Source: an uncultured Pelagibacteraceae bacterium (GTDB lineage Bacteria > Pseudomonadota > Alphaproteobacteria > Pelagibacterales > Pelagibacteraceae). From it: a stretch of DNA of 52,500 nt. The notes below the pieces were generated by a model. The model made no database searches. It was not told the origin of the DNA and was given only the letters and a program-made list of their open reading frames with translations. Positions 1 to 52,500 of this stretch are shown here, piece by piece (the first letter of the stretch is position 1; each line of letters begins with the position of its first letter). The stretch is from contig CACNSS010000001.1 of assembly GCA_902623215.1 (NCBI GenBank), forward strand, positions 1 through 52,500, in the 5' to 3' direction. A program made the position numbers and the translations under genes.

Positions 1-1
1 A

Positions 2-1057
2 ACTTTTAATAAATACATATCTTTTTTAGTCATATTAAATTTATTATTTTTATATAACTCTATATTTGGAGAAAAAATTAACTTTTCTGTACCTCCAAAT
101 ATTTTTTATGGATTTAACGATGGTGAAAAAATAGATATTTTTTTTTTACAAAAAAATAAAGTTATCTTAATTAACACATTAAATGTAATTCTTCCTTTAA
201 TTGCTGTTTCATTTTTAAACATCACAGTTAATAAAATAAATAAATTTAAAAATTTTAGTATAAAAATCTGTGATGTTTTCCTTGTTTTAATAGTCTTATT
301 GCTATCTTATAAATATTTCTCTTTTGTGATTATAAAAGTAGCTTCTATTGAGACAATATCGATAAATTTACATTCATCAATGTATTTTTTAAATATATAT
401 TTTTTAGTTATACTTGATCGGATATTTCAAAAATATGAAATAAATATTTTTATAATTTTAAGAATTTTATTAATTTTTTATTGTTTTTTTATTGGTGACT
501 CTATTCTACATCCTTTAATTTGCTTATTAACTTTTACGATCTATCTTATGTTAAGCAAGATAAATAAAAATATTTTAATCATGTTCTCTATCTTTTTTTT
601 TGTTATTTTTGCATCTAATATTTTTAAACTTTCTTTTTTTCATTTTGAACTAATAAAAAACCATTTCATTAAATTTGATGCTCCTGGCACTGTGATACAT
701 TCACTATTGATAAGATTACAACATATAGACTACTTTATATTTTATTCCAATAATCTAAATTATTTAATTGGTAATAACATATTTGCAGACCTTTATACTT
801 ACCCACATAATTTGCTGGTAGACATTTTTGTGACTACTGGAATTATTGGGTTAGTAATTTTTATATATATAATCTTCAATTTAATAATTATGATAAGAAA
901 AAATGTTGACCCAAATAATATTTTTATTCTAATTTTATTTTTTCAATCTTTCGTTTTTTCCAATTTGTCTGGTTTCTTTTTTACTAATATAATTTTAAAT
1001 ATATCTTTAGCTGCTTGTCTTTGTTTCTTAAAACTAAAGCATCCTAAAATTTCATAA
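2..1057 (+). CDS. O-antigen polymerase/ligase-like membrane protein (Wzy-type), 5'-truncated by window edge
   Basis: The reading frame is open from base 2, so the gene enters from the left and its start is not in the window; 351 codons are visible. The protein is almost entirely hydrophobic, with many predicted membrane segments. Near the C terminus a YPHN motif followed by a Leu/Gly-rich helix (about 800-850) matches the HN-L-GxxG signature of the Wzy_C/O-antigen ligase family. Such proteins polymerise or ligate undecaprenyl-linked glycan repeats on the periplasmic face. The last 38 codons overlap the 3' end of the convergent flippase gene, which supports a Wzx/Wzy export system. The family is too divergent to say polymerase or ligase with certainty. 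Confidence 0.7.
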   Translation, partial: TFNKYISFLVILNLLFLYNSIFGEKINFSVPPNIFYGFNDGEKIDIFFLQKNKVILINTLNVILPLIAVSFLNITVNKINKFKNFSIKICDVFLVLIVLLLSYKYFSFVIIKVASIETISINLHSSMYFLNIYFLVILDRIFQKYEINIFIILRILLIFYCFFIGDSILHPLICLLTFTIYLMLSKINKNILIMFSIFFFVIFASNIFKLSFFHFELIKNHFIKFDAPGTVIHSLLIRLQHIDYFIFYSNNLNYLIGNNIFADLYTYPHNLLVDIFVTTGIIGLVIFIYIIFNLIIMIRKNVDPNNIFILILFFQSFVFSNLSGFFFTNIILNISLAACLCFLKLKHPKIS

Positions 1058-2295
1058 ATTTCTAACGGATTAGAAAGATTTATTATAATAAATGCAAGAA
1101 AAGTTGAAACTAGACTCGCAATAGCTGCACCACTAATACCATATGAGGGTATTAAATAAGTATTAAAAATAATATTAAATAAGATCGCAGCAATTTGATA
1201 TAATAAAATATTAAAATAATCAGTTTGCAAAAATTTTTTTTGTATCCATAAATTTATTACCAATGAAAAAAACAAACTTATAGATAAAAAAATAAATGGA
1301 TAATAGGCAGAAATATAATCTTTTCCAAATAAACCCAAATATAATTTTCCAAAGATTAATACGACTACAAAGAATAAAATCGAAGAATAGAGACTTAAAA
1401 ATATTATATTATTAAAAATTCTATCCATAGTATTTTTATCGTTAAGGAATCTCGATAAGTTCGGGTATATAAATTGAAAAAATAATGTACTGAAAATTAA
1501 AATTATAGTTATCAATCTTGAAGCAGAAGAATAATAAGCTGATTGCTCGGTACTTAAAATGTTTGAAATCATTAGAATATCTATTCGCATTGCTACAATT
1601 AATGAAAATGCAAGAAGTGGAAATAAAAAAATTTTTTTTATAATTTTTTTTGTATGTTCTTTTTCAAATATCAAACTTATAAAATTATTTCCATTTTTTT
1701 TAAAATAATAAATAACAAGTAAAGAAAAAAATAAGTTTTCTAAAAAATAAGAAATTGCTAAATAAATAAAGTCAAATTTATTTAGAATTATATACATCTT
1801 AACAGCAAAGAAAATTAAATTTTGTAAAACTTTAATTTTAAAAATTATTTTAAACTGACCTCTAACAAATATTTCACTATAAAAAATTGAAAATGGCTCT
1901 ACAACTAGAATTAAACCTATAATTAAAATTAAGTACTTTAGATCTTTGTCTATTAAAAAAAAATTCAGGCTTAATGCTAGAAATGTATATAATGCAACTG
2001 ACGCGTAAAATGTTATTAAAAAACAAGATCCTATTTCCTTTCTTCGGTTTTGAAAATTTTGAGAGATAGCTTTGTTTAAATAATAATGAATATTTGAAAA
2101 TGATAAACTATAAAGTAAAAAAAAAATTGTTTGAGCTATAGTAAATTTTCCAAATTCCAAAGCAGTATAATTTCTGGCAAATAGTAGAATTACTATAAAC
2201 GAACATATCTGTGTAAGAAAACTAGATGAAAAAAAAAATGATAAATTTGGGATGAATAAATGAAAATTTTCTAAATTAGAATAAATTTTTTTCAT
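943..2295 (-). CDS. wzx: Polysaccharide flippase, Wzx/MOP family
   Basis: 450-residue polytopic membrane protein with about 12-14 hydrophobic segments. The N-terminal FARNYTALEFGKFTIAQ stretch resembles the Wzx/RfbX family signature (LARxLGPxxFGxxxLA), and the GISGAAIAS motif near residue 390 is typical of the MOP/MATE-like superfamily. It would flip lipid-linked glycan units across the inner membrane. It starts at an ATG overlapping the upstream glycosyltransferase by 20 bp and so is probably co-transcribed with it. Its 3' end overlaps the convergent polymerase by 115 bp; the C-terminal tail there is Lys-rich and soluble, while the polymerase reads as membrane helix, so both frames look real. 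Confidence 0.82.
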   Translation of the reverse strand: MKKIYSNLENFHLFIPNLSFFFSSSFLTQICSFIVILLFARNYTALEFGKFTIAQTIFFLLYSLSFSNIHYYLNKAISQNFQNRRKEIGSCFLITFYASVALYTFLALSLNFFLIDKDLKYLILIIGLILVVEPFSIFYSEIFVRGQFKIIFKIKVLQNLIFFAVKMYIILNKFDFIYLAISYFLENLFFSLLVIYYFKKNGNNFISLIFEKEHTKKIIKKIFLFPLLAFSLIVAMRIDILMISNILSTEQSAYYSSASRLITIILIFSTLFFQFIYPNLSRFLNDKNTMDRIFNNIIFLSLYSSILFFVVVLIFGKLYLGLFGKDYISAYYPFIFLSISLFFSLVINLWIQKKFLQTDYFNILLYQIAAILFNIIFNTYLIPSYGISGAAIASLVSTFLAFIIINLSNPLEIYEILGCFSFKKQRQAAKDIFKIILVKKKPDKLEKTKD

Positions 2296-3442
2296 ATATA
2301 TTAATATTTTTCTTTATCATCTTATCTAAAATTTTCACTCTATTTTTATAATTATGTTCGATGAAAGTTTTTTTATAACCATTTTTAGCGATTGAAAGTA
2401 ATATTTTTTTGTGCCTTAAGTAAAATTGAATTTTTTTAACTAAGTCTGTAAGATTTCTATAAACGACTATTTGTTTATTAATCTTAAACAGTTTTTCTAA
2501 TCCAATTTTATTGTCAGTCACCACTAAGCAGCCCATACCTGTTCCCTCAAACAATCTCATATTTCCAGCAAACTTAGTATTTTCTATATGAGAGTTAATT
2601 AAAAGTTTACTTCTAGCCAATAGTTTCAACATGTCTTTTCCATAAACTGCTTTTTTACGATTGATTAAAATATAAAAAATTTTATAAATTAATTTTAATT
2701 TTTCAATAAAAATTAAATTTGAATTTGAAAATATTAGAAAAGTAAAAATATAATATAAATTCTTAAGAGGAAAATGAACTCCTATATATGTGTTTTGAAA
2801 ATTTTTTAACAAAATATATATTAAATTTACTCTATTTATATGAAAACCTGATTTCATATATAAAGATCCAATAAAAGTTACATCAATAGATTTTTTTTTA
2901 ATTTCAAAATTTCTTTTAGGAGGTGCGTTAAATGCATGGTGTATTAAAAATGTTTTTTTTTTTATTTTTTTTTCAATCTCAAGTTTATAACCATCTGTAC
3001 ATGTAACTATTATATCAGCTAATTTTAATTTTTTTTCAATTTCTTTTGAAATCGGAGAACAATGAAAAACTATAATAAGTTTCACATGTTTTAATTTTTT
3101 TATTTTTTTTAAAAACTTTTCATTTAAAAAGGAGTAGTTACCGAAATATATAACGTTCGATTTGAAATAAGATATTTGCTTAATTAAAATATCTTTTTCA
3201 TTTTTTTGACCTAAATATTTCTCTGACCATTTTTCCTGTAAAGTTTTTATATTTGCAAAAATTTCATTACATTTATAATTTTTCTTTGATAATTCTTTAG
3301 TAATATTATCTTTTTCGCCAAAACTAAATTTTAGAACTTCTTTTAAAGTACTATTGTAGCTAAGATTTTTTTTTTTTATTTTGACTTCTATTAATTTTAT
3401 CGCACCAGGGTACAAAGATGAAATTCTTGTAAAATTAACCAT
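2276..3442 (-). CDS. CgeB-like glycosyltransferase (GT-B fold, glyco_trans_1_2 type)
   Basis: 388 residues. The C-terminal third has NMRLFEGTGMGCLVVTD, then a short helix region, VVYRNLTDLVKKI, and a final AKNGYKKTFIEHNYKNRV. This is the nucleotide-sugar binding half of CgeB/'glycosyl transferases group 1'-like proteins, where the Glu of RLFE contacts the donor. The middle holds a FIGSLY motif that usually starts the C-terminal Rossmann domain (about residue 190). The ATG start overlaps the upstream aminotransferase by 8 bp, and the 3' end overlaps wzx by 20 bp. It likely adds one sugar to the lipid-linked repeat on the cytoplasmic side; donor and acceptor cannot be told from the sequence. 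Confidence 0.68.
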   Translation of the reverse strand: MVNFTRISSLYPGAIKLIEVKIKKKNLSYNSTLKEVLKFSFGEKDNITKELSKKNYKCNEIFANIKTLQEKWSEKYLGQKNEKDILIKQISYFKSNVIYFGNYSFLNEKFLKKIKKLKHVKLIIVFHCSPISKEIEKKLKLADIIVTCTDGYKLEIEKKIKKKTFLIHHAFNAPPKRNFEIKKKSIDVTFIGSLYMKSGFHINRVNLIYILLKNFQNTYIGVHFPLKNLYYIFTFLIFSNSNLIFIEKLKLIYKIFYILINRKKAVYGKDMLKLLARSKLLINSHIENTKFAGNMRLFEGTGMGCLVVTDNKIGLEKLFKINKQIVVYRNLTDLVKKIQFYLRHKKILLSIAKNGYKKTFIEHNYKNRVKILDKMIKKNINIYEKNLF

Positions 3443-4538
3443 TGAAAAAAGATTTTATAGACAAGCAAACTTTTTTAATTTTTGTTTTATTCATATGCTC
3501 ACCAATGGGTAAACTTATTATATTATTACTCCACTTTACAGCATTCATTTTACTACAGTAAAATTTGTGTTTTTTTTTAAAGACTGGCATTTGCGGCAAA
3601 GACAAAGGATAATGAATAGCGGTATAAATTTTCTTTTTTAACAAATATTTTTTTAATTTATTTCGTTTATTTGTTTTAATAACAAATAAATGATTAGAAC
3701 TTCTCGAATTTTCTATTTGTTTTATAAATTTAATATCTCCTACACCATTCAAATTATGTTTATAAAACTTTGCCTGTTTTTCTCTTAAACTTATCCATTT
3801 ATCCAAATAATTTAATTTTATGTTTAAAATGCCAGCTTGAATGTTATCAAGTCTTGAATTCCTCCCAATAATACTGTGACTATTTTTTTTTAGACCACCA
3901 TGATTTGCAATTTTTTTTGCTTTTAAGAAAAGATCTTTTTTATTAGTAACAATACAACCTCCATCTCCAAAACATCCTAAATTTTTAGAGGGGAAAAAAC
4001 TGAAAGTTGAAATATCTCCAAATGAAGAGGTTTTTTTACCATTCAATTCAGCCCCATGAGATTGAGCACAATCCTCAATAATTTTGACAGAGTATTTTGA
4101 TGATATTTTCTTAATTTTTTCCACATTTGCAAGATTTCCGTAAAGGTGAACGATTATTATTGCTGAGGTATTGTTAGAAATTTTTCTTTTTAAATCTTTA
4201 ACGCAAATATTGTGCGTCTCGTCCACATCAACAAATCTTAATTTATGATTATTATTTATTACAGACTCAGCTGTAGAAATCCAAGTATTAGCAGGGACAA
4301 TTATTTCACTTTTTTTTTTTAAATTCAAACACTTTATCGCAATCTCTAAAGCATCTGTTCCATTGGCTACTCCCAAACAATATTTCACATTTAAATATTT
4401 TGAAAAATTTTTTTGAAAATTTAATAGATCCTCTCCGCCAATATACGATGACTTATCAATATTTTTTTTTATTGAATTAAATATTTTTTTATCGATACCA
4501 TTTATTTGTTTCCTGAGATCTAAAAAATCGATTACCAT
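3435..4538 (-). CDS. DegT/DnrJ/EryC1/StrS PLP-dependent sugar aminotransferase (WbpE-like)
   Basis: 367 residues, the full family length. Seen: GVANGTDALEIA near residue 57 (phosphate-binding loop), EDCAQSHGA with Asp156 for the PLP ring nitrogen, and SFFPSKN with Lys185 as the expected Schiff-base lysine, followed by GCFGDGGCIVTN. It would transfer an amino group from glutamate to a 3- or 4-keto nucleotide sugar. It starts at an ATG directly abutting the stop of the Gfo/Idh-type dehydrogenase. That neighbour and the amidotransferase set behind it suggest the WbpB/WbpE pair that makes UDP-3-amino-GlcNAcA, but the exact substrate is an inference. Confidence 0.88.
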   Translation of the reverse strand: MVIDFLDLRKQINGIDKKIFNSIKKNIDKSSYIGGEDLLNFQKNFSKYLNVKYCLGVANGTDALEIAIKCLNLKKKSEIIVPANTWISTAESVINNNHKLRFVDVDETHNICVKDLKRKISNNTSAIIIVHLYGNLANVEKIKKISSKYSVKIIEDCAQSHGAELNGKKTSSFGDISTFSFFPSKNLGCFGDGGCIVTNKKDLFLKAKKIANHGGLKKNSHSIIGRNSRLDNIQAGILNIKLNYLDKWISLREKQAKFYKHNLNGVGDIKFIKQIENSRSSNHLFVIKTNKRNKLKKYLLKKKIYTAIHYPLSLPQMPVFKKKHKFYCSKMNAVKWSNNIISLPIGEHMNKTKIKKVCLSIKSFFNG

Positions 4539-5576
4539 CTAATTTCCAAGTTTTTTAGAGACAATATCTTGATTTAAATAAATTTCTCTATTCAATTCTA
4601 TTGATTTGTATATGGCATTTATAAGCTGAACGGTTTTAACAGCCTGGTCACTTTCAAATTCAGACTTTTTATTCTTATAAATTGATTCTATTACATGTTT
4701 ATAAAATTCAATATGACCATAGCCATAAACATTTTTCGGATTTGTTTTAAATCTATTGTTATTAGATTTTTTTTCTACATGTGAATAGGAAATTTCATTA
4801 AGAGCAAATCCACCTACTTTTGCTGAACCTTTTGTTCCCATCAAACTAAATGAGCCTTCAACATCAAAAGGTCTCATTGCAGTTGTTGCCTCCATTAATC
4901 CAGTTTTTCCATTTTTAAATTTGAAAATTATTAAAGCAGTATCCTCGGTTTCTGTGCCAGACAAATGATTAAAACCTTTTGCATAAACAGAAATTGGCTC
5001 TCCCATTATTGATCTCATTAAATCTAAATGATGACTTGCTTGATTAGACACAACTCCTCCATCTAATTTCCAAGTACCCCTCCACTTCGCCTGATTGTAA
5101 TAGGATCTATCCCTCTTCCATCTTACAATGACACTTCCATGAATTAATCTACCAAAATAACCTTTTCGAATATCTTTTCTTAGTTTTAAAACAGGAAGAT
5201 TAAACTTGTTTTGCATAACTACAAATACTTTTGTTTTATACTGTTTAGATAATTGCACAATTTTTTTTGCATCTCTTATTTTTAAACACATTGGTTTTTC
5301 AACAATTACATGACATTTTTTTTTTATTGAATATATAACTTGTTCAGAGTGAAAACCAGAAGGTGTTAAAATAATTACTAAATCAGGTTTCGTATGATTT
5401 ATTGCTTTTTTAAAATTTTCAAAAATATCTAATTTATATTTTTTTTTTAATTTTTTAAGCTTCTTGGTGTCTTTATCGCAAAAACCAACTATTTTAATTT
5501 TATTTTTTTTTAAAGAATTAATACTTTCCAAATGTTTATAAAAAATTCTTCCACAACCAATAATTAAAGCGTTCAT
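4539..5576 (-). CDS. Gfo/Idh/MocA-family NAD(P)-dependent sugar dehydrogenase (WbpB-like)
   Basis: 345 residues. The N-terminal Rossmann domain begins LIIGCGRI (residues 4-11) and carries the family's EKP motif at 93-95. The C-terminal domain has GGVVSNQASHHLDL (173-186), containing the usual catalytic His/Asp pair. In WbpB/WlbA proteins this fold oxidises C3 of UDP-GlcNAcA to the 3-keto sugar for the partner aminotransferase, which is the next gene here. It overlaps the amidotransferase stop by 4 bp (ATGA), a sign of translational coupling. Other Gfo/Idh activities are possible, but the context favours 3-dehydrogenation. Confidence 0.85.
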   Translation of the reverse strand: MNALIIGCGRIFYKHLESINSLKKNKIKIVGFCDKDTKKLKKLKKKYKLDIFENFKKAINHTKPDLVIILTPSGFHSEQVIYSIKKKCHVIVEKPMCLKIRDAKKIVQLSKQYKTKVFVVMQNKFNLPVLKLRKDIRKGYFGRLIHGSVIVRWKRDRSYYNQAKWRGTWKLDGGVVSNQASHHLDLMRSIMGEPISVYAKGFNHLSGTETEDTALIIFKFKNGKTGLMEATTAMRPFDVEGSFSLMGTKGSAKVGGFALNEISYSHVEKKSNNNRFKTNPKNVYGYGHIEFYKHVIESIYKNKKSEFESDQAVKTVQLINAIYKSIELNREIYLNQDIVSKKLGN

Positions 5577-6685
5577 CCTAAAAATTTTTTAACACTTTTT
5601 TTTGCTAATTTAAAAATGAAATTATCATATAAGTTAACATCATAATCTGAATGTTTTTTTGGATTTTTAGACATTATAATATCAAATTCGTCATGACTCA
5701 AATTTAGTTTTTTTAAAAAAAAATTTTTGTACTCATCAATTTTTTGAGTTTCCAAAAAAGGTAATTTTATCATTTCTATAGCATCCTCCTTGGAAATTTC
5801 TTTATTTCTTATCAAACAAGAATAATGTAAAATCCTCTTATCTATATTAAATTTTTTTGGTAAAATATAACCTTGAAAAAATTTTGTAAAAAATGACTCA
5901 TGATGTTTACCACCATAATCATTCCAGTCAAATTCTTCTTTCAAAATTTTTTTAGCTTCGTGACTATTATAATTTAAATAATCGAGTAAATCTATATAGG
6001 TTATCTTTTTTAAAATTTTTTCATAAAAAAATTTTTTAAAGGGATACATTTTTGGAAAAGATTTAATTTGTAATTTTCCATATTTTTTGTGAATTTTTTT
6101 TATGTGACTAAAGTCATCTTTTCTCCATCCCCAACTAGGGATCACACTGTGTTCCGTAGCATAATTTACACCAGAAATGATAAACTTAATATTATTTTCA
6201 ATTGCATAGTTTAAAATATATGAAAATATTGCATGATCTGTTAATAATTCTATATCTGGAACACCTGCATATAAAAAAGCTCTCTGCAAATCTTTAAATT
6301 CTTCCCAATTTAATATTAAAGTTTTGTAATCAAATTTAGTTTTTTCTAAAATTTTATTAATATTTTGATTTGAAATTTTTGAATTCCAACCATTATCCAT
6401 ATGAATAATAAGTGGGTTCAATTTCAATTTCCAAAGTTGATATACTACATAACTACTATCAGTGCCCCCACTTAATCCAACCACACAATCGTAACCAGAT
6501 TTGTTTGGGTTTTTGAGAATTATTTCTTTAAGCGATAAAAGATTAGAGCTAATTTGATCATTAGTAAAATTACCAATATTTTTTTTATTATTTTTCCAAT
6601 CAATGCAAAAATTGCACAATCCATCCTTTACAATCTTAAACTCTGTAATGGAGTCATTCATTAAACATTCTTTACAAGATACCAT
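5573..6685 (-). CDS. N-acetyl sugar amidotransferase (WbpG/PseA family, PP-loop ATPase)
   Basis: 370 residues from the ATG at 6685; an in-frame GTG two codons upstream (6691) is the alternative. The N-terminal zinc-type cysteine pairs are C4/C7 and C24/C27 (CKEC...CNFC). An ATP pyrophosphatase PP-loop follows at 72-77 (SGGTDS). WbpG-type enzymes activate the carbonyl of an N-acetyl sugar with ATP and use ammonia delivered by HisH2/HisF2-like partners to form an acetamidino group. Both partners lie immediately upstream in the same operon with short overlaps, making the assignment strong. The sugar acted on is probably a 2,3-diamino uronic acid; legionaminic/pseudaminic-type sugars are the alternative. 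Confidence 0.87.
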   Translation of the reverse strand: MVSCKECLMNDSITEFKIVKDGLCNFCIDWKNNKKNIGNFTNDQISSNLLSLKEIILKNPNKSGYDCVVGLSGGTDSSYVVYQLWKLKLNPLIIHMDNGWNSKISNQNINKILEKTKFDYKTLILNWEEFKDLQRAFLYAGVPDIELLTDHAIFSYILNYAIENNIKFIISGVNYATEHSVIPSWGWRKDDFSHIKKIHKKYGKLQIKSFPKMYPFKKFFYEKILKKITYIDLLDYLNYNSHEAKKILKEEFDWNDYGGKHHESFFTKFFQGYILPKKFNIDKRILHYSCLIRNKEISKEDAIEMIKLPFLETQKIDEYKNFFLKKLNLSHDEFDIIMSKNPKKHSDYDVNLYDNFIFKLAKKSVKKFLG

Positions 6686-7436
6686 ATTCACTTTTATCTT
6701 TCTCTGATGGATAATTAAATACTATACCTCCATTAGGTTTTTTCATTATAAATATTGTCGAGCTTGTAAAAGCGTTTACATCAGCACTGATTACTTTTTT
6801 AATATCCTCTACCGATGATGATCCACCTTTATAAATAATTGGTACATTTATTTCGTCTTGCAAAAACTTGATAATATCTAAGTTTGATCCTTTCATGGTT
6901 CCATCTAAATCAACTAAAGTAATTAAAATTTCACCAATACCTATTTTTTGAATAGTTTTAACATATTTTTTTAAATCAAGACTAATTGGTTTTTTATTGA
7001 TATAATTATAAATACTATAATTTAAATCTTTAAAAATAATATCAATAGAGACGACTATACTTTGAGCTCCTATAGCTTTCTTTATATCTAATAATATATT
7101 TGGATTTTTAATTACCTGACTATTTAAAATTACTTTTTCAAACCCAATTTCAATAATTTTTTCTGCATCATCTAAATTTTTAATACCACCACCATAAGCA
7201 AGTGGAAAAAAAGCTTCACCAGCAATATCCTTCAATAAATTATAATTTATATTTCTATTTGTTTTAGATGCTGTAATGTCTATAATAAACATTTCGTCGA
7301 CAGTATAATCGTTAAAAATATTTACAGCATTTATTGGATCACCAATATATCTATCTGTTGAGTCATCAAATCTTGATCGGTGTATTAACTTTTCATTATC
7401 TAAAATTAAACAAGGTGCAATTCTTTTGGTTAGCAT
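6672..7436 (-). CDS. HisF-like ammonia-channel subunit of sugar amidotransferase (HisF2 type)
   Basis: 254-residue TIM-barrel protein with clear HisF motifs: KRIAPCL at the N terminus, YGGGI (81-85), VVSIDI with Asp132, and a KGGSSS phosphate-binding motif. The position of the first HisF catalytic Asp (PCLDV) reads PCLIL here. This agrees with HisF2 paralogues that pass ammonia from HisH2 to WbpG instead of making histidine. Its stop overlaps the WbpG-like gene by about 14 bp and its ATG shares one base with the hisH-like stop. Acting in true histidine biosynthesis is unlikely, given the surroundings. Confidence 0.85.
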   Translation of the reverse strand: MLTKRIAPCLILDNEKLIHRSRFDDSTDRYIGDPINAVNIFNDYTVDEMFIIDITASKTNRNINYNLLKDIAGEAFFPLAYGGGIKNLDDAEKIIEIGFEKVILNSQVIKNPNILLDIKKAIGAQSIVVSIDIIFKDLNYSIYNYINKKPISLDLKKYVKTIQKIGIGEILITLVDLDGTMKGSNLDIIKFLQDEINVPIIYKGGSSSVEDIKKVISADVNAFTSSTIFIMKKPNGGIVFNYPSEKDKSEYGIL

Positions 7437-8026
7437 TATTGATTGTTTAATATGTTTTTTAATAAATCCATGCCATTTAGATGACTCTTTTCAGGGTGAA
7501 ATTGAATTCCCCATATATTTTTATTTCTAACAATAGCTGGAAAATTAATATCATAATTACAATATGCCTGAATATATTTAGTTTCACAGTCCACGTAATA
7601 ACTATGGGCAAAATAAAATTTTTTATCTTTTATATTTAAAAATGATTGTTCTGATTTTAGAAAATTCCATCCCATATGAGGAATTTTATATTTAATATTT
7701 TTAAATTTTAAAACATTACCTGGTATAAGGGATAAACCCTCATTATCTCCCTCTTCACTTTTATCAAATAAAATTTGCATACCTGAGCAAATACCTATTA
7801 ATTTTTTATTTTTCAAATTTGATGAATTTGAAAAAAATTCTAGTAACGAAAGATCTTTTAATTTTTTTAAAGGATTATCAAACGAACCAATACCTGGCAA
7901 AATATAAATATCAAAATCATTAATATTTTTTTTACTATTTATTAAATTTGTGTCAAACCCAATATAATTGAGAATTTTCTTAAGCGACAAAATATTGCCA
8001 CCAGTTTCTAAAATTCCGATTTTCAT
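7436..8026 (-). CDS. HisH-like glutamine amidotransferase (HisH2 type)
   Basis: 196 residues, class I glutaminase fold. The catalytic triad is visible: Cys80 in GICSGMQIL, His177 and Glu179 in FHPEKS. PGIGSF (45-50) gives the oxyanion strand. It would release ammonia from glutamine for the HisF-like barrel and then the WbpG-like amidotransferase, giving the three-component sugar amidination complex in the cytoplasm. It is the first gene of that sub-operon and starts 27 bp downstream of the GT2 stop. Confidence 0.87.
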   Translation of the reverse strand: MKIGILETGGNILSLKKILNYIGFDTNLINSKKNINDFDIYILPGIGSFDNPLKKLKDLSLLEFFSNSSNLKNKKLIGICSGMQILFDKSEEGDNEGLSLIPGNVLKFKNIKYKIPHMGWNFLKSEQSFLNIKDKKFYFAHSYYVDCETKYIQAYCNYDINFPAIVRNKNIWGIQFHPEKSHLNGMDLLKNILNNQ

Positions 8027-8052
8027 AAGTAAGTAAATAAATACATTTTAAA

Positions 8053-8931
8053 TTAAATTTTATTAATTTTAGATTTAACTTTGTGATAAATTGGTTCTTT
8101 AAGAATTATGTCTCTTAAAAAAAATAATGGTGAAATTAAAAAAATTATTAGAAATATGAGATAGTTTTTATTAAAATAGATTTTTTTTAAATAGAGATAA
8201 TAAATATTTATTCTCCTGATTGCGTATTTAGTAAATCTAAAAAACAAATTTAATTTTGGCTTATAATAATGTTTGTGCGTATAATCATGATTTATCCATC
8301 TGTATTTTTTATCATTTAAAAAATAAACTTTACCTTGAAGTAATAAATCAAATTGAAAAACGTAGGCCCAATTTGCTAAATCGTTATGATTAGGTTTCCA
8401 ATACCCCTCAAATGAACATTTTTTGAAAGATGAAGTCCTATGTAATCCATAAAAAAAAGCATCATCAGAAGAATAGATATATTTTAAGACTCTGATAAGA
8501 ATATTTTGTTGATCAAAATATTTTGGTTTGATTAATTTTTTAGATCCCCCAAAAGATATAAATTCCCAAAAAAGGCATGCACTTACATAATCTTTATTCT
8601 CAATTAAAAAATTTTTTAGTTCAATAATTCCTTTTGGGTCAGACTCATCGTCATCAGCCAGTAAAGAAATAAATTCTGTTTTACATTCGTTGATCAAAAA
8701 ATTGAGATTTTTAATAAAGCCTAAATTGTAATCCTGAAAAAAAAATTTTATATTTTTAAAGGTACTATATTTTCTTTGAATTTTTTTATATTCATCATAA
8801 TGTTCATCTTTTCCATTTATAGATACTAATATTTCAAAAACATGGTCTTTAGAGATAACAGAGTCTAATGCTCTACTCAATAAACTTGGTCTCTTGTGAG
8901 TTGGTATCGCGATTGTTATATAATTATCCAT
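8053..8931 (-). CDS. Glycosyltransferase family 2, membrane-anchored
   Basis: 292 residues with a GT-A fold. It opens with TIAIPTHKRPSLLSRALDS, has NLGFIKNLN around residue 70, and the metal/nucleotide-binding LLADDDESDP (the DxD equivalent) near residue 93. A hydrophobic stretch near the C terminus (about 255-275) suggests membrane association. It would add a sugar during repeat-unit assembly. It is the promoter-proximal gene of the minus-strand block that runs to 943 and is divergent from the epimerase/methyltransferase fusion, with 100 bp between. Confidence 0.8.
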   Translation of the reverse strand: MDNYITIAIPTHKRPSLLSRALDSVISKDHVFEILVSINGKDEHYDEYKKIQRKYSTFKNIKFFFQDYNLGFIKNLNFLINECKTEFISLLADDDESDPKGIIELKNFLIENKDYVSACLFWEFISFGGSKKLIKPKYFDQQNILIRVLKYIYSSDDAFFYGLHRTSSFKKCSFEGYWKPNHNDLANWAYVFQFDLLLQGKVYFLNDKKYRWINHDYTHKHYYKPKLNLFFRFTKYAIRRINIYYLYLKKIYFNKNYLIFLIIFLISPLFFLRDIILKEPIYHKVKSKINKI

Positions 8932-8982
8932 TAATTAAGGTTATTTATATTTGTTTTTTATAAAGATAATAAACATTTCTTA

Positions 8983-9011
8983 ATGTCATAAAATAAGTAA
9001 TTTTGTATAAA
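8983..9011 (+). promoter_or_regulatory. Candidate sigma70-type promoter for the epimerase/methyltransferase fusion
   Basis: In the 100-bp divergent gap, ATGTCA (8983-8988) is 17 bp from TATAAA (9006-9011). That predicts a transcript starting near 9018 with a short leader before the ATG at 9032. The match is 4/6 and 5/6, and in such A/T-rich DNA chance matches are common. Confidence 0.35.
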
Positions 9012-9031
9012 TTCTAAAATATTAATAGTTC

Positions 9032-10939
9032 ATGTACCAAAAAAATAAAAAAAATATAATTATCACTGGAGCTAGCGGTTTTATTGGACAAAATTTAGTA
9101 CCTTTTTTTTTGGAAAGAAAATTCAATATAACTGTGCTTGCTAGAAACGAAAAAAAACTAAAAAAATTTAGATGGTTTAAGAAAGTAAATTTTCAAAAAC
9201 TAGATCTAAACGATAAAAAAACATGGAATATAAAAATTCTTAAATCAAGTTCTTTAATACATCTTGCCTGGCAAGGGCTACCAAATTATGAAGATAGTTA
9301 TCATTTAAAAAATAATCTAAAAAGTAACTATGAATTTATTAAATATATGATTAAAGAGGGAACAGCTCATATTTTGATTACAGGCACATGCCTTGAGTAT
9401 GGGAAATACAACGGAAAACTTTATTCTAATCAAAAAACTTTCCCAGAAATCCCATACGCTAAAGCCAAGGATATACTGAGAAAAAAAGTTCAGAATTTAA
9501 GTAATAAAAAAAAAATTATTTTTAAATGGGCAAGACTTTTTTATATTTTTGGTAAAGGTCAGAATAAAAGATCATTAATTGCTGATTTGGAAAATACAAT
9601 TAAACAAAAAAAGAAAACCTTTAAAATGAGTAAGGGTGATCAAATTAGAGACTATTTACCAATTGAAAAAGTAGTGGAACAATTATTTGAGCTTTTTCTG
9701 AAAAAGGAAAGTGGAATTTTTAATATTTGTAGTAGCGTTCCAATAAAAGTAAAAGATTTAGTAAAAAATTATTTAAATCAAAAAAGGAAAAAAATTAAAC
9801 TTAAACTTGGTTTCTATCCTTATCCAAAATATGAAGCAATTAAGTTTTGGGGAAATCGAGATATTGGAGAGAAAATGTATTTACCATCAACACCTAATGC
9901 ACCTCTTAAAAGTAAAAGATATAATCAAGCTTTAGGACCAGTAAGATTGAGATATAACAAATCTTTAAATTTTATTGAAAACGATGCGTTTGATGAAAAA
10001 ATAATTAATTACAATTCGGATTACGATAATAGTCAGTCGTATTCCCAAGAATTCAAAAAACACATGATAAAGGTTTTTAATATTATCAAAAAAAATTTAC
10101 TTAAAAATTCTAAAATTGTTGAAGTTGGATGTGGACAAGGACATTTTATAGATTTAATTTCAAATAATAGTAATTACGAAGTAAGAGGTTTTGATACTTC
10201 ATATAAAGGTAAAAATAAAAAAATAGAAAAAAGATACTTGACTAAAAGTGATAGTATTTCTGCCGATATGGTGGTGCTTAGACACGTACTAGAACATATT
10301 CCAAAACCTTATGAATTTTTGCTATTATTAAAATCTGTTTTTAAAAAATCAAAAATCTACATCGAAGTTCCTGAATTTAATTGGATAAAAAAAAATAAAG
10401 CTTTTTTTGATATAACATATGAACATGTAAATTATTTTACCCAGACAAGCTTAGGAAAACTTTTTAAAAAAAAAAGGGAACAAGGGCTTCTTTTCAATAA
10501 ACAATATCAATATTTAATTGCTGATATTAAAGATTTAAATGAAAGTTTTAAGTCAGATTATTATTCTCATAATTGGGAATACAAATCTTTTGAAAGTTTA
10601 TTTCCAGACATAATCGATATAATGAATAAAGTGAAAAAAGTAGCAAGAAATAATTCTATTTATATTTGGGGCGCTGGCACCAAAGGATGTATATTTTTAA
10701 ATCACTGTAAAAATAGTAATTTACTAATTAATAAAATTAAATTTGCTATCGACATTAATCCTAATAAAATTGGTAAATATCTACCTGGATCATTAATCCA
10801 AATTAAATCTAAAGAATTTTTTTTTAAAAAAATTAAAAATAATGATACTTTATTAATTTCAAACCCTATTTATAAAAGTGAAATAATAAAAGAAATAAAA
10901 AAAAATAGCTCTATAAAGTTAAATATTATTACAATTTAA
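9032..10939 (+). CDS. Bifunctional NAD-dependent sugar epimerase/dehydratase - SAM methyltransferase fusion
   Basis: 635 residues with two enzymes in one chain. Residues 1 to about 285 form an extended SDR: GASGFIG at 13-19, TGTCLEYG near 117-124, and YAKAK with Tyr142/Lys146. After a linker, residues about 325-500 form a class I methyltransferase with motif I VEVGCGQGH (363-371) and a LEHIPKP motif. A third segment (about 545-635) has YIWGAGTKG and a Rossmann-like tail, as seen in C-methyltransferases of deoxysugar pathways. The protein would modify a keto-sugar and methylate it. It stands alone on the plus strand, with the C-methyltransferase operon converging from the right (12-bp gap). 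The frame is continuous, so this is a true fusion. Confidence 0.82.
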   Translation: MYQKNKKNIIITGASGFIGQNLVPFFLERKFNITVLARNEKKLKKFRWFKKVNFQKLDLNDKKTWNIKILKSSSLIHLAWQGLPNYEDSYHLKNNLKSNYEFIKYMIKEGTAHILITGTCLEYGKYNGKLYSNQKTFPEIPYAKAKDILRKKVQNLSNKKKIIFKWARLFYIFGKGQNKRSLIADLENTIKQKKKTFKMSKGDQIRDYLPIEKVVEQLFELFLKKESGIFNICSSVPIKVKDLVKNYLNQKRKKIKLKLGFYPYPKYEAIKFWGNRDIGEKMYLPSTPNAPLKSKRYNQALGPVRLRYNKSLNFIENDAFDEKIINYNSDYDNSQSYSQEFKKHMIKVFNIIKKNLLKNSKIVEVGCGQGHFIDLISNNSNYEVRGFDTSYKGKNKKIEKRYLTKSDSISADMVVLRHVLEHIPKPYEFLLLLKSVFKKSKIYIEVPEFNWIKKNKAFFDITYEHVNYFTQTSLGKLFKKKREQGLLFNKQYQYLIADIKDLNESFKSDYYSHNWEYKSFESLFPDIIDIMNKVKKVARNNSIYIWGAGTKGCIFLNHCKNSNLLINKIKFAIDINPNKIGKYLPGSLIQIKSKEFFFKKIKNNDTLLISNPIYKSEIIKEIKKNSSIKLNIITI

Positions 10940-10951
10940 AGCTATTTTTGA

Positions 10952-12169
10952 TTATTTTTTAGTTATTTTTAACTTTGGCTCAAATGTTAAAAATTTACAA
11001 TTTTTAAGAAAATATTTATAGTCATTAATAATTTCTTTTTTCAAATTCCAGGGAAATATTAATAGATATTCTGGATAATTTTGTTTCAACTGATTTGCAC
11101 TTAGTATATCAATATTTGTACCTGGAATCTGTTTGTTTTGTTTAAATTCATTTTTATCTACAATAAATCTAATATCTTTTTTACTTAACTTCATCACATT
11201 ACAAAAAATTGTTGCTTTAGCTGCTGCTCCATAACCAATAATTTTAGATTTATTTTTTTTGAAAAAAAACTTATTTAAAGTTATCAAATTTTCCAACCTC
11301 TTTCGAAATTTTTTATAAAAATTAATATTTGTTATTCCGATTTTTTTCTCTTTTTTTATTATCTTTTTAATTTTTAAATTTTCGTCAAATGTAATAGCAT
11401 TTTTCTTTTTTAAAAAAATTCTGATACTTCCACCATGTGTCTCCGTCTCCTCAAAATCAAATATTGAAATTTTAGTATCTTTTAATAACGCTAAGATTGA
11501 AGTAACCGAAAAATAAGAATAATGTTCATGATAAAGAGTATCAAATTGAAGTTTTTTAAAAATATTTAGAACATATTGAATTTCAAAAACTGCAACTGAA
11601 TTATCACTCATCAACTTATCTAATGTAAAGATAAAATCCTTTAGATTAGGTGTGTGTGCTAAAACATTTAATCCAATTATTAAATCTGGACTTCTTTCGA
11701 TCTTTTGTGATCTTAATATTTTTTTTCCAAAGAATGAGTTTAAAGTCGTAATTCCATTTTTCTTCGCAATATCATTAACACTTTTACTTGGTTCAATACC
11801 TAAATGTTTTATACCTTTTTGTTTAAAGTTTTTTAGTAAATATCCATCGTTTGATGCTATTTCAATCACATATGATTTTTTTTTTATTCTAAATCTTTTA
11901 ATTAAAAGCTTCGATAGTTTTTTTGAATGATCAAGCCATAATTTTGAATATGAGCTATGATATAAATATTTTTTATTAAAAATTAAATTTTCTTTTACAA
12001 TATTTTCATTTTGAACTAAAAAGCATTTCTCACACACGAGAATGTTCAATTTGTATTTTTTTATTTTTTTATTTTTTTCTTTTTTAACAAATTCATTAGA
12101 TAATGGTAGATTACCAAAGTTGTAAATGGAGTATAATTTTTTTGAACTACAAGAAATACATTTTTTCAT
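10952..12169 (-). CDS. Sugar C-methyltransferase with N-terminal zinc-binding domain
   Basis: 405 residues. The zinc-knuckle cysteines are C4/C7 and C46/C49, followed by the SAM-binding motif VIEIASNDGYLL (101 on), the variant typical of TylCIII/NovU-like 3-C-methyltransferases. The YHEHYSYFS motif near residue 210 holds the catalytic histidines of this family. A C-terminal GYGAAAKA motif starts the third domain. These enzymes put a methyl group on C3 of a 4-keto-6-deoxy nucleotide sugar. The ATG overlaps the RmlC-like gene by 4 bp, so it belongs to the cytidylyltransferase/SDR/RmlC operon. Confidence 0.87.
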   Translation of the reverse strand: MKKCISCSSKKLYSIYNFGNLPLSNEFVKKEKNKKIKKYKLNILVCEKCFLVQNENIVKENLIFNKKYLYHSSYSKLWLDHSKKLSKLLIKRFRIKKKSYVIEIASNDGYLLKNFKQKGIKHLGIEPSKSVNDIAKKNGITTLNSFFGKKILRSQKIERSPDLIIGLNVLAHTPNLKDFIFTLDKLMSDNSVAVFEIQYVLNIFKKLQFDTLYHEHYSYFSVTSILALLKDTKISIFDFEETETHGGSIRIFLKKKNAITFDENLKIKKIIKKEKKIGITNINFYKKFRKRLENLITLNKFFFKKNKSKIIGYGAAAKATIFCNVMKLSKKDIRFIVDKNEFKQNKQIPGTNIDILSANQLKQNYPEYLLIFPWNLKKEIINDYKYFLKNCKFLTFEPKLKITKK

Positions 12170-12639
12170 GAATTTTTGTCTTTTTTAGAAATAATGTGCT
12201 TTTTTATCGGCCATTTTATATTTATTTTTTTGCTAAGTGGGTTAATTGATTTCTCATATTTTTTCGAATAAATATTACTGTGTAAATAAATTAAGACTGT
12301 GTTGTTTTCTAAAGTTTGAAAACCGTGTGCGTAGTCTTTGGGAACAAATAAAAAATAATTGTCTTTCTCATCCAAAAAAAACTTATATTTTTTATTATTT
12401 TTTAAATTAATACAATAATCAATAATTTTTCCTTTTAGACAATAAACTATTTTTTTTTCTTTAAATCTAGACTGATAGTGTAAGCCTCTAATAGTACCTT
12501 TTTTTTTGTTTATTGAAATATTAACTTCTAAAATCTGATCTTTAAATATCTTTTTTTTTTGTTTAAAACTTATAATTTTTAGAAAACTTCCTCGGTTATC
12601 AGTCGTTTTTTTTATTTTTATTTTTTTAGGTATGATCAC
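12166..12639 (-). CDS. dTDP-4-dehydrorhamnose 3,5-epimerase-like (RmlC family) sugar epimerase
   Basis: 157 residues, somewhat shorter than RmlC (about 180). The cupin core shows TIRGLHYQSR with the catalytic-base His, a Lys-rich strand, FVPKDYAHGFQTLE, and a Tyr-containing strand after it. It would epimerise C3 and/or C5 of a 4-keto-6-deoxy sugar. Its neighbours (C-methyltransferase, SDR, cytidylyltransferase) suggest that the substrate is CDP-linked rather than dTDP-linked. It has 4-bp overlaps on both sides. Confidence 0.83.
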   Translation of the reverse strand: MIIPKKIKIKKTTDNRGSFLKIISFKQKKKIFKDQILEVNISINKKKGTIRGLHYQSRFKEKKIVYCLKGKIIDYCINLKNNKKYKFFLDEKDNYFLFVPKDYAHGFQTLENNTVLIYLHSNIYSKKYEKSINPLSKKINIKWPIKKHIISKKDKNS

Positions 12640-13649
12640 AAAATTTTTCTTAGTTTATTAAGTCTAACGAGGTTACCATTTCTAAAGTTTTTTTTAATAT
12701 TACTATTTTTATTCATACATTTAACTAATTCTTGAATACTTTGATTTATACTTTTATTTTTCAAATTAAACTTAAGTAAATTCTCATATTTTTTAAAATT
12801 TACTAGATAGCTTCTTTTGTCTTTTGAGTGAATTTTACTAACTTTAATATTTACTTTTTTATCCAAAATTTTCTTAAAATTATATTTTACTTTTTTTGCG
12901 ATTTGTAAAATTGAGTAATTATTTTTAGTAGAGCCAACATTATAAATTTGTACATTATTTTTCATAGATAATTTTCCCTCAATAGCATAATTTATTGCCT
13001 TGCACATATCTAGAACATCTATCAAGGGCCTTTTTGGTTTTCCGTCACTTAAAATTTCTATCTCATTTTTTTTTAAAGCATTAGCGACAAAATCGTTCAA
13101 AACAAGATCCAATCTTAATCTTGGAGACACTCCACAAGCTGTAGCATATCTTAATACTACTGATTTAATTTTTTTTTTTTTTAAATATTTTTCAATTATA
13201 ACTTTTGATTTAGAGTATTCAGTTAAAGGTGCAGTTTTGCTTTTCTCTGTTTTAAAATTAGTCTCAGCAAATCCATAAACACTACATGAAGAAGCAAATA
13301 CAAATGTTACGTTTTTAAATTTTGAAACCTTATCTATAAGTTTTTTTGTCTCTATAACATTAATTTTTTGAGTAATCTTTTTAAATTCATTTCCAATTGG
13401 ATCATTGGAGACCCCTGCTAAGTGAACTATACAGTTTACCTCTGATATTTCCTTTTGTGTAATGCTTGAAAATGATTTTAGATGTTGTTTAAATTTGGCT
13501 TTTTTGTTCTTTATAACTAAATCATTTTTAAACCATCCTAAATCAAAACCTACAACTTCATAATTTTTTTTAATCAAATAATCTGTTAATACTGAACCTA
13601 CATATCCTAGGTTTCCTGTGATGATTATTTTTTGCTTGATCTTTTCCAT
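12636..13649 (-). CDS. NAD-dependent epimerase/dehydratase (extended SDR)
   Basis: 337 residues from the ATG at 13649, which has an AAGGA Shine-Dalgarno 8 nt upstream; an in-frame TTG seven codons earlier lacks this support. Seen: TGNLGYVGS (dinucleotide binding), HLAGVSNDP, SSCSVYG and the YSKSK catalytic pair. The SNDP variant is shared with the SDR at 41895-42914, so the two are paralogues. It probably acts as reductase or epimerase in the CDP-deoxysugar branch. It is not an evident CDP-glucose 4,6-dehydratase by its motifs. It overlaps the cytidylyltransferase by 25 bp. Confidence 0.8.
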   Translation of the reverse strand: MEKIKQKIIITGNLGYVGSVLTDYLIKKNYEVVGFDLGWFKNDLVIKNKKAKFKQHLKSFSSITQKEISEVNCIVHLAGVSNDPIGNEFKKITQKINVIETKKLIDKVSKFKNVTFVFASSCSVYGFAETNFKTEKSKTAPLTEYSKSKVIIEKYLKKKKIKSVVLRYATACGVSPRLRLDLVLNDFVANALKKNEIEILSDGKPKRPLIDVLDMCKAINYAIEGKLSMKNNVQIYNVGSTKNNYSILQIAKKVKYNFKKILDKKVNIKVSKIHSKDKRSYLVNFKKYENLLKFNLKNKSINQSIQELVKCMNKNSNIKKNFRNGNLVRLNKLRKIL

Positions 13650-14386
13650 GGTGCTATTCCTTTTTTCCAAATATTATTTAATTCATTTTTATCTCTAAGC
13701 GTATCCATAGGTTGCCAAAATTTTTTAAGTTTGTATGCATTCATTTTTTTATCTTTAGCAATTTTTTTTAATGCATCAATTTCCAGTGAATCACTTTTAT
13801 TTTTCAAATATTGAAATATTTCCTTTTTAAAAACAAAAAAACCACCATTAATCCAAACATCTTTATTATCAACTTTTTCCTGAAATTTATTCACAAATGA
13901 TTTATTAATTTTTAGTACTCCAAATCTACCAGGAGGTTTAACTGCCGTGACAGTAACAATAAATTTTTTTTTATGGAATTTTAAAAGACTTTTTATATTA
14001 ATATCGGCAACACCATCTCCATATGTTAAAAAAAATGTTTCATCTTTTAAAATATTTTTAAGAAATAGTAATCTACCACCTGTATTAGTCTCTTTTCCGG
14101 TAAATACTATATTTACATTCCAATTTTTTTTCTGTGAAAAAAATATATTTTGATTTTTTTTTTTATTAATTAATTTAAAATCGGAAAATTTTCTAAAATA
14201 ATTTATAATCTTTTCATGTTTATACCCGCCACAAATAATGAAATCTTTGTATCCGTAAAAACTAAAAATATTCATAATATGAATTAAAATTGGGTATTTT
14301 CCAATCTTAACTAATGGTTTTGGTATCTTGTTAGTTTCCTCAGATAGTCTTGTACCTAGTCCTCCTGCTAATAAAATTACTTTCAT
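13625..14386 (-). CDS. rfbF: Glucose-1-phosphate cytidylyltransferase-like nucleotidyltransferase (RfbF family)
   Basis: 253 residues. The N terminus LAGGLGTRLSEETNKIPKPL is the sugar-nucleotidyltransferase signature with the Ser-Glu-Glu-Thr variant seen in RfbF. TYGDGVADI holds the metal-binding Asp, and VKPPGRFGVL, INGGFFVF and FWQPMDTLRDK are further RfbF-like blocks. It would make CDP-glucose (or a related CDP-sugar) from CTP and a sugar 1-phosphate. It is followed by SDR, RmlC-like and C-methyltransferase genes with short overlaps, which defines a CDP-deoxysugar operon. Confidence 0.85.
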   Translation of the reverse strand: MKVILLAGGLGTRLSEETNKIPKPLVKIGKYPILIHIMNIFSFYGYKDFIICGGYKHEKIINYFRKFSDFKLINKKKNQNIFFSQKKNWNVNIVFTGKETNTGGRLLFLKNILKDETFFLTYGDGVADINIKSLLKFHKKKFIVTVTAVKPPGRFGVLKINKSFVNKFQEKVDNKDVWINGGFFVFKKEIFQYLKNKSDSLEIDALKKIAKDKKMNAYKLKKFWQPMDTLRDKNELNNIWKKGIAPWKRSSKK

Positions 14387-14405
14387 TTATATATTAAATA
14401 ATATT

Positions 14406-15377
14406 TTAAATTTTATGATAATTTTTATACCATAAAACAAATTGTTTTATTCCAAAATCTAAAGATGTTTCTGATCTAAAACCAATTTTTTTTATTTTTG
14501 AAATATTAGCAATTGAAGATTTCACATCACCTTTTTGTAGCTTAGTTAGATTAATCCTAGCTTTTTTACCTAACTCTTTTTCGATAGCCATTAAATACTT
14601 TTTTAAATAGATTTGTTTGCCACTTCCTATATTATAAATCTCGAATTTTTTTTTTTTTGGTGCTTTATTTCCAACCAAAATTAAACCATCAACTACATCA
14701 TCAATATACGTGAATGATCTTTGATGGTTTCCTTTATTAAATAAATCTATTTTTTTTCCACTAATTATATTTTTAACAAAAATATAAAGTGCCATATCAG
14801 GTCTGCCCCATGGACCATACACAGTAAATAACCTACATACTGACGTTGGAATTTTATACAAATAACTATAAGAATATGCCATTATCTCATTTGATCTTTT
14901 TGTAGCACCATAAAATTGTATCGGAAAATCTGCGTTACTTTTTTCAGATAGTGGCGAATTATTTTTATTTCCATAAACACTACTTGAACTTGACAAAATC
15001 AAATGCTTAATTCTCTTATTTCTTGAGAGCTCTAAAATGTTTGAAAATGCAATCAAATTATTATCAACATAATCCTTTGGTTTTTTTATAGAGTGTCTTA
15101 CCCCTGCTTGTGCTGCTAAATGATATAACTTGGTTATTTTATAACTGTCCAATTTATTTTTTAATTTTTTATAATTTTGTAAATTATCTTTTAATATTAT
15201 TAGATCCTTATTTATTTTCTTTAGCTCTGAAATTCTTTTATATTTGATTTTTGTATCGTAATAAGTATTGAATGAGTCAATTCCTATAATCGGAACTTTA
15301 TTAATAATAAGCTTTCTAGCAAGAGAAAAACCAATAAAGCCTGCTATACCAGTTATAAGAACAAATTTTTTTTTCAT
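14406..15377 (-). CDS. UDP-glucuronate 4-epimerase-like SDR
   Basis: 323 residues, extended SDR. The N terminus has LITGIAGFIG, then HLAAQAGVRHSI, SSSSSVYG and YGATKRSNE with the catalytic Tyr/Lys. The CRLFTVYGPWGRPDMA block is characteristic of UDP-GlcA 4-epimerases, converting UDP-glucuronate to UDP-galacturonate. The C terminus ends normally for the family. It sits 4 bp downstream of the ABC exporter gene and 19 bp upstream of the cytidylyltransferase gene on the same strand, so it may link the two groups in one transcript. Confidence 0.83.
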   Translation of the reverse strand: MKKKFVLITGIAGFIGFSLARKLIINKVPIIGIDSFNTYYDTKIKYKRISELKKINKDLIILKDNLQNYKKLKNKLDSYKITKLYHLAAQAGVRHSIKKPKDYVDNNLIAFSNILELSRNKRIKHLILSSSSSVYGNKNNSPLSEKSNADFPIQFYGATKRSNEIMAYSYSYLYKIPTSVCRLFTVYGPWGRPDMALYIFVKNIISGKKIDLFNKGNHQRSFTYIDDVVDGLILVGNKAPKKKKFEIYNIGSGKQIYLKKYLMAIEKELGKKARINLTKLQKGDVKSSIANISKIKKIGFRSETSLDFGIKQFVLWYKNYHKI

Positions 15378-15381
15378 TTGA

Positions 15382-17097
15382 TTAATTTATTTGGATCAAA
15401 TTTTTATTTTCTAATTTATATATTTTATTAAAGATATCATTATTTACCTCTTCGTGAGAAATAAGTACAATTGTCATTTTACCTTTTAAATTTTTTAATG
15501 ATGAATAAATTAAATCTGAGGATTTTTGATCTAAAGAGCTTGTTGGTTCATCTAAGATTAATATTTCAGGTTTAAATAATATTGACCTACAAAGAGATAT
15601 CCTCTGTTTTTCTCCACCAGACAATTTATCACCTTTTTCTCCGACATTGGTCTTTAATCCTTTTTCTGTATTATAGATAAATTCACAGTTGGAAATTTTA
15701 ATAGCATCTTTTAAGTCATTATAAGATAGGTTATCTTTTGCAAAAGTTAAATTTTCCTCAATAGTAGAGTTAAATAAATATGGATCTTGAGAAACATATC
15801 CAAAAAAATTTCTAACTGAAGTTAAATTTAATTTTTTATAGTCGAGATCATCAAAATTGATTGAACCCTTATTAGGTTGCAGGAAACCCATCAATAAATC
15901 AACAATAGTTGACTTACCAATACCTGAGCTTCCCTTAATTAATATAAAATCTTTTTTATTAATTTCTAGATTAATATTTTCTAGAATAGAATTATTAGTT
16001 ATATATTCAAAACTTACATTTTTAAAATTAATTTTTTTATTAAAAGTATTTATCAATTGACCAGAGTTACTTTTTTCAATTTTCTTAGTTTCATTAATTA
16101 AATTATTATATTGCTCAATATTAGGTTCTAAGTTTAATATTTGAAAATTACCTCTCAATAGGTTTGATATTATTGGTATGCCTGAAACTAAACTCCAGAA
16201 TATTGCCGCCAAGGCAGATAATTGACTTTTATCATTGTAAAACATTATAAATGCAATAGACGCTCCCAAAATACCAATTGGTTGAAAAAAATAAACTAAC
16301 AAGGTTGAAATTAGTGCTGATTTTTTTGCAAAATAAATAGATTTTCTGAGATTGATTAAAATTTTATCCAATATATTTTTTTGTAAACTATATCCAAATA
16401 TTATTTTTGAGGCAGTAAAGCTTTCGCTTAAATTTTGAATCAATTTATTATCATATTTTAGATTTTCTTTACCAAGATAATTACCAGTCCTATTCAAAAA
16501 CTTAAATGGTATTGCAATTATGATTGAAACAAAAATTGTTAAAGTCGTAATTTTCCAATCAATTAGCAAGGGGATAGACAAATAAATAAATATTTTAGTA
16601 ATAAAAGATATCTGTAATGCAATTTCTTGAAAACCATTGGAAATGTTCGTAATAACCTTGGTAAAACTATTAAGATAGGAACCTTGATTTAAATTATTAA
16701 AAATTCTCCAGTTTGAAGAAAAAATATTTTTTAATAGGTAATCTGTAAAATTATAAGTTATTTCATACTTAATTTTAAGCACATAATAATAAATTAACAC
16801 TGTCGTTATAGCTTTAGCAAAATTAAATATTACAAATGCACCTAAAAAAACATATAAGTTTTCTGGTAGTCCTAAGGTATTTATTATTAATTGAAACTTT
16901 TTAGTGACAACATTTGGATTTGTTAAATTTGGATCTAGAAGATAATCAGCTAGAGGAATGGTTAGTACAACTGTTGATGAAAGTACTATCATTTCTATTA
17001 ATAAAATCAAAAGTAAAAAAGCAAAATTTTTTTTTTCACGAGCTATCAATTTAAAAAAAGTTTGGTAGCTTTTAAAAAGTAAGTTTTTATTTTCCAT
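15382..17097 (-). CDS. ABC exporter, fused permease-ATPase half transporter (MsbA/PglK type)
   Basis: 571 residues. The N-terminal half has about six membrane helices (residues 25-320). The ATPase domain has Walker A GSSGIGKS (389-396), the Q-loop at Gln437, the LSGGE signature (492-496) and Walker B ILILDEPTS (512-520). Length and order match homodimeric lipid/oligosaccharide flippases such as MsbA and PglK. Here it probably flips a lipid-linked glycan. It lies directly downstream of two putative transferases. It could act beside or instead of the Wzx/Wzy route at 1-2295. Confidence 0.87.
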   Translation of the reverse strand: MENKNLLFKSYQTFFKLIAREKKNFAFLLLILLIEMIVLSSTVVLTIPLADYLLDPNLTNPNVVTKKFQLIINTLGLPENLYVFLGAFVIFNFAKAITTVLIYYYVLKIKYEITYNFTDYLLKNIFSSNWRIFNNLNQGSYLNSFTKVITNISNGFQEIALQISFITKIFIYLSIPLLIDWKITTLTIFVSIIIAIPFKFLNRTGNYLGKENLKYDNKLIQNLSESFTASKIIFGYSLQKNILDKILINLRKSIYFAKKSALISTLLVYFFQPIGILGASIAFIMFYNDKSQLSALAAIFWSLVSGIPIISNLLRGNFQILNLEPNIEQYNNLINETKKIEKSNSGQLINTFNKKINFKNVSFEYITNNSILENINLEINKKDFILIKGSSGIGKSTIVDLLMGFLQPNKGSINFDDLDYKKLNLTSVRNFFGYVSQDPYLFNSTIEENLTFAKDNLSYNDLKDAIKISNCEFIYNTEKGLKTNVGEKGDKLSGGEKQRISLCRSILFKPEILILDEPTSSLDQKSSDLIYSSLKNLKGKMTIVLISHEEVNNDIFNKIYKLENKNLIQIN

Positions 17098-17101
17098 TTA
17101 T

Positions 17102-18295
17102 TCAATAATCGATATTAGACCAACTATAATGAGTTAAAATTTTTTTATTTTTATAATAATCGTAATCTTTTACATGCTTTTTTTTTGCTTGCAAAAATAA
17201 ATCCCAAAATTTATCTGATATTTTTTTATTTTTTTCAGAATTTTTAAAATTATTATTGATTAAATATTCAAGATCTTTAAAAGCTTTGAGAATTTCATCA
17301 TCACTATTTTCACCAATCAAAATGTTTTTATTTTGAAAATCTTTATATTTATATTTAAATGATAAATCAAAATCATTGATGATTTCATCTATTGAAATTT
17401 TCGAATTTGAAATCTTTTTAAAATACGGTCTTAACAGATAAACTATATTAGGCCTCTCAATAAAATAGTCATTGATAGTAGGAGTATTTATAAACATTGG
17501 TTTATTTAATGCAAAAGCCAAATGATCCAAACCAGTTCCTGAGGAAATATAAGCCTGGCAATTATTTAAAAAAAAAATATCTAAAGCGTCATCTATCTCA
17601 TCGTGACTTAAGTCTATAAAGTTTGAAAAATGATTTAACTGGGTACGATTATACGATCTACCTATTTTAAAAATGTAATAATTTTTTATATCTAAATACT
17701 CAATTAATTTAATGAATGGTTTAATTGAAATTTTTCGAAAAGAATGATGATTATGATTAACATTATCGATATGTTTTGATGTCCAAAGATTAAGACAAAT
17801 AAATTTTTTATTAATATCTAAATTTTTTTTACTTAAAAATTTTTGTCCTATAGTATTAATTCTATCATGAGAAAATTTAAAAAATACTTTGTCTGAAAAA
17901 TATTGATATCCATCTTTTTTACTATTTCTTTCATAAGCCAAAAATTTTCTAACAAAAGAATATTTTTTAGAAACGATATTAAAAAAAAAGAAAAAATGTT
18001 TTACTAAAAAAAAAGGTAAAATAATAACTTCATCAGAAATTAATTTCCTACATTCGATGTTTGCTTTATGTAAAGTTTCATCTATCGCGAAGAAATCAAT
18101 AATGATTTTTTTTTTATTTTTTTTTTCTAGATTTTTTTTGCACTTGTACAAAAAAAAATCTTCAGAAATATGGCCTATTCTAGAATTTATAACATAAAAC
18201 CTAATAAGTATTAAATTCGATATAAGAAGTAGTAAAAAAAATATTGGTAAAACAAATAAGATATAAATTAGATAATTAACAATACGTCTTAACAT
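17102..18295 (-). CDS. Putative glycosyltransferase, TIGR04372-like
   Basis: 397 residues. There is one N-terminal membrane anchor (residues 8-32), then YVINSRIGHISED, which resembles the SRIGH motif of TIGR04372 proteins. A central LNLWTSKHID and a late AYISSGTGLDHLAFALNKPMFIN form the donor-binding part of a GT-B-like fold. Proteins of this group occur in surface polysaccharide clusters, but their reaction is not established as far as I know. It overlaps the LIC12162-like transferase by 7 bp and lies 4 bp from the ABC exporter. Confidence 0.6.
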   Translation of the reverse strand: MLRRIVNYLIYILFVLPIFFLLLLISNLILIRFYVINSRIGHISEDFFLYKCKKNLEKKNKKKIIIDFFAIDETLHKANIECRKLISDEVIILPFFLVKHFFFFFNIVSKKYSFVRKFLAYERNSKKDGYQYFSDKVFFKFSHDRINTIGQKFLSKKNLDINKKFICLNLWTSKHIDNVNHNHHSFRKISIKPFIKLIEYLDIKNYYIFKIGRSYNRTQLNHFSNFIDLSHDEIDDALDIFFLNNCQAYISSGTGLDHLAFALNKPMFINTPTINDYFIERPNIVYLLRPYFKKISNSKISIDEIINDFDLSFKYKYKDFQNKNILIGENSDDEILKAFKDLEYLINNNFKNSEKNKKISDKFWDLFLQAKKKHVKDYDYYKNKKILTHYSWSNIDY

Positions 18296-19872
18296 GTTTC
18301 TTTTATTAATTTATTAAATGAAAAATTATCATCTATTAGACCATAATTTATTTTAATTTTTTTTAAAAAATTTTGATTTTTTTTAGAGTGCCACCACATT
18401 CTTAGGTTTTTTTTCATAATAAATTTGCCAAATTCTTGGACATTATCAAATAAAATTTGATTTTGTTTTAATTCATTCGCAAAATTTAAACCAAATTTTG
18501 AAAAAAAATGATCTTCTCGCCTAACAATAATAACAAAAGGTTTATTTATTTGTAATAATTCAAATATCATAGTTGAGAAATAATTAAAAATTACCAGCTC
18601 AGACTTTAAAACATCACTAAAATCTTTTACAAAATATGATTTTTTAATTTTACATGTTTTTGAAATTTCTTGTTGAGGGATAATATTACTGTTTTCTTTT
18701 TCATAATGAAGTTTAATGGAAAAACTTTTTTCATTTAAATTTTTAAAAAATTGAACTATTTCTTTCAAATCTTTTATTGGCGAATTGATCTTAAAAAAAT
18801 TTATATAAAATTTTCTTACTGGTTCCAAAATAATACAATAATTATATTCTGAAATTTCATGATTAATAAAATTCTTTTTAAATTTATTTAATCTCGTAGA
18901 TGGGAAATATATTTCCTTTTTAGATGCTTTTTTTTTGCCCCAAACTAAAATTTTATTCGAAATTCTATTTTCTAAAAGATCATGGAAATTTTTTTTGTAT
19001 AGTCTCATATTTCCACCATGCTGAATAATATTTAGATTTTTTTTTTTTGATAAAAAACAATTTATTTTGAAAAATTCATCATTTACATAAGAACTCTCTG
19101 TTAGATAATAATTAGATCTAGGAAAATTTAAATATATGTAATTTTTAATAATAGAGAAATTTTCAAGGTAACTTGATGGCATTGTGTGCATCAAAAGATC
19201 AAACAGTTTTTTTTCTACAAAATTTTTTTTCATTAATTTAGAAAAGAAGACTTTTCTTGTTTTTGAGTTTTCAATTTTTATTGAGCTTTTTACTAAATCC
19301 TTTGAATATAAAGGAAGAAATTTAAATAAATTGAATAAAATTATTTTGACTGTATCTATTTTTGAAATCTTGAGACTATTAAATATTATTGTTTTATCAC
19401 TTGAAATTTTTTTAGTAAAAAGGTTTAAATATTTTTTTAAAAATGAATTTTCATTTATTTTCGTGATTTTTTTGTAATAGATATCAGATGAATCAATATC
19501 ATGTTTAAAAAAATGATTTATATAGAACTCATATTTTGAAATTAAAGTATAAAAATCATTAAAATCTGTAGGTGCTATATAGCTTGATTTATTTTTATTA
19601 AACTTTTTTTTTAAGAAATATTTTTTTGAACTGAAATCATTATAAAAAAAAAAAATATTTGAAATATAAAAAAGCCAGGGGCCAATTATTATTTCCCAGT
19701 CCTTTTCATTACATTTTAACCTATGAAACTCGTTCAGCTGAATTTTAAAACTTTTAAGAAGACTTTGATATAATGAAATAAATTTTTTATTATGCTGTTT
19801 TCTTAATCTTAATTGATTTTTTTTTAAGTATTTATAAAAAATTAAATATTTATTTTCTTTAACTAGCTTCAT
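18289..19872 (-). CDS. Putative transferase, LIC12162-like (surface carbohydrate)
   Basis: 527 residues. The N-terminal region has a KDWEIIIGPWLFYISN block, the middle has IIQHGGNMRLYK followed by ILVWGKKK, and the C terminus has LVIFNYFSTMIFELLQINKPFVII. This order (GPWL, HGG, STxxxE) matches what I recall of the LIC12162-type putative transferase family of Leptospira surface-carbohydrate clusters, a GT-B-like arrangement. Acceptor and donor are unknown. It follows the WbpA-like dehydrogenase directly, with no gap, and precedes the TIGR04372-like gene. Confidence 0.6.
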   Translation of the reverse strand: MKLVKENKYLIFYKYLKKNQLRLRKQHNKKFISLYQSLLKSFKIQLNEFHRLKCNEKDWEIIIGPWLFYISNIFFFYNDFSSKKYFLKKKFNKNKSSYIAPTDFNDFYTLISKYEFYINHFFKHDIDSSDIYYKKITKINENSFLKKYLNLFTKKISSDKTIIFNSLKISKIDTVKIILFNLFKFLPLYSKDLVKSSIKIENSKTRKVFFSKLMKKNFVEKKLFDLLMHTMPSSYLENFSIIKNYIYLNFPRSNYYLTESSYVNDEFFKINCFLSKKKNLNIIQHGGNMRLYKKNFHDLLENRISNKILVWGKKKASKKEIYFPSTRLNKFKKNFINHEISEYNYCIILEPVRKFYINFFKINSPIKDLKEIVQFFKNLNEKSFSIKLHYEKENSNIIPQQEISKTCKIKKSYFVKDFSDVLKSELVIFNYFSTMIFELLQINKPFVIIVRREDHFFSKFGLNFANELKQNQILFDNVQEFGKFIMKKNLRMWWHSKKNQNFLKKIKINYGLIDDNFSFNKLIKETC

Positions 19873-21171
19873 TTATACTTGAATTATTTTTGGATTCTTT
19901 GAAAACGCAAATTTTCCTCTACAATCTAATATTAAATTTGAATTTTTAAGAATTTTTTTATAATCGAACCAATCATGATCAGTAACAAGTAAAGAAATAG
20001 AGTAGGATTTTAAATTTTTATAATTAATCTTTTTTGCTTTATAAATTGACTTAATATTCCTTGTTTGTATAATTTTAATATAAGGATCCATAAAATCAAA
20101 TTTAATATTATATTTAATTAAAAGTTGAATAATTTTTAAAGCTGGAGACTCTCTTAAGTCATCGACATTTTTTTTATAAGCAACGCCTAAAATTAAGATT
20201 TTTTTATTTTTAAAATCTTTTATTCTATGTCTCAAAGTTTTTACTATACTTATTGGGATTTCATTATTGACCTTACCAGATAATTTTATAAACTTTGTAT
20301 TAAAATTATATCTTTTCGCAAGCCAAGTCAGATAGAATGGATCAATTGGAATACAGTGTCCTCCATAACCTGGTCCAGGATAAAAAGCTTGGAATCCGAA
20401 AGGTTTAGTTTTTGCAGCTTTTATTATTTCAAATATATTTAAATTCATTTTTAAAGTTAATTTCTTTATTTCATTGATCATTCCAATGTTTACTGATCTG
20501 TAAATATTTTCTAATAATTTTGTAAACTCAGCGATTTCAAGAGACGAGACCTCTACTATTTTTATTTTTAATAAACTATAAATTTTGGATCCAATTTTTC
20601 TACATTTAGTTGTATAACCTCCCAATACTTTTGGGACTTTAGTAATTGGAAATAGTTTGTTCCCTGGATCCTCTCTTTCAGGAGAATAAATCAAAAAAAA
20701 ATCTTTTCCGACCTTAAATTTACTTAAATATGGGAGCAATATTTCTTTTGAGGTTCCAGGGTAAGTTGTGCTCTCGAGAGAAATGGCTTGTCCCTTTTTT
20801 AAATAAGGTGCAATTGTTTTCATTGAGTTTTTAATAAATTTCATCTCTGGAGATAAGTTTTTTTTTAGTGGCGTCGGTAAGCAAATTACAATTACATCAA
20901 CTCTATTAATATTTTTAAATGCATTAAATGCTTCAAAACCATTTTTTCTCATTTTTTGAATAACAGTATTGCTATAATAATTTAGGTAACTTTTGCCAGA
21001 TTTTAATTTTAGAATTTTTTTTCTATCAAGGTCAAATCCCATAACTTTAATTTTTTTTTCTGAGAAAGCTTTAGCTAAAGGTAAACCTACATAACCAAGG
21101 CCAACTATACCAACGATAATTTTTTTTGATTTTATTTTTTTAATAAAATTTTTTATGTAATTTGTAACCAT
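19873..21171 (-). CDS. wbpA: UDP-N-acetyl-D-glucosamine 6-dehydrogenase (WbpA-like)
   Basis: 432 residues. It has N-terminal GIVGLGYVGLPLA (NAD binding, GxGxxG at 24-29), YSPEREDPGN (162-171), and the catalytic Cys273 in GYGGHCIPIDP. The last two motifs in this form mark the UDP-GlcNAc/UDP-ManNAc dehydrogenase branch rather than UDP-glucose dehydrogenase. The product, UDP-GlcNAcA, is the substrate needed by the WbpB/WbpE-like pair at 3435-5576, so this gene probably feeds that pathway although it lies 14 kb away. It abuts the fused GT2 gene upstream. Confidence 0.87.
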   Translation of the reverse strand: MVTNYIKNFIKKIKSKKIIVGIVGLGYVGLPLAKAFSEKKIKVMGFDLDRKKILKLKSGKSYLNYYSNTVIQKMRKNGFEAFNAFKNINRVDVIVICLPTPLKKNLSPEMKFIKNSMKTIAPYLKKGQAISLESTTYPGTSKEILLPYLSKFKVGKDFFLIYSPEREDPGNKLFPITKVPKVLGGYTTKCRKIGSKIYSLLKIKIVEVSSLEIAEFTKLLENIYRSVNIGMINEIKKLTLKMNLNIFEIIKAAKTKPFGFQAFYPGPGYGGHCIPIDPFYLTWLAKRYNFNTKFIKLSGKVNNEIPISIVKTLRHRIKDFKNKKILILGVAYKKNVDDLRESPALKIIQLLIKYNIKFDFMDPYIKIIQTRNIKSIYKAKKINYKNLKSYSISLLVTDHDWFDYKKILKNSNLILDCRGKFAFSKNPKIIQV

Positions 21172-22530
21172 TTAATTTTGAAGTAAATTAATAATGTTGT
21201 TTTCACTTGTTTCGACAAATCCACTTTTTGAATTAAAAAAATTTTTTTTATAAACAAGATATGACCAAAAAGCCAATGTAGTTTCATCAAAATTATAAAC
21301 TATCTCATTTTTATATTCTAAATCTGAGAATCTTCCTGCGTTTAAGATCTTTAATTTGTTATTTTTTAGCATAAATGATGGATTTCTTTGTTTTGTGACT
21401 GAAAAAACTATTTCGTTTTTACCTAATATTAACTCTTCCTTTAACCTGTCCAGCTGATATTTATCTTTAGTGATAGTGTGAAAATTTTTAATATATACTA
21501 TATCAGATCTAAAATTATATTTATTAACAAACTTTTCATATACAAATTTTATAGATTGTTGAAATGATGAAATAGAATAATCATATCTCTTTGGTCTTAA
21601 CATAAAATAAATTTTAGAATTAAATTGTTTTTTATATTTTTTTTTTACGTATTTCTTAATAGATATATCGCTGGAACTGATAATGAGTTTATCTAATGAT
21701 TTATTTTGCATCACCAAATCAATATTAATATCTAAAATTCTTTTTTGCTTATATTTTTTAAAAGCAACATTTTTCTGATGTTTATAATTATTTTTTATAG
21801 GTATAATACATATACTTGTTCGACCATGATCACCAATTTTTGATTTAAAAAAATTTTTTACTATTTTGCTTCTGTCATTTAGAATATTTTTATTTCTAGT
21901 TAGAGACTCTGTATGCTGTCGATAAAAAAATATTGAACTTGTAATAGAAACAATCTTATATTTATCTCTGATTTTATACCAGGCCTCCCAACCATCTTGA
22001 GATTTTATATCAACAGAGTAGCCACCCATCTCTTTTAAAGCTCTGTTTTTAAATAATGTGCAAGCTCCATGTGGAGGAAGAAGATTGATGTTTTGACTCG
22101 GATTTTTTTCTTCCCCAATTATATCATTATTGTTATTTACATAATAATAACCTCCATATACGGCTCCAATCTTTGGATTAGAATTTGCTTTAGTGACTAA
22201 ATTCAATATTGCATTTTCATCTAGCCAATCATCTCCATCTAACCTTAATATATATTCTCCATTACAATTTTTTATGACTTCATTGGCAATTTTTTGAAGT
22301 CCTTTGGTCTTTTTGTTTTCAAAAAATTTAATTTTCTTTTTATTATTTATAGTTTTGCTAATTATACTTGATGTTTTATCTAACGAATTGTCATCAATAA
22401 TATACAATTCCAAATTATTATAGGTCTGACATAAAGCACTTTTAATACATTTGGCAATATATTTTTCGTGATTTTTTGACACTATATATAGTGTCACTAA
22501 TGGCCAGTTTTTAAAAAAGTTTTTTTTCAT
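21172..22530 (-). CDS. Glycosyltransferase family 2 fused to a degenerate NeuA-like cytidylyltransferase domain
   Basis: 452 residues. Residues 10 to about 225 are a GT2: VTLYIVSKNHEKYI, IDDNSLDKT, RLDGDDWLDE (DxD) and a MGGYS...DGWEAW block. Residues about 238-452 have the layout of an acylneuraminate cytidylyltransferase (ICIIPIK start, LIISSSDISI, FMLRPKRYD, a later VFSVTKQRNPS), but the basic RxGSKxxxxKN nucleotide loop is missing. The tail is therefore probably inactive or has another role. The gene overlaps the SpsF-like cytidylyltransferase by 20 bp, which supports a nonulosonate link. A 20-bp perfect palindrome lies in its 5' end (22477-22496). Confidence 0.72.
   Translation of the reverse strand: MKKNFFKNWPLVTLYIVSKNHEKYIAKCIKSALCQTYNNLELYIIDDNSLDKTSSIISKTINNKKKIKFFENKKTKGLQKIANEVIKNCNGEYILRLDGDDWLDENAILNLVTKANSNPKIGAVYGGYYYVNNNNDIIGEEKNPSQNINLLPPHGACTLFKNRALKEMGGYSVDIKSQDGWEAWYKIRDKYKIVSITSSIFFYRQHTESLTRNKNILNDRSKIVKNFFKSKIGDHGRTSICIIPIKNNYKHQKNVAFKKYKQKRILDINIDLVMQNKSLDKLIISSSDISIKKYVKKKYKKQFNSKIYFMLRPKRYDYSISSFQQSIKFVYEKFVNKYNFRSDIVYIKNFHTITKDKYQLDRLKEELILGKNEIVFSVTKQRNPSFMLKNNKLKILNAGRFSDLEYKNEIVYNFDETTLAFWSYLVYKKNFFNSKSGFVETSENNIINLLQN
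22477..22496. repeat. Perfect 20-bp palindrome
   Basis: TGACACTATATATAGTGTCA is its own reverse complement. It lies inside the GT2 fusion gene, about 34-53 nt downstream of its start codon, coding V-T-L-Y-I-V-S. It contains G/C pairs, so it is not just an A/T tract. It could form an mRNA hairpin or a protein-binding site, or be a codon coincidence. Confidence 0.6.
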
Positions 22531-23233
22531 ACCACGTAGAAGTCTCTTTAATAATTTCTCTAATATTGTTTTTTATGTTTATTTTTTTACAAACATATCT
22601 TGAACGTTTTAAATCTTCTAAGTTATCTATTGTATATTTAAAACCTTTATAAAAATAATCTGGAGATTTTAAATATAATATTCTAAATTTTCTATAATTA
22701 TTATAAAATGATTTAGTAATATGTTCTTTACTTATAATTTTTTCTTTTCTGTTGTGATATATGTCTTTTAAAGATTTACATGATACAATTTCAATGGTTA
22801 AACCAGGATCAATTTTTTTACCATTATTGTATAAATTTGTTAAAATATCGTGTTTCTTAATATCTTTCTTATATTTTAACAAATAATTACTTATTTCTTT
22901 GTGATCAAAAAAAACTCTGTCAGCACAAATTCTAACAAAATAATCAATATCAAATTTATTTATACATTTAATTGTTCGGTCTAAAACATTATTTTCACTT
23001 CCTCTAAAAGTAAAAATATTTTTTTTTTTGGCTATTTTTATAATACCATCATCATTTTTATTAACTGTTGTCGCGACTATGATTTTTTGGATACCTTTAA
23101 TTTTTTTTGTAGTCATTATTACTCTTTCAAGTAAGCTCAGTTTTTCAATTTGTATAAATGGTTTATTTTTTAATCTTTTTGAGTTTGACCTACAATAAAT
23201 AATAGCTGAAATATTTAATTTTTTTTTAATCAA
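22511..23233 (-). CDS. SpsF/NeuA-type cytidylyltransferase
   Basis: 240 residues. The N terminus ISAIIYCRSNSKRLKNKPF is the CMP-sugar synthetase nucleotide loop (Ser-Lys-Arg-Leu-x-x-Lys); RGSENNVLDR matches the SpsF block GDELDVLDR, and FVRICADRVFFD the active-site Asp region. The end reads as a normal SpsF tail. It would activate a nonulosonic acid or a related acid sugar with CTP. The start appears to be TTG (23233), since no ATG lies near; no Shine-Dalgarno is visible. A second, better conserved NeuA lies at 34344-35033. Confidence 0.75.
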   Translation of the reverse strand: MIKKKLNISAIIYCRSNSKRLKNKPFIQIEKLSLLERVIMTTKKIKGIQKIIVATTVNKNDDGIIKIAKKKNIFTFRGSENNVLDRTIKCINKFDIDYFVRICADRVFFDHKEISNYLLKYKKDIKKHDILTNLYNNGKKIDPGLTIEIVSCKSLKDIYHNRKEKIISKEHITKSFYNNYRKFRILYLKSPDYFYKGFKYTIDNLEDLKRSRYVCKKINIKNNIREIIKETSTWYEKKLF

Positions 23234-23354
23234 ATTTATAAATAAATAAAGTTTTTGTCTTTATTTTAATTATTATTTTAAAATTTATAATCTTATGGAT
23301 TTTTTGTAATAACATATTATGAAAAATAAATATTTTTTTAAGAATATATTATTA
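23234..23354. other. 121-bp intergenic gap between the NeuB-like and SpsF-like genes
   Basis: This same-strand gap is long for the region. It holds a 7-bp stem with a 7-nt loop (AATAAAG at 23245-23251, CTTTATT at 23259-23265), all A/T except one pair. It may contain a promoter for the SpsF-like gene, but no clear -35/-10 pair was found. Confidence 0.25.
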
Positions 23355-24155
23355 TCATTTTTGCCACCTTCCTCTATAATTTTTATAAACATCTATTTCT
23401 ACATCTTGCAGACCATAATCTGTCTCTTTTTTTTCTTTAATCATTTTCAATTTTTTTTCATAATCACAAATTATCTTTAATTCATGTGGTAAAATTGCAA
23501 ACTTATTATCTCTTCCATCTAGTGATTTATCTATAGTAAAATGTTTTTCAATAACAGTAGCACCATGAGATAAAGCAAAAATCGCATCTTCGACCCCTTC
23601 GGCGTGTCCAGAGTAACCTACTTTATTGAAATTTCTTTTAATATAATAAAATTTTTCAAAATTTAAGTTTTTATAATCTAGTGGATAAGAACTTACACAA
23701 TGCAAAAGTGTTAAATTTTTAAAATTTTTTAATTTAATTAAGTTATCTAATTCCACCCGCTTCAATGCTCCAGTTGAAACTATTACATTATCAAAATCTT
23801 TTAAACTTTTTTTTATCAAATCAAGATCATAAGCCTCTACAGATGGGATTTTTATAAATTTCCTTGAAACACTTTTTAATAATTCGTACCCCTTGCTATT
23901 GAAAACAGAGGCAAAACAAATTAAATTTTTACTATTACAGTAATTGTATAATTCTCTATATTTTTTCTCATCTAAATAGGCCCTATTATAAATCTCTCTT
24001 CTACCATCTTGATCCCAAGCACCTTCTACAAGATTTTTTGGATCCCAGATTTGAAATTTTACACACTTGCAGCCTGATTCGGATGCTTTATCGATCATTT
24101 TTTTTGCAAGCTTTAAATCGCCCAAAAAGTTCCAACCAATTTCAGCAATAATCAT
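23355..24155 (-). CDS. neuB: NeuB-family nonulosonic acid synthase lacking the SAF domain
   Basis: 266 residues. The TIM-barrel motifs are present: IIAEIGWNFLGD at the start, CVKFQIW, IPSVEAYDL, VSTGALKRVE, LLHCVSSYPL, GYSGHAEGVE and VIEKHFTIDKSLDGRDNKF. These bind phosphoenolpyruvate, metal and the hexosamine substrate. The usual C-terminal antifreeze-like SAF domain (about 80 residues) is absent; the protein ends YKNYRGRWQK soon after the barrel. It would condense PEP with an N-acylmannosamine-like sugar. Its 5' end is divergent from the DUF4910-like gene. Confidence 0.82.
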   Translation of the reverse strand: MIIAEIGWNFLGDLKLAKKMIDKASESGCKCVKFQIWDPKNLVEGAWDQDGRREIYNRAYLDEKKYRELYNYCNSKNLICFASVFNSKGYELLKSVSRKFIKIPSVEAYDLDLIKKSLKDFDNVIVSTGALKRVELDNLIKLKNFKNLTLLHCVSSYPLDYKNLNFEKFYYIKRNFNKVGYSGHAEGVEDAIFALSHGATVIEKHFTIDKSLDGRDNKFAILPHELKIICDYEKKLKMIKEKKETDYGLQDVEIDVYKNYRGRWQK

Positions 24156-24274
24156 AAGTGTGTGATATCTTAATTTAAAAATATTTGTTTATAATAATTT
24201 AATATTTATCTTATTAAGTAATATGTTAACTAATATCAAGTATAATTAAAAATTAGTATTGTTGATCTAAAATT
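24156..24274. promoter_or_regulatory. Divergent promoter region (neuB-like / DUF4910-like)
   Basis: This 119-bp gap must serve two divergent genes. A TATAAT hexamer at 24241-24246 is suitably placed for the plus-strand gene (ATG at 24275). No convincing -35 box lies 16-18 bp upstream of it, and none was found for the minus-strand side. Confidence 0.3.
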
Positions 24275-25546
24275 ATGATTAAATTGTTGAAAAAACTTTT
24301 TCCCATAAACAGAAGTTTAACAGGCAAAGGAACAGAATTAACACTAAGACTTTTGAAAAAAAAAATTCCATCGTTAAGAATAAAGAAGGTAAAGAGTGGA
24401 AAAAAAGTCTTTGATTGGATAATTCCAAAGGAATGGAATGTGTCAGAAGCTTTTATAAAATATCAAAATAAAAAAATTATCGATTTTAAAAAAAATAATT
24501 TACACTTGGTGGGATATTCCTATCCTATTCACAAGAAATTATCCTTTACAAAGTTAAAAAAAAAACTTCATTTTTTAAGATCACAACCCAGTGCGATACC
24601 TTATGTAACATCTTATTACCAAAAAAATTGGGGTTTTTGTTTAAGTTATAATAATTTTAAAAGACTTAATAAGAAAGGTCTTTACGAAGTAAAAATTAAT
24701 TCGAAACTTTCAAAAGGCTATCTAAATTACGGTGAATTAATAAAAAAAGGTAAATCAAAAAAAGAAATTATATTGACGACTTATATATGCCATCCCTCAA
24801 TGGCTAATAACGAATTATCTGGACCGTGTGTTTTAACATATCTATCCAAATGGTTGATAAGAAGAAAAACTAAATACACTTATAGAATAATATTTGCTCC
24901 AGAAACTATAGGTGCCATAAATTATATACATTCTAACATTAAAAAGTTAAAAAAAGTATTTGCAGGTCTTAACTTTACTTGTTTAGGTGGTAAAGACATA
25001 TTTACTTTTTTGCCATCGAAATTTGAGAATTCATACATTGATCAATTAATCTTAAATACTCTAAAAAAAAATAATATAAATTATAAATTATCCAATTGGT
25101 TGAATAGAGGTAGTGATGAGCGACAATATTGTTGGCCAAAAATTAATATACCAATGGCATCGATTATGAAGTCAAAATATCATGATTATAAAGAATACCA
25201 TACATCATTGGATAATTTAATATTCGTCAAAGATAAGAATTTATATAAATCTCTTAATATTTATAAAAAAATAATTTTAGAAATTGAAAAAGATATGTTT
25301 CCAATAACAAATACAATTTGTGAACCCAATCTTGGAAAAAGAAAATTGTATGAAACATTAAGTAAAAAAAAATTTAGACACCAAAGGTCTAAAACCTTAT
25401 TAAGTATTCTATCCTATTCAGATGGTAAAAACGGGATTTTTAATATTTCTAAAAAAGTTAAAATAGAAACAGAAAAATTTAATTCTTATATAAAGATTTT
25501 AGAAAAAAATAATCTAATTAAATTATCCGATACTATAAACTTTTAA
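24275..25546 (+). CDS. DUF4910/aminopeptidase-like protein (M28-like fold) of polysaccharide cluster
   Basis: 423 residues. It begins with the FPINRSLTGKG block shared by DUF2172/DUF4910 proteins, then DWIIPKEWNV and YSYPIHKKLSF. The peptidase-like core has TYICHPSMANNELSGP, IIFAPETIGAI, NRGSDERQYCWP and YKEYHTSLDN, whose His, Asp/Glu and final His match the zinc ligands of M28-type aminopeptidases. A winged-helix-like tail follows (about 350-423). Members occur in sugar clusters, where the substrate is unknown to me; amide hydrolysis on an amino sugar is one possibility. It overlaps the convergent gene by 24 bp. Confidence 0.72.
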   Translation: MIKLLKKLFPINRSLTGKGTELTLRLLKKKIPSLRIKKVKSGKKVFDWIIPKEWNVSEAFIKYQNKKIIDFKKNNLHLVGYSYPIHKKLSFTKLKKKLHFLRSQPSAIPYVTSYYQKNWGFCLSYNNFKRLNKKGLYEVKINSKLSKGYLNYGELIKKGKSKKEIILTTYICHPSMANNELSGPCVLTYLSKWLIRRKTKYTYRIIFAPETIGAINYIHSNIKKLKKVFAGLNFTCLGGKDIFTFLPSKFENSYIDQLILNTLKKNNINYKLSNWLNRGSDERQYCWPKINIPMASIMKSKYHDYKEYHTSLDNLIFVKDKNLYKSLNIYKKIILEIEKDMFPITNTICEPNLGKRKLYETLSKKKFRHQRSKTLLSILSYSDGKNGIFNISKKVKIETEKFNSYIKILEKNNLIKLSDTINF

Positions 25547-26881
25547 AATTTTATTAGTTAAAATTTTAAAACTTACGTTTTTAAACTTACTATCAAATCT
25601 CTGAAAATCAGCTAAATCTTTTTTGATAAACTCATGTTTAAAATCTGGAAATTTCGTGAATTTTATAATTTGTCTTTTATTCAAAATTTTTTTAATTTTT
25701 CTAAAATAATTTATAAATAATGCGTAAGTTTCTAATTTATTAAAAGAATTATAATTCTTAATATCTTTATTGAAATTAATTTTACAAAAATGGTCAACAA
25801 TATTTTCAAAACTAAGTTTTTTATCAATAATCAGATCAATTCTATAATCAAACTCATTTTTCTCAATTTTATATGTATGTTTAAAATTGTCTCTAATCAA
25901 ATTCAAAACTTCCTCATTTTTTGAAGCTTTTATACCTAAAGAATTCACAAACTCAGAATCAAAATTATCTTCATAAATAGTTGGAACAAATGAAATTACT
26001 TTTTTTTTGTTAACAAAAGCCTCAATTGCAGAAGTGCAACCTGATTGGATTAAACATTCTGAGAAATTAATGAATTCAGATAAGGTTTCATCCTTAATTA
26101 TTTTAATATTTGTTGATTTTGTTCTTTTTAACAATTTATTCCAGGTTTCAATATCCTCGTTTGGGTGTGGTCTCACAACTATGTCATGTCCAATTAAATT
26201 TTCCGATAAATAGATTATCAATTTAATAAAAAAAGGGATCTGTTCTAAATTCTGTCTAAATTTTTGAAAAAAATTTTTCTCCTTATATAACAAAAACTCT
26301 TCTTTCTCAGAGTCTGGATTAATTCTAATATCATACTGTGAAGCCAAACTTCTAAAACTTATTGGGTATTGAATGCTGGAGGATATAAGAATAAAATTCC
26401 TTAGATTTTTCTTTTTAAGAAAAGAACTTTTTTTTTCATAGAAATTCTGACTACATAAATCAAATCTTGGAGAGCCGGTTCTGTAAAAAATTTTTTTTTC
26501 AAATTTTTTGTTTAAAACTTCAAAATCACGTCGACCAAAGCAAAAAAACTTTTCTATATAATTTAAAGACTCACTAGAAGAAAACCTTCTTTTAATAAAT
26601 TCATAATAATCATCATACATTATACCCGCTTCTTCATCTTGAGTAGTAATTAAACAACCTAATGATTTAAGTTTTTTGTAAAATTCAATGTTAAACTTAG
26701 AGCAATTAGCATCTTTAAGATGATAAATTCCTGGTAAAAGTTTATTTTGGTTTAACAAATTTAAAGTTTCTTGTCTGGATAATAAAAAAACAGTAAATCC
26801 TTTTAGTGCTGCTTCAGCAGCTAATAATAAACGTGCTTTAAATTCTCTAGTATAAACTTCTACCTCAAGATAAAGAATCAT
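25523..26881 (-). CDS. Surface carbohydrate biosynthesis protein (surf_polysacc/TIGR04396-like putative transferase)
   Basis: 452 residues. The N terminus LYLEVEVYTREFKARLLLA with LPGIYHLKDAN downstream resembles the family signature. The C-terminal half has VVRPHPNEDIETW and CLIQSGCTSAIEAFVNKKKVISFVP, the donor-binding pattern of CDP-glycerol- or sialyltransferase-like GT-B folds. It probably transfers a sugar or polyol phosphate; the exact reaction is unknown. It overlaps the AAC(3)-like gene by 17 bp and converges on the DUF4910-like gene. Confidence 0.65.
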   Translation of the reverse strand: MILYLEVEVYTREFKARLLLAAEAALKGFTVFLLSRQETLNLLNQNKLLPGIYHLKDANCSKFNIEFYKKLKSLGCLITTQDEEAGIMYDDYYEFIKRRFSSSESLNYIEKFFCFGRRDFEVLNKKFEKKIFYRTGSPRFDLCSQNFYEKKSSFLKKKNLRNFILISSSIQYPISFRSLASQYDIRINPDSEKEEFLLYKEKNFFQKFRQNLEQIPFFIKLIIYLSENLIGHDIVVRPHPNEDIETWNKLLKRTKSTNIKIIKDETLSEFINFSECLIQSGCTSAIEAFVNKKKVISFVPTIYEDNFDSEFVNSLGIKASKNEEVLNLIRDNFKHTYKIEKNEFDYRIDLIIDKKLSFENIVDHFCKINFNKDIKNYNSFNKLETYALFINYFRKIKKILNKRQIIKFTKFPDFKHEFIKKDLADFQRFDSKFKNVSFKILTNKILKVYSIG

Positions 26882-27620
26882 AAATTAAAAAGTTTTTTTG
26901 TTTTTTATAATACTCAAATACAATTTTTTTTATATTTGTGAGACTTATTAAGCCAAAATGACCATAACCATACTTATTTGTTATGAAATATTTTTTTTTT
27001 ACCGCTACTTTATGTAAATTTTCAAAATTTGCATGAAATAATTTTTTATCTTTTCTTAAATAAATAATACTTTCTAATTTAATTTTTTTTTTTTTAGAAA
27101 TCATTATTCCTTTATATTTTTTGTCTTTTCTGTAATCTACTTTTAATAATCTCTCAAAATAATGGACAAATGTTGTTCCCGAGTCCATATTAATATTCAG
27201 GATTTTTCCATTGAGTTTTGTAAATTTTTCAAAAAAGGACCCTTTTCCATAAGAATTAATCGTTGGATTTTTAGCTAAAAAAAAAGCCTTTTCACCGATA
27301 ATGGCTACGGATAAGTTTGGATCAACATATTTTTTTGATACATTGAGTTTACGACAATATTCTGAGAAATAACCACACTCAGATTTTGAGTTTTCTACAT
27401 CGTAAATTTTTTTTTTACAAAAAGAATATGTATATGTTGGTATAGCCAAAGTTCCTCTAGGACCAATGACTTCTAAAATTGCATTTAATAAATTTTTACA
27501 AGTTAATTCCATATCTTCAGCACTCTCAAATTTTTTCAAAAGACTTACATCGCAATGAATAAATATATTATCTTTTTTTTTTAATCCAATTTGTTTTAAA
27601 CACTTAATAATTTTTTTCAT
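26865..27620 (-). CDS. AAC(3)-family N-acyltransferase
   Basis: 251 residues. Family motifs are IFIHCDVSLL, VIGPRGTLAIPTYTYSF, the later VDPNLSVAIIGEKA and INSYGKGSFFEKF, and INMDSGTTFVHYFE with the conserved His. These match aminoglycoside 3-N-acetyltransferase-like enzymes, which use acyl-CoA to acylate an amine. In glycan clusters such proteins are best read as amino-sugar N-acyltransferases, not as resistance genes. It is downstream of an acyl-activating ligase and a VOC protein in one overlapping run, so it may transfer an unusual acyl group. It could alternatively supply the acetyl group missing from the WbpD step. Confidence 0.78.
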   Translation of the reverse strand: MKKIIKCLKQIGLKKKDNIFIHCDVSLLKKFESAEDMELTCKNLLNAILEVIGPRGTLAIPTYTYSFCKKKIYDVENSKSECGYFSEYCRKLNVSKKYVDPNLSVAIIGEKAFFLAKNPTINSYGKGSFFEKFTKLNGKILNINMDSGTTFVHYFERLLKVDYRKDKKYKGIMISKKKKIKLESIIYLRKDKKLFHANFENLHKVAVKKKYFITNKYGYGHFGLISLTNIKKIVFEYYKKQKNFLIYDSLS

Positions 27621-28219
27621 TTTGTAAATTCTAAGATCTCATAAATAACATTGCCCTCAGATCTAATTAATAGAATTTTAAGTTTTATTCTATTAATTAC
27701 AAAATTAAAAATTTTTGAGCATTCAATTTTGTGCTTCAATAATTCTTTACTTATTTGTTTTAGATTAACAGCAACGAAGCAGATTGCTACGCAACCGACA
27801 TTATCCAAATAATACTTATTAAAAAATTTTTTTTTTAATTGAAAATTATATTTCTTATCATCAAAAATTGATTTAAAGGGGAAATTATTTTTTCTAATTT
27901 TAATCTTCAATATACCCTCTAAAAATTTTTTTTCTTTTTTAACAGAATTTGTATTAATAATTATATTATTTTTTCTATGTACAATAACATCTACCTTGTT
28001 GCCAAATTTCTTATAATTCGTAATTTCAATTGAAGGTAATTTATTTTTTGGCTTAAAAAATGTCAAATCATGATCTTTATTATTATATAAAAGGAACTTA
28101 TTTTTTTCAGGATGGTTTTTTTTTCTTATTTTAAAAATTTTTTGATAAATTTTTTTTGATAAAAAATTATTTTTTTTACCATCTGAATTATATATTATGT
28201 GATCAATTCCTATTATCAT
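27617..28219 (-). CDS. VOC (glyoxalase/epimerase) superfamily-like protein
   Basis: 200 residues. It opens GIDHIIYNS, the start of a VOC module, and ends LLIRSEGNVIYEILEF, where a metal-ligand Glu commonly lies. A second DNVGCVAICFVAVNL strand in the middle suggests paired beta-alpha-beta modules. The fold is used by methylmalonyl-CoA epimerase, glyoxalase I and dioxygenases. It lies between an AMP-forming ligase and an AAC(3)-like acyltransferase with 4- and 17-bp overlaps, so action on an acyl thioester or side-chain precursor is plausible, but this is inferred from position only. Confidence 0.5.
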   Translation of the reverse strand: MIIGIDHIIYNSDGKKNNFLSKKIYQKIFKIRKKNHPEKNKFLLYNNKDHDLTFFKPKNKLPSIEITNYKKFGNKVDVIVHRKNNIIINTNSVKKEKKFLEGILKIKIRKNNFPFKSIFDDKKYNFQLKKKFFNKYYLDNVGCVAICFVAVNLKQISKELLKHKIECSKIFNFVINRIKLKILLIRSEGNVIYEILEFTK

Positions 28220-29537
28220 TTTTCTCTAACAGCTTAGTTTTTTGAATCTTGCCGATCTTATTTTTAGTAAATTTGTTTAAATATATAAATTTATTAGGCC
28301 AATGTACTTTTGAAAGTTTATCATATATTTGGTTCTCGATTTTTTCTCTCCATTTTTTTTTATCAACTTTTAAGAAACATACAATTTGTTCATTAAGTGT
28401 TTTATTGTTTTTTTTTCCAACTATAGCAACCTCTTTAACTCCGTTTATATTTTTTATTTTATCCTCTATATATTTTGGGCTAATATTTAATCCATCTTTA
28501 ATGATAATTTCTTTTTTTCTATCGAGTAAAATTAAATCGTCATTTTGTAATTTTCCAATATCTCCAGATGAAAAATAAATTTTTGTGTTTTTTTGAAATT
28601 TATTATCTCTGAATGTTCCTTTAAATTTATATTTAGACTTAATTAATAATTCTCTTGATCTAGAAAGGTTTATTTCAACTCCCGTCAATAGTTTTCCAGA
28701 GCCTTTTTTTTTATCAATGCTGCAAGAAACCAATAACATCTCTGTTGACCCGTAACTTTCTAGTGGATAAATCCTAAAATTTTTGAAAAATTTCTTTTTT
28801 TCATCTAGATGAAATGGAGCTGTCCCTACAAATATTTTTTTTAAAAATTTATTTCTTTTTAAATCAATTGCGCTCATTTCATTTAAAAAATTTATTATTG
28901 ATGGTGAAAGCCAAGTATAATCTATTTTATAACTTTCAATATAACTCCAAAAATTTATCAAATTATAATTTGGAATTTTTTTTGAAATTATTATCTTTGA
29001 ACCAGCTAACAATGGGCACAAAGTTGAATTAAGAAAACCTGCCATATAAGACATTGGAAAAACCTGTAGGAAATTTCCTTTTTTAATCTTATTAAGTCTA
29101 TTAAATGCCAAAGCATTTTGAATTAAGCTTTGATGTGCATGTAGTATTGCCTTAGGTTCTGACGTTGTTCCAGATGTAAAAAAAATTCCAAAGTTTTTCA
29201 ATTTTGTTTTTTTTTTCGTTAAATAATCGATAGAATTTTTTTTAATTATGTAATTTGGCCGAGTAATATTAATTAAATTTTTTTTCTCCATAGAACTGTA
29301 ATGTTGTCCTAGAGGTAAGAAGCCAATTTTTAATTCTATACAAGCTAAGTAGGCTACAACAAGCTCTAAACTGTCCTCTAAATTCAATGCAAAAATTTTT
29401 TCTTTATAAAACTTAAGTTTTAGTATTTTATTACTGAAATTATGAACTCTCATCATCAATTCTTCATAAGTCAATGACTTATTTGATGTCACTATACAGG
29501 GTGAGCTTCTAAATTTTTCCAGATAATTTAGTATCAT
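28203..29537 (-). CDS. AMP-forming acyl-CoA/acyl-ACP synthetase (ANL superfamily)
   Basis: 444 residues, a compact member. Seen: FFTSGTTSEPKAILHAH (P-loop-like A3 motif), LESYGSTEML (A5), FSSGDIG (A7) and LLDRKKEIIIKDGLNISPKYIE (A8 hinge) with a C-terminal domain; the KIGKIQKTKL end holds the catalytic lysine (A10). It would adenylate a carboxylic acid and pass it to CoA or an acyl carrier protein. The aldolase gene abuts upstream, and the VOC gene overlaps by 17 bp downstream. A candidate ACP lies at 35906-36157. Confidence 0.85.
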   Translation of the reverse strand: MILNYLEKFRSSPCIVTSNKSLTYEELMMRVHNFSNKILKLKFYKEKIFALNLEDSLELVVAYLACIELKIGFLPLGQHYSSMEKKNLINITRPNYIIKKNSIDYLTKKKTKLKNFGIFFTSGTTSEPKAILHAHQSLIQNALAFNRLNKIKKGNFLQVFPMSYMAGFLNSTLCPLLAGSKIIISKKIPNYNLINFWSYIESYKIDYTWLSPSIINFLNEMSAIDLKRNKFLKKIFVGTAPFHLDEKKKFFKNFRIYPLESYGSTEMLLVSCSIDKKKGSGKLLTGVEINLSRSRELLIKSKYKFKGTFRDNKFQKNTKIYFSSGDIGKLQNDDLILLDRKKEIIIKDGLNISPKYIEDKIKNINGVKEVAIVGKKNNKTLNEQIVCFLKVDKKKWREKIENQIYDKLSKVHWPNKFIYLNKFTKNKIGKIQKTKLLEKNDNRN

Positions 29538-30596
29538 CTATAAATTTTGTTCATTTATATAAAAATGATTATAAATCTTTTTCCAGCTGCCTTTGTTTTT
29601 TTTATTTTTCTGTAATTTGTTACAAATTTTTTTCACCAATTTTTCCGGAGCATCAATTTTCGTAATTTTAGTAATTTCTTTTATTAATATTCTAGGATCA
29701 ATTTTATACTTTTTTGAAAAATTTTCTATAATTGGCAAATAACTACTATGAAATTTTGAAATCCCACATAAAAAATCGATAGATGAAAAACCCCTAATAG
29801 CCAATGGTTTAATTTTTTTTTCAGAGAACTCCGTTAATCTTAAATAATCATATTTAATTTTATTTTTTTTTGATAAATGATATGAAAGTATTTCAGTATT
29901 TGCATTTCCCGAACTTCTACCTATTCCCTGGAGTGAGGAGTCAATCAAAGAAAACTTTAATTCATTGGCTAAGATTGAGTTTTGTAAAGCAAAACCAGTA
30001 TTATTATGACCATGGAATCCTAATTTAATTTTTTTATTTATTTTTCTTATCTCTTTGTGATATTCTAAAATTTCTTTTGGCATCATACCACCAGCAGAGT
30101 CAACGATATAAATTATATCTGCTCCATTTTTGTAAGTTTCATTTGTAATTTTGGCGAATTTTTTTGAGTCCATTGCATAAGATTTCATAAAATTTACACA
30201 AGTAAATAATTTCAATTTTTTTGATAAATTTATATAATCAAATGCTTTCTTGTAATTATTAACGTCAATACCTATTCTTATAAAATCTAAACCATTACCC
30301 TTTGCAGAATAGAAATCATCTTTATTAGCTATTCCAGGGATAGCAAATACTCCAATCATTGATTTTTTGGTACTTTTTTTTGCTTCGATTATATAGTCTT
30401 CATCGGTTTCAAAAGCTCTAAATTTTGTTGACCGTGAAGCACCGAGTCCAATGCCGTGCCCAACTTCAATGAAATTAATTCCAGACTTTTCTAATGTTGC
30501 ACAAACTTCTCTTGTATTTTTTTTTGTAAAGCCAAAATTGTTTAGATAGCTTCCATCACGCAGTGTGCAATCAAGTATTTGGGGGGACAAAAACAT
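29538..30596 (-). CDS. HMGL-like/4-hydroxy-2-oxovalerate aldolase-type enzyme
   Basis: 352 residues. The N terminus ILDCTLRDGSYLNNFGF is the HMGL/DmpG signature with the metal-ligand Asp and Arg. IEVGHGIGLGAS, YIVDSAGGMMP and LGFHGHNNTGFALQNS (the two metal-ligand His) complete the barrel; GIGRSSGNANTE follows. It would cleave or form a C-C bond between pyruvate (or an acyl-CoA) and an aldehyde. It is first in the run aldolase, ligase, VOC, AAC(3), surface transferase, all nearly touching. No acetaldehyde dehydrogenase partner is present, so a catabolic meta-cleavage role is unlikely. Confidence 0.82.
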   Translation of the reverse strand: MFLSPQILDCTLRDGSYLNNFGFTKKNTREVCATLEKSGINFIEVGHGIGLGASRSTKFRAFETDEDYIIEAKKSTKKSMIGVFAIPGIANKDDFYSAKGNGLDFIRIGIDVNNYKKAFDYINLSKKLKLFTCVNFMKSYAMDSKKFAKITNETYKNGADIIYIVDSAGGMMPKEILEYHKEIRKINKKIKLGFHGHNNTGFALQNSILANELKFSLIDSSLQGIGRSSGNANTEILSYHLSKKNKIKYDYLRLTEFSEKKIKPLAIRGFSSIDFLCGISKFHSSYLPIIENFSKKYKIDPRILIKEITKITKIDAPEKLVKKICNKLQKNKKNKGSWKKIYNHFYINEQNL

Positions 30597-30723
30597 AAGT
30601 AATTACTGTTTACATCATTAAAAATATAATTAAAAGATAGAATTTGTTAATAATATCATTCATATTAATTAATAAATCATATTAGATAAAATTTATGAAT
30701 TGGATATTTGTAACTCTAAAATA

Positions 30724-31644
30724 ATGAAATTTAAGAAAATAAATCAAAATGTTCTTTTTCATCATTTTCATTCAAAAAATAAATTTTACTACAGTCCTGG
30801 CTCATTAACGAAAGATAATTTTTATAAATTTATAAAAGAAAATAAGAATAAAATAAAAAATTCCAATAATATAGAGAAAAAAAATAATAATAAATTCTTT
30901 CTAACATTTGATGATGGTCTAAAATCTCAATACGAAATAGCTCTTCCAATATTAGAGGAAAATAAAATTAAGTCTTTTTTTTTCTTTTTTACAAATCATT
31001 TTAATAGTAATGACTTCACAATCGAATGTATACGATATTTTAAATACAAATACTATTTAAATACAAAATTATTTTTTAATCATTTTATGGAAACTTTTAA
31101 AGACAAACACGATAAAAAAATAAATTTTGGGAATGTAAATTTAAAAAAGTTATTTAAATTTTATAAAAAACACTCTCCATATTATTCAAAAGAAGAAATT
31201 TATATCAAAATTTTAAGAGATAATATTTTAAGTGAATCACAATATTTAAAAATTATAAAAAAAATGATGAATGATAAAAATGTAGATATTTCTAAACTTT
31301 CAAAAAAGTTATATATGAATAAGTCAGAGATAAAAAATCTTTCAAGACTACAACACACTATTGGTTTACATTCACACTCACATAACCACAAAAATAAAAA
31401 TTTTGGTTACAACAGAGAATTTAATGAATTTAAAAAAAATAAATTAATTTTAGAAAAAATAATTAATAAAAAAATTATCTCAGCAAGTTATCCTTTTGGA
31501 AATTTCACCAATAATTCAGAAAGAATTTTAAAAAAACTTGGTATAAAATTTTCTTTTCTTAAAAATGAAAAATTTAAGAATACTTATAAAAATAATAATT
31601 TATTTTTACCAAGAAAAAATATATCAGAGCTTTTATTAAAATGA
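30724..31644 (+). CDS. Polysaccharide deacetylase (NodB-like)
   Basis: 306 residues from the ATG at 30724; an in-frame TTG at 30700 would add eight residues. NodB motif 1 is FLTFDDGLKSQ (Asp-Asp pair), motif 2 is GLHSHSHNHKN (metal-ligand His residues), and SYPFGNFTNNS is a motif 3 equivalent. Such enzymes remove N- or O-acetyl groups from sugars. It is the first gene of a tightly packed plus-strand operon that continues with a formyltransferase, overlapping by 4 bp, so freeing an amine for formylation is an attractive reading. No signal peptide is seen, so it acts in the cytoplasm. Confidence 0.8.
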   Translation: MKFKKINQNVLFHHFHSKNKFYYSPGSLTKDNFYKFIKENKNKIKNSNNIEKKNNNKFFLTFDDGLKSQYEIALPILEENKIKSFFFFFTNHFNSNDFTIECIRYFKYKYYLNTKLFFNHFMETFKDKHDKKINFGNVNLKKLFKFYKKHSPYYSKEEIYIKILRDNILSESQYLKIIKKMMNDKNVDISKLSKKLYMNKSEIKNLSRLQHTIGLHSHSHNHKNKNFGYNREFNEFKKNKLILEKIINKKIISASYPFGNFTNNSERILKKLGIKFSFLKNEKFKNTYKNNNLFLPRKNISELLLK

Positions 31645-32408
31645 ATATTACTATAATTACTGGTAACTCCGAAAGACATAAATATTTAATTAAAATCTTA
31701 TCTCATCATAACTTAAAACTAATAATTGAGAAAAAAAAAAATTTTAGTTATTTGTTTAATAACAAACAAAAAATAAGCATAGAAGCTAAAAATTATTTTA
31801 AAAAAGTTTTACACGCAGAAAAAAAAATTTTTGGCAAAATCATATTAAAAAAAAAAATGTATAAAAAAAAAATTGTAGTTGAATATGGTGAATTAAACGA
31901 CAAAAATTTTTCTGACTTAAAAAGTTTTTTAGAGAGCGACCTGTTTATCGTTTTTGGCTCCTCATTTATAAAAGGTTCCTTAGCAAAGTTTTTATATGAA
32001 AAAAAATGTATAAACATTCATATGGGTATATCGCCTTATTATAAAGGCACAAATTGTAACTTTTGGGCGACAATTGACGGAAATTTTCATTTGGTAGGTG
32101 CAACTGTTCACTTGCTGTCAAAAAAAATTGATGGTGGACCAATTCTTTACCATTCAGTTTCCAAACCAGTTAGTGATTCAAATTTATATTCAATGAAAAA
32201 TGTAAAAAGTGTAATTTTAAGTTTAAAACAAAAAATAGATAACAATTCATTACTCAAAATTAAACCAAGAGAACAAAAAAAAAATCAGGTAATTAGATAT
32301 ACAAAAAATAAAGATATTGGTATAAATAATTTTAGAAAATATCCAAACAAAGTAAAAAAATTTAGTTTTAATAAAAAATTACTTATAAAACCTGTAATGA
32401 TGATTTGA
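31641..32408 (+). CDS. Formyltransferase-fold protein (sugar N-formyltransferase candidate)
   Basis: 255 residues. The catalytic triad of N10-formyltetrahydrofolate formyltransferases is visible: Asn125 and His127 in INIHMGISPYYKG, and Asp164 in IDGGPIL. The FWATIDGN and GATVHLL strands also match. It would formylate the amine of an amino sugar, as VioF- or ArnA-type enzymes do. ATG overlaps the deacetylase stop by 4 bp. A second family member with the same triad lies at 51393-52004. Confidence 0.8.
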   Translation: MNITIITGNSERHKYLIKILSHHNLKLIIEKKKNFSYLFNNKQKISIEAKNYFKKVLHAEKKIFGKIILKKKMYKKKIVVEYGELNDKNFSDLKSFLESDLFIVFGSSFIKGSLAKFLYEKKCINIHMGISPYYKGTNCNFWATIDGNFHLVGATVHLLSKKIDGGPILYHSVSKPVSDSNLYSMKNVKSVILSLKQKIDNNSLLKIKPREQKKNQVIRYTKNKDIGINNFRKYPNKVKKFSFNKKLLIKPVMMI

Positions 32409-32413
32409 ATGAT

Positions 32414-33577
32414 ATGAAGAAAAAAATTGCAATTACAATAAATAATAGAGCAAACTACGCAAGGATTAAGACCTTTATTTTAGCAATGAAAAAATACAAA
32501 AATGTTGAATTAATTATTATTTTAGGTGCATCAAGTGTTTTAGAAAAATTTGGCAACTTAGAAAATATTTTAAAAAAGGATGGAATAAAAATTAATCATA
32601 AAATTTATACGATTGTTGAAGGTGACAAACCAGTGGCAATGGCAAAATCAACAGCTTTAGAAATAAATGAACTGTCAAATATTTTTGAAAAAGAAAAACC
32701 AGACATGGCTTTAGCTATCGCAGATAGATTCGAAACAATGTCAGTAGCAATTACAGCGAGTTATATGAATATTTTTTTAATACATACTCAAGGAGGTGAA
32801 ATCACAGGGTCTATAGATGAAAGTGTAAGACATTCAATAACAAAATTAGCTAACCTTCACTTTCCATCTAATAAGAAAGCTGCCAAAAATATATTAAAAA
32901 TGGGAGAGGAAAAAAAATCAATTTTTATCACTGGCTGTCCCTCTGTTGATTTAGCAAGATTGGTGTCTAATAAAGAATTAAATATTAAAAATTTATTATT
33001 GGAAAATAAATTTTCTTATTCAGGAGAATATCAAATTGAAGACTTCAAAAATTACTGTATTGTAGTACAACATCCGGTAACCACAGAATATAAAAGCACT
33101 AAAAAACAAATACTTGAGACTATAAAAGCGATTAGTCAATCAAATAAAAAGTTTTTGTGGTTATGGCCAAATGTAGACTCTGGTTCCGACATAATTTCTA
33201 AACAATTAAGAATTTTTCGAGAAAAAGGTGATCTAGATAACGTAATTTTTATTAAAAATTTAAGTCCAGAAAATTTTTACATTTTACTAAATAACTCTAA
33301 GTGTATTATAGGTAACTCCAGTGTTGGAATAAGAGAAGGTGCATATCTTGGAATTCCATGTTTAAATATTGGTAATAGACAAAATTTAAGAGAGAAAGGT
33401 CCAAATGTTAAAAATTGTATCCACAATTCAAATGAAATTTTAAAAAATTTAAATTCTATGTATGGTAAAAGATTTAAAAAATCTTTAATTTACGGAAATG
33501 GACAAACTGGTAAAAAAATGGCAAAAATAGTTTCGAGAATTAAAAATTTTAAAACACAAAAAACGTTGAACTATTAA
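32414..33577 (+). CDS. neuC: UDP-N-acetylglucosamine 2-epimerase, hydrolysing type (NeuC/LegG-like)
   Basis: 387 residues from the ATG at 32414; an in-frame TTG at 32405 overlaps the upstream stop, but family members start close to the KKKIAITINNRANYA motif. Other blocks: DRFETMSVAI, IHTQGGEITGSIDESVRH, FITGCPSVDLA, VQHPVTTEY and GNSSVGIREG, as in NeuC. It inverts C2 and releases the nucleotide, giving free ManNAc-type sugar for the NeuB-like synthase at 23355-24155. It sits in the middle of the five-gene plus-strand operon. Confidence 0.87.
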   Translation: MKKKIAITINNRANYARIKTFILAMKKYKNVELIIILGASSVLEKFGNLENILKKDGIKINHKIYTIVEGDKPVAMAKSTALEINELSNIFEKEKPDMALAIADRFETMSVAITASYMNIFLIHTQGGEITGSIDESVRHSITKLANLHFPSNKKAAKNILKMGEEKKSIFITGCPSVDLARLVSNKELNIKNLLLENKFSYSGEYQIEDFKNYCIVVQHPVTTEYKSTKKQILETIKAISQSNKKFLWLWPNVDSGSDIISKQLRIFREKGDLDNVIFIKNLSPENFYILLNNSKCIIGNSSVGIREGAYLGIPCLNIGNRQNLREKGPNVKNCIHNSNEILKNLNSMYGKRFKKSLIYGNGQTGKKMAKIVSRIKNFKTQKTLNY

Positions 33578-33578
33578 A

Positions 33579-34343
33579 ATGAATTCACTCGATCAACATG
33601 AAAAGTATCTAAAAAAAAACGTATTTTTTACAAAAAGTAAATGGCCTCATTTCAATTTATTATTTGAGGACATTAACATATTAAAAAAAAAAAGGATTGA
33701 TAATATTCTATCTTTAGAAAGAGGTGGTTTATACGGATCTATAAGTATTTTCAAACCATATTTTGCTAAAAAAAATTTTACCTCAATAGATTGCAGTAGC
33801 CATAAAATTAAAAAAAGAGGTGCCTATAATCAAAAATATGTTTTGTCAGATAAAATTATAAAAAAAAAAATTGATTATTTCAAAAACTATAAAAAACTTG
33901 GGCTTAAAAAAAATTTTTATGATCTAATAATCATTCCAAATTTATTACATCATATTTTTGATATCAAAAAATTACTTGACCAATGTTACATCTCTTTAAA
34001 AAAAGGGGGTGAACTTTACATATTTGAGCCAACTGTGCGCGAAATACACCAAATACCAGATGATTATTTTAGGTTTACACCCTTCGGATTAAAAGAACTT
34101 TTAAAAAAATCTAAATTTAAAAAAATTACTTATAAATTTTCCGGTGGTCCATTTTCTGCCTCACTCTATTGTCTAGATCAAGCAGCACAATTTTTACCAA
34201 GAAAAAAATCTGAAGAATTTAAAAAAAAACTAATTAGTGGAAATTTCAAAAATTTTCTTAATATGGAAAGTAAATTTAAAACAAATCGATTTAGAAAACA
34301 TACGGTTTTTCCAATGAGTTTTTCAATTATATCGAGGAAATAA
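33579..34343 (+). CDS. Class I SAM-dependent methyltransferase-like protein
   Basis: 254 residues. The FYDLIIIPNLLHHIFD block and SLKKGGELYIFEP motif are typical of methyltransferase motifs II-III. The glycine-rich motif I is weak (ILSLERGGLYGS), so cofactor binding may be altered. A YFRFTPFGLKELLKKSKF block follows, as in many Methyltransf_11 proteins. It lies 1 bp after neuC and directly before neuA, so it probably modifies the nonulosonic acid or its precursor. Catalysis is not certain. Confidence 0.65.
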   Translation: MNSLDQHEKYLKKNVFFTKSKWPHFNLLFEDINILKKKRIDNILSLERGGLYGSISIFKPYFAKKNFTSIDCSSHKIKKRGAYNQKYVLSDKIIKKKIDYFKNYKKLGLKKNFYDLIIIPNLLHHIFDIKKLLDQCYISLKKGGELYIFEPTVREIHQIPDDYFRFTPFGLKELLKKSKFKKITYKFSGGPFSASLYCLDQAAQFLPRKKSEEFKKKLISGNFKNFLNMESKFKTNRFRKHTVFPMSFSIISRK

Positions 34344-35033
34344 TTGTACAAAAATAAAAGAATTATTGCAATCATAATGGCCAGATCTGGTAGCAAAGGA
34401 TTGAGGAATAAGAATTTAAAAAAAATCAATAATATTTCATTAGTTGGATTAACAGGCAAAATATGTAAAAAAATTAAAATTATTGATAAAAAAATTATCT
34501 CAACAGATTCTTACAAAATTGGACTTGAGGCAAAAAAATATAATTTAGATTTTTTTTTTAAAAGACCCAAAATTTTATCTGGTGGTAAAGTTCCAGACAA
34601 TAAGGTTTTACTCCATGCACTAAAACAAAGTGAAAAATATTATAAACAAAAATTTGATATTATATTGTCATTACCACCAACAACTCCTACTAGATCTAGT
34701 TTTGAAGTAGAGGCATGTTTAAAAAAATTAATGAATAAAAAATATTCAGCTGTTTGGACTATAAATAAAACAAATGATAAATTCCATCCTGAAAAAGCTT
34801 TAACGATATCAGGCGGTAAATTAAAATTTTATGACAAATTTGGACACAAACTAAGGGCAAGACAAGAATTATCAAATATTTATCATAGAAATGGTGTTGC
34901 ATATGCAGTTACTAGACGACTAATTATTAATGGTAAATTAATAGATAATAAATCAAGTTACTTTGAATGTAAGAAAAAACATTTGTCAATTGACACTATC
35001 GAGGATCTTAATATTGCTGAGAAATTATTTTAA
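34344..35033 (+). CDS. neuA: CMP-acylneuraminate cytidylyltransferase (NeuA-like)
   Basis: 229 residues. IIAIIMARSGSKGLRNKNL contains the complete nucleotide loop (residues 13-24). LSLPPTTPTRS is the substrate block, and YHRNGVAYAV plus the final DTIEDLNIAE match the family. It activates a nonulosonic acid with CTP. The start is TTG at 34344, abutting the previous stop, with GAGGA 5 nt upstream; the family N terminus begins right there, so this start is well supported. It overlaps the convergent methyltransferase by 9 bp. Confidence 0.87.
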   Translation: MYKNKRIIAIIMARSGSKGLRNKNLKKINNISLVGLTGKICKKIKIIDKKIISTDSYKIGLEAKKYNLDFFFKRPKILSGGKVPDNKVLLHALKQSEKYYKQKFDIILSLPPTTPTRSSFEVEACLKKLMNKKYSAVWTINKTNDKFHPEKALTISGGKLKFYDKFGHKLRARQELSNIYHRNGVAYAVTRRLIINGKLIDNKSSYFECKKKHLSIDTIEDLNIAEKLF

Positions 35034-35900
35034 ACTGACTATATATAATAAGCTAGTAGATAGCATATGTCTTTCAATATTTTTTTCTATAACTTTAAAT
35101 TTTCTCTTGGGAATTATTTCTTCATAGAGGCCTTTTACTCTTTTACCTATTTTCATGTATTCTATTAAGTGATTTATATTATATTCTTGTAGTCCCCCTT
35201 TATAAACCACTTTCATATTTAATTTTTTAAAAATATAATCTAGACTTTTTTCATTAAAATAAAAATTATGAGACAATCTAAAATCAAATCTTAAAAAATC
35301 AATGCCAATTAAGTACATGTATATATTGTTAAAATTTGGAACTCTAAAAATAATTTTACCCTTAGCCTTTAAGTTTTTTTTTAACTGGCGAATAAAATTA
35401 AGCGGATTTTTTTTATGCTCTAATTCAGCTAATGATATTATTAGATCAAACTTATATTTTGATACTCTTAAATCCTCTAAATTTGAAAAAAAAAGATGTT
35501 TTTTTTCAACATGGCTTCTATAAATTGAGGAGTCTAAACCAGCAGTTAACTTTGCATCTTTTTTAAGATAATCCAATATACTAGCTGCTCCACAATTACT
35601 CTCAAGAACGGATTTATTTTTAAAATTAATTAAATTTTGTATTTTTTTTATCTTTTTTATTTCACGTGGCCTATTAAAAGATTGATATTTTAAAACGCTA
35701 TTATCACCGTCAAAAATTTTTCTAAAAATTTTATTATCTTCTAAGAAACTTTGTCTATCTTTTAGATAACCAACATCGCAATTAATACATTTCAAAATCT
35801 CATATTTTTTTTTGGAGAATTTTTTTCCAATTCTAATTTTATCATTCCACAGTATTTTAATGTTTTTTGATCTACATAAAGGACAGGAGTTTATTTTCAT
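35025..35900 (-). CDS. SAM-dependent methyltransferase with N-terminal zinc knuckle
   Basis: 291 residues. Cysteines C6/C9 and C38/C41 form a probable zinc site. Motif I is VLESNCGAAS, LIISLAELEHKKNPLNFI gives motif II, and KAKGKIIFRVPNFNN motif III. This is the Methyltransf_23-type layout common in O-antigen clusters. It lies 5 bp downstream of the acyl carrier protein gene. The modified sugar or lipid cannot be named. Confidence 0.75.
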   Translation of the reverse strand: MKINSCPLCRSKNIKILWNDKIRIGKKFSKKKYEILKCINCDVGYLKDRQSFLEDNKIFRKIFDGDNSVLKYQSFNRPREIKKIKKIQNLINFKNKSVLESNCGAASILDYLKKDAKLTAGLDSSIYRSHVEKKHLFFSNLEDLRVSKYKFDLIISLAELEHKKNPLNFIRQLKKNLKAKGKIIFRVPNFNNIYMYLIGIDFLRFDFRLSHNFYFNEKSLDYIFKKLNMKVVYKGGLQEYNINHLIEYMKIGKRVKGLYEEIIPKRKFKVIEKNIERHMLSTSLLYIVSLK

Positions 35901-35905
35901 TCAAT

Positions 35906-36157
35906 CTATTTCTTATATTTAGTTTGAATTATAATTTTAGCAAATTCTTCGATATTTCTGTAATTTCTTTTTTTAAAATGATTGTTATTAAATTTAATTT
36001 TATATTTTTCTTGAATTGAAAAAATAAAATTTAAGAAATTTAAAGAGTCAATTAGTTTTTTATTAAGATAATCTAATTTAATATTTTTTTTTGTATGTTT
36101 TACATTTAGCTTTTTAGCAAGCCATTTTTCACAATTGATTATCTGTTTATTTTTCAA
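35906..36157 (-). CDS. Acyl carrier protein
   Basis: 83 residues. The motif LIDSLNFLNFIFSIQEKYKI has the Asp-Ser-Leu phosphopantetheine attachment site with the family's hydrophobic helix II. The flanking helices are Lys-rich rather than acidic, which is unusual for an ACP and may reflect the local A-rich composition. It abuts the cyclase-family gene upstream. With an AMP-forming ligase at 28203-29537 and an AAC(3)-like acyltransferase, it may carry an acyl group destined for a sugar. It is too specialised by context to be the fatty-acid ACP. Confidence 0.75.
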   Translation of the reverse strand: MKNKQIINCEKWLAKKLNVKHTKKNIKLDYLNKKLIDSLNFLNFIFSIQEKYKIKFNNNHFKKRNYRNIEEFAKIIIQTKYKK

Positions 36158-36823
36158 TTAATACATTCCTATTGCTCGTAATGGAGATCCATCAGAGCTA
36201 TTAATATTTAATGGAGCTCCACAAAATAAGAAATTCTTTTTTTTAATCTTTTTAAGACTTGTCAAATATTCAACTATTAAAATATTATTAGATAATAAAA
36301 TTTTGTGATTAATTCCATCATTCATGATGTTTTTATCGTTTGGATTATCTGGCTGAGGTGAGTCTAATCCAATAAATCTTATTTTGTTTTTAACCATCCA
36401 TCTGCAGGATTCACTTGATAAGTAGGGGTGATCTGTGTAAAAATTTTTTTTTCCATAGTATCTATCAGTCCAATCAAACCTAAAAATTAAAATTTTATCT
36501 TCAACTTTTGTGTTATTTAATTTAGATTTAAGCTCACTTAAAGAGATCTCAGATCTTTTTTTTTTTGATACAAAATTTAATAAAATTGCTTTACCTATGA
36601 AATGTTTCGCTGGGAATTTATCAATAGTAAATGTGTCTTTACAAAAATGTATAGGTGCATCAACATGTGTACCACTATGACTTCCAATTATTATTTTTCT
36701 GATTTCTCTTTTATCCTTTTTATGTGTAGCTGTTTTTGTAATTTTTACTGTTGGATGTTTAGAGGAGTATTTTTGCATTCCACTCTTAAATTGTAAAGAT
36801 AAATCTATAATTGTTTTTTTCAT
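36158..36823 (-). CDS. Cyclase-family metal hydrolase (kynurenine formamidase-like)
   Basis: 221 residues. The signature HSGTHVDAPIHF (HxGTHxDxPxHF) binds the metal pair; IDLSLQFKSGM at the start and LIFRFDWTDRY and FIGLDSPQPD blocks match the family. These enzymes hydrolyse formamides or cyclise small molecules. Its neighbours are an ACP and a zinc methyltransferase on the same strand. It may process a formylated or acyl intermediate, but no substrate can be given. Confidence 0.82.
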   Translation of the reverse strand: MKKTIIDLSLQFKSGMQKYSSKHPTVKITKTATHKKDKREIRKIIIGSHSGTHVDAPIHFCKDTFTIDKFPAKHFIGKAILLNFVSKKKRSEISLSELKSKLNNTKVEDKILIFRFDWTDRYYGKKNFYTDHPYLSSESCRWMVKNKIRFIGLDSPQPDNPNDKNIMNDGINHKILLSNNILIVEYLTSLKKIKKKNFLFCGAPLNINSSDGSPLRAIGMY

Positions 36824-37094
36824 TAATTATAAAAATTTAGGTTATTCATAAATAACAGATCATAAAGATCTTACAAATAGTATTTTAAAATTAGTACAAT
36901 GATATAAATGTATATATGTTATGAGAATATAGTGTTAAGTTAAATCTAAACAAAATTTGTCAATTTAAATCAATTTAAGAATTCGATGAGAAAAACTCAA
37001 AATTTTTTTATAACTTTGACTTTAGCTAAAGTAATATTATTAATTAAATTTTATACTCTTTAAATAATAAATTTATTTTATCTAAAGACAAAAA
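36824..37094. other. 271-bp intergenic region
   Basis: The second-longest gene-free stretch. It lies upstream of the cyclase gene (minus) and downstream of the PhyH gene, and should hold the promoter of the cyclase-ACP-methyltransferase run. No clear promoter, hairpin or small ORF of substance was seen. Confidence 0.3.
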
Positions 37095-37886
37095 TTAACC
37101 TTTTAAATCATATTTTAGATATTCGTCGTTTAAGTCTAGATAGGGCATTCTTGAGAAATCTTCAAATCTTATAATTGAACTCCATCTTATTTTTTTTTCA
37201 CTCACATTTTTATTACTCCCGTGAATAGTATACATATTTAAAAAAATTGTTTCACCTTTTTGTAGATTAAATTTTTCATTACTTAAGTTTTTAAAATATT
37301 TAGGGTTCACAAATTGATATCTTTTATCCTTTTTTGTATTTGGAATTAAGGGGCCAAGTTTAAAACTTTCTGGATAGAGTGAGATTGCACCCATATCCTT
37401 TGTTGTTTTTGTTAGTGCTGTAATAAAGAAAATTAGGTTATCTGATTTTGTTCCTTTAATTTCTTGATGAGGAGGTATCAAGAATTTTTCAGAAAATGGT
37501 AAATCCATTCTTATTTGATTACTTTTTATTGTAGGTGCATTGAGCTTTAAGCTTTTGCAGATTTTATAAAAGTTTTTGTTCAAACATAATCTTTTATTTG
37601 ATGGCAGATCTTGTATAATTTTATATATCCTCTCTCTAAATTTATCATTCTTTTTTGATAATTTTATCAATTTTTCATCAGTTGTTGTTTTTGTATCAGA
37701 AAAATATTTAAAATACTGTTGACTAATAATTTTTCTCAAATCAAAATTAATTTCTTGGATATGATTTTTACCAATTAAATTTTTATAAATTACAAAACCA
37801 TACTTTTTATAAAAAGTTATTGATTTAGAAAAATTTTTATTAAAGTCAAAAACTTTTTTATAATATTTTAAAGATTTTTTTTTCAC
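37095..37886 (-). CDS. Phytanoyl-CoA dioxygenase (PhyH)-family Fe(II)/2-oxoglutarate oxygenase
   Basis: 263 residues. The iron-binding facial triad is PHQE (His-x-Glu, about residue 150) and the distal His in MYTIHGSNKN, followed by the 2-oxoglutarate Arg in RWSSIIRF. MGAISLYPESFKLGP is the usual strand between them. It would hydroxylate a sugar or lipid-linked substrate. The start is GTG at 37886, overlapping the upstream methyltransferase by 29 bp; no in-frame ATG lies near. Confidence 0.8.
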   Translation of the reverse strand: MKKKSLKYYKKVFDFNKNFSKSITFYKKYGFVIYKNLIGKNHIQEINFDLRKIISQQYFKYFSDTKTTTDEKLIKLSKKNDKFRERIYKIIQDLPSNKRLCLNKNFYKICKSLKLNAPTIKSNQIRMDLPFSEKFLIPPHQEIKGTKSDNLIFFITALTKTTKDMGAISLYPESFKLGPLIPNTKKDKRYQFVNPKYFKNLSNEKFNLQKGETIFLNMYTIHGSNKNVSEKKIRWSSIIRFEDFSRMPYLDLNDEYLKYDLKG

Positions 37887-38967
37887 TAATATTTTTTTTT
37901 AAAAGTAATTTTTTTATATCACTAAACCATGACGTTGCGAAAATAATGTAGATATTATTACTGTCAATCATTCTATCTGGATTATAAATTTTTAAACTTT
38001 TTCCCATATAATTAAAATTGTTAAATTTAGAAAAATTTAAATCAACAATTAGTACTGATTTCCTTATTTTATTCGATAAAAAATCATAATATTGAACACA
38101 CCTTGTATTAAATCCCCAAAAAATTATTTTTGAAGATTTATTTTGATTTATTATATTTACTATTTTTTTTGAATTTTTTAAAATGTTTTCTTTTTTGCTA
38201 TTCAAAATATTTTTGTAAATCAATTTTAAGTTAATCTTATTTTTGTTTTTATAATTTGGATTTTTGTTAAGTTTATTTACTTTTTCAAAAACTAATCTAA
38301 TTGAATTTGGCCTAGAAATTAATTTTTTTTCTAAAAATAAAAATTTTAAATTAAATTTTGAAAAAAGATCAATCAACGATTTTTTTGAAAAATGATATAA
38401 GTGCTCAGTTGTTAAAGCATTCAAATATTTATGTGAATACTTATTTAAATGTGGAACCTCTACAATTATTTTACTATTCATTTTTAAATCTTTATTCAAT
38501 TTTCTCATAAAATAATTCAAGTCAGAAACATGTTCTAAAACATGATTTAGTATCAGAACATCAAAATTAGAGACACTTTTCATACTTTTATTATTCAAAT
38601 CATATCCTTTGCAGTAAAAACCTTTTTTATTTAGTTGATTTACTAAATAATTATTTGATGAACCAATTTCTAAAATTCTTTGTTTTTTATGAAAGTATTT
38701 TTTTATAAAATTTATTTGATTTTTTAAATTATAGTCAGGCTTTAAATTTTTTGGAAGAATTTTATTTTTATAGTGAAAATTTAAAAAAAATTGAGTTGGT
38801 TTCTTATAAGAAAATACATATTCACACTTTTTACAATAAGAATCTCTATTTTCTATTTTATAAAAATTTTTTGGTGAACTAAAAAAGGAAACTCGTGAAT
38901 TTTTTAAATTATCATTAACAATTTTTTCACATATAGGACAGGTTCTATCAATACTATACTTATTCAT
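37858..38967 (-). CDS. Zinc-knuckle C-methyltransferase-like SAM enzyme
   Basis: 369 residues. The cysteine pairs are C10/C13 and C45/C48. Motif I is ILEIGSSNNYLV, LILNHVLEHVSDLNYFM gives motif II, and a C-terminal IIFWGFNTRCVQY begins a third Rossmann-like domain. The three-part layout is like that of the C-methyltransferase at 10952-12169, though motif I differs. It is in a run with a PhyH oxygenase downstream and the HAD/SIS pair upstream, which suggests work on a heptose-like sugar; that is inference. Confidence 0.75.
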   Translation of the reverse strand: MNKYSIDRTCPICEKIVNDNLKNSRVSFFSSPKNFYKIENRDSYCKKCEYVFSYKKPTQFFLNFHYKNKILPKNLKPDYNLKNQINFIKKYFHKKQRILEIGSSNNYLVNQLNKKGFYCKGYDLNNKSMKSVSNFDVLILNHVLEHVSDLNYFMRKLNKDLKMNSKIIVEVPHLNKYSHKYLNALTTEHLYHFSKKSLIDLFSKFNLKFLFLEKKLISRPNSIRLVFEKVNKLNKNPNYKNKNKINLKLIYKNILNSKKENILKNSKKIVNIINQNKSSKIIFWGFNTRCVQYYDFLSNKIRKSVLIVDLNFSKFNNFNYMGKSLKIYNPDRMIDSNNIYIIFATSWFSDIKKLLLKKNISEKKIFKIL

Positions 38968-38977
38968 TTTTAATATA

Positions 38978-39349
38978 TTAAAATTTTTTAATGAAGTTTT
39001 TTTTAATCAAATTTAATAAAATTTTATTTGTTTTTTTTTTCAAATAAATAGATTTGTCATCTATGTAATAATCAGCACTCGGTTTTCCAAAAAAAAGTTT
39101 GTGATACTTTAATCCCCAATCATCAAGTTGTTTCTTTGTAAATTTATATCCACATTTTTTGGCCTTCAAAGAGTTATTTTTGTTTCTTCCCATATGTCTC
39201 GCTGTAAAGAAATTTATTTCATGTCCAAGATCAAATAAATTATTTATCAATTTTATAATTTTTCTTTTAGGTTTAGCTTTTTTATATTCACTCTTAAAAG
39301 TGGTACATATTGTATTATCGATATCAAAACAAAACGATTTTTTTTTCAT
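38978..39349 (-). CDS. Small HAD-family phosphatase (capsule EcbF/BcbF-like)
   Basis: 123 residues. It has FDIDNTICTT (DxD nucleophile motif), FFTARHMGRN (motif II Thr) and a late YYIDDKSI (motif IV Asp pair), with no cap domain. This length matches the EcbF/BcbF capsule phosphatases of about 126 residues. It overlaps the GmhA-like isomerase by 4 bp, so it could dephosphorylate a heptose phosphate in place of GmhB. Confidence 0.78.
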   Translation of the reverse strand: MKKKSFCFDIDNTICTTFKSEYKKAKPKRKIIKLINNLFDLGHEINFFTARHMGRNKNNSLKAKKCGYKFTKKQLDDWGLKYHKLFFGKPSADYYIDDKSIYLKKKTNKILLNLIKKNFIKKF

Positions 39350-39894
39350 TTTTTAAGTTTCATTTTGTCTATTATTGATAAAAGAACAAATAATTGAGAA
39401 AGTTCGACTTTGTTATACGATTTTGAGTCGATCCAAATAAAATTTTTACTAATTTTATTGAGTTTGTTTGTTTCTAAAAAACCAGTAATTGAAAAAAAAT
39501 TTAATCTTTTTATTTTGCAATATTCTGCTGCTTTGATCATATTTTTTGAATTACCAGAAGCGCTTAACAAAATTATAAGATCATTTTTATTTGCAAAAAT
39601 TTCTATAGTTTTTTTAACCCAATTTTCAAAACCATAATCATTAGCAAAACAAGTTAAATGTGCAGAATTATCAAAAGAATATGTTTTTATTTTACTTGTA
39701 TTTGACAAATCATTAGCAAAATGGCTCGCTATAGCAGCACCTGCCCCGTTACCAAATACTAATATTCTATTATTTCTACATTTATCAATAAGTTTTTCTA
39801 ATTTTTCAATTTTGTTATGATCTATATTATTTAAAGCATCGTTGATCCCTTCAATATAGTTAAGGTAGAATTTATTTTTTTTTTTTGTTTTCAT
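39346..39894 (-). CDS. SIS-domain phosphosugar isomerase (GmhA-like)
   Basis: 182 residues. VFGNGAGAAIASHFANDL and LLSASGNSKNMIKAAEYC are the two SIS phosphate-binding blocks, in the arrangement of sedoheptulose-7-phosphate isomerase GmhA. It would convert a ketoheptose phosphate into an aldoheptose phosphate. The adjacent phosphatase, the transketolase subunits opposite and the kinase/nucleotidyltransferase fusion at 43894 support a heptose-type pathway. Confidence 0.8.
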   Translation of the reverse strand: MKTKKKNKFYLNYIEGINDALNNIDHNKIEKLEKLIDKCRNNRILVFGNGAGAAIASHFANDLSNTSKIKTYSFDNSAHLTCFANDYGFENWVKKTIEIFANKNDLIILLSASGNSKNMIKAAEYCKIKRLNFFSITGFLETNKLNKISKNFIWIDSKSYNKVELSQLFVLLSIIDKMKLKK

Positions 39895-40006
39895 AAAATA
39901 ATTTAAATTGTGGTTTATAACATATTATTATTTTTTTCTTGTATAATTTAATTAAGATATATATCTCACAATCTAAATAACAATGATATACATTTATATT
40001 TAAAAA
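39895..40006. promoter_or_regulatory. Divergent promoter region (GmhA-like / transketolase)
   Basis: The 112-bp gap between divergent starts has TATAAT at 39942-39947 facing the transketolase genes, and a perfect 12-bp palindrome AGATATATATCT at 39955-39966. No -35 box at proper spacing is evident. Confidence 0.3.
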
Positions 40007-40753
40007 ATGAAAAACCTAATCAAGAAAGCATTTAAATTACGTCAAGATACTCTTAAAAGATTTATCGAAAAAGGTGAGGCACATCTAGGTGGAAGTTTTT
40101 CAATGATAGAAATTATAATAACCCTATATAATAAAATTTTAAAAAAAAATGACAAATTTATACTTAGTAAATCCCATGCCTCATTTCCATTATGTATTTT
40201 ATTAAGAGAAAAAGGATTAAAACCTAAAATATCAACTCATTTAGAAATAGATCCAAAAAATGGAATTCATTGCACCACCGGAAGTTTGGGGCATGGTCTT
40301 CCAATAGCAACCGGAATTGCTTTTGCTCAAAAATTTAGAAATATTAAAGGTAAGATCTTTGTTCTAATAAGCGATGGTGAGTGTCAAGAGGGAACTACTT
40401 GGGAATCTTTGTTGATTGCTTCTAAACATAAATTAGACAACTTATTTGTTCTAGTTGATTATAATAAAATTCAAGCCCTTTCAAAAATAAAAGATGCTTT
40501 ACCTCTTGGAAATCTTTTATCTAAATTTAAAACTTTTAATTTTAATTGTATCAATGTCAAAAATGGACATTCATTTAAGCAAATAAATAACGCTCTCAAA
40601 AAAAAAAGAAAAATAAATAAACCAACAATAATAATATTTAATACCATTAAAGGTAAAGGAATAAAAGAATTTGAAAACGATCCTGTATGGCATGCAAGAA
40701 AGCTGCAAGGAAATGAACTAGATATAGCAAAAAAGAGGTTTAGATTATCGTGA
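40007..40753 (+). CDS. Transketolase, N-terminal (thiamine-diphosphate-binding) subunit
   Basis: 248 residues. It has GEAHLGGSFS, SKSHASFPLC, TGSLGHGLPIATGIA and the thiamine-diphosphate/metal motif SDGECQEGTTWE followed by VDYNKIQ. The end, GKGIKEFENDPVWHARKL, is that of split transketolase A subunits. It pairs with the next gene, which overlaps by 4 bp. It could transfer a two-carbon unit to make a ketoheptose phosphate or a longer ketose for the surface glycan. Confidence 0.88.
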   Translation: MKNLIKKAFKLRQDTLKRFIEKGEAHLGGSFSMIEIIITLYNKILKKNDKFILSKSHASFPLCILLREKGLKPKISTHLEIDPKNGIHCTTGSLGHGLPIATGIAFAQKFRNIKGKIFVLISDGECQEGTTWESLLIASKHKLDNLFVLVDYNKIQALSKIKDALPLGNLLSKFKTFNFNCINVKNGHSFKQINNALKKKRKINKPTIIIFNTIKGKGIKEFENDPVWHARKLQGNELDIAKKRFRLS

Positions 40754-41238
40754 GAAGAAGGTTTGGAAAAATTATTTCTGATTTAGCATCAAAGGATAGA
40801 AAAATAATATTGATTGTAGGAGATATAGGGTATGGGATTTTTGATGAATTTAGAAAAAAACATCCTGATAGATTTTTTAACTTGGGCATTTGCGAACAAA
40901 GCATAATAGGATTTGCATCAGGTGCTGCTCTAAGTGGCTTAAGGCCTTGGGTTTACACAATAACACCCTTTTTAATTGAAAGACCTTTTGAACAAATAAA
41001 ATTAGATGTAAATCAGCAAAAAGCTAATGTAAATCTCGTAGGATTTGCAGATTATCCATCGTTGGGGCCAACTCATTCGGAATTAAATGCAAAAAAATTG
41101 ATGTCATTAATGAGTAATATAAAATCTTTTTTTCCCAAAAATAGTATTGAAACTGAAAAATTTGCAAAGAGAATGAGTAAAATTAACGGACCAACGTTTA
41201 TGAGTTTAAAAACTGATAAAAAAATTCAAAAATGGTAA
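40750..41238 (+). CDS. Transketolase, pyrimidine-binding domain only (short C-terminal subunit)
   Basis: 162 residues, about half the usual split B subunit (near 310). It starts at GTG in a GTGA overlap. LIVGDIGYGIFDEF, RFFNLGICEQSIIGFASGAA (with the catalytic Glu of GICEQ) and SLGPTHSELNA are present. The transketolase C-terminal domain is absent. The following DNA starts the next gene after 6 bp, so no remnant remains. The active site should still form with the A subunit, because the missing domain does not carry the cofactor. Confidence 0.83.
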   Translation: MRRRFGKIISDLASKDRKIILIVGDIGYGIFDEFRKKHPDRFFNLGICEQSIIGFASGAALSGLRPWVYTITPFLIERPFEQIKLDVNQQKANVNLVGFADYPSLGPTHSELNAKKLMSLMSNIKSFFPKNSIETEKFAKRMSKINGPTFMSLKTDKKIQKW

Positions 41239-41244
41239 ATTTCT

Positions 41245-41907
41245 ATGACTGAAATAAAAATAATTACCTCGCTTCATAAATCAACAAAAAGAAATTACTT
41301 AGAAAGAATGATTAATGAAAAAGTAAAATGTATGAAGGTTGCAAAAAAATATGGAGCAGATTATTGGGACGGAGACAGAAAATTTGGATATGGCGGTTAT
41401 AAATATATTCCTGGTAGATGGACTATGGTAGCAAAAAAAATTATCAAAAAATACAAGCTGACTAATACTTCAAAAATACTTGATGTCGGTTGTGGTAAAG
41501 CTTTTTTACTTTATGAAATCAAAAAAATTTTACCTAATATCAAGATTGTTGGTATTGATATATCTAAGCATGCTCTAAAAAATGCACCAGATGAGATAAA
41601 ACCCTACTTATTTAAGCATGATATTAATAAAGGATTATCGTTTAAAAAAAATTCATTTAATCTTGTAATCTCTTTAGCCTGTTTGCACAATTTAAAGATA
41701 AATAAATTAATACCTACTATAAAAAGAATTCAAACTTTATCGAAAAACAAGTACTTGATGGTGGAAAGTTATAGAAACGAAAAAGAATTATTCAATCTTC
41801 AATGTTGGGCTTTAACCTGTGAATCTTTTTTCTCAAAAGATGAATGGAAATGGATATTTAAAATGACTGGATACAATGGTGATTTTGAACTTATTTATTT
41901 TGAATAA
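41245..41907 (+). CDS. SAM-dependent methyltransferase
   Basis: 220 residues. Motif I is ILDVGCGKAFLLYEI, then IVGIDISKHALKNA for motif II, and FNLVISLACLHNLKI for the following strand. The fold is a standard class I methyltransferase. It follows the transketolase pair closely and ends in a 13-bp convergent overlap with the SDR gene. The substrate is probably a product of the same sugar branch. Confidence 0.78.
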   Translation: MTEIKIITSLHKSTKRNYLERMINEKVKCMKVAKKYGADYWDGDRKFGYGGYKYIPGRWTMVAKKIIKKYKLTNTSKILDVGCGKAFLLYEIKKILPNIKIVGIDISKHALKNAPDEIKPYLFKHDINKGLSFKKNSFNLVISLACLHNLKINKLIPTIKRIQTLSKNKYLMVESYRNEKELFNLQCWALTCESFFSKDEWKWIFKMTGYNGDFELIYFE

Positions 41908-42914
41908 TTAAGTAAACTTAAATTATTTTTAAGGACTTGTATATTTTGCCACTTTGGATCAAATGTATTTTTCAAATTTCCATTTTGAAAGTTTTTTAAT
42001 AAATCTCTTACAGCATCCTCAACCTTTTTACTAAACTTAAAATTTAGAACTTTTTGAATTTTATCAGAATTAATTTGATAAGATCTTTTATCATCTGAGT
42101 GCTCTATTTTTAAATCAATTTCTTTATTAAAGTCATCTTTCATAATTTTTTTAATTTTTTTTGCTATTTCAATAATTTTAAGATTTTCTTGTCCTACATT
42201 AAATATTTCACCATTTATATTTTTAAAATTAGTAGAAAATAATTGAATGTATAATTTACACATATCATCAATATGAATGTTCGGTCTTCTTTGTTCTCCT
42301 CCAAAAACTTTTATAAACCCTTTATTAAAAGCAAAGTTAGTTAAAATATTTACAGTTAAGTCAAACCTCATTTTTTCACTAAATCCACAGACTGTTGCTG
42401 GTCTTATAATTAATCCATGAAAGCTATCATCTAGATATTTTTTTAAGATTGGTTCACATAAAGCTTTATATTTATTATAATCTGTCATGGGTACCAAAGG
42501 GTGTTCTTCTGTAACATCTGGGCTACTAGAAACTCCATAGACTGAACAGGTTGATGCATAAATGAATTTTTTTACATTATTTTCTTTTGAAATTTTTACT
42601 AAATCCTCAAAACAATCATAATTTATAATTTTTGATATATCACTTTTAAGCTCAAATGTTGGGTCATTAGAAATACACGCAAGATGTAAAACTGTATCTA
42701 TATTATTTAAATTAATTGCTTTTTTAAATTCATGAATATTACGTAAATCGTTTTTTATATATTTATATCTTTCATGTTTTGGTAGATGTTCATCTCCAAA
42801 TAAAGAAATATCATAGTTTACTATGTTTACTTTATTATTTTTAAGTAACTTAATACAAAGAGAAGTACCCACATAACCAGAGCCTCCAGTAATTAAAATA
42901 TTTTTAGATTTCAT
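41895..42914 (-). CDS. NAD-dependent epimerase/dehydratase (extended SDR)
   Basis: 339 residues. It has LITGGSGYVGTSLC, HLACISNDP, ASTCSVYGVS, YNKYK (catalytic Tyr/Lys), and RPATVCGFS. The SNDP and RPATVCG blocks resemble those of the SDR at 12636-13649. It overlaps the next SDR by 4 bp. The final segment FDPKWQNIQVLKNNLSLLNYSK looks complete. Exact reaction unknown; epimerase or reductase on a nucleotide heptose or hexose. Confidence 0.82.
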   Translation of the reverse strand: MKSKNILITGGSGYVGTSLCIKLLKNNKVNIVNYDISLFGDEHLPKHERYKYIKNDLRNIHEFKKAINLNNIDTVLHLACISNDPTFELKSDISKIINYDCFEDLVKISKENNVKKFIYASTCSVYGVSSSPDVTEEHPLVPMTDYNKYKALCEPILKKYLDDSFHGLIIRPATVCGFSEKMRFDLTVNILTNFAFNKGFIKVFGGEQRRPNIHIDDMCKLYIQLFSTNFKNINGEIFNVGQENLKIIEIAKKIKKIMKDDFNKEIDLKIEHSDDKRSYQINSDKIQKVLNFKFSKKVEDAVRDLLKNFQNGNLKNTFDPKWQNIQVLKNNLSLLNYSK

Positions 42915-43897
42915 TTTAAATATTTAAACCAGTTTTTAGTTGCTATTGATATATTTTTTGGAGTCCAAAGCGGAGCATTTTTCCAATAATCAATATTTTC
43001 AACCACCTTGTTTACACCTTCTTTTAAAGAAATCTTTGGTCTCCATTTTAATATTTTTTTTGCCTTTTTTATATCTGCATGAGTAATATTTGGTTCTCCG
43101 GGTCTTTTTGGTATAAAAACTTTTTTTCCACCAATTATTTTTAAAAGAGTATTTACTGACTGTGGTTTTCCAGAACCAATGTTTAAAATAAAATTTTTCT
43201 TTTTTGATTTAATTGCTTTGTAAAAAGCTTCACATACATCAGAAACATAAATAAAATCTCTTTTTTGGTTTCCATTACCAACAACTGTAAATGGTTGATT
43301 CGCGATTTTTTGACGTAAAAAAACCCCTAAAGCTGCTCCATAAGCTCCATGAGTTCTTGATCTTGTCCCATAAACATTAAACAATCTCAAAGATATAAAA
43401 TTTATATTATAAACTTTAGACCAATGCTGAATTAGTTGCTCAGCGATATTTTTTGAAAAAGAATATGGATAACGTGTATCAATTTTATTGTTTTCTTTAG
43501 TTGGGTAATTTTTTGGTATTCCATAACAAGATGAGGATGATGAATATACTATTTTTTTTACATCATGAAATCTCATGGCTTCAAGTACGTTCATTGTGCC
43601 AATTATATTTGTGTTAATATAATTTTTGGGATCATTTATTGATGGAACAATATCAGACAAAGCAGCCAAATGCACAACAACATCAACATTTTTAAATGAT
43701 GGAAGTATTGATCTAAAATTGTTTATATTTTTTTTCTGAAGTTTAATTTTTTTTGATTTCAAATGTTTTAGATTTTTTTTTTCACCATCCTCAAGATTGT
43801 CTAAAACTAACAAACTCTTAATTTCTTTTTTTTTTAAAAGCTTTTCACATAAATGACTACCTATAAAACCTGCGCCTCCTGTAATTAAAATTCTCAT
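42911..43897 (-). CDS. NAD-dependent UDP-sugar epimerase-like SDR (GalE/WbpP type)
   Basis: 328 residues. ILITGGAGFIGSHLCEKL opens the protein; HLAALSDIVPSI, SSSSSCYGIP, YSFSKNIAEQ and LRLFNVYGTRS follow. These match UDP-GlcNAc/UDP-glucose 4-epimerase-like proteins. It overlaps the fusion gene upstream by 4 bp and the SDR downstream by 4 bp, so the three are one translationally coupled unit. Confidence 0.84.
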   Translation of the reverse strand: MRILITGGAGFIGSHLCEKLLKKKEIKSLLVLDNLEDGEKKNLKHLKSKKIKLQKKNINNFRSILPSFKNVDVVVHLAALSDIVPSINDPKNYINTNIIGTMNVLEAMRFHDVKKIVYSSSSSCYGIPKNYPTKENNKIDTRYPYSFSKNIAEQLIQHWSKVYNINFISLRLFNVYGTRSRTHGAYGAALGVFLRQKIANQPFTVVGNGNQKRDFIYVSDVCEAFYKAIKSKKKNFILNIGSGKPQSVNTLLKIIGGKKVFIPKRPGEPNITHADIKKAKKILKWRPKISLKEGVNKVVENIDYWKNAPLWTPKNISIATKNWFKYLK

Positions 43898-45411
43898 TCT
43901 TTTAATATACCTTCTAATGTTCTTGTAACCTCTGATAGATCTAAAAATTTTTCATGGCCTAAAATTGTTGTTTTTATTGCACCAGCAATAGAACTTAATA
44001 AACCAACCAACATTTTTTTTTTTGTAGAATTTATAAACATACAGGCATAAGCAAAAGCAGCATCTCCAGCCCCCATAGTATCTACAGCTTTTGTATTTAA
44101 AGCAGGAAAATTATAGTAGCCTTTATTTGCTAATTTATCTCTAAGCATCAAACCTTTTATACCCCTTGTTACCATTAAGTTTTTATAATTTTTTAATTCT
44201 TTGCTAGTAATTATCTTTTCTAAAGTTTTATACCTGTTTGTTAAGCCTAATCTTATTTCTGGCTCGTCAAGAACCAATAAATTTGCCTTATCGAATTTTT
44301 TATATAGATTATAACCTCTATTTCCTGAATTAGTTTGAACGTTAACACATAGAAATTTTGATTTTTTTTCTAATATTTTAACAATACTTTTATTAAACAT
44401 ACCGTGACCAAAATCACAAACTATAACTTTATCATAATTTTGAATATTTTTTTTTAAAAATGAAAAGAATTGAGAGTTATTGAACTCTTGATTATTAAAC
44501 TCATAAAATTCAAAAAACTTTCTCTTTGTATTTATATCGATAAATCTATTTTTCTTAATTTCTCTATATTTCTCTTCGTGGAAAAATTTAAATTTAATTT
44601 TTTTATTTTCTTTAGATTTAATTTTTTTAATAATTTTTTTATCTTTGTAAAAAGAAACAAAAGTAACATTTTTCGAAAGATTAGAAATGTTTAAAGCTAC
44701 TGGTAATGCTCCACCTATATATTCATCTTTTTTTAAAAAATTAACAGATAAAATATTTTCTTTTGATGGAGTTCCTAATGACTCTGAGTAGTAATAATTG
44801 TCTAATATTGTTTCTCCAATTACCAAAACTTTTTCTTTAGATATTTTCTTTAAGGCTCTAGAATAATCATTAATTATTTCATTATAATCAATCTTGTTAA
44901 AAGAATTTAACGATTTAATTTTTTTTAAAACTTGAAATTCATCAAAATTATAATTTAATATTTTTGTAGACGAAAATACTTTTCCATGTGTAATTTTTAA
45001 CTGTCCACCATTTTTAATTACTTCTTTTTTTTCAATATCCAAATTTCCAGCTTTATCATTTTCTTTAATTCTATAGTCAGGACCTTTTACATAAAAATTA
45101 GGTTTTAAATTTTTAATTACCTTTACAGCGCTGGCATCAGGACTAAGAACTGTATAATCAACGTCAGAAAGTTCATTTAAAAGCGCAATCCTATTTTTTT
45201 CATCAAAATATGGACGATTAACACCTTTATTAACAAATTTATTTGATGTGACTGATACAACCAATATATCTCCCATACTTTTTGCCTCTTTAAAGTATTC
45301 AATATGGCCCATGTGTAACAAATCATAAACTCCATGTACTAAAACAATTTTTTTTTTTTTAAATTTACTTCTTAAATGAATAAGGTTATTTATTTTTAAA
45401 AGTTTGTTCAT
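43894..45411 (-). CDS. Heptose-type cytidylyltransferase/adenylyltransferase - PfkB kinase fusion (HldE-like, reversed order)
   Basis: 505 residues from the ATG at 45411; an open frame continues upstream to 45486 but would overlap the divergent gene. Residues 20 to about 150 are a nucleotidyltransferase with LVHGVYDLLHMGH (HxGH at 33-36) and SVTSNKFVNKG. Residues about 194-505 are a PfkB kinase with YIGGALPVALN and DTMGAGDAAF (GAGD at 447-450). Escherichia HldE has kinase first and nucleotidyltransferase second, so the order here is inverted. It would phosphorylate and activate a heptose phosphate or similar sugar. Confidence 0.84.
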   Translation of the reverse strand: MNKLLKINNLIHLRSKFKKKKIVLVHGVYDLLHMGHIEYFKEAKSMGDILVVSVTSNKFVNKGVNRPYFDEKNRIALLNELSDVDYTVLSPDASAVKVIKNLKPNFYVKGPDYRIKENDKAGNLDIEKKEVIKNGGQLKITHGKVFSSTKILNYNFDEFQVLKKIKSLNSFNKIDYNEIINDYSRALKKISKEKVLVIGETILDNYYYSESLGTPSKENILSVNFLKKDEYIGGALPVALNISNLSKNVTFVSFYKDKKIIKKIKSKENKKIKFKFFHEEKYREIKKNRFIDINTKRKFFEFYEFNNQEFNNSQFFSFLKKNIQNYDKVIVCDFGHGMFNKSIVKILEKKSKFLCVNVQTNSGNRGYNLYKKFDKANLLVLDEPEIRLGLTNRYKTLEKIITSKELKNYKNLMVTRGIKGLMLRDKLANKGYYNFPALNTKAVDTMGAGDAAFAYACMFINSTKKKMLVGLLSSIAGAIKTTILGHEKFLDLSEVTRTLEGILKE

Positions 45412-45423
45412 CTTAATATATTT

Positions 45424-46284
45424 ATGAATTCTGTCGTTATAGGTGCTAGTGGAAAAATTGGAAAGTATTTTTTTAGCAATAAACAAAAGGATTTATTGCT
45501 AACATATAACAAAAATAAATTAAAAAACGGAATTAAGTTTGATGTTTTAAAAGATAATATTGCTGATCTTATTAAGAAAAAAAATATTTCCAAAGCTGTA
45601 ATTTTATCTGCTTATTCTGATCCTGATTTTTGTAAGAAAAATAAAGAATTATCTGAAAAATTAAACGTAATTAAAACTAAGAAACTTATTTCATATTTTA
45701 TTAAAAAAAAAATATATTTTATTTTTTTTTCTACAGAATTTGTATTTGATGGAAAAATTGGAAAATATAATGAAAATCATAAACCAAAACCAATTAATCT
45801 CTATGGAAGACAAAAGTTAGAAATAGAAAAATATATTAATAAAAATACTAAAAACTTTTGCATTCTTAGAATTGCAAAAACTTATGGTGATGATTTGAAT
45901 GATAATACTTTAATAAGTGATTTTATAAATAGATCAAAAAAGAAAAACTCAAAAATTTTTGCTGCTACTGATCAAAAATTTTCCCCACTATTTTCAAGAG
46001 ATTTAGTAAAAGTTACTAAATTATTTTTAAAAAAAGAAATAAGAGGAACTTTTAATGTAGGTGGTCCGAGAGGATATAGTAGATATAACTTGTATAGAAA
46101 GTTTAATAATTTAATTAGGAAAAATAAACGATTAAACAGAATTAAAATTATTAAAAGTAAATTAAATGACTTTAAATTTACCGATAAAAGACCTAAAGAT
46201 GTTAGTTTTAATATCCGTAAACTAAAAAAAAATATAAACTTTAAATTAACTAATATTGAAGATATGTTGATAACAAAAATATGA
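45424..46284 (+). CDS. dTDP-4-dehydrorhamnose reductase-like SDR (RmlD family)
   Basis: 286 residues. VVIGASGKIGKYF binds the dinucleotide; FFSTEFVFDGKIG matches the RmlD STDYVFDG block, and YGRQKLEIEKY has the catalytic Tyr/Lys. FNVGGPRGYSRYNL resembles the RmlD C-terminal block. It would reduce a 4-keto sugar. Its start lies only 12 bp from the divergent fusion gene. It opens a plus-strand run continuing through the WbuC-like cupin. Confidence 0.82.
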   Translation: MNSVVIGASGKIGKYFFSNKQKDLLLTYNKNKLKNGIKFDVLKDNIADLIKKKNISKAVILSAYSDPDFCKKNKELSEKLNVIKTKKLISYFIKKKIYFIFFSTEFVFDGKIGKYNENHKPKPINLYGRQKLEIEKYINKNTKNFCILRIAKTYGDDLNDNTLISDFINRSKKKNSKIFAATDQKFSPLFSRDLVKVTKLFLKKEIRGTFNVGGPRGYSRYNLYRKFNNLIRKNKRLNRIKIIKSKLNDFKFTDKRPKDVSFNIRKLKKNINFKLTNIEDMLITKI

Positions 46285-46802
46285 TAAAATTTCTTAAAGA
46301 GGATAAAAACGCAAAAACTAAATCTTTTTTTTTAAATTGTGAAAAAACTTTTTTTTCAAAAAAATATTTAAAGTTTATCGAAAATTTTTATCACAGAAAT
46401 AAAGTAGATTTGAGAATTTGCCTTCATAAAAATTCAAAGTCTAGTCATCATGATATGATAATACTGCAACAGAAACGTAACTTTTATAGACCTCATAAAC
46501 ACCTAAAAAAGGGAGAGACATATCATATAATCAAAGGTTCAATGATTTGTGTTTTGTTTAAAAATAATGGCTCAATAAAAAAAACATGTAAAATTTCTAG
46601 AGGTGATATATTTCGAACACCAATAAATGTTTATCACACAATGATACCAACATCACCCCATGTAATATATCATGAAAGTAAAAGAGGTCCGCTGTTAAAA
46701 AAAAATGATAGTATTTTTCCTCACTGGATCAAAAATTTTAAAAATCCAAAAGCTATTGCTAATTTAAAAAATAAAGCTATAAGCTTTAAAAATAATGAAT
46801 AA
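46281..46802 (+). CDS. WbuC-family cupin-fold metalloprotein
   Basis: 173 residues. A conserved LRICLHKNSKSSHHDMIILQ leads to YRPHKHLKKGETYHIIKGSM, the cupin metal site with its histidines and Glu, then a later VYHTMIPTSPHVIYHE with the fourth His. WbuC-type proteins occur in many O-antigen clusters with unestablished function. It overlaps the RmlD-like gene by 4 bp and the radical SAM gene by 8 bp. Confidence 0.78.
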   Translation: MIKFLKEDKNAKTKSFFLNCEKTFFSKKYLKFIENFYHRNKVDLRICLHKNSKSSHHDMIILQQKRNFYRPHKHLKKGETYHIIKGSMICVLFKNNGSIKKTCKISRGDIFRTPINVYHTMIPTSPHVIYHESKRGPLLKKNDSIFPHWIKNFKNPKAIANLKNKAISFKNNE

Positions 46803-47772
46803 GTTTAAAGACTACCTTGTAAGAAGAATATCTCCTAAAGAAAACATTGATAGTCTTTTAGAATTTCCAAAATTTATTGAAATTGAGACTGTAAATGCGT
46901 GTAATGCTAGATGTCCAATGTGTACTATTAATGATTGGGAAAGAAACTATCCTGTAATGAAGGATGATGTTTTTGATAAAATAAGCGATGAATTGATAGA
47001 AAATAAAAAATTTTTAAAAAGAGTAAGCCTTTATAGAGATGGAGAGCCATTAATAGACAAAAAACTTGCTCAAAGAATTAATAAATTTAAAGAAGCAGGA
47101 ATAAACGAGACATCTATTGCTACAAACGTCTCGCTGTTAAATGAAAAAAGATCAAAAGAAATACTTGAAGCAGGACTAGGTTTAGTAATTATGTCTATAG
47201 ATAGCCTTAAAAAAGATGTTTTTGAGAGCATTAGAGTTAGACTGAAATTTGATGAAGTCAAAGAGAATGCTATTAATTTTCTAAAACTTAGAGATAAAAT
47301 TAATCCAAATTGTAGAGTGTGGATAAGAATGATAAGACAAGAATCAAATAAAGATGAGTGGAATGACTATTATAATTTTTGGAAAGGTTATGCATCAGAA
47401 AATGATAGGATTTATTACCACAATATTTTTAATTGGGGTGGTCAACTAGATAATTATAAATCTATAGAAAAGAGCTATGAGCCAAATTTGCCCTGTGTAG
47501 CATTATGGTCTTTGATGGTTTTTTTCGCTAACGGTGATGTGCCTCTTTGCAATGTTGATTATAATAACAAATTTCCAACAGGAAATATTATGAAAACCAG
47601 CATAAAAGAATTATGGAAATCTAAAATTGCAGATGAGAGAAGAAAATTGCATATGGAAAAAAATAAAGCAAAGATTTCGATTTGTGAAAACTGTAATGTT
47701 TGGGATGAGGTTACTGGCGATGAACTAATATCACCGGAGTTTGCTGAAAAAGTATCAATAAGAAATAACTAA
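46795..47772 (+). CDS. Radical SAM protein with SPASM-type domain
   Basis: 325 residues. The 4Fe-4S motif CNARCPMC uses Cys36, Cys40 and Cys43. The C-terminal part has a Cys in CVALWSLMVFFANGDVPLC and a final CENC, typical of SPASM auxiliary-cluster binding. RDGEPLID and GLVIMSIDSL are core strand motifs. Members near sugar clusters can act as dehydratases, epimerases or oxidases on sugars. Codon and residue use is less A/Lys-biased than in most neighbours. Confidence 0.83.
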   Translation: MNKFKDYLVRRISPKENIDSLLEFPKFIEIETVNACNARCPMCTINDWERNYPVMKDDVFDKISDELIENKKFLKRVSLYRDGEPLIDKKLAQRINKFKEAGINETSIATNVSLLNEKRSKEILEAGLGLVIMSIDSLKKDVFESIRVRLKFDEVKENAINFLKLRDKINPNCRVWIRMIRQESNKDEWNDYYNFWKGYASENDRIYYHNIFNWGGQLDNYKSIEKSYEPNLPCVALWSLMVFFANGDVPLCNVDYNNKFPTGNIMKTSIKELWKSKIADERRKLHMEKNKAKISICENCNVWDEVTGDELISPEFAEKVSIRNN

Positions 47773-47776
47773 AATA

Positions 47777-48889
47777 ATGAAAAAAGCTTTAATTATTGGA
47801 TCGGGTTTTTCAGGTTGTATGTTTGCAATGATGTTGAAAAAGAAAAATTGGGATGTAACAGTATTTGATAGAGCACCAATGGCAGGTGGTGGGGTAAGAA
47901 CATTTTATCATGGAGGGCATCCATATACATATGGACCAAGACATTTTATTGGTCCTGACAGTAATATGAAGGCATTTGAATTTTTAAATAAGATTGTTCC
48001 AATGAGGCATATAAAAAAAATGAATTATAGCTATCAGCAAGAAGAAGATTTTTTTGCTAGTTACCCAATGCATATCGATGATGTAAAGCAATTTAAAAAC
48101 TCTAATAAAATTTTTGCTGAGCTTGATGCATTACCAAAAGAAACAAAATCTAAAAACTTTGAGGAATTCTGGATTGGAAGAGTAGGTAAAACTTTATACG
48201 AAAGGTTTAATAAATATTATAATTTGAAGGCCTGGAATCTAAAAAGTAATACTGAAATGGATTATGGCTTTGAGGCAACAGTTAAAAGAAAACCATTAGA
48301 AACAGGGTCAAGATATGAATTTCCAAGTGAACATATTAATGCTTACCCTATAGCTCATGATGGTTATAATAAATTTTTTGATGTATCTCTAAAGGACTGT
48401 AACATGATGTTGAGTACAGAAATTACAGATATAGATTTAGACAAAAATATAATTTACACGAATAATGATAAATTCGAGGGTGATTTAATTGTATCGACTA
48501 CTTCTCCAGATTTTTTGTTTAAAAATTGTTGGGGTGAATTAAATTATGTTGGAAGAGAATTCTACAAAATTGTATTGCCAATTGAGAATGTCCTTCCTAA
48601 GGATGTTTATTTTCTTTACTATCCAAATGAAAATGAGCAACAAACAAGGGTGACCGAATTTAAAAAATTTACTCAACATAAAAGTAAGAACTCACTAATT
48701 ACCTTGGAAGTTCCTTCAATGAAAAACAAATTATATCCTACAATGATCGCAAAAGATGTTGATTTAGCACAAAAATACCTTGATGCTTTACCGCCAAAAA
48801 TAATGTCGGTAGGTAGAATGGGTACTTATAGGTATGTAGATATTGATGATATAATCATGCAAGGCTTACAATTTTATGAGGAATTATAA
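47777..48889 (+). CDS. glf: UDP-galactopyranose mutase
   Basis: 370 residues. The FAD-binding GSGFSGCMFA lies at 8-17; HGGHPYTYGPRHF is the substrate-loop block with the conserved His and Arg, and GRMGTYRYVDIDD near the C terminus carries the Arg/Tyr that contact substrate phosphates. It interconverts UDP-galactopyranose and UDP-galactofuranose, giving Galf for the glycan. Length is normal for the family. Like the radical SAM gene before it, it is richer in Gly and less Lys-rich than its neighbours. A decayed segment resembling its C terminus is found next to the 23S gene. Confidence 0.85.
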   Translation: MKKALIIGSGFSGCMFAMMLKKKNWDVTVFDRAPMAGGGVRTFYHGGHPYTYGPRHFIGPDSNMKAFEFLNKIVPMRHIKKMNYSYQQEEDFFASYPMHIDDVKQFKNSNKIFAELDALPKETKSKNFEEFWIGRVGKTLYERFNKYYNLKAWNLKSNTEMDYGFEATVKRKPLETGSRYEFPSEHINAYPIAHDGYNKFFDVSLKDCNMMLSTEITDIDLDKNIIYTNNDKFEGDLIVSTTSPDFLFKNCWGELNYVGREFYKIVLPIENVLPKDVYFLYYPNENEQQTRVTEFKKFTQHKSKNSLITLEVPSMKNKLYPTMIAKDVDLAQKYLDALPPKIMSVGRMGTYRYVDIDDIIMQGLQFYEEL

Positions 48890-48943
48890 ACTGTTATTTA
48901 TTGAAAAAAAAATATTAAATATTAAAATAAAAAATTAATCACG

Positions 48944-49762
48944 ATGTTAAATAAAAAAGAAATATCATCATTTCAAAAAAATGGATATTTAGTTAAAAAA
49001 ACGAGTGATTTAAAGTCCTTGAATAATTTACAAGATTTTATTTATAAAATTTTATCAAAAGATAAAAAAAATGTTCCAAAAGATAAAATAAAATATTTTG
49101 AAACACTTCATAGTTTTATAAAAAAAAAAGAATTAAACAATTTTAGAGTATCGGCAATAACCAATGTTAATAAAAATAAAAAATTCAGAGATTATTATTA
49201 TAATTCTGCAAAAGAAATTTTAGATGGCTTGGTTGGTAATGAAATCGCAATGCAAAAAAAGATAAATCTATCAATTCAAATACCCAACGACAACAAGTCC
49301 ATGTTACCAATGCATTCAGATATTTATGCTGGTGAAAGTCCTTTTGAAGTAGTAGTTTGGATTCCACTTATGAATGTTAAAAAATCTACTCATTCAATGT
49401 TTATAACCAATCCTAAAGATAATATTAAAATAAACAAAGAGATTACAAAAAGTAAAAATAAAACAATCATAAAAATCTATAATAAATATAAAAAAAAATT
49501 TAAATTTTTAAAAATTAACTACGGGGAAATTTTAGTATTTTCCCCAATTATACAACATGGCAATGTTATTAATACTACCAAGGAAACAAGAATATCGTTA
49601 AATTGTAGATTTAAGAGTTTGCTATCACCTTATGATGTTTTCAGTAAAACTCATAGAAACATTCCTCATTTTTTTCAACCATACATAGTTAAACCATTAA
49701 CTAAAATTGGTTTTAACTTTATTGAATCTGTTAATAAGAAAAAATTCCATGGATCATTATAA
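48944..49762 (+). CDS. Sporadic carbohydrate cluster 2OG-Fe(II) oxygenase-like protein
   Basis: 272 residues. The HSDIYAGESPFEVVVWIPL block gives the His-x-Asp iron ligands; a later PIIQHGNVIN has the distal His, and TRISLNCRF the 2-oxoglutarate Arg. N-terminal FQKNGYLVK is the usual dioxygenase start. It resembles the oxygenase of the 'sporadic carbohydrate cluster' known from Leptospira. The next gene, the LIC12192-like partner, overlaps by 14 bp, which fits that cluster. Confidence 0.75.
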   Translation: MLNKKEISSFQKNGYLVKKTSDLKSLNNLQDFIYKILSKDKKNVPKDKIKYFETLHSFIKKKELNNFRVSAITNVNKNKKFRDYYYNSAKEILDGLVGNEIAMQKKINLSIQIPNDNKSMLPMHSDIYAGESPFEVVVWIPLMNVKKSTHSMFITNPKDNIKINKEITKSKNKTIIKIYNKYKKKFKFLKINYGEILVFSPIIQHGNVINTTKETRISLNCRFKSLLSPYDVFSKTHRNIPHFFQPYIVKPLTKIGFNFIESVNKKKFHGSL

Positions 49763-50216
49763 ATCAAAAAAAATTCCAATTTTTGCTGGATATATAAATT
49801 TAAAAGCAATTAATGGCGTTATATTTCCCTCATATGCTCAAAATCAAATTAACAAAGAATATATTACTAATAAAATTGGTGGGGAATTCTTTATGTCAAC
49901 TAATGAAAATACATATGGAAAAAACAATATTGTATTAAGATCTCTGCTTGAGGAAAAATCTTTGAAAGGTGTATGTTTTTTGTCAGTTTTTTCATTACCA
50001 GACAACAAAAGTCAAAGATTGGAAATATACAAAATTGCTTTAAAGAAAAAGAAACATCTTCATTTTGTATTTGAGGAATTTTCAATTAAAAAGTTAAATG
50101 ACTTAGAAAAAGTAGAAGAAATGTTTATATTTAATTCAAAATTTTTTACAGAAAAAAAAAATACTTTATCAAAGTTTGAAAGGCAATTTTTGAATAATTC
50201 TTGGGCTTTTGTATAG
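49749..50216 (+). CDS. Sporadic carbohydrate cluster protein, LIC12192-like
   Basis: 155 residues from the ATG at 49749; an upstream in-frame ATG would give 14 extra residues overlapping the oxygenase and lies outside the family start. Blocks FAGYINLKAINGVIFPSYAQN, ENTYGKNNIVLRSLL and VFSLPDNKSQRLEIY recall the LIC12192 family (GYRGYI, PQHIQN, YSLFMLP). Function unknown; always found with sugar genes as far as I recall. It converges on the aminotransferase gene with a 5-bp gap. Confidence 0.7.
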   Translation: MDHYKSKKIPIFAGYINLKAINGVIFPSYAQNQINKEYITNKIGGEFFMSTNENTYGKNNIVLRSLLEEKSLKGVCFLSVFSLPDNKSQRLEIYKIALKKKKHLHFVFEEFSIKKLNDLEKVEEMFIFNSKFFTEKKNTLSKFERQFLNNSWAFV

Positions 50217-50221
50217 ACAAA

Positions 50222-51421
50222 TTAATATTTAATATACTTCTTTTCAATTTTACAAATCAATCTAACTATTTCTTTCATCTCTCTCTTTTTAAATTTCTCA
50301 TTAAGGAATAAATTAAAAGACTTTTTGCTTAAATTTACTGCATTGGGTGTAAAAAAATTTGAAAAGTATTTTTTAGCCCATTTCCATTTAGTAACTATAC
50401 AATTATATTCTGGAAGAAGTGGAATCCCAATTCTGATAAGCTCATTAGCAAATTTATTTTTAGAAATTTTTAATTTTTTTGTATTCACTATTATTGGAAA
50501 AAAAAAGGGAGCAAAATCATCGTGAAAATTATACGGAATACATGTTTTTGAATTTTTAACTAATTCGTTAATAAAATAGTTTAAAGATTTTTTTCTTAAG
50601 TTATTTGTTTTTTTAAGGCGTTTTAATGATGATAATGACACTGCACATGAAAATTCATTTGTATTATGATTTAGAGCTGGAAATTTTGCTAAACTTGGAT
50701 CATTCTGATTAACTTTTTTCCAAGGTTGTTTTCCTCTATCAGATGCACTCTGTATATTTTTAAATAATTTTATTTTTTTTGTAAATACTATCCCGCCACT
50801 TCCACCGCTTGCTATAGTTTTTCTGTACATAGTTGAAAAAAAAGAAACATCTCCAAATTCTCCAGCTTTTTTAGAGTAACAAGGTTTACATCTAATTTCG
50901 CAACTGAAACATTTTGCTCCTGGTGATTGGCTACAGTCTTCAATCAGATAAATTTTTTTTTTTTTTAAATATTTTTTAATTTTAAATATTTGACTAGTTT
51001 CTCCTGCAATATGTGAAATCATTACAGCTTTAGTTTTATTTGTAATTTTTTTTTTGATATTTTCAAGTTTAACATTATATGAATTAAAATCTGTATCACA
51101 TAAACGAGGCTTTAAACCTAGAGAGATAATTGAATTTATAGGACCACTATCGTTTACAGGAGTTATCAAAATCTCTGTTCCTTTTTTTAATTGTAAAGAT
51201 TGAATTGCGACATAAGATGCTGAGGTCCCGCTAGAAACTGGTAGAGAAAAACCATTATTCATAAAAATTGAAAATTTTTTTGATAATTCTTTTTCAAATT
51301 TTCCTTTATACGGAGGGTCCTCCTTTTTTTTTCTATAAAAACTTATAACTCTTTTTAATGCATAAACCTCATTTGCACCAAAAGCCTCTCTTTTAGGATA
51401 TAAATTTATTTTTTTTACCAT
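50222..51421 (-). CDS. DegT/DnrJ/EryC1/StrS-type aminotransferase with a four-cysteine insert
   Basis: 399 residues from the ATG at 51421; a TTG two codons upstream is possible. PVSSGTSASYVAI, EDCSQSPGA with Asp162, and SFFSTMYRKTIASGG with the likely Schiff-base Lys201 mark the PLP enzyme. Between them, Cys171, Cys174, Cys178 and Cys181 (CFSCEIRCKPC) form a compact insert just before AGEFGD. This looks like a zinc or Fe-S site and is not part of the usual aminotransferase. It overlaps the formyltransferase by 29 bp, so its amino-sugar product may be formylated. Confidence 0.82.
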   Translation of the reverse strand: MVKKINLYPKREAFGANEVYALKRVISFYRKKKEDPPYKGKFEKELSKKFSIFMNNGFSLPVSSGTSASYVAIQSLQLKKGTEILITPVNDSGPINSIISLGLKPRLCDTDFNSYNVKLENIKKKITNKTKAVMISHIAGETSQIFKIKKYLKKKKIYLIEDCSQSPGAKCFSCEIRCKPCYSKKAGEFGDVSFFSTMYRKTIASGGSGGIVFTKKIKLFKNIQSASDRGKQPWKKVNQNDPSLAKFPALNHNTNEFSCAVSLSSLKRLKKTNNLRKKSLNYFINELVKNSKTCIPYNFHDDFAPFFFPIIVNTKKLKISKNKFANELIRIGIPLLPEYNCIVTKWKWAKKYFSNFFTPNAVNLSKKSFNLFLNEKFKKREMKEIVRLICKIEKKYIKY

Positions 51422-52004
51422 ATTCAATAACTTTTGTAATTTTTGTTTTCCATTTTTTTTTAAAATTTTTCATAATTTTTTCACTCTCAATACGGTTACG
51501 ATATAAATTATAATTATAATATTTATTTTGATGATAAGGTTCAAATTTTTTTTTAATTATTTTTTTAAAATTCCTTATAAAAAATTTTTCTAAATTTAAA
51601 ATTAAATAATCATGTGTTGACTTGAGCGTTTGTTTTTCTATAGATTTAAACTTAATTTTCTTTTGAACTATTATTTTTCCAGTATCAAAATTTTTATCAA
51701 GATAATGAATCGATATACCAGATGGAAAACCATCTATAAAAGACCATAAATTTGGCATAATGCCTCTACCAAAAGGGAGGTAAGATATGTGAAGATTTAT
51801 TGCAATCTTTGTGGATTTAATCACCTGGTTTGTAATTAGATATGGATAGCCTGATGATATAATCATGTCTATTTTATTTTTTATAATAAAAAATTTTGAA
51901 ACTTTAGAATTTGTGAAGTGTGCAGTATAATTTTCTTTTTCAATAAAATTAATTATTTTACTATTTCTCCATATTGGACCTAAAATAAGAATATTTTTTA
52001 TCAT
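51393..52004 (-). CDS. Formyltransferase-fold protein (sugar N-formyltransferase candidate)
   Basis: 203 residues, short for the family (no C-terminal domain). The triad is Asn70 and His72 in INLHISYLPFGRG and Asp107 in FDTGKII. N-terminal ILILGPIW and MIISSGYPYL are the formyl-transferase Rossmann strands. With the adjacent aminotransferase it suggests amination followed by N-formylation of a keto sugar. It is the first protein-coding gene next to the rRNA end on the minus strand. Confidence 0.78.
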   Translation of the reverse strand: MIKNILILGPIWRNSKIINFIEKENYTAHFTNSKVSKFFIIKNKIDMIISSGYPYLITNQVIKSTKIAINLHISYLPFGRGIMPNLWSFIDGFPSGISIHYLDKNFDTGKIIVQKKIKFKSIEKQTLKSTHDYLILNLEKFFIRNFKKIIKKKFEPYHQNKYYNYNLYRNRIESEKIMKNFKKKWKTKITKVIEYGKKNKFIS

Positions 52005-52064
52005 GATCTATAAAATTTTTTTAAATTAAGTCGATCCAAAATTATTTAAAAAATAAATACAATT

Positions 52065-52073
52065 ATTATAACA
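52065..52073 (-). promoter_or_regulatory. Candidate extended -10 promoter for the formyltransferase/aminotransferase pair
   Basis: Read on the minus strand, this is TGTTATAAT (TGnTATAAT), a perfect extended -10 element about 61 bp upstream of the formyltransferase ATG. No -35 box is evident, which is tolerated by extended -10 promoters. Confidence 0.4.
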
Positions 52074-52205
52074 CAACTTAATACTAATTTTTTTAGGTTT
52101 TTTATAATTTTCTTTATGAAGCTTATAACGAAAATTAAAATAGTGTAAATAATTAAGAAATTTATAATAATTAGTCTATAAATTAATCTAAAAAAGCATA
52201 CTTAT

Positions 52206-52340
52206 AAATGAAGAGCTGGCACTTATAGATACGAGGTTGATATTGATGACTGTATTTTATAATCTTTAGAAATTGGAAATCAAATAAAAAGAAATAATTA
52301 CTCAGGTCCACTAATTAGTGGAGATCAGTTTAAATTGTAA
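52206..52340 (+). pseudogene. Remnant of a UDP-galactopyranose mutase C terminus
   Basis: The frame starting at 52212 reads RAGTYRYEVDIDDCIL, a stop (TAA, 52260-52262), then SLEIGNQIKRNNYSGPLISG ending in a TAA at 52338-52340. The first part matches GRMGTYRYVDIDDIIM of the intact glf gene ending at 48889. Just before it, TGA at 52209-52211 stands where Gly (GGA) is expected. With two in-frame stops and no upstream coding sequence, this is a decayed tail of a Glf-like gene, different enough from the intact copy to be an older or other allele. Confidence 0.72.
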
Positions 52341-52407
52341 ATTTAATGTGTATCGGATCTAAATATTAAAATTTTAATATCAATTAAATTAAATTTTTTT
52401 CAGTGCA

Positions 52408-52500
52408 TAAATCAAGCCAATTGAGCTATTAGTACTGGTCAGCTGCACGCATTACTGCGCTTCCACATCCAGCCTATCAACGTGGTGGTCTACCACGGCT
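52408..52500 (-). rRNA. rrl: 23S ribosomal RNA, 3' end (partial)
   Basis: The reverse complement contains GTTGATAGGCTGGATGTGGA followed by the AAGCGCAGTAATGCGTGCAG helix and ACCAGTACTAATAGCTC, the conserved 3'-terminal domain of bacterial 23S rRNA; GGCTTGATT is the strand that pairs with the 5' end. The mature end is placed near 52408 by analogy and may differ by a few bases. The gene continues beyond the right edge. No 5S rRNA gene follows it in the window, as expected when a large block separates 23S from 5S. Confidence 0.93.

Follow-up and report, generated by a model that had tools for sequence, protein, structure and literature searches.

Gene content of the locus

The window, the whole stretch of 52,500 nucleotides that was analysed (positions 1-52,500 of contig CACNSS010000001.1, assembly GCA_902623215.1), comes from an uncultured Pelagibacteraceae bacterium of the ocean SAR11 group. 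Four genes on its minus strand form a tight run: a DmpG/HMGL-like aldolase, the run's first gene (29538-30596; PF00682, E 3.6e-26, above cut-off), an ANL-type AMP-forming acid ligase (28203-29537; PF00501, E 1e-36, above cut-off, with PF13193), a VOC-type protein (27617-28219) and an AAC(3)-fold N-acyltransferase (26865-27620; PF02522, E 8e-24, above cut-off). There is no gap between ligase and aldolase, and the VOC gene overlaps the ligase gene by 17 bases and the AAC(3) gene by 4. Coordinates, overlaps and Pfam matches confirm the run described in an earlier note on this DNA, with the exception of the VOC family, to which a five-member profile matching VOC structures points (E 1.6e-5). Also present, as that note had it, are genes for a small acyl carrier protein (ACP; 35906-36157; weak PP-binding_2 match, E 0.0021; Ser38 in a DSL motif) and a cyclase-family metal hydrolase (36158-36823; PF04199, E 2.1e-28, above cut-off), which abut each other, likewise on the minus strand, and lie upstream of the aldolase at a distance of 5.3 kb.

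The surroundings are rich in sugar genes. These include a NeuB-type nonulosonic acid synthase (23355-24155, minus strand; PF03102, E 5.4e-53; below NCBIfam cut-offs), a NeuC/LegG-type hydrolysing UDP-sugar 2-epimerase (32405-33577, plus strand; TIGR03568, 357 bits against a cut-off of 236), a PseF-like CMP-sugar synthetase (34344-35033, plus strand; TIGR03584, E 4.7e-25, below its cut-off), two DegT genes, one of them at 50222-51427, and many others. A DUF4910/DUF2172 peptidase-like protein is encoded on the plus strand at 24275-25546 (PF16254, E 7e-89) and is a possible companion.

The encoded proteins

The aldolase has fold, length and metal-site residues in common with the 4-hydroxy-2-oxovalerate aldolases DmpG and BphI (1nvm, 4jn6). 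Arg17, Asp18, His200 and His202 of DmpG, the metal site included, are kept in all six module aldolases. It differs from DmpG/BphI in that the catalytic pair is exchanged, His21/Tyr291 of DmpG being Tyr/His in all six (Tyr17/His283 in the window). The earlier note had made its proposal depend on key catalytic residues surviving alignment; candidate residues are kept, save for these two active-site positions. The protein also stays below the DmpG cut-offs (TIGR03217, 181.5 of 286 bits; PRK08195, 206.1 of 229 bits), and no DmpF partner for it was found.

ANL ligases are marked by a P-loop TSGTT, a YGxTE motif and a C-terminal catalytic Lys. All three are present in the alignment of the ligase, where the SAR11 pair reads YGS(T/S)E, and the core motifs are kept in four members (PF00501, 127 bits). 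Against the o-succinylbenzoate-CoA ligase MenE the protein reaches 146 of the 330 bits of the equivalog cut-off (TIGR01923). The window ACP reaches 18.7 of 32 bits by Pfam (PF00550/PF14573); its mid-protein DSL motif is common to two aligned orthologues, and its counterparts at loci L060 and L090 pass PF00550.

For the VOC protein of the window, a Pfam search gave no match. The five-member profile matches 3huh (E 1.6e-5), over the C-terminal two thirds, and 3hnq (E 4.1e-5), and the member at locus L059 has a weak Glyoxalase_6 match (E 0.0021, below cut-off). H7, H50 and E194 are invariant in the five members and are candidate metal ligands. An AlphaFold2 model of the protein with one orthologue was unusable (mean pLDDT 40). 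Fourteen further genomes with weak matches in the VOC search (E 3e-5 to 9e-4) were all dropped as chance; the two open reading frames inspected there were recognised by eye as what we take to be ribosomal proteins S12 and S7.

The cyclase (PF04199, 99.8 bits) shares its family and metal motif, HxGTHxDAPxH, invariant in four members, with kynurenine formamidase and isatin hydrolase (4cz1, 4j0n). It is unlike that group in its gene context and in falling short of the formamidase equivalog (TIGR03035, 81.4 of 223 bits). Similarly, the AAC(3) protein (84.9 bits against the curated PF02522 cut-off of 25) has the fold and active-site His-x-x-Glu of the acetyltransferases 6np1, FrbF (3sma) and YokD (2nyg), yet it is partnered with a ligase and an ACP and lies far under the resistance equivalogs, with 55.4 bits for aminoglycoside 3-N-acetyltransferase against a cut-off of 270 (NF033082). 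H153 and E156, presumably the catalytic His and Glu, are invariant in three members and align with the solved relatives, which we take to use acetyl-CoA.

Recurrence in other genomes

The grouping of these genes goes beyond chance, because further genomes also have them together. The SAR11 single cell AG-426-E13 (locus L025) carries the six orthologues as one unbroken run, ordered aldolase-ligase-VOC-cyclase-ACP-AAC(3), so that ligase, ACP and N-acyltransferase are encoded together. Identity to the window proteins ranges from 36 to 58% (aldolase 57%, ligase 47%, VOC 36%, cyclase 58%, ACP 40%, AAC(3) 49%). Loci L059 and L060, in two genomes whose assignment is backed as far as "another class", carry aldolase-ligase-VOC-cyclase in the order of AG-426-E13, and one of the two genomes also has AAC(3) and ACP genes within 10 kb. 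At L090, VOC, cyclase and ACP follow each other in that order. Of 398 sampled genomes, four have the aldolase subfamily, and the cyclase subfamily is present in these same four. Genome G393 gave no AAC(3) match at E 0.001 and no ACP in the stretches fetched; in G449 the AAC(3) match is weak only.

From the six-gene run, the kept order and the presence of aldolase and cyclase in the same four genomes it follows that the six window genes are one module, of which the cyclase-ACP pair lies 5.3 kb apart. Lack of co-occurrence elsewhere was one of the refuting outcomes that the earlier note had named beforehand; co-occurrence was found at L025, L059 and L060, and by this test the note's proposal is not refuted. 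ACP and cyclase, which the note set 6 kb away from the run, are better described as module parts than as distant helpers, and the cyclase belongs to the most constant part.

Among named genomes, a scan with two short C-terminal peptides of the aldolase, a query from which absence elsewhere cannot be inferred, returned two loci, AG-426-E13 and one remote match of 25%; the other module genes were sought at the latter and none was found. No copy of the aldolase was found on viral contigs, and the best plasmid matches listed are DmpG-type aldolases (at most 35%) and general cyclases. Two further readings were rejected. A methyltransferase was not counted as part of the module: L025 and L060 have methyltransferases that match, and the window gene adjoining the ACP gene matches neither; the open reading frame after the ACP gene at L090, considered as an acetyltransferase, was dropped as it has no Pfam match.

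Proposed acyl supply and pathway

Within the bacterial order, 31 loci with an AAC(3) gene were compared. In 17 of them the gene immediately beside AAC(3) codes for an ACP, an ANL ligase or a KASIII, against 5.1 expected (p 0.0002), and in 8 it codes for an ACP, against 2.3 expected; in 7 of the 31 none of the three is present in the stretch read. It thus seems that AAC(3) proteins of the order draw on acyl-supply cassettes which can be exchanged, that of the window being of the aldolase type. These counts lend context support to the role of the AAC(3)-like protein as an acyltransferase and, together with the AG-426-E13 run, to the ACP link, which had been put forward by inference. The same run and the ordered four genes of L059 and L060 support one acyl pathway from these genes, as had been suggested.

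Gene families, kept order, co-occurrence, kept candidate residues and the adjacency of AAC(3) to ACP, ligase or KASIII genes were observed directly. On this basis the six genes are read, with a probability of about 0.7, as a module for both the supply and the transfer of an acyl group; from it we infer each chemical step, the acid, the acceptor and the use of ACP, not CoA, as donor. The aldolase would make (or trim) a short hydroxy-oxo acid, for which pyruvate and an aldehyde are the probable starting materials. This acid would be tailored by the VOC protein and the cyclase-type hydrolase, in either order, and the ANL ligase would activate it and attach it to the phosphopantetheine of the small ACP. 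From the ACP, the AAC(3)-fold protein would then pass the acyl group to an amino group, either on a nonulosonic acid or on its nucleotide-amino-sugar precursor, as an amide.

The acceptor is probably the amino group of a nonulosonic acid, a sialic-acid-like surface sugar, judging from the neighbouring genes: NeuB, NeuC and CMP-sugar synthetase genes in the window, NeuB and PseB-like genes at L025, and cytidylyltransferase and DegT genes at L060. Another amino sugar, e.g. a 4-amino-4,6-dideoxyhexose or the product of the DegT gene at 50222-51427, is a possible acceptor, on the unlikely side. In its favour, no more than 12 of the 31 AAC(3) loci had a NeuB gene, with no enrichment of NeuB among close neighbours, and the window holds its two DegT genes among many other sugar genes; against it, both the window and L025 have NeuB-type genes close to the module.

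It is more doubtful that the ligase makes an acyl-CoA, which AAC(3) would use as a CoA thioester like its resistance relatives while ACP serves another acid-synthesis step. The best ligase families are indeed CoA ligases and the PDB relatives of AAC(3) acetyltransferases; against this, eight of the 31 loci, where 2.3 would be expected, have ACP directly beside AAC(3), some of them with no ligase found in the stretch (L129, L139, L145 and L152).

Transfer from ACP remains the preferred reading, and within it the acyl branch could be confined to ligase, ACP and AAC(3), with the aldolase, and perhaps the VOC protein and cyclase, serving the sugar backbone or another sugar. Tyr-type related aldolases do occur outside the module (L079, L082, L139), that of L079 adjoining NeuB and methyltransferase genes with no ligase, VOC or cyclase, and the aldolase tree gives no support for a clade of module members separate from these proteins (node 0.34). 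Yet the aldolase-ligase-VOC-cyclase order is common to two classes and aldolase and cyclase share their four genomes, which makes this division improbable. A resistance or catabolic cluster, with AAC(3) as an aminoglycoside-inactivating enzyme and the aldolase as a member of a meta-cleavage pathway, has only the family names in its favour. It is extremely improbable given the 55 bits of AAC(3) against the resistance cut-off of 270, the surface-sugar genes all around, a scan of window proteins in which no acetaldehyde-dehydrogenase family turned up, and the changed His/Tyr pair.

With all six proteins taken as one acyl module, a more specific scheme can be drawn, quite unlikely to hold in full: an N-acyl route without fatty-acid synthesis, in which the Tyr/His-exchanged aldolase would give a 4-hydroxy-2-oxo acid, the VOC protein (H7, H50, E194) would shorten it to a 3-hydroxy acid by HPPD-like oxidative decarboxylation, the isatin-hydrolase-like cyclase would open a lactone form, AAC(3) would transfer the acyl group from ACP to the nonulosonic acid and DUF4910 would strip a former acyl group, the cassette-fed AAC(3) being a general SAR11 device for surface variation. 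The side chain of the Treponema denticola flagellar glycan is reportedly a polyhydroxy acid; as a lead to the acid it was set aside, no paper giving the structure having been found in the literature searched.

Relation to known systems and implications

Carrier-protein acylation of surface sugars is of an already known kind: the tetronate genes of Vibrio cholerae O1 provide such an acyl supply in a surface glycan. We know of no surface glycan chemistry for SAR11, bacteria described as among Earth's most abundant (PMC7029224). The flagellin islands of Enterobacteriaceae (Acp, LuxE, LuxC, CaiC, FabG; PMC4875605) likewise combine an ACP with a CoA-ligase-type enzyme at a locus for surface sugars; unlike in the window, aldolase, VOC, cyclase and AAC(3) are not named in the passages that describe them. 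Shewanella sfmABCDE, which elaborates a pseudaminic-acid-like flagellin glycan, can be likened to the module, but its genes as described in PMC3765264 encode NeuB-like, TPP-enzyme, oxoacyl-reductase, methyltransferase and ATP-grasp proteins, the six module families being absent from that description save by loose analogy. The combination aldolase-ligase-VOC-cyclase-ACP-AAC(3) was not found in the open-licence literature searched.

Judging from the neighbour counts, a fold familiar from antibiotic resistance may often serve as an acyltransferase supplied by a carrier protein; automatic labels of "aminoglycoside acetyltransferase" in these genomes would therefore mislead. A rule from gene to structure can be offered: where a locus of this sort has an AAC(3)-like gene directly adjoining one for an ACP, a ligase or a KASIII, a group other than acetyl would be expected on nitrogen, with the neighbouring cassette as a hint to its identity.

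DUF4910 orthologues lie near the module at L025 and L060, and a relative has been solved (3k9t); the protein may be a companion of the module. The 2014 structure paper reported DUF4910 as without known activity and proposed acyl modification for the neighbourhoods of CA_C2195, in which NeuB, aminosugar acetyltransferases, ACP and a "glyoxylase" lie near DUF4910, as here (PMC4000134). The printed table of that paper differs from the window in having no aldolase, ANL ligase or cyclase, and does not state the acetyltransferase class. DUF4910 gains a likely partner in the module.

Gene layout and conservation of the module

The overlapping minus-strand run of four genes described in the earlier note is real, its members overlapping or abutting without a gap. 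In order of transcription it includes the DmpG/HMGL-like aldolase (29538-30596), the ANL ligase (28203-29537), the VOC-type protein (27617-28219) and the AAC(3)-fold N-acyltransferase (26865-27620), and a TIGR04396-type surface carbohydrate gene (25523-26881) overlaps its end by 17 bases. Upstream lies a second minus-strand pair, cyclase (36158-36823) and ACP (35906-36157), separated from the run by five plus-strand genes (30700-35033; polysaccharide deacetylase, formyltransferase, NeuC, PseF-like and methyltransferase-like).

The co-occurrence proposed as a check is found elsewhere. A VOC search of 297 genomes of the order gave a single strong match outside the window (E 9e-30), in a genus mate, SAR11 single cell AG-426-E13 (G289). 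The 20 kb around it (L025) carry all six genes as an unbroken aldolase-ligase-VOC-cyclase-ACP-AAC(3) series, with identities to the window of 57%, 47%, 36%, 58%, 40% and 49%, respectively. Within a sample of 398 genomes of the phylum, queried with the two SAR11 aldolases, the aldolase occurs in 38 genomes at E <= 1e-25 and in four at E <= 1e-90, namely the window's own and three (G449, G393 and G481) of another class, for which the database has 48 genomes. Loci of G393 (L059, on a single strand) and G481 (L060) display aldolase-ligase-VOC-cyclase in this same order; in L060 an AAC(3), a methyltransferase and an ACP also lie within about 10 kb of the four-gene row, with GNAT, DegT, cytidylyltransferase and DUF4910 genes interspersed. 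In G449 two contigs are involved: L058 carries the aldolase, and L090 VOC-cyclase-ACP.

A cyclase profile run against the same 398 genomes matched six at E <= 1e-30, the four aldolase genomes at E <= 1e-100 and the other two at about 3e-31. AG-426-E13 and three of these four had supplied the sequences for the profile, so what the search adds independently is that G449 has the subfamily and that no other sampled genome does. Six further genomes, from the order and not among the 398, were also searched for the cyclase: G289 has it; G277, G107, G114, G192 and G152 do not. Within the order sample, 35 of 397 genomes have the aldolase at E <= 1e-30. Four of them reach E <= 1e-90. Two are G289 and the window's own; the third is G277, where a contig end cuts the ligase and a different contig starts within an AAC(3) gene, and the fourth is G107, where the aldolase is a portion of a longer protein. 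None of the other five module genes was seen in the stretches read, some on short contigs, around the eight next-best phylum aldolases (L061-L068) or three aldolases of the order (L080, L081 and L083), as expected for other aldolases.

A search at E <= 0.001 left G393 without an AAC(3) match, and its fetched stretches showed no ACP; G449 gave a single AAC(3) match (E 2.9e-11). Given these gaps and the cyclase survey, aldolase-ligase-VOC-cyclase makes up the constant core of the module, and its more variable end is ACP plus AAC(3), in a sample of few members (six genomes with a module-type aldolase).

Neighbours of AAC(3) across the order

AAC(3) genes (PF02522, E <= 1e-6) occur in at least 31 of 397 genomes of the order, a lower bound because G107 and G114 have more remote AAC(3) genes beyond the matches listed. 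Mapping covered 29 stretches no longer than 13 kb (less at contig ends), along with the window and L025 at full length. Gene lists were drawn up mechanically with profiles built in this analysis, those for ACP and AAC(3) including proteins from the mapped kind of locus. An ACP, ANL-ligase or KASIII gene directly adjoins AAC(3) in 17 of the 31 loci, with 5.1 expected from random placement of AAC(3) among the same loci's genes (p 0.0002; none of 5000 shuffles reached 17). The excess is seen for ANL or KASIII alone (9 observed, 3.0 expected, p 0.0012) and for ACP alone (8 against 2.3, p 0.0018). It vanishes for ACP at a reach of five genes (13 against 10.6, p 0.10), thus adjacency is what counts. 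NeuB (0 against 2.3), cytidylyltransferase (2 against 3.2) and DegT (0 against 1.4) are not enriched near AAC(3) in these loci. At least one supply gene (ACP, ANL ligase or KASIII) is present in 24 of the 31; seven have none within the stretch read.

On checking against Pfam, all seven ANL and both KASIII calls passed; of nine ACP calls three were above the cut-off, five weak (an unrelated family outscoring ACP in one) and one without a match. A DS[LIF] motif lies mid-protein in all 15 ACP calls.

The VOC-cyclase type is confined to the window and L025 among the 31. Other loci have AAC(3)-SDR-KASIII-ACP (L079) or AAC(3)-KASIII-SDR-like-ACP (L148), and in L082, L132, L135, L136, L137, L150 and L155 AAC(3) overlaps or almost abuts an ANL ligase. 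In L094 (G481, outside the order) the ACP gene overlaps AAC(3), with an ANL ligase upstream. Putative acyl supplies therefore seem to differ and the kind of transferase to be the same.

The L094 row (2516-8063), comprised of ANL ligase, pyridoxal-dependent decarboxylase, B12-binding/radical SAM protein, ACP and AAC(3), is a putative further acyl or aminoacyl cassette. Two genes from AAC(3) in L154 (6878-12613) is a 1911-aa ORF whose KASIII domain is confined to its end, the rest giving no Pfam match at E 0.05.

Active sites and proposed chemistry

Loss of catalytic residues had been named as evidence against the pathway. Candidate residues are kept in three enzymes: the cyclase (HxGTHxDAPxHF, H173 and E185 invariant in four members), the AAC(3) (H153 and E156 invariant in three, aligning with solved relatives) and the ligase (core motifs retained in alignment; MenE among the nearest families, 146 of 330 bits). 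The aldolase has kept some and exchanged others. Of the active-site residues of DmpG (1nvm), alignment places Arg17, Asp18, His200 and His202 in 6/6 module aldolases, with His21 replaced by Tyr and Tyr291 by His. His21 is present in twelve ordinary aldolases of the set, and Tyr at this position is shared by three more, that of L079 and one each in L082 and L139. The suggested phylogeny of the aldolase branch, as a quick tree, separates Tyr-type aldolases from DmpG with support 1.0; within them the module members are not supported as a clade (0.34).

L082 (7087-9037) also has a paired acetaldehyde dehydrogenase (PF09290) and DmpG with communication domain, in a SAR11 surface locus with NeuB, DUF4910, an AAC(3) and an ANL ligase. 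In L079 (9156-11072) a Tyr-type aldolase domain is fused to some 300 residues that match no Pfam family, flanked by NeuB and DegT-like genes.

The VOC protein has H7, H50 and E194, which could form a metal site, within 19 invariant columns (five members); its profile matches VOC structures over the C-terminal two thirds only. No reductase common to the L025, L059 and L060 runs was seen, so the oxo group would either be retained in the acid or be dealt with by the VOC protein, for which the three residues may suggest an HPPD-like action. The cyclase's solved relatives, kynurenine formamidase and isatin hydrolase, catalyse formamide cleavage or isatin opening; by analogy, a lactone or amide intermediate would suit. 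Among the window proteins scanned (the window starts at a contig end) no GNAT or hexapeptide acetyltransferase was seen, leaving AAC(3) as the only N-acyltransferase candidate there, two formyltransferases aside.

The kind of system is already known, since ACP, ligase and reductase genes of flagellin islands are in print (PMC4875605). The earlier note knew of no such pathway, and the part of the open-licence literature covered likewise gave no recognised description of the six-gene set, nor of AAC(3) proteins as carrier-protein acyltransferases.

A possible DUF4910 companion

A DUF4910 relative lies near the module in the window, L025 and L060. Among the 31 AAC(3) loci DUF4910 directly adjoins AAC(3) in seven (3.0 expected, p 0.014), and on the same strand in five (2.6 expected, p 0.10). 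In L060 (11414-13063) an AAC(3) has a C-terminal DUF2172/DUF4910-like part, weak and under cut-offs (E 0.0096 and 0.015), possibly a fusion of the two partners. The DUF4910 structure paper (PMC4000134) lists NeuB, aminosugar acetyltransferases and an ACP among the neighbours, and suggests a role in transacylation, with de-acylation possible in principle. The proximity, the neighbour count and the weak tail fit this suggestion.

Other genes of the window

The SAR11 source genome (959,704 bases) is 77.85% complete, the window being bases 1-52500 of its contig 1, with a GC of 20-28%; most other named genes have roles in surface glycans. A WbuX-type N-acetyl sugar amidotransferase, above its cut-off, with HisH/HisF-like genes (5573-8026) probably provides an acetamidino group on a different sugar. 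NAD-dependent epimerase/dehydratase and C-methyltransferase domains are fused in a single gene (9032-10939). Within the glycan region transketolase is present as two genes, the N-terminal and pyrimidine-binding parts (40007-41238), near an HldE-like cytidylyltransferase/PfkB gene (43894-45486).
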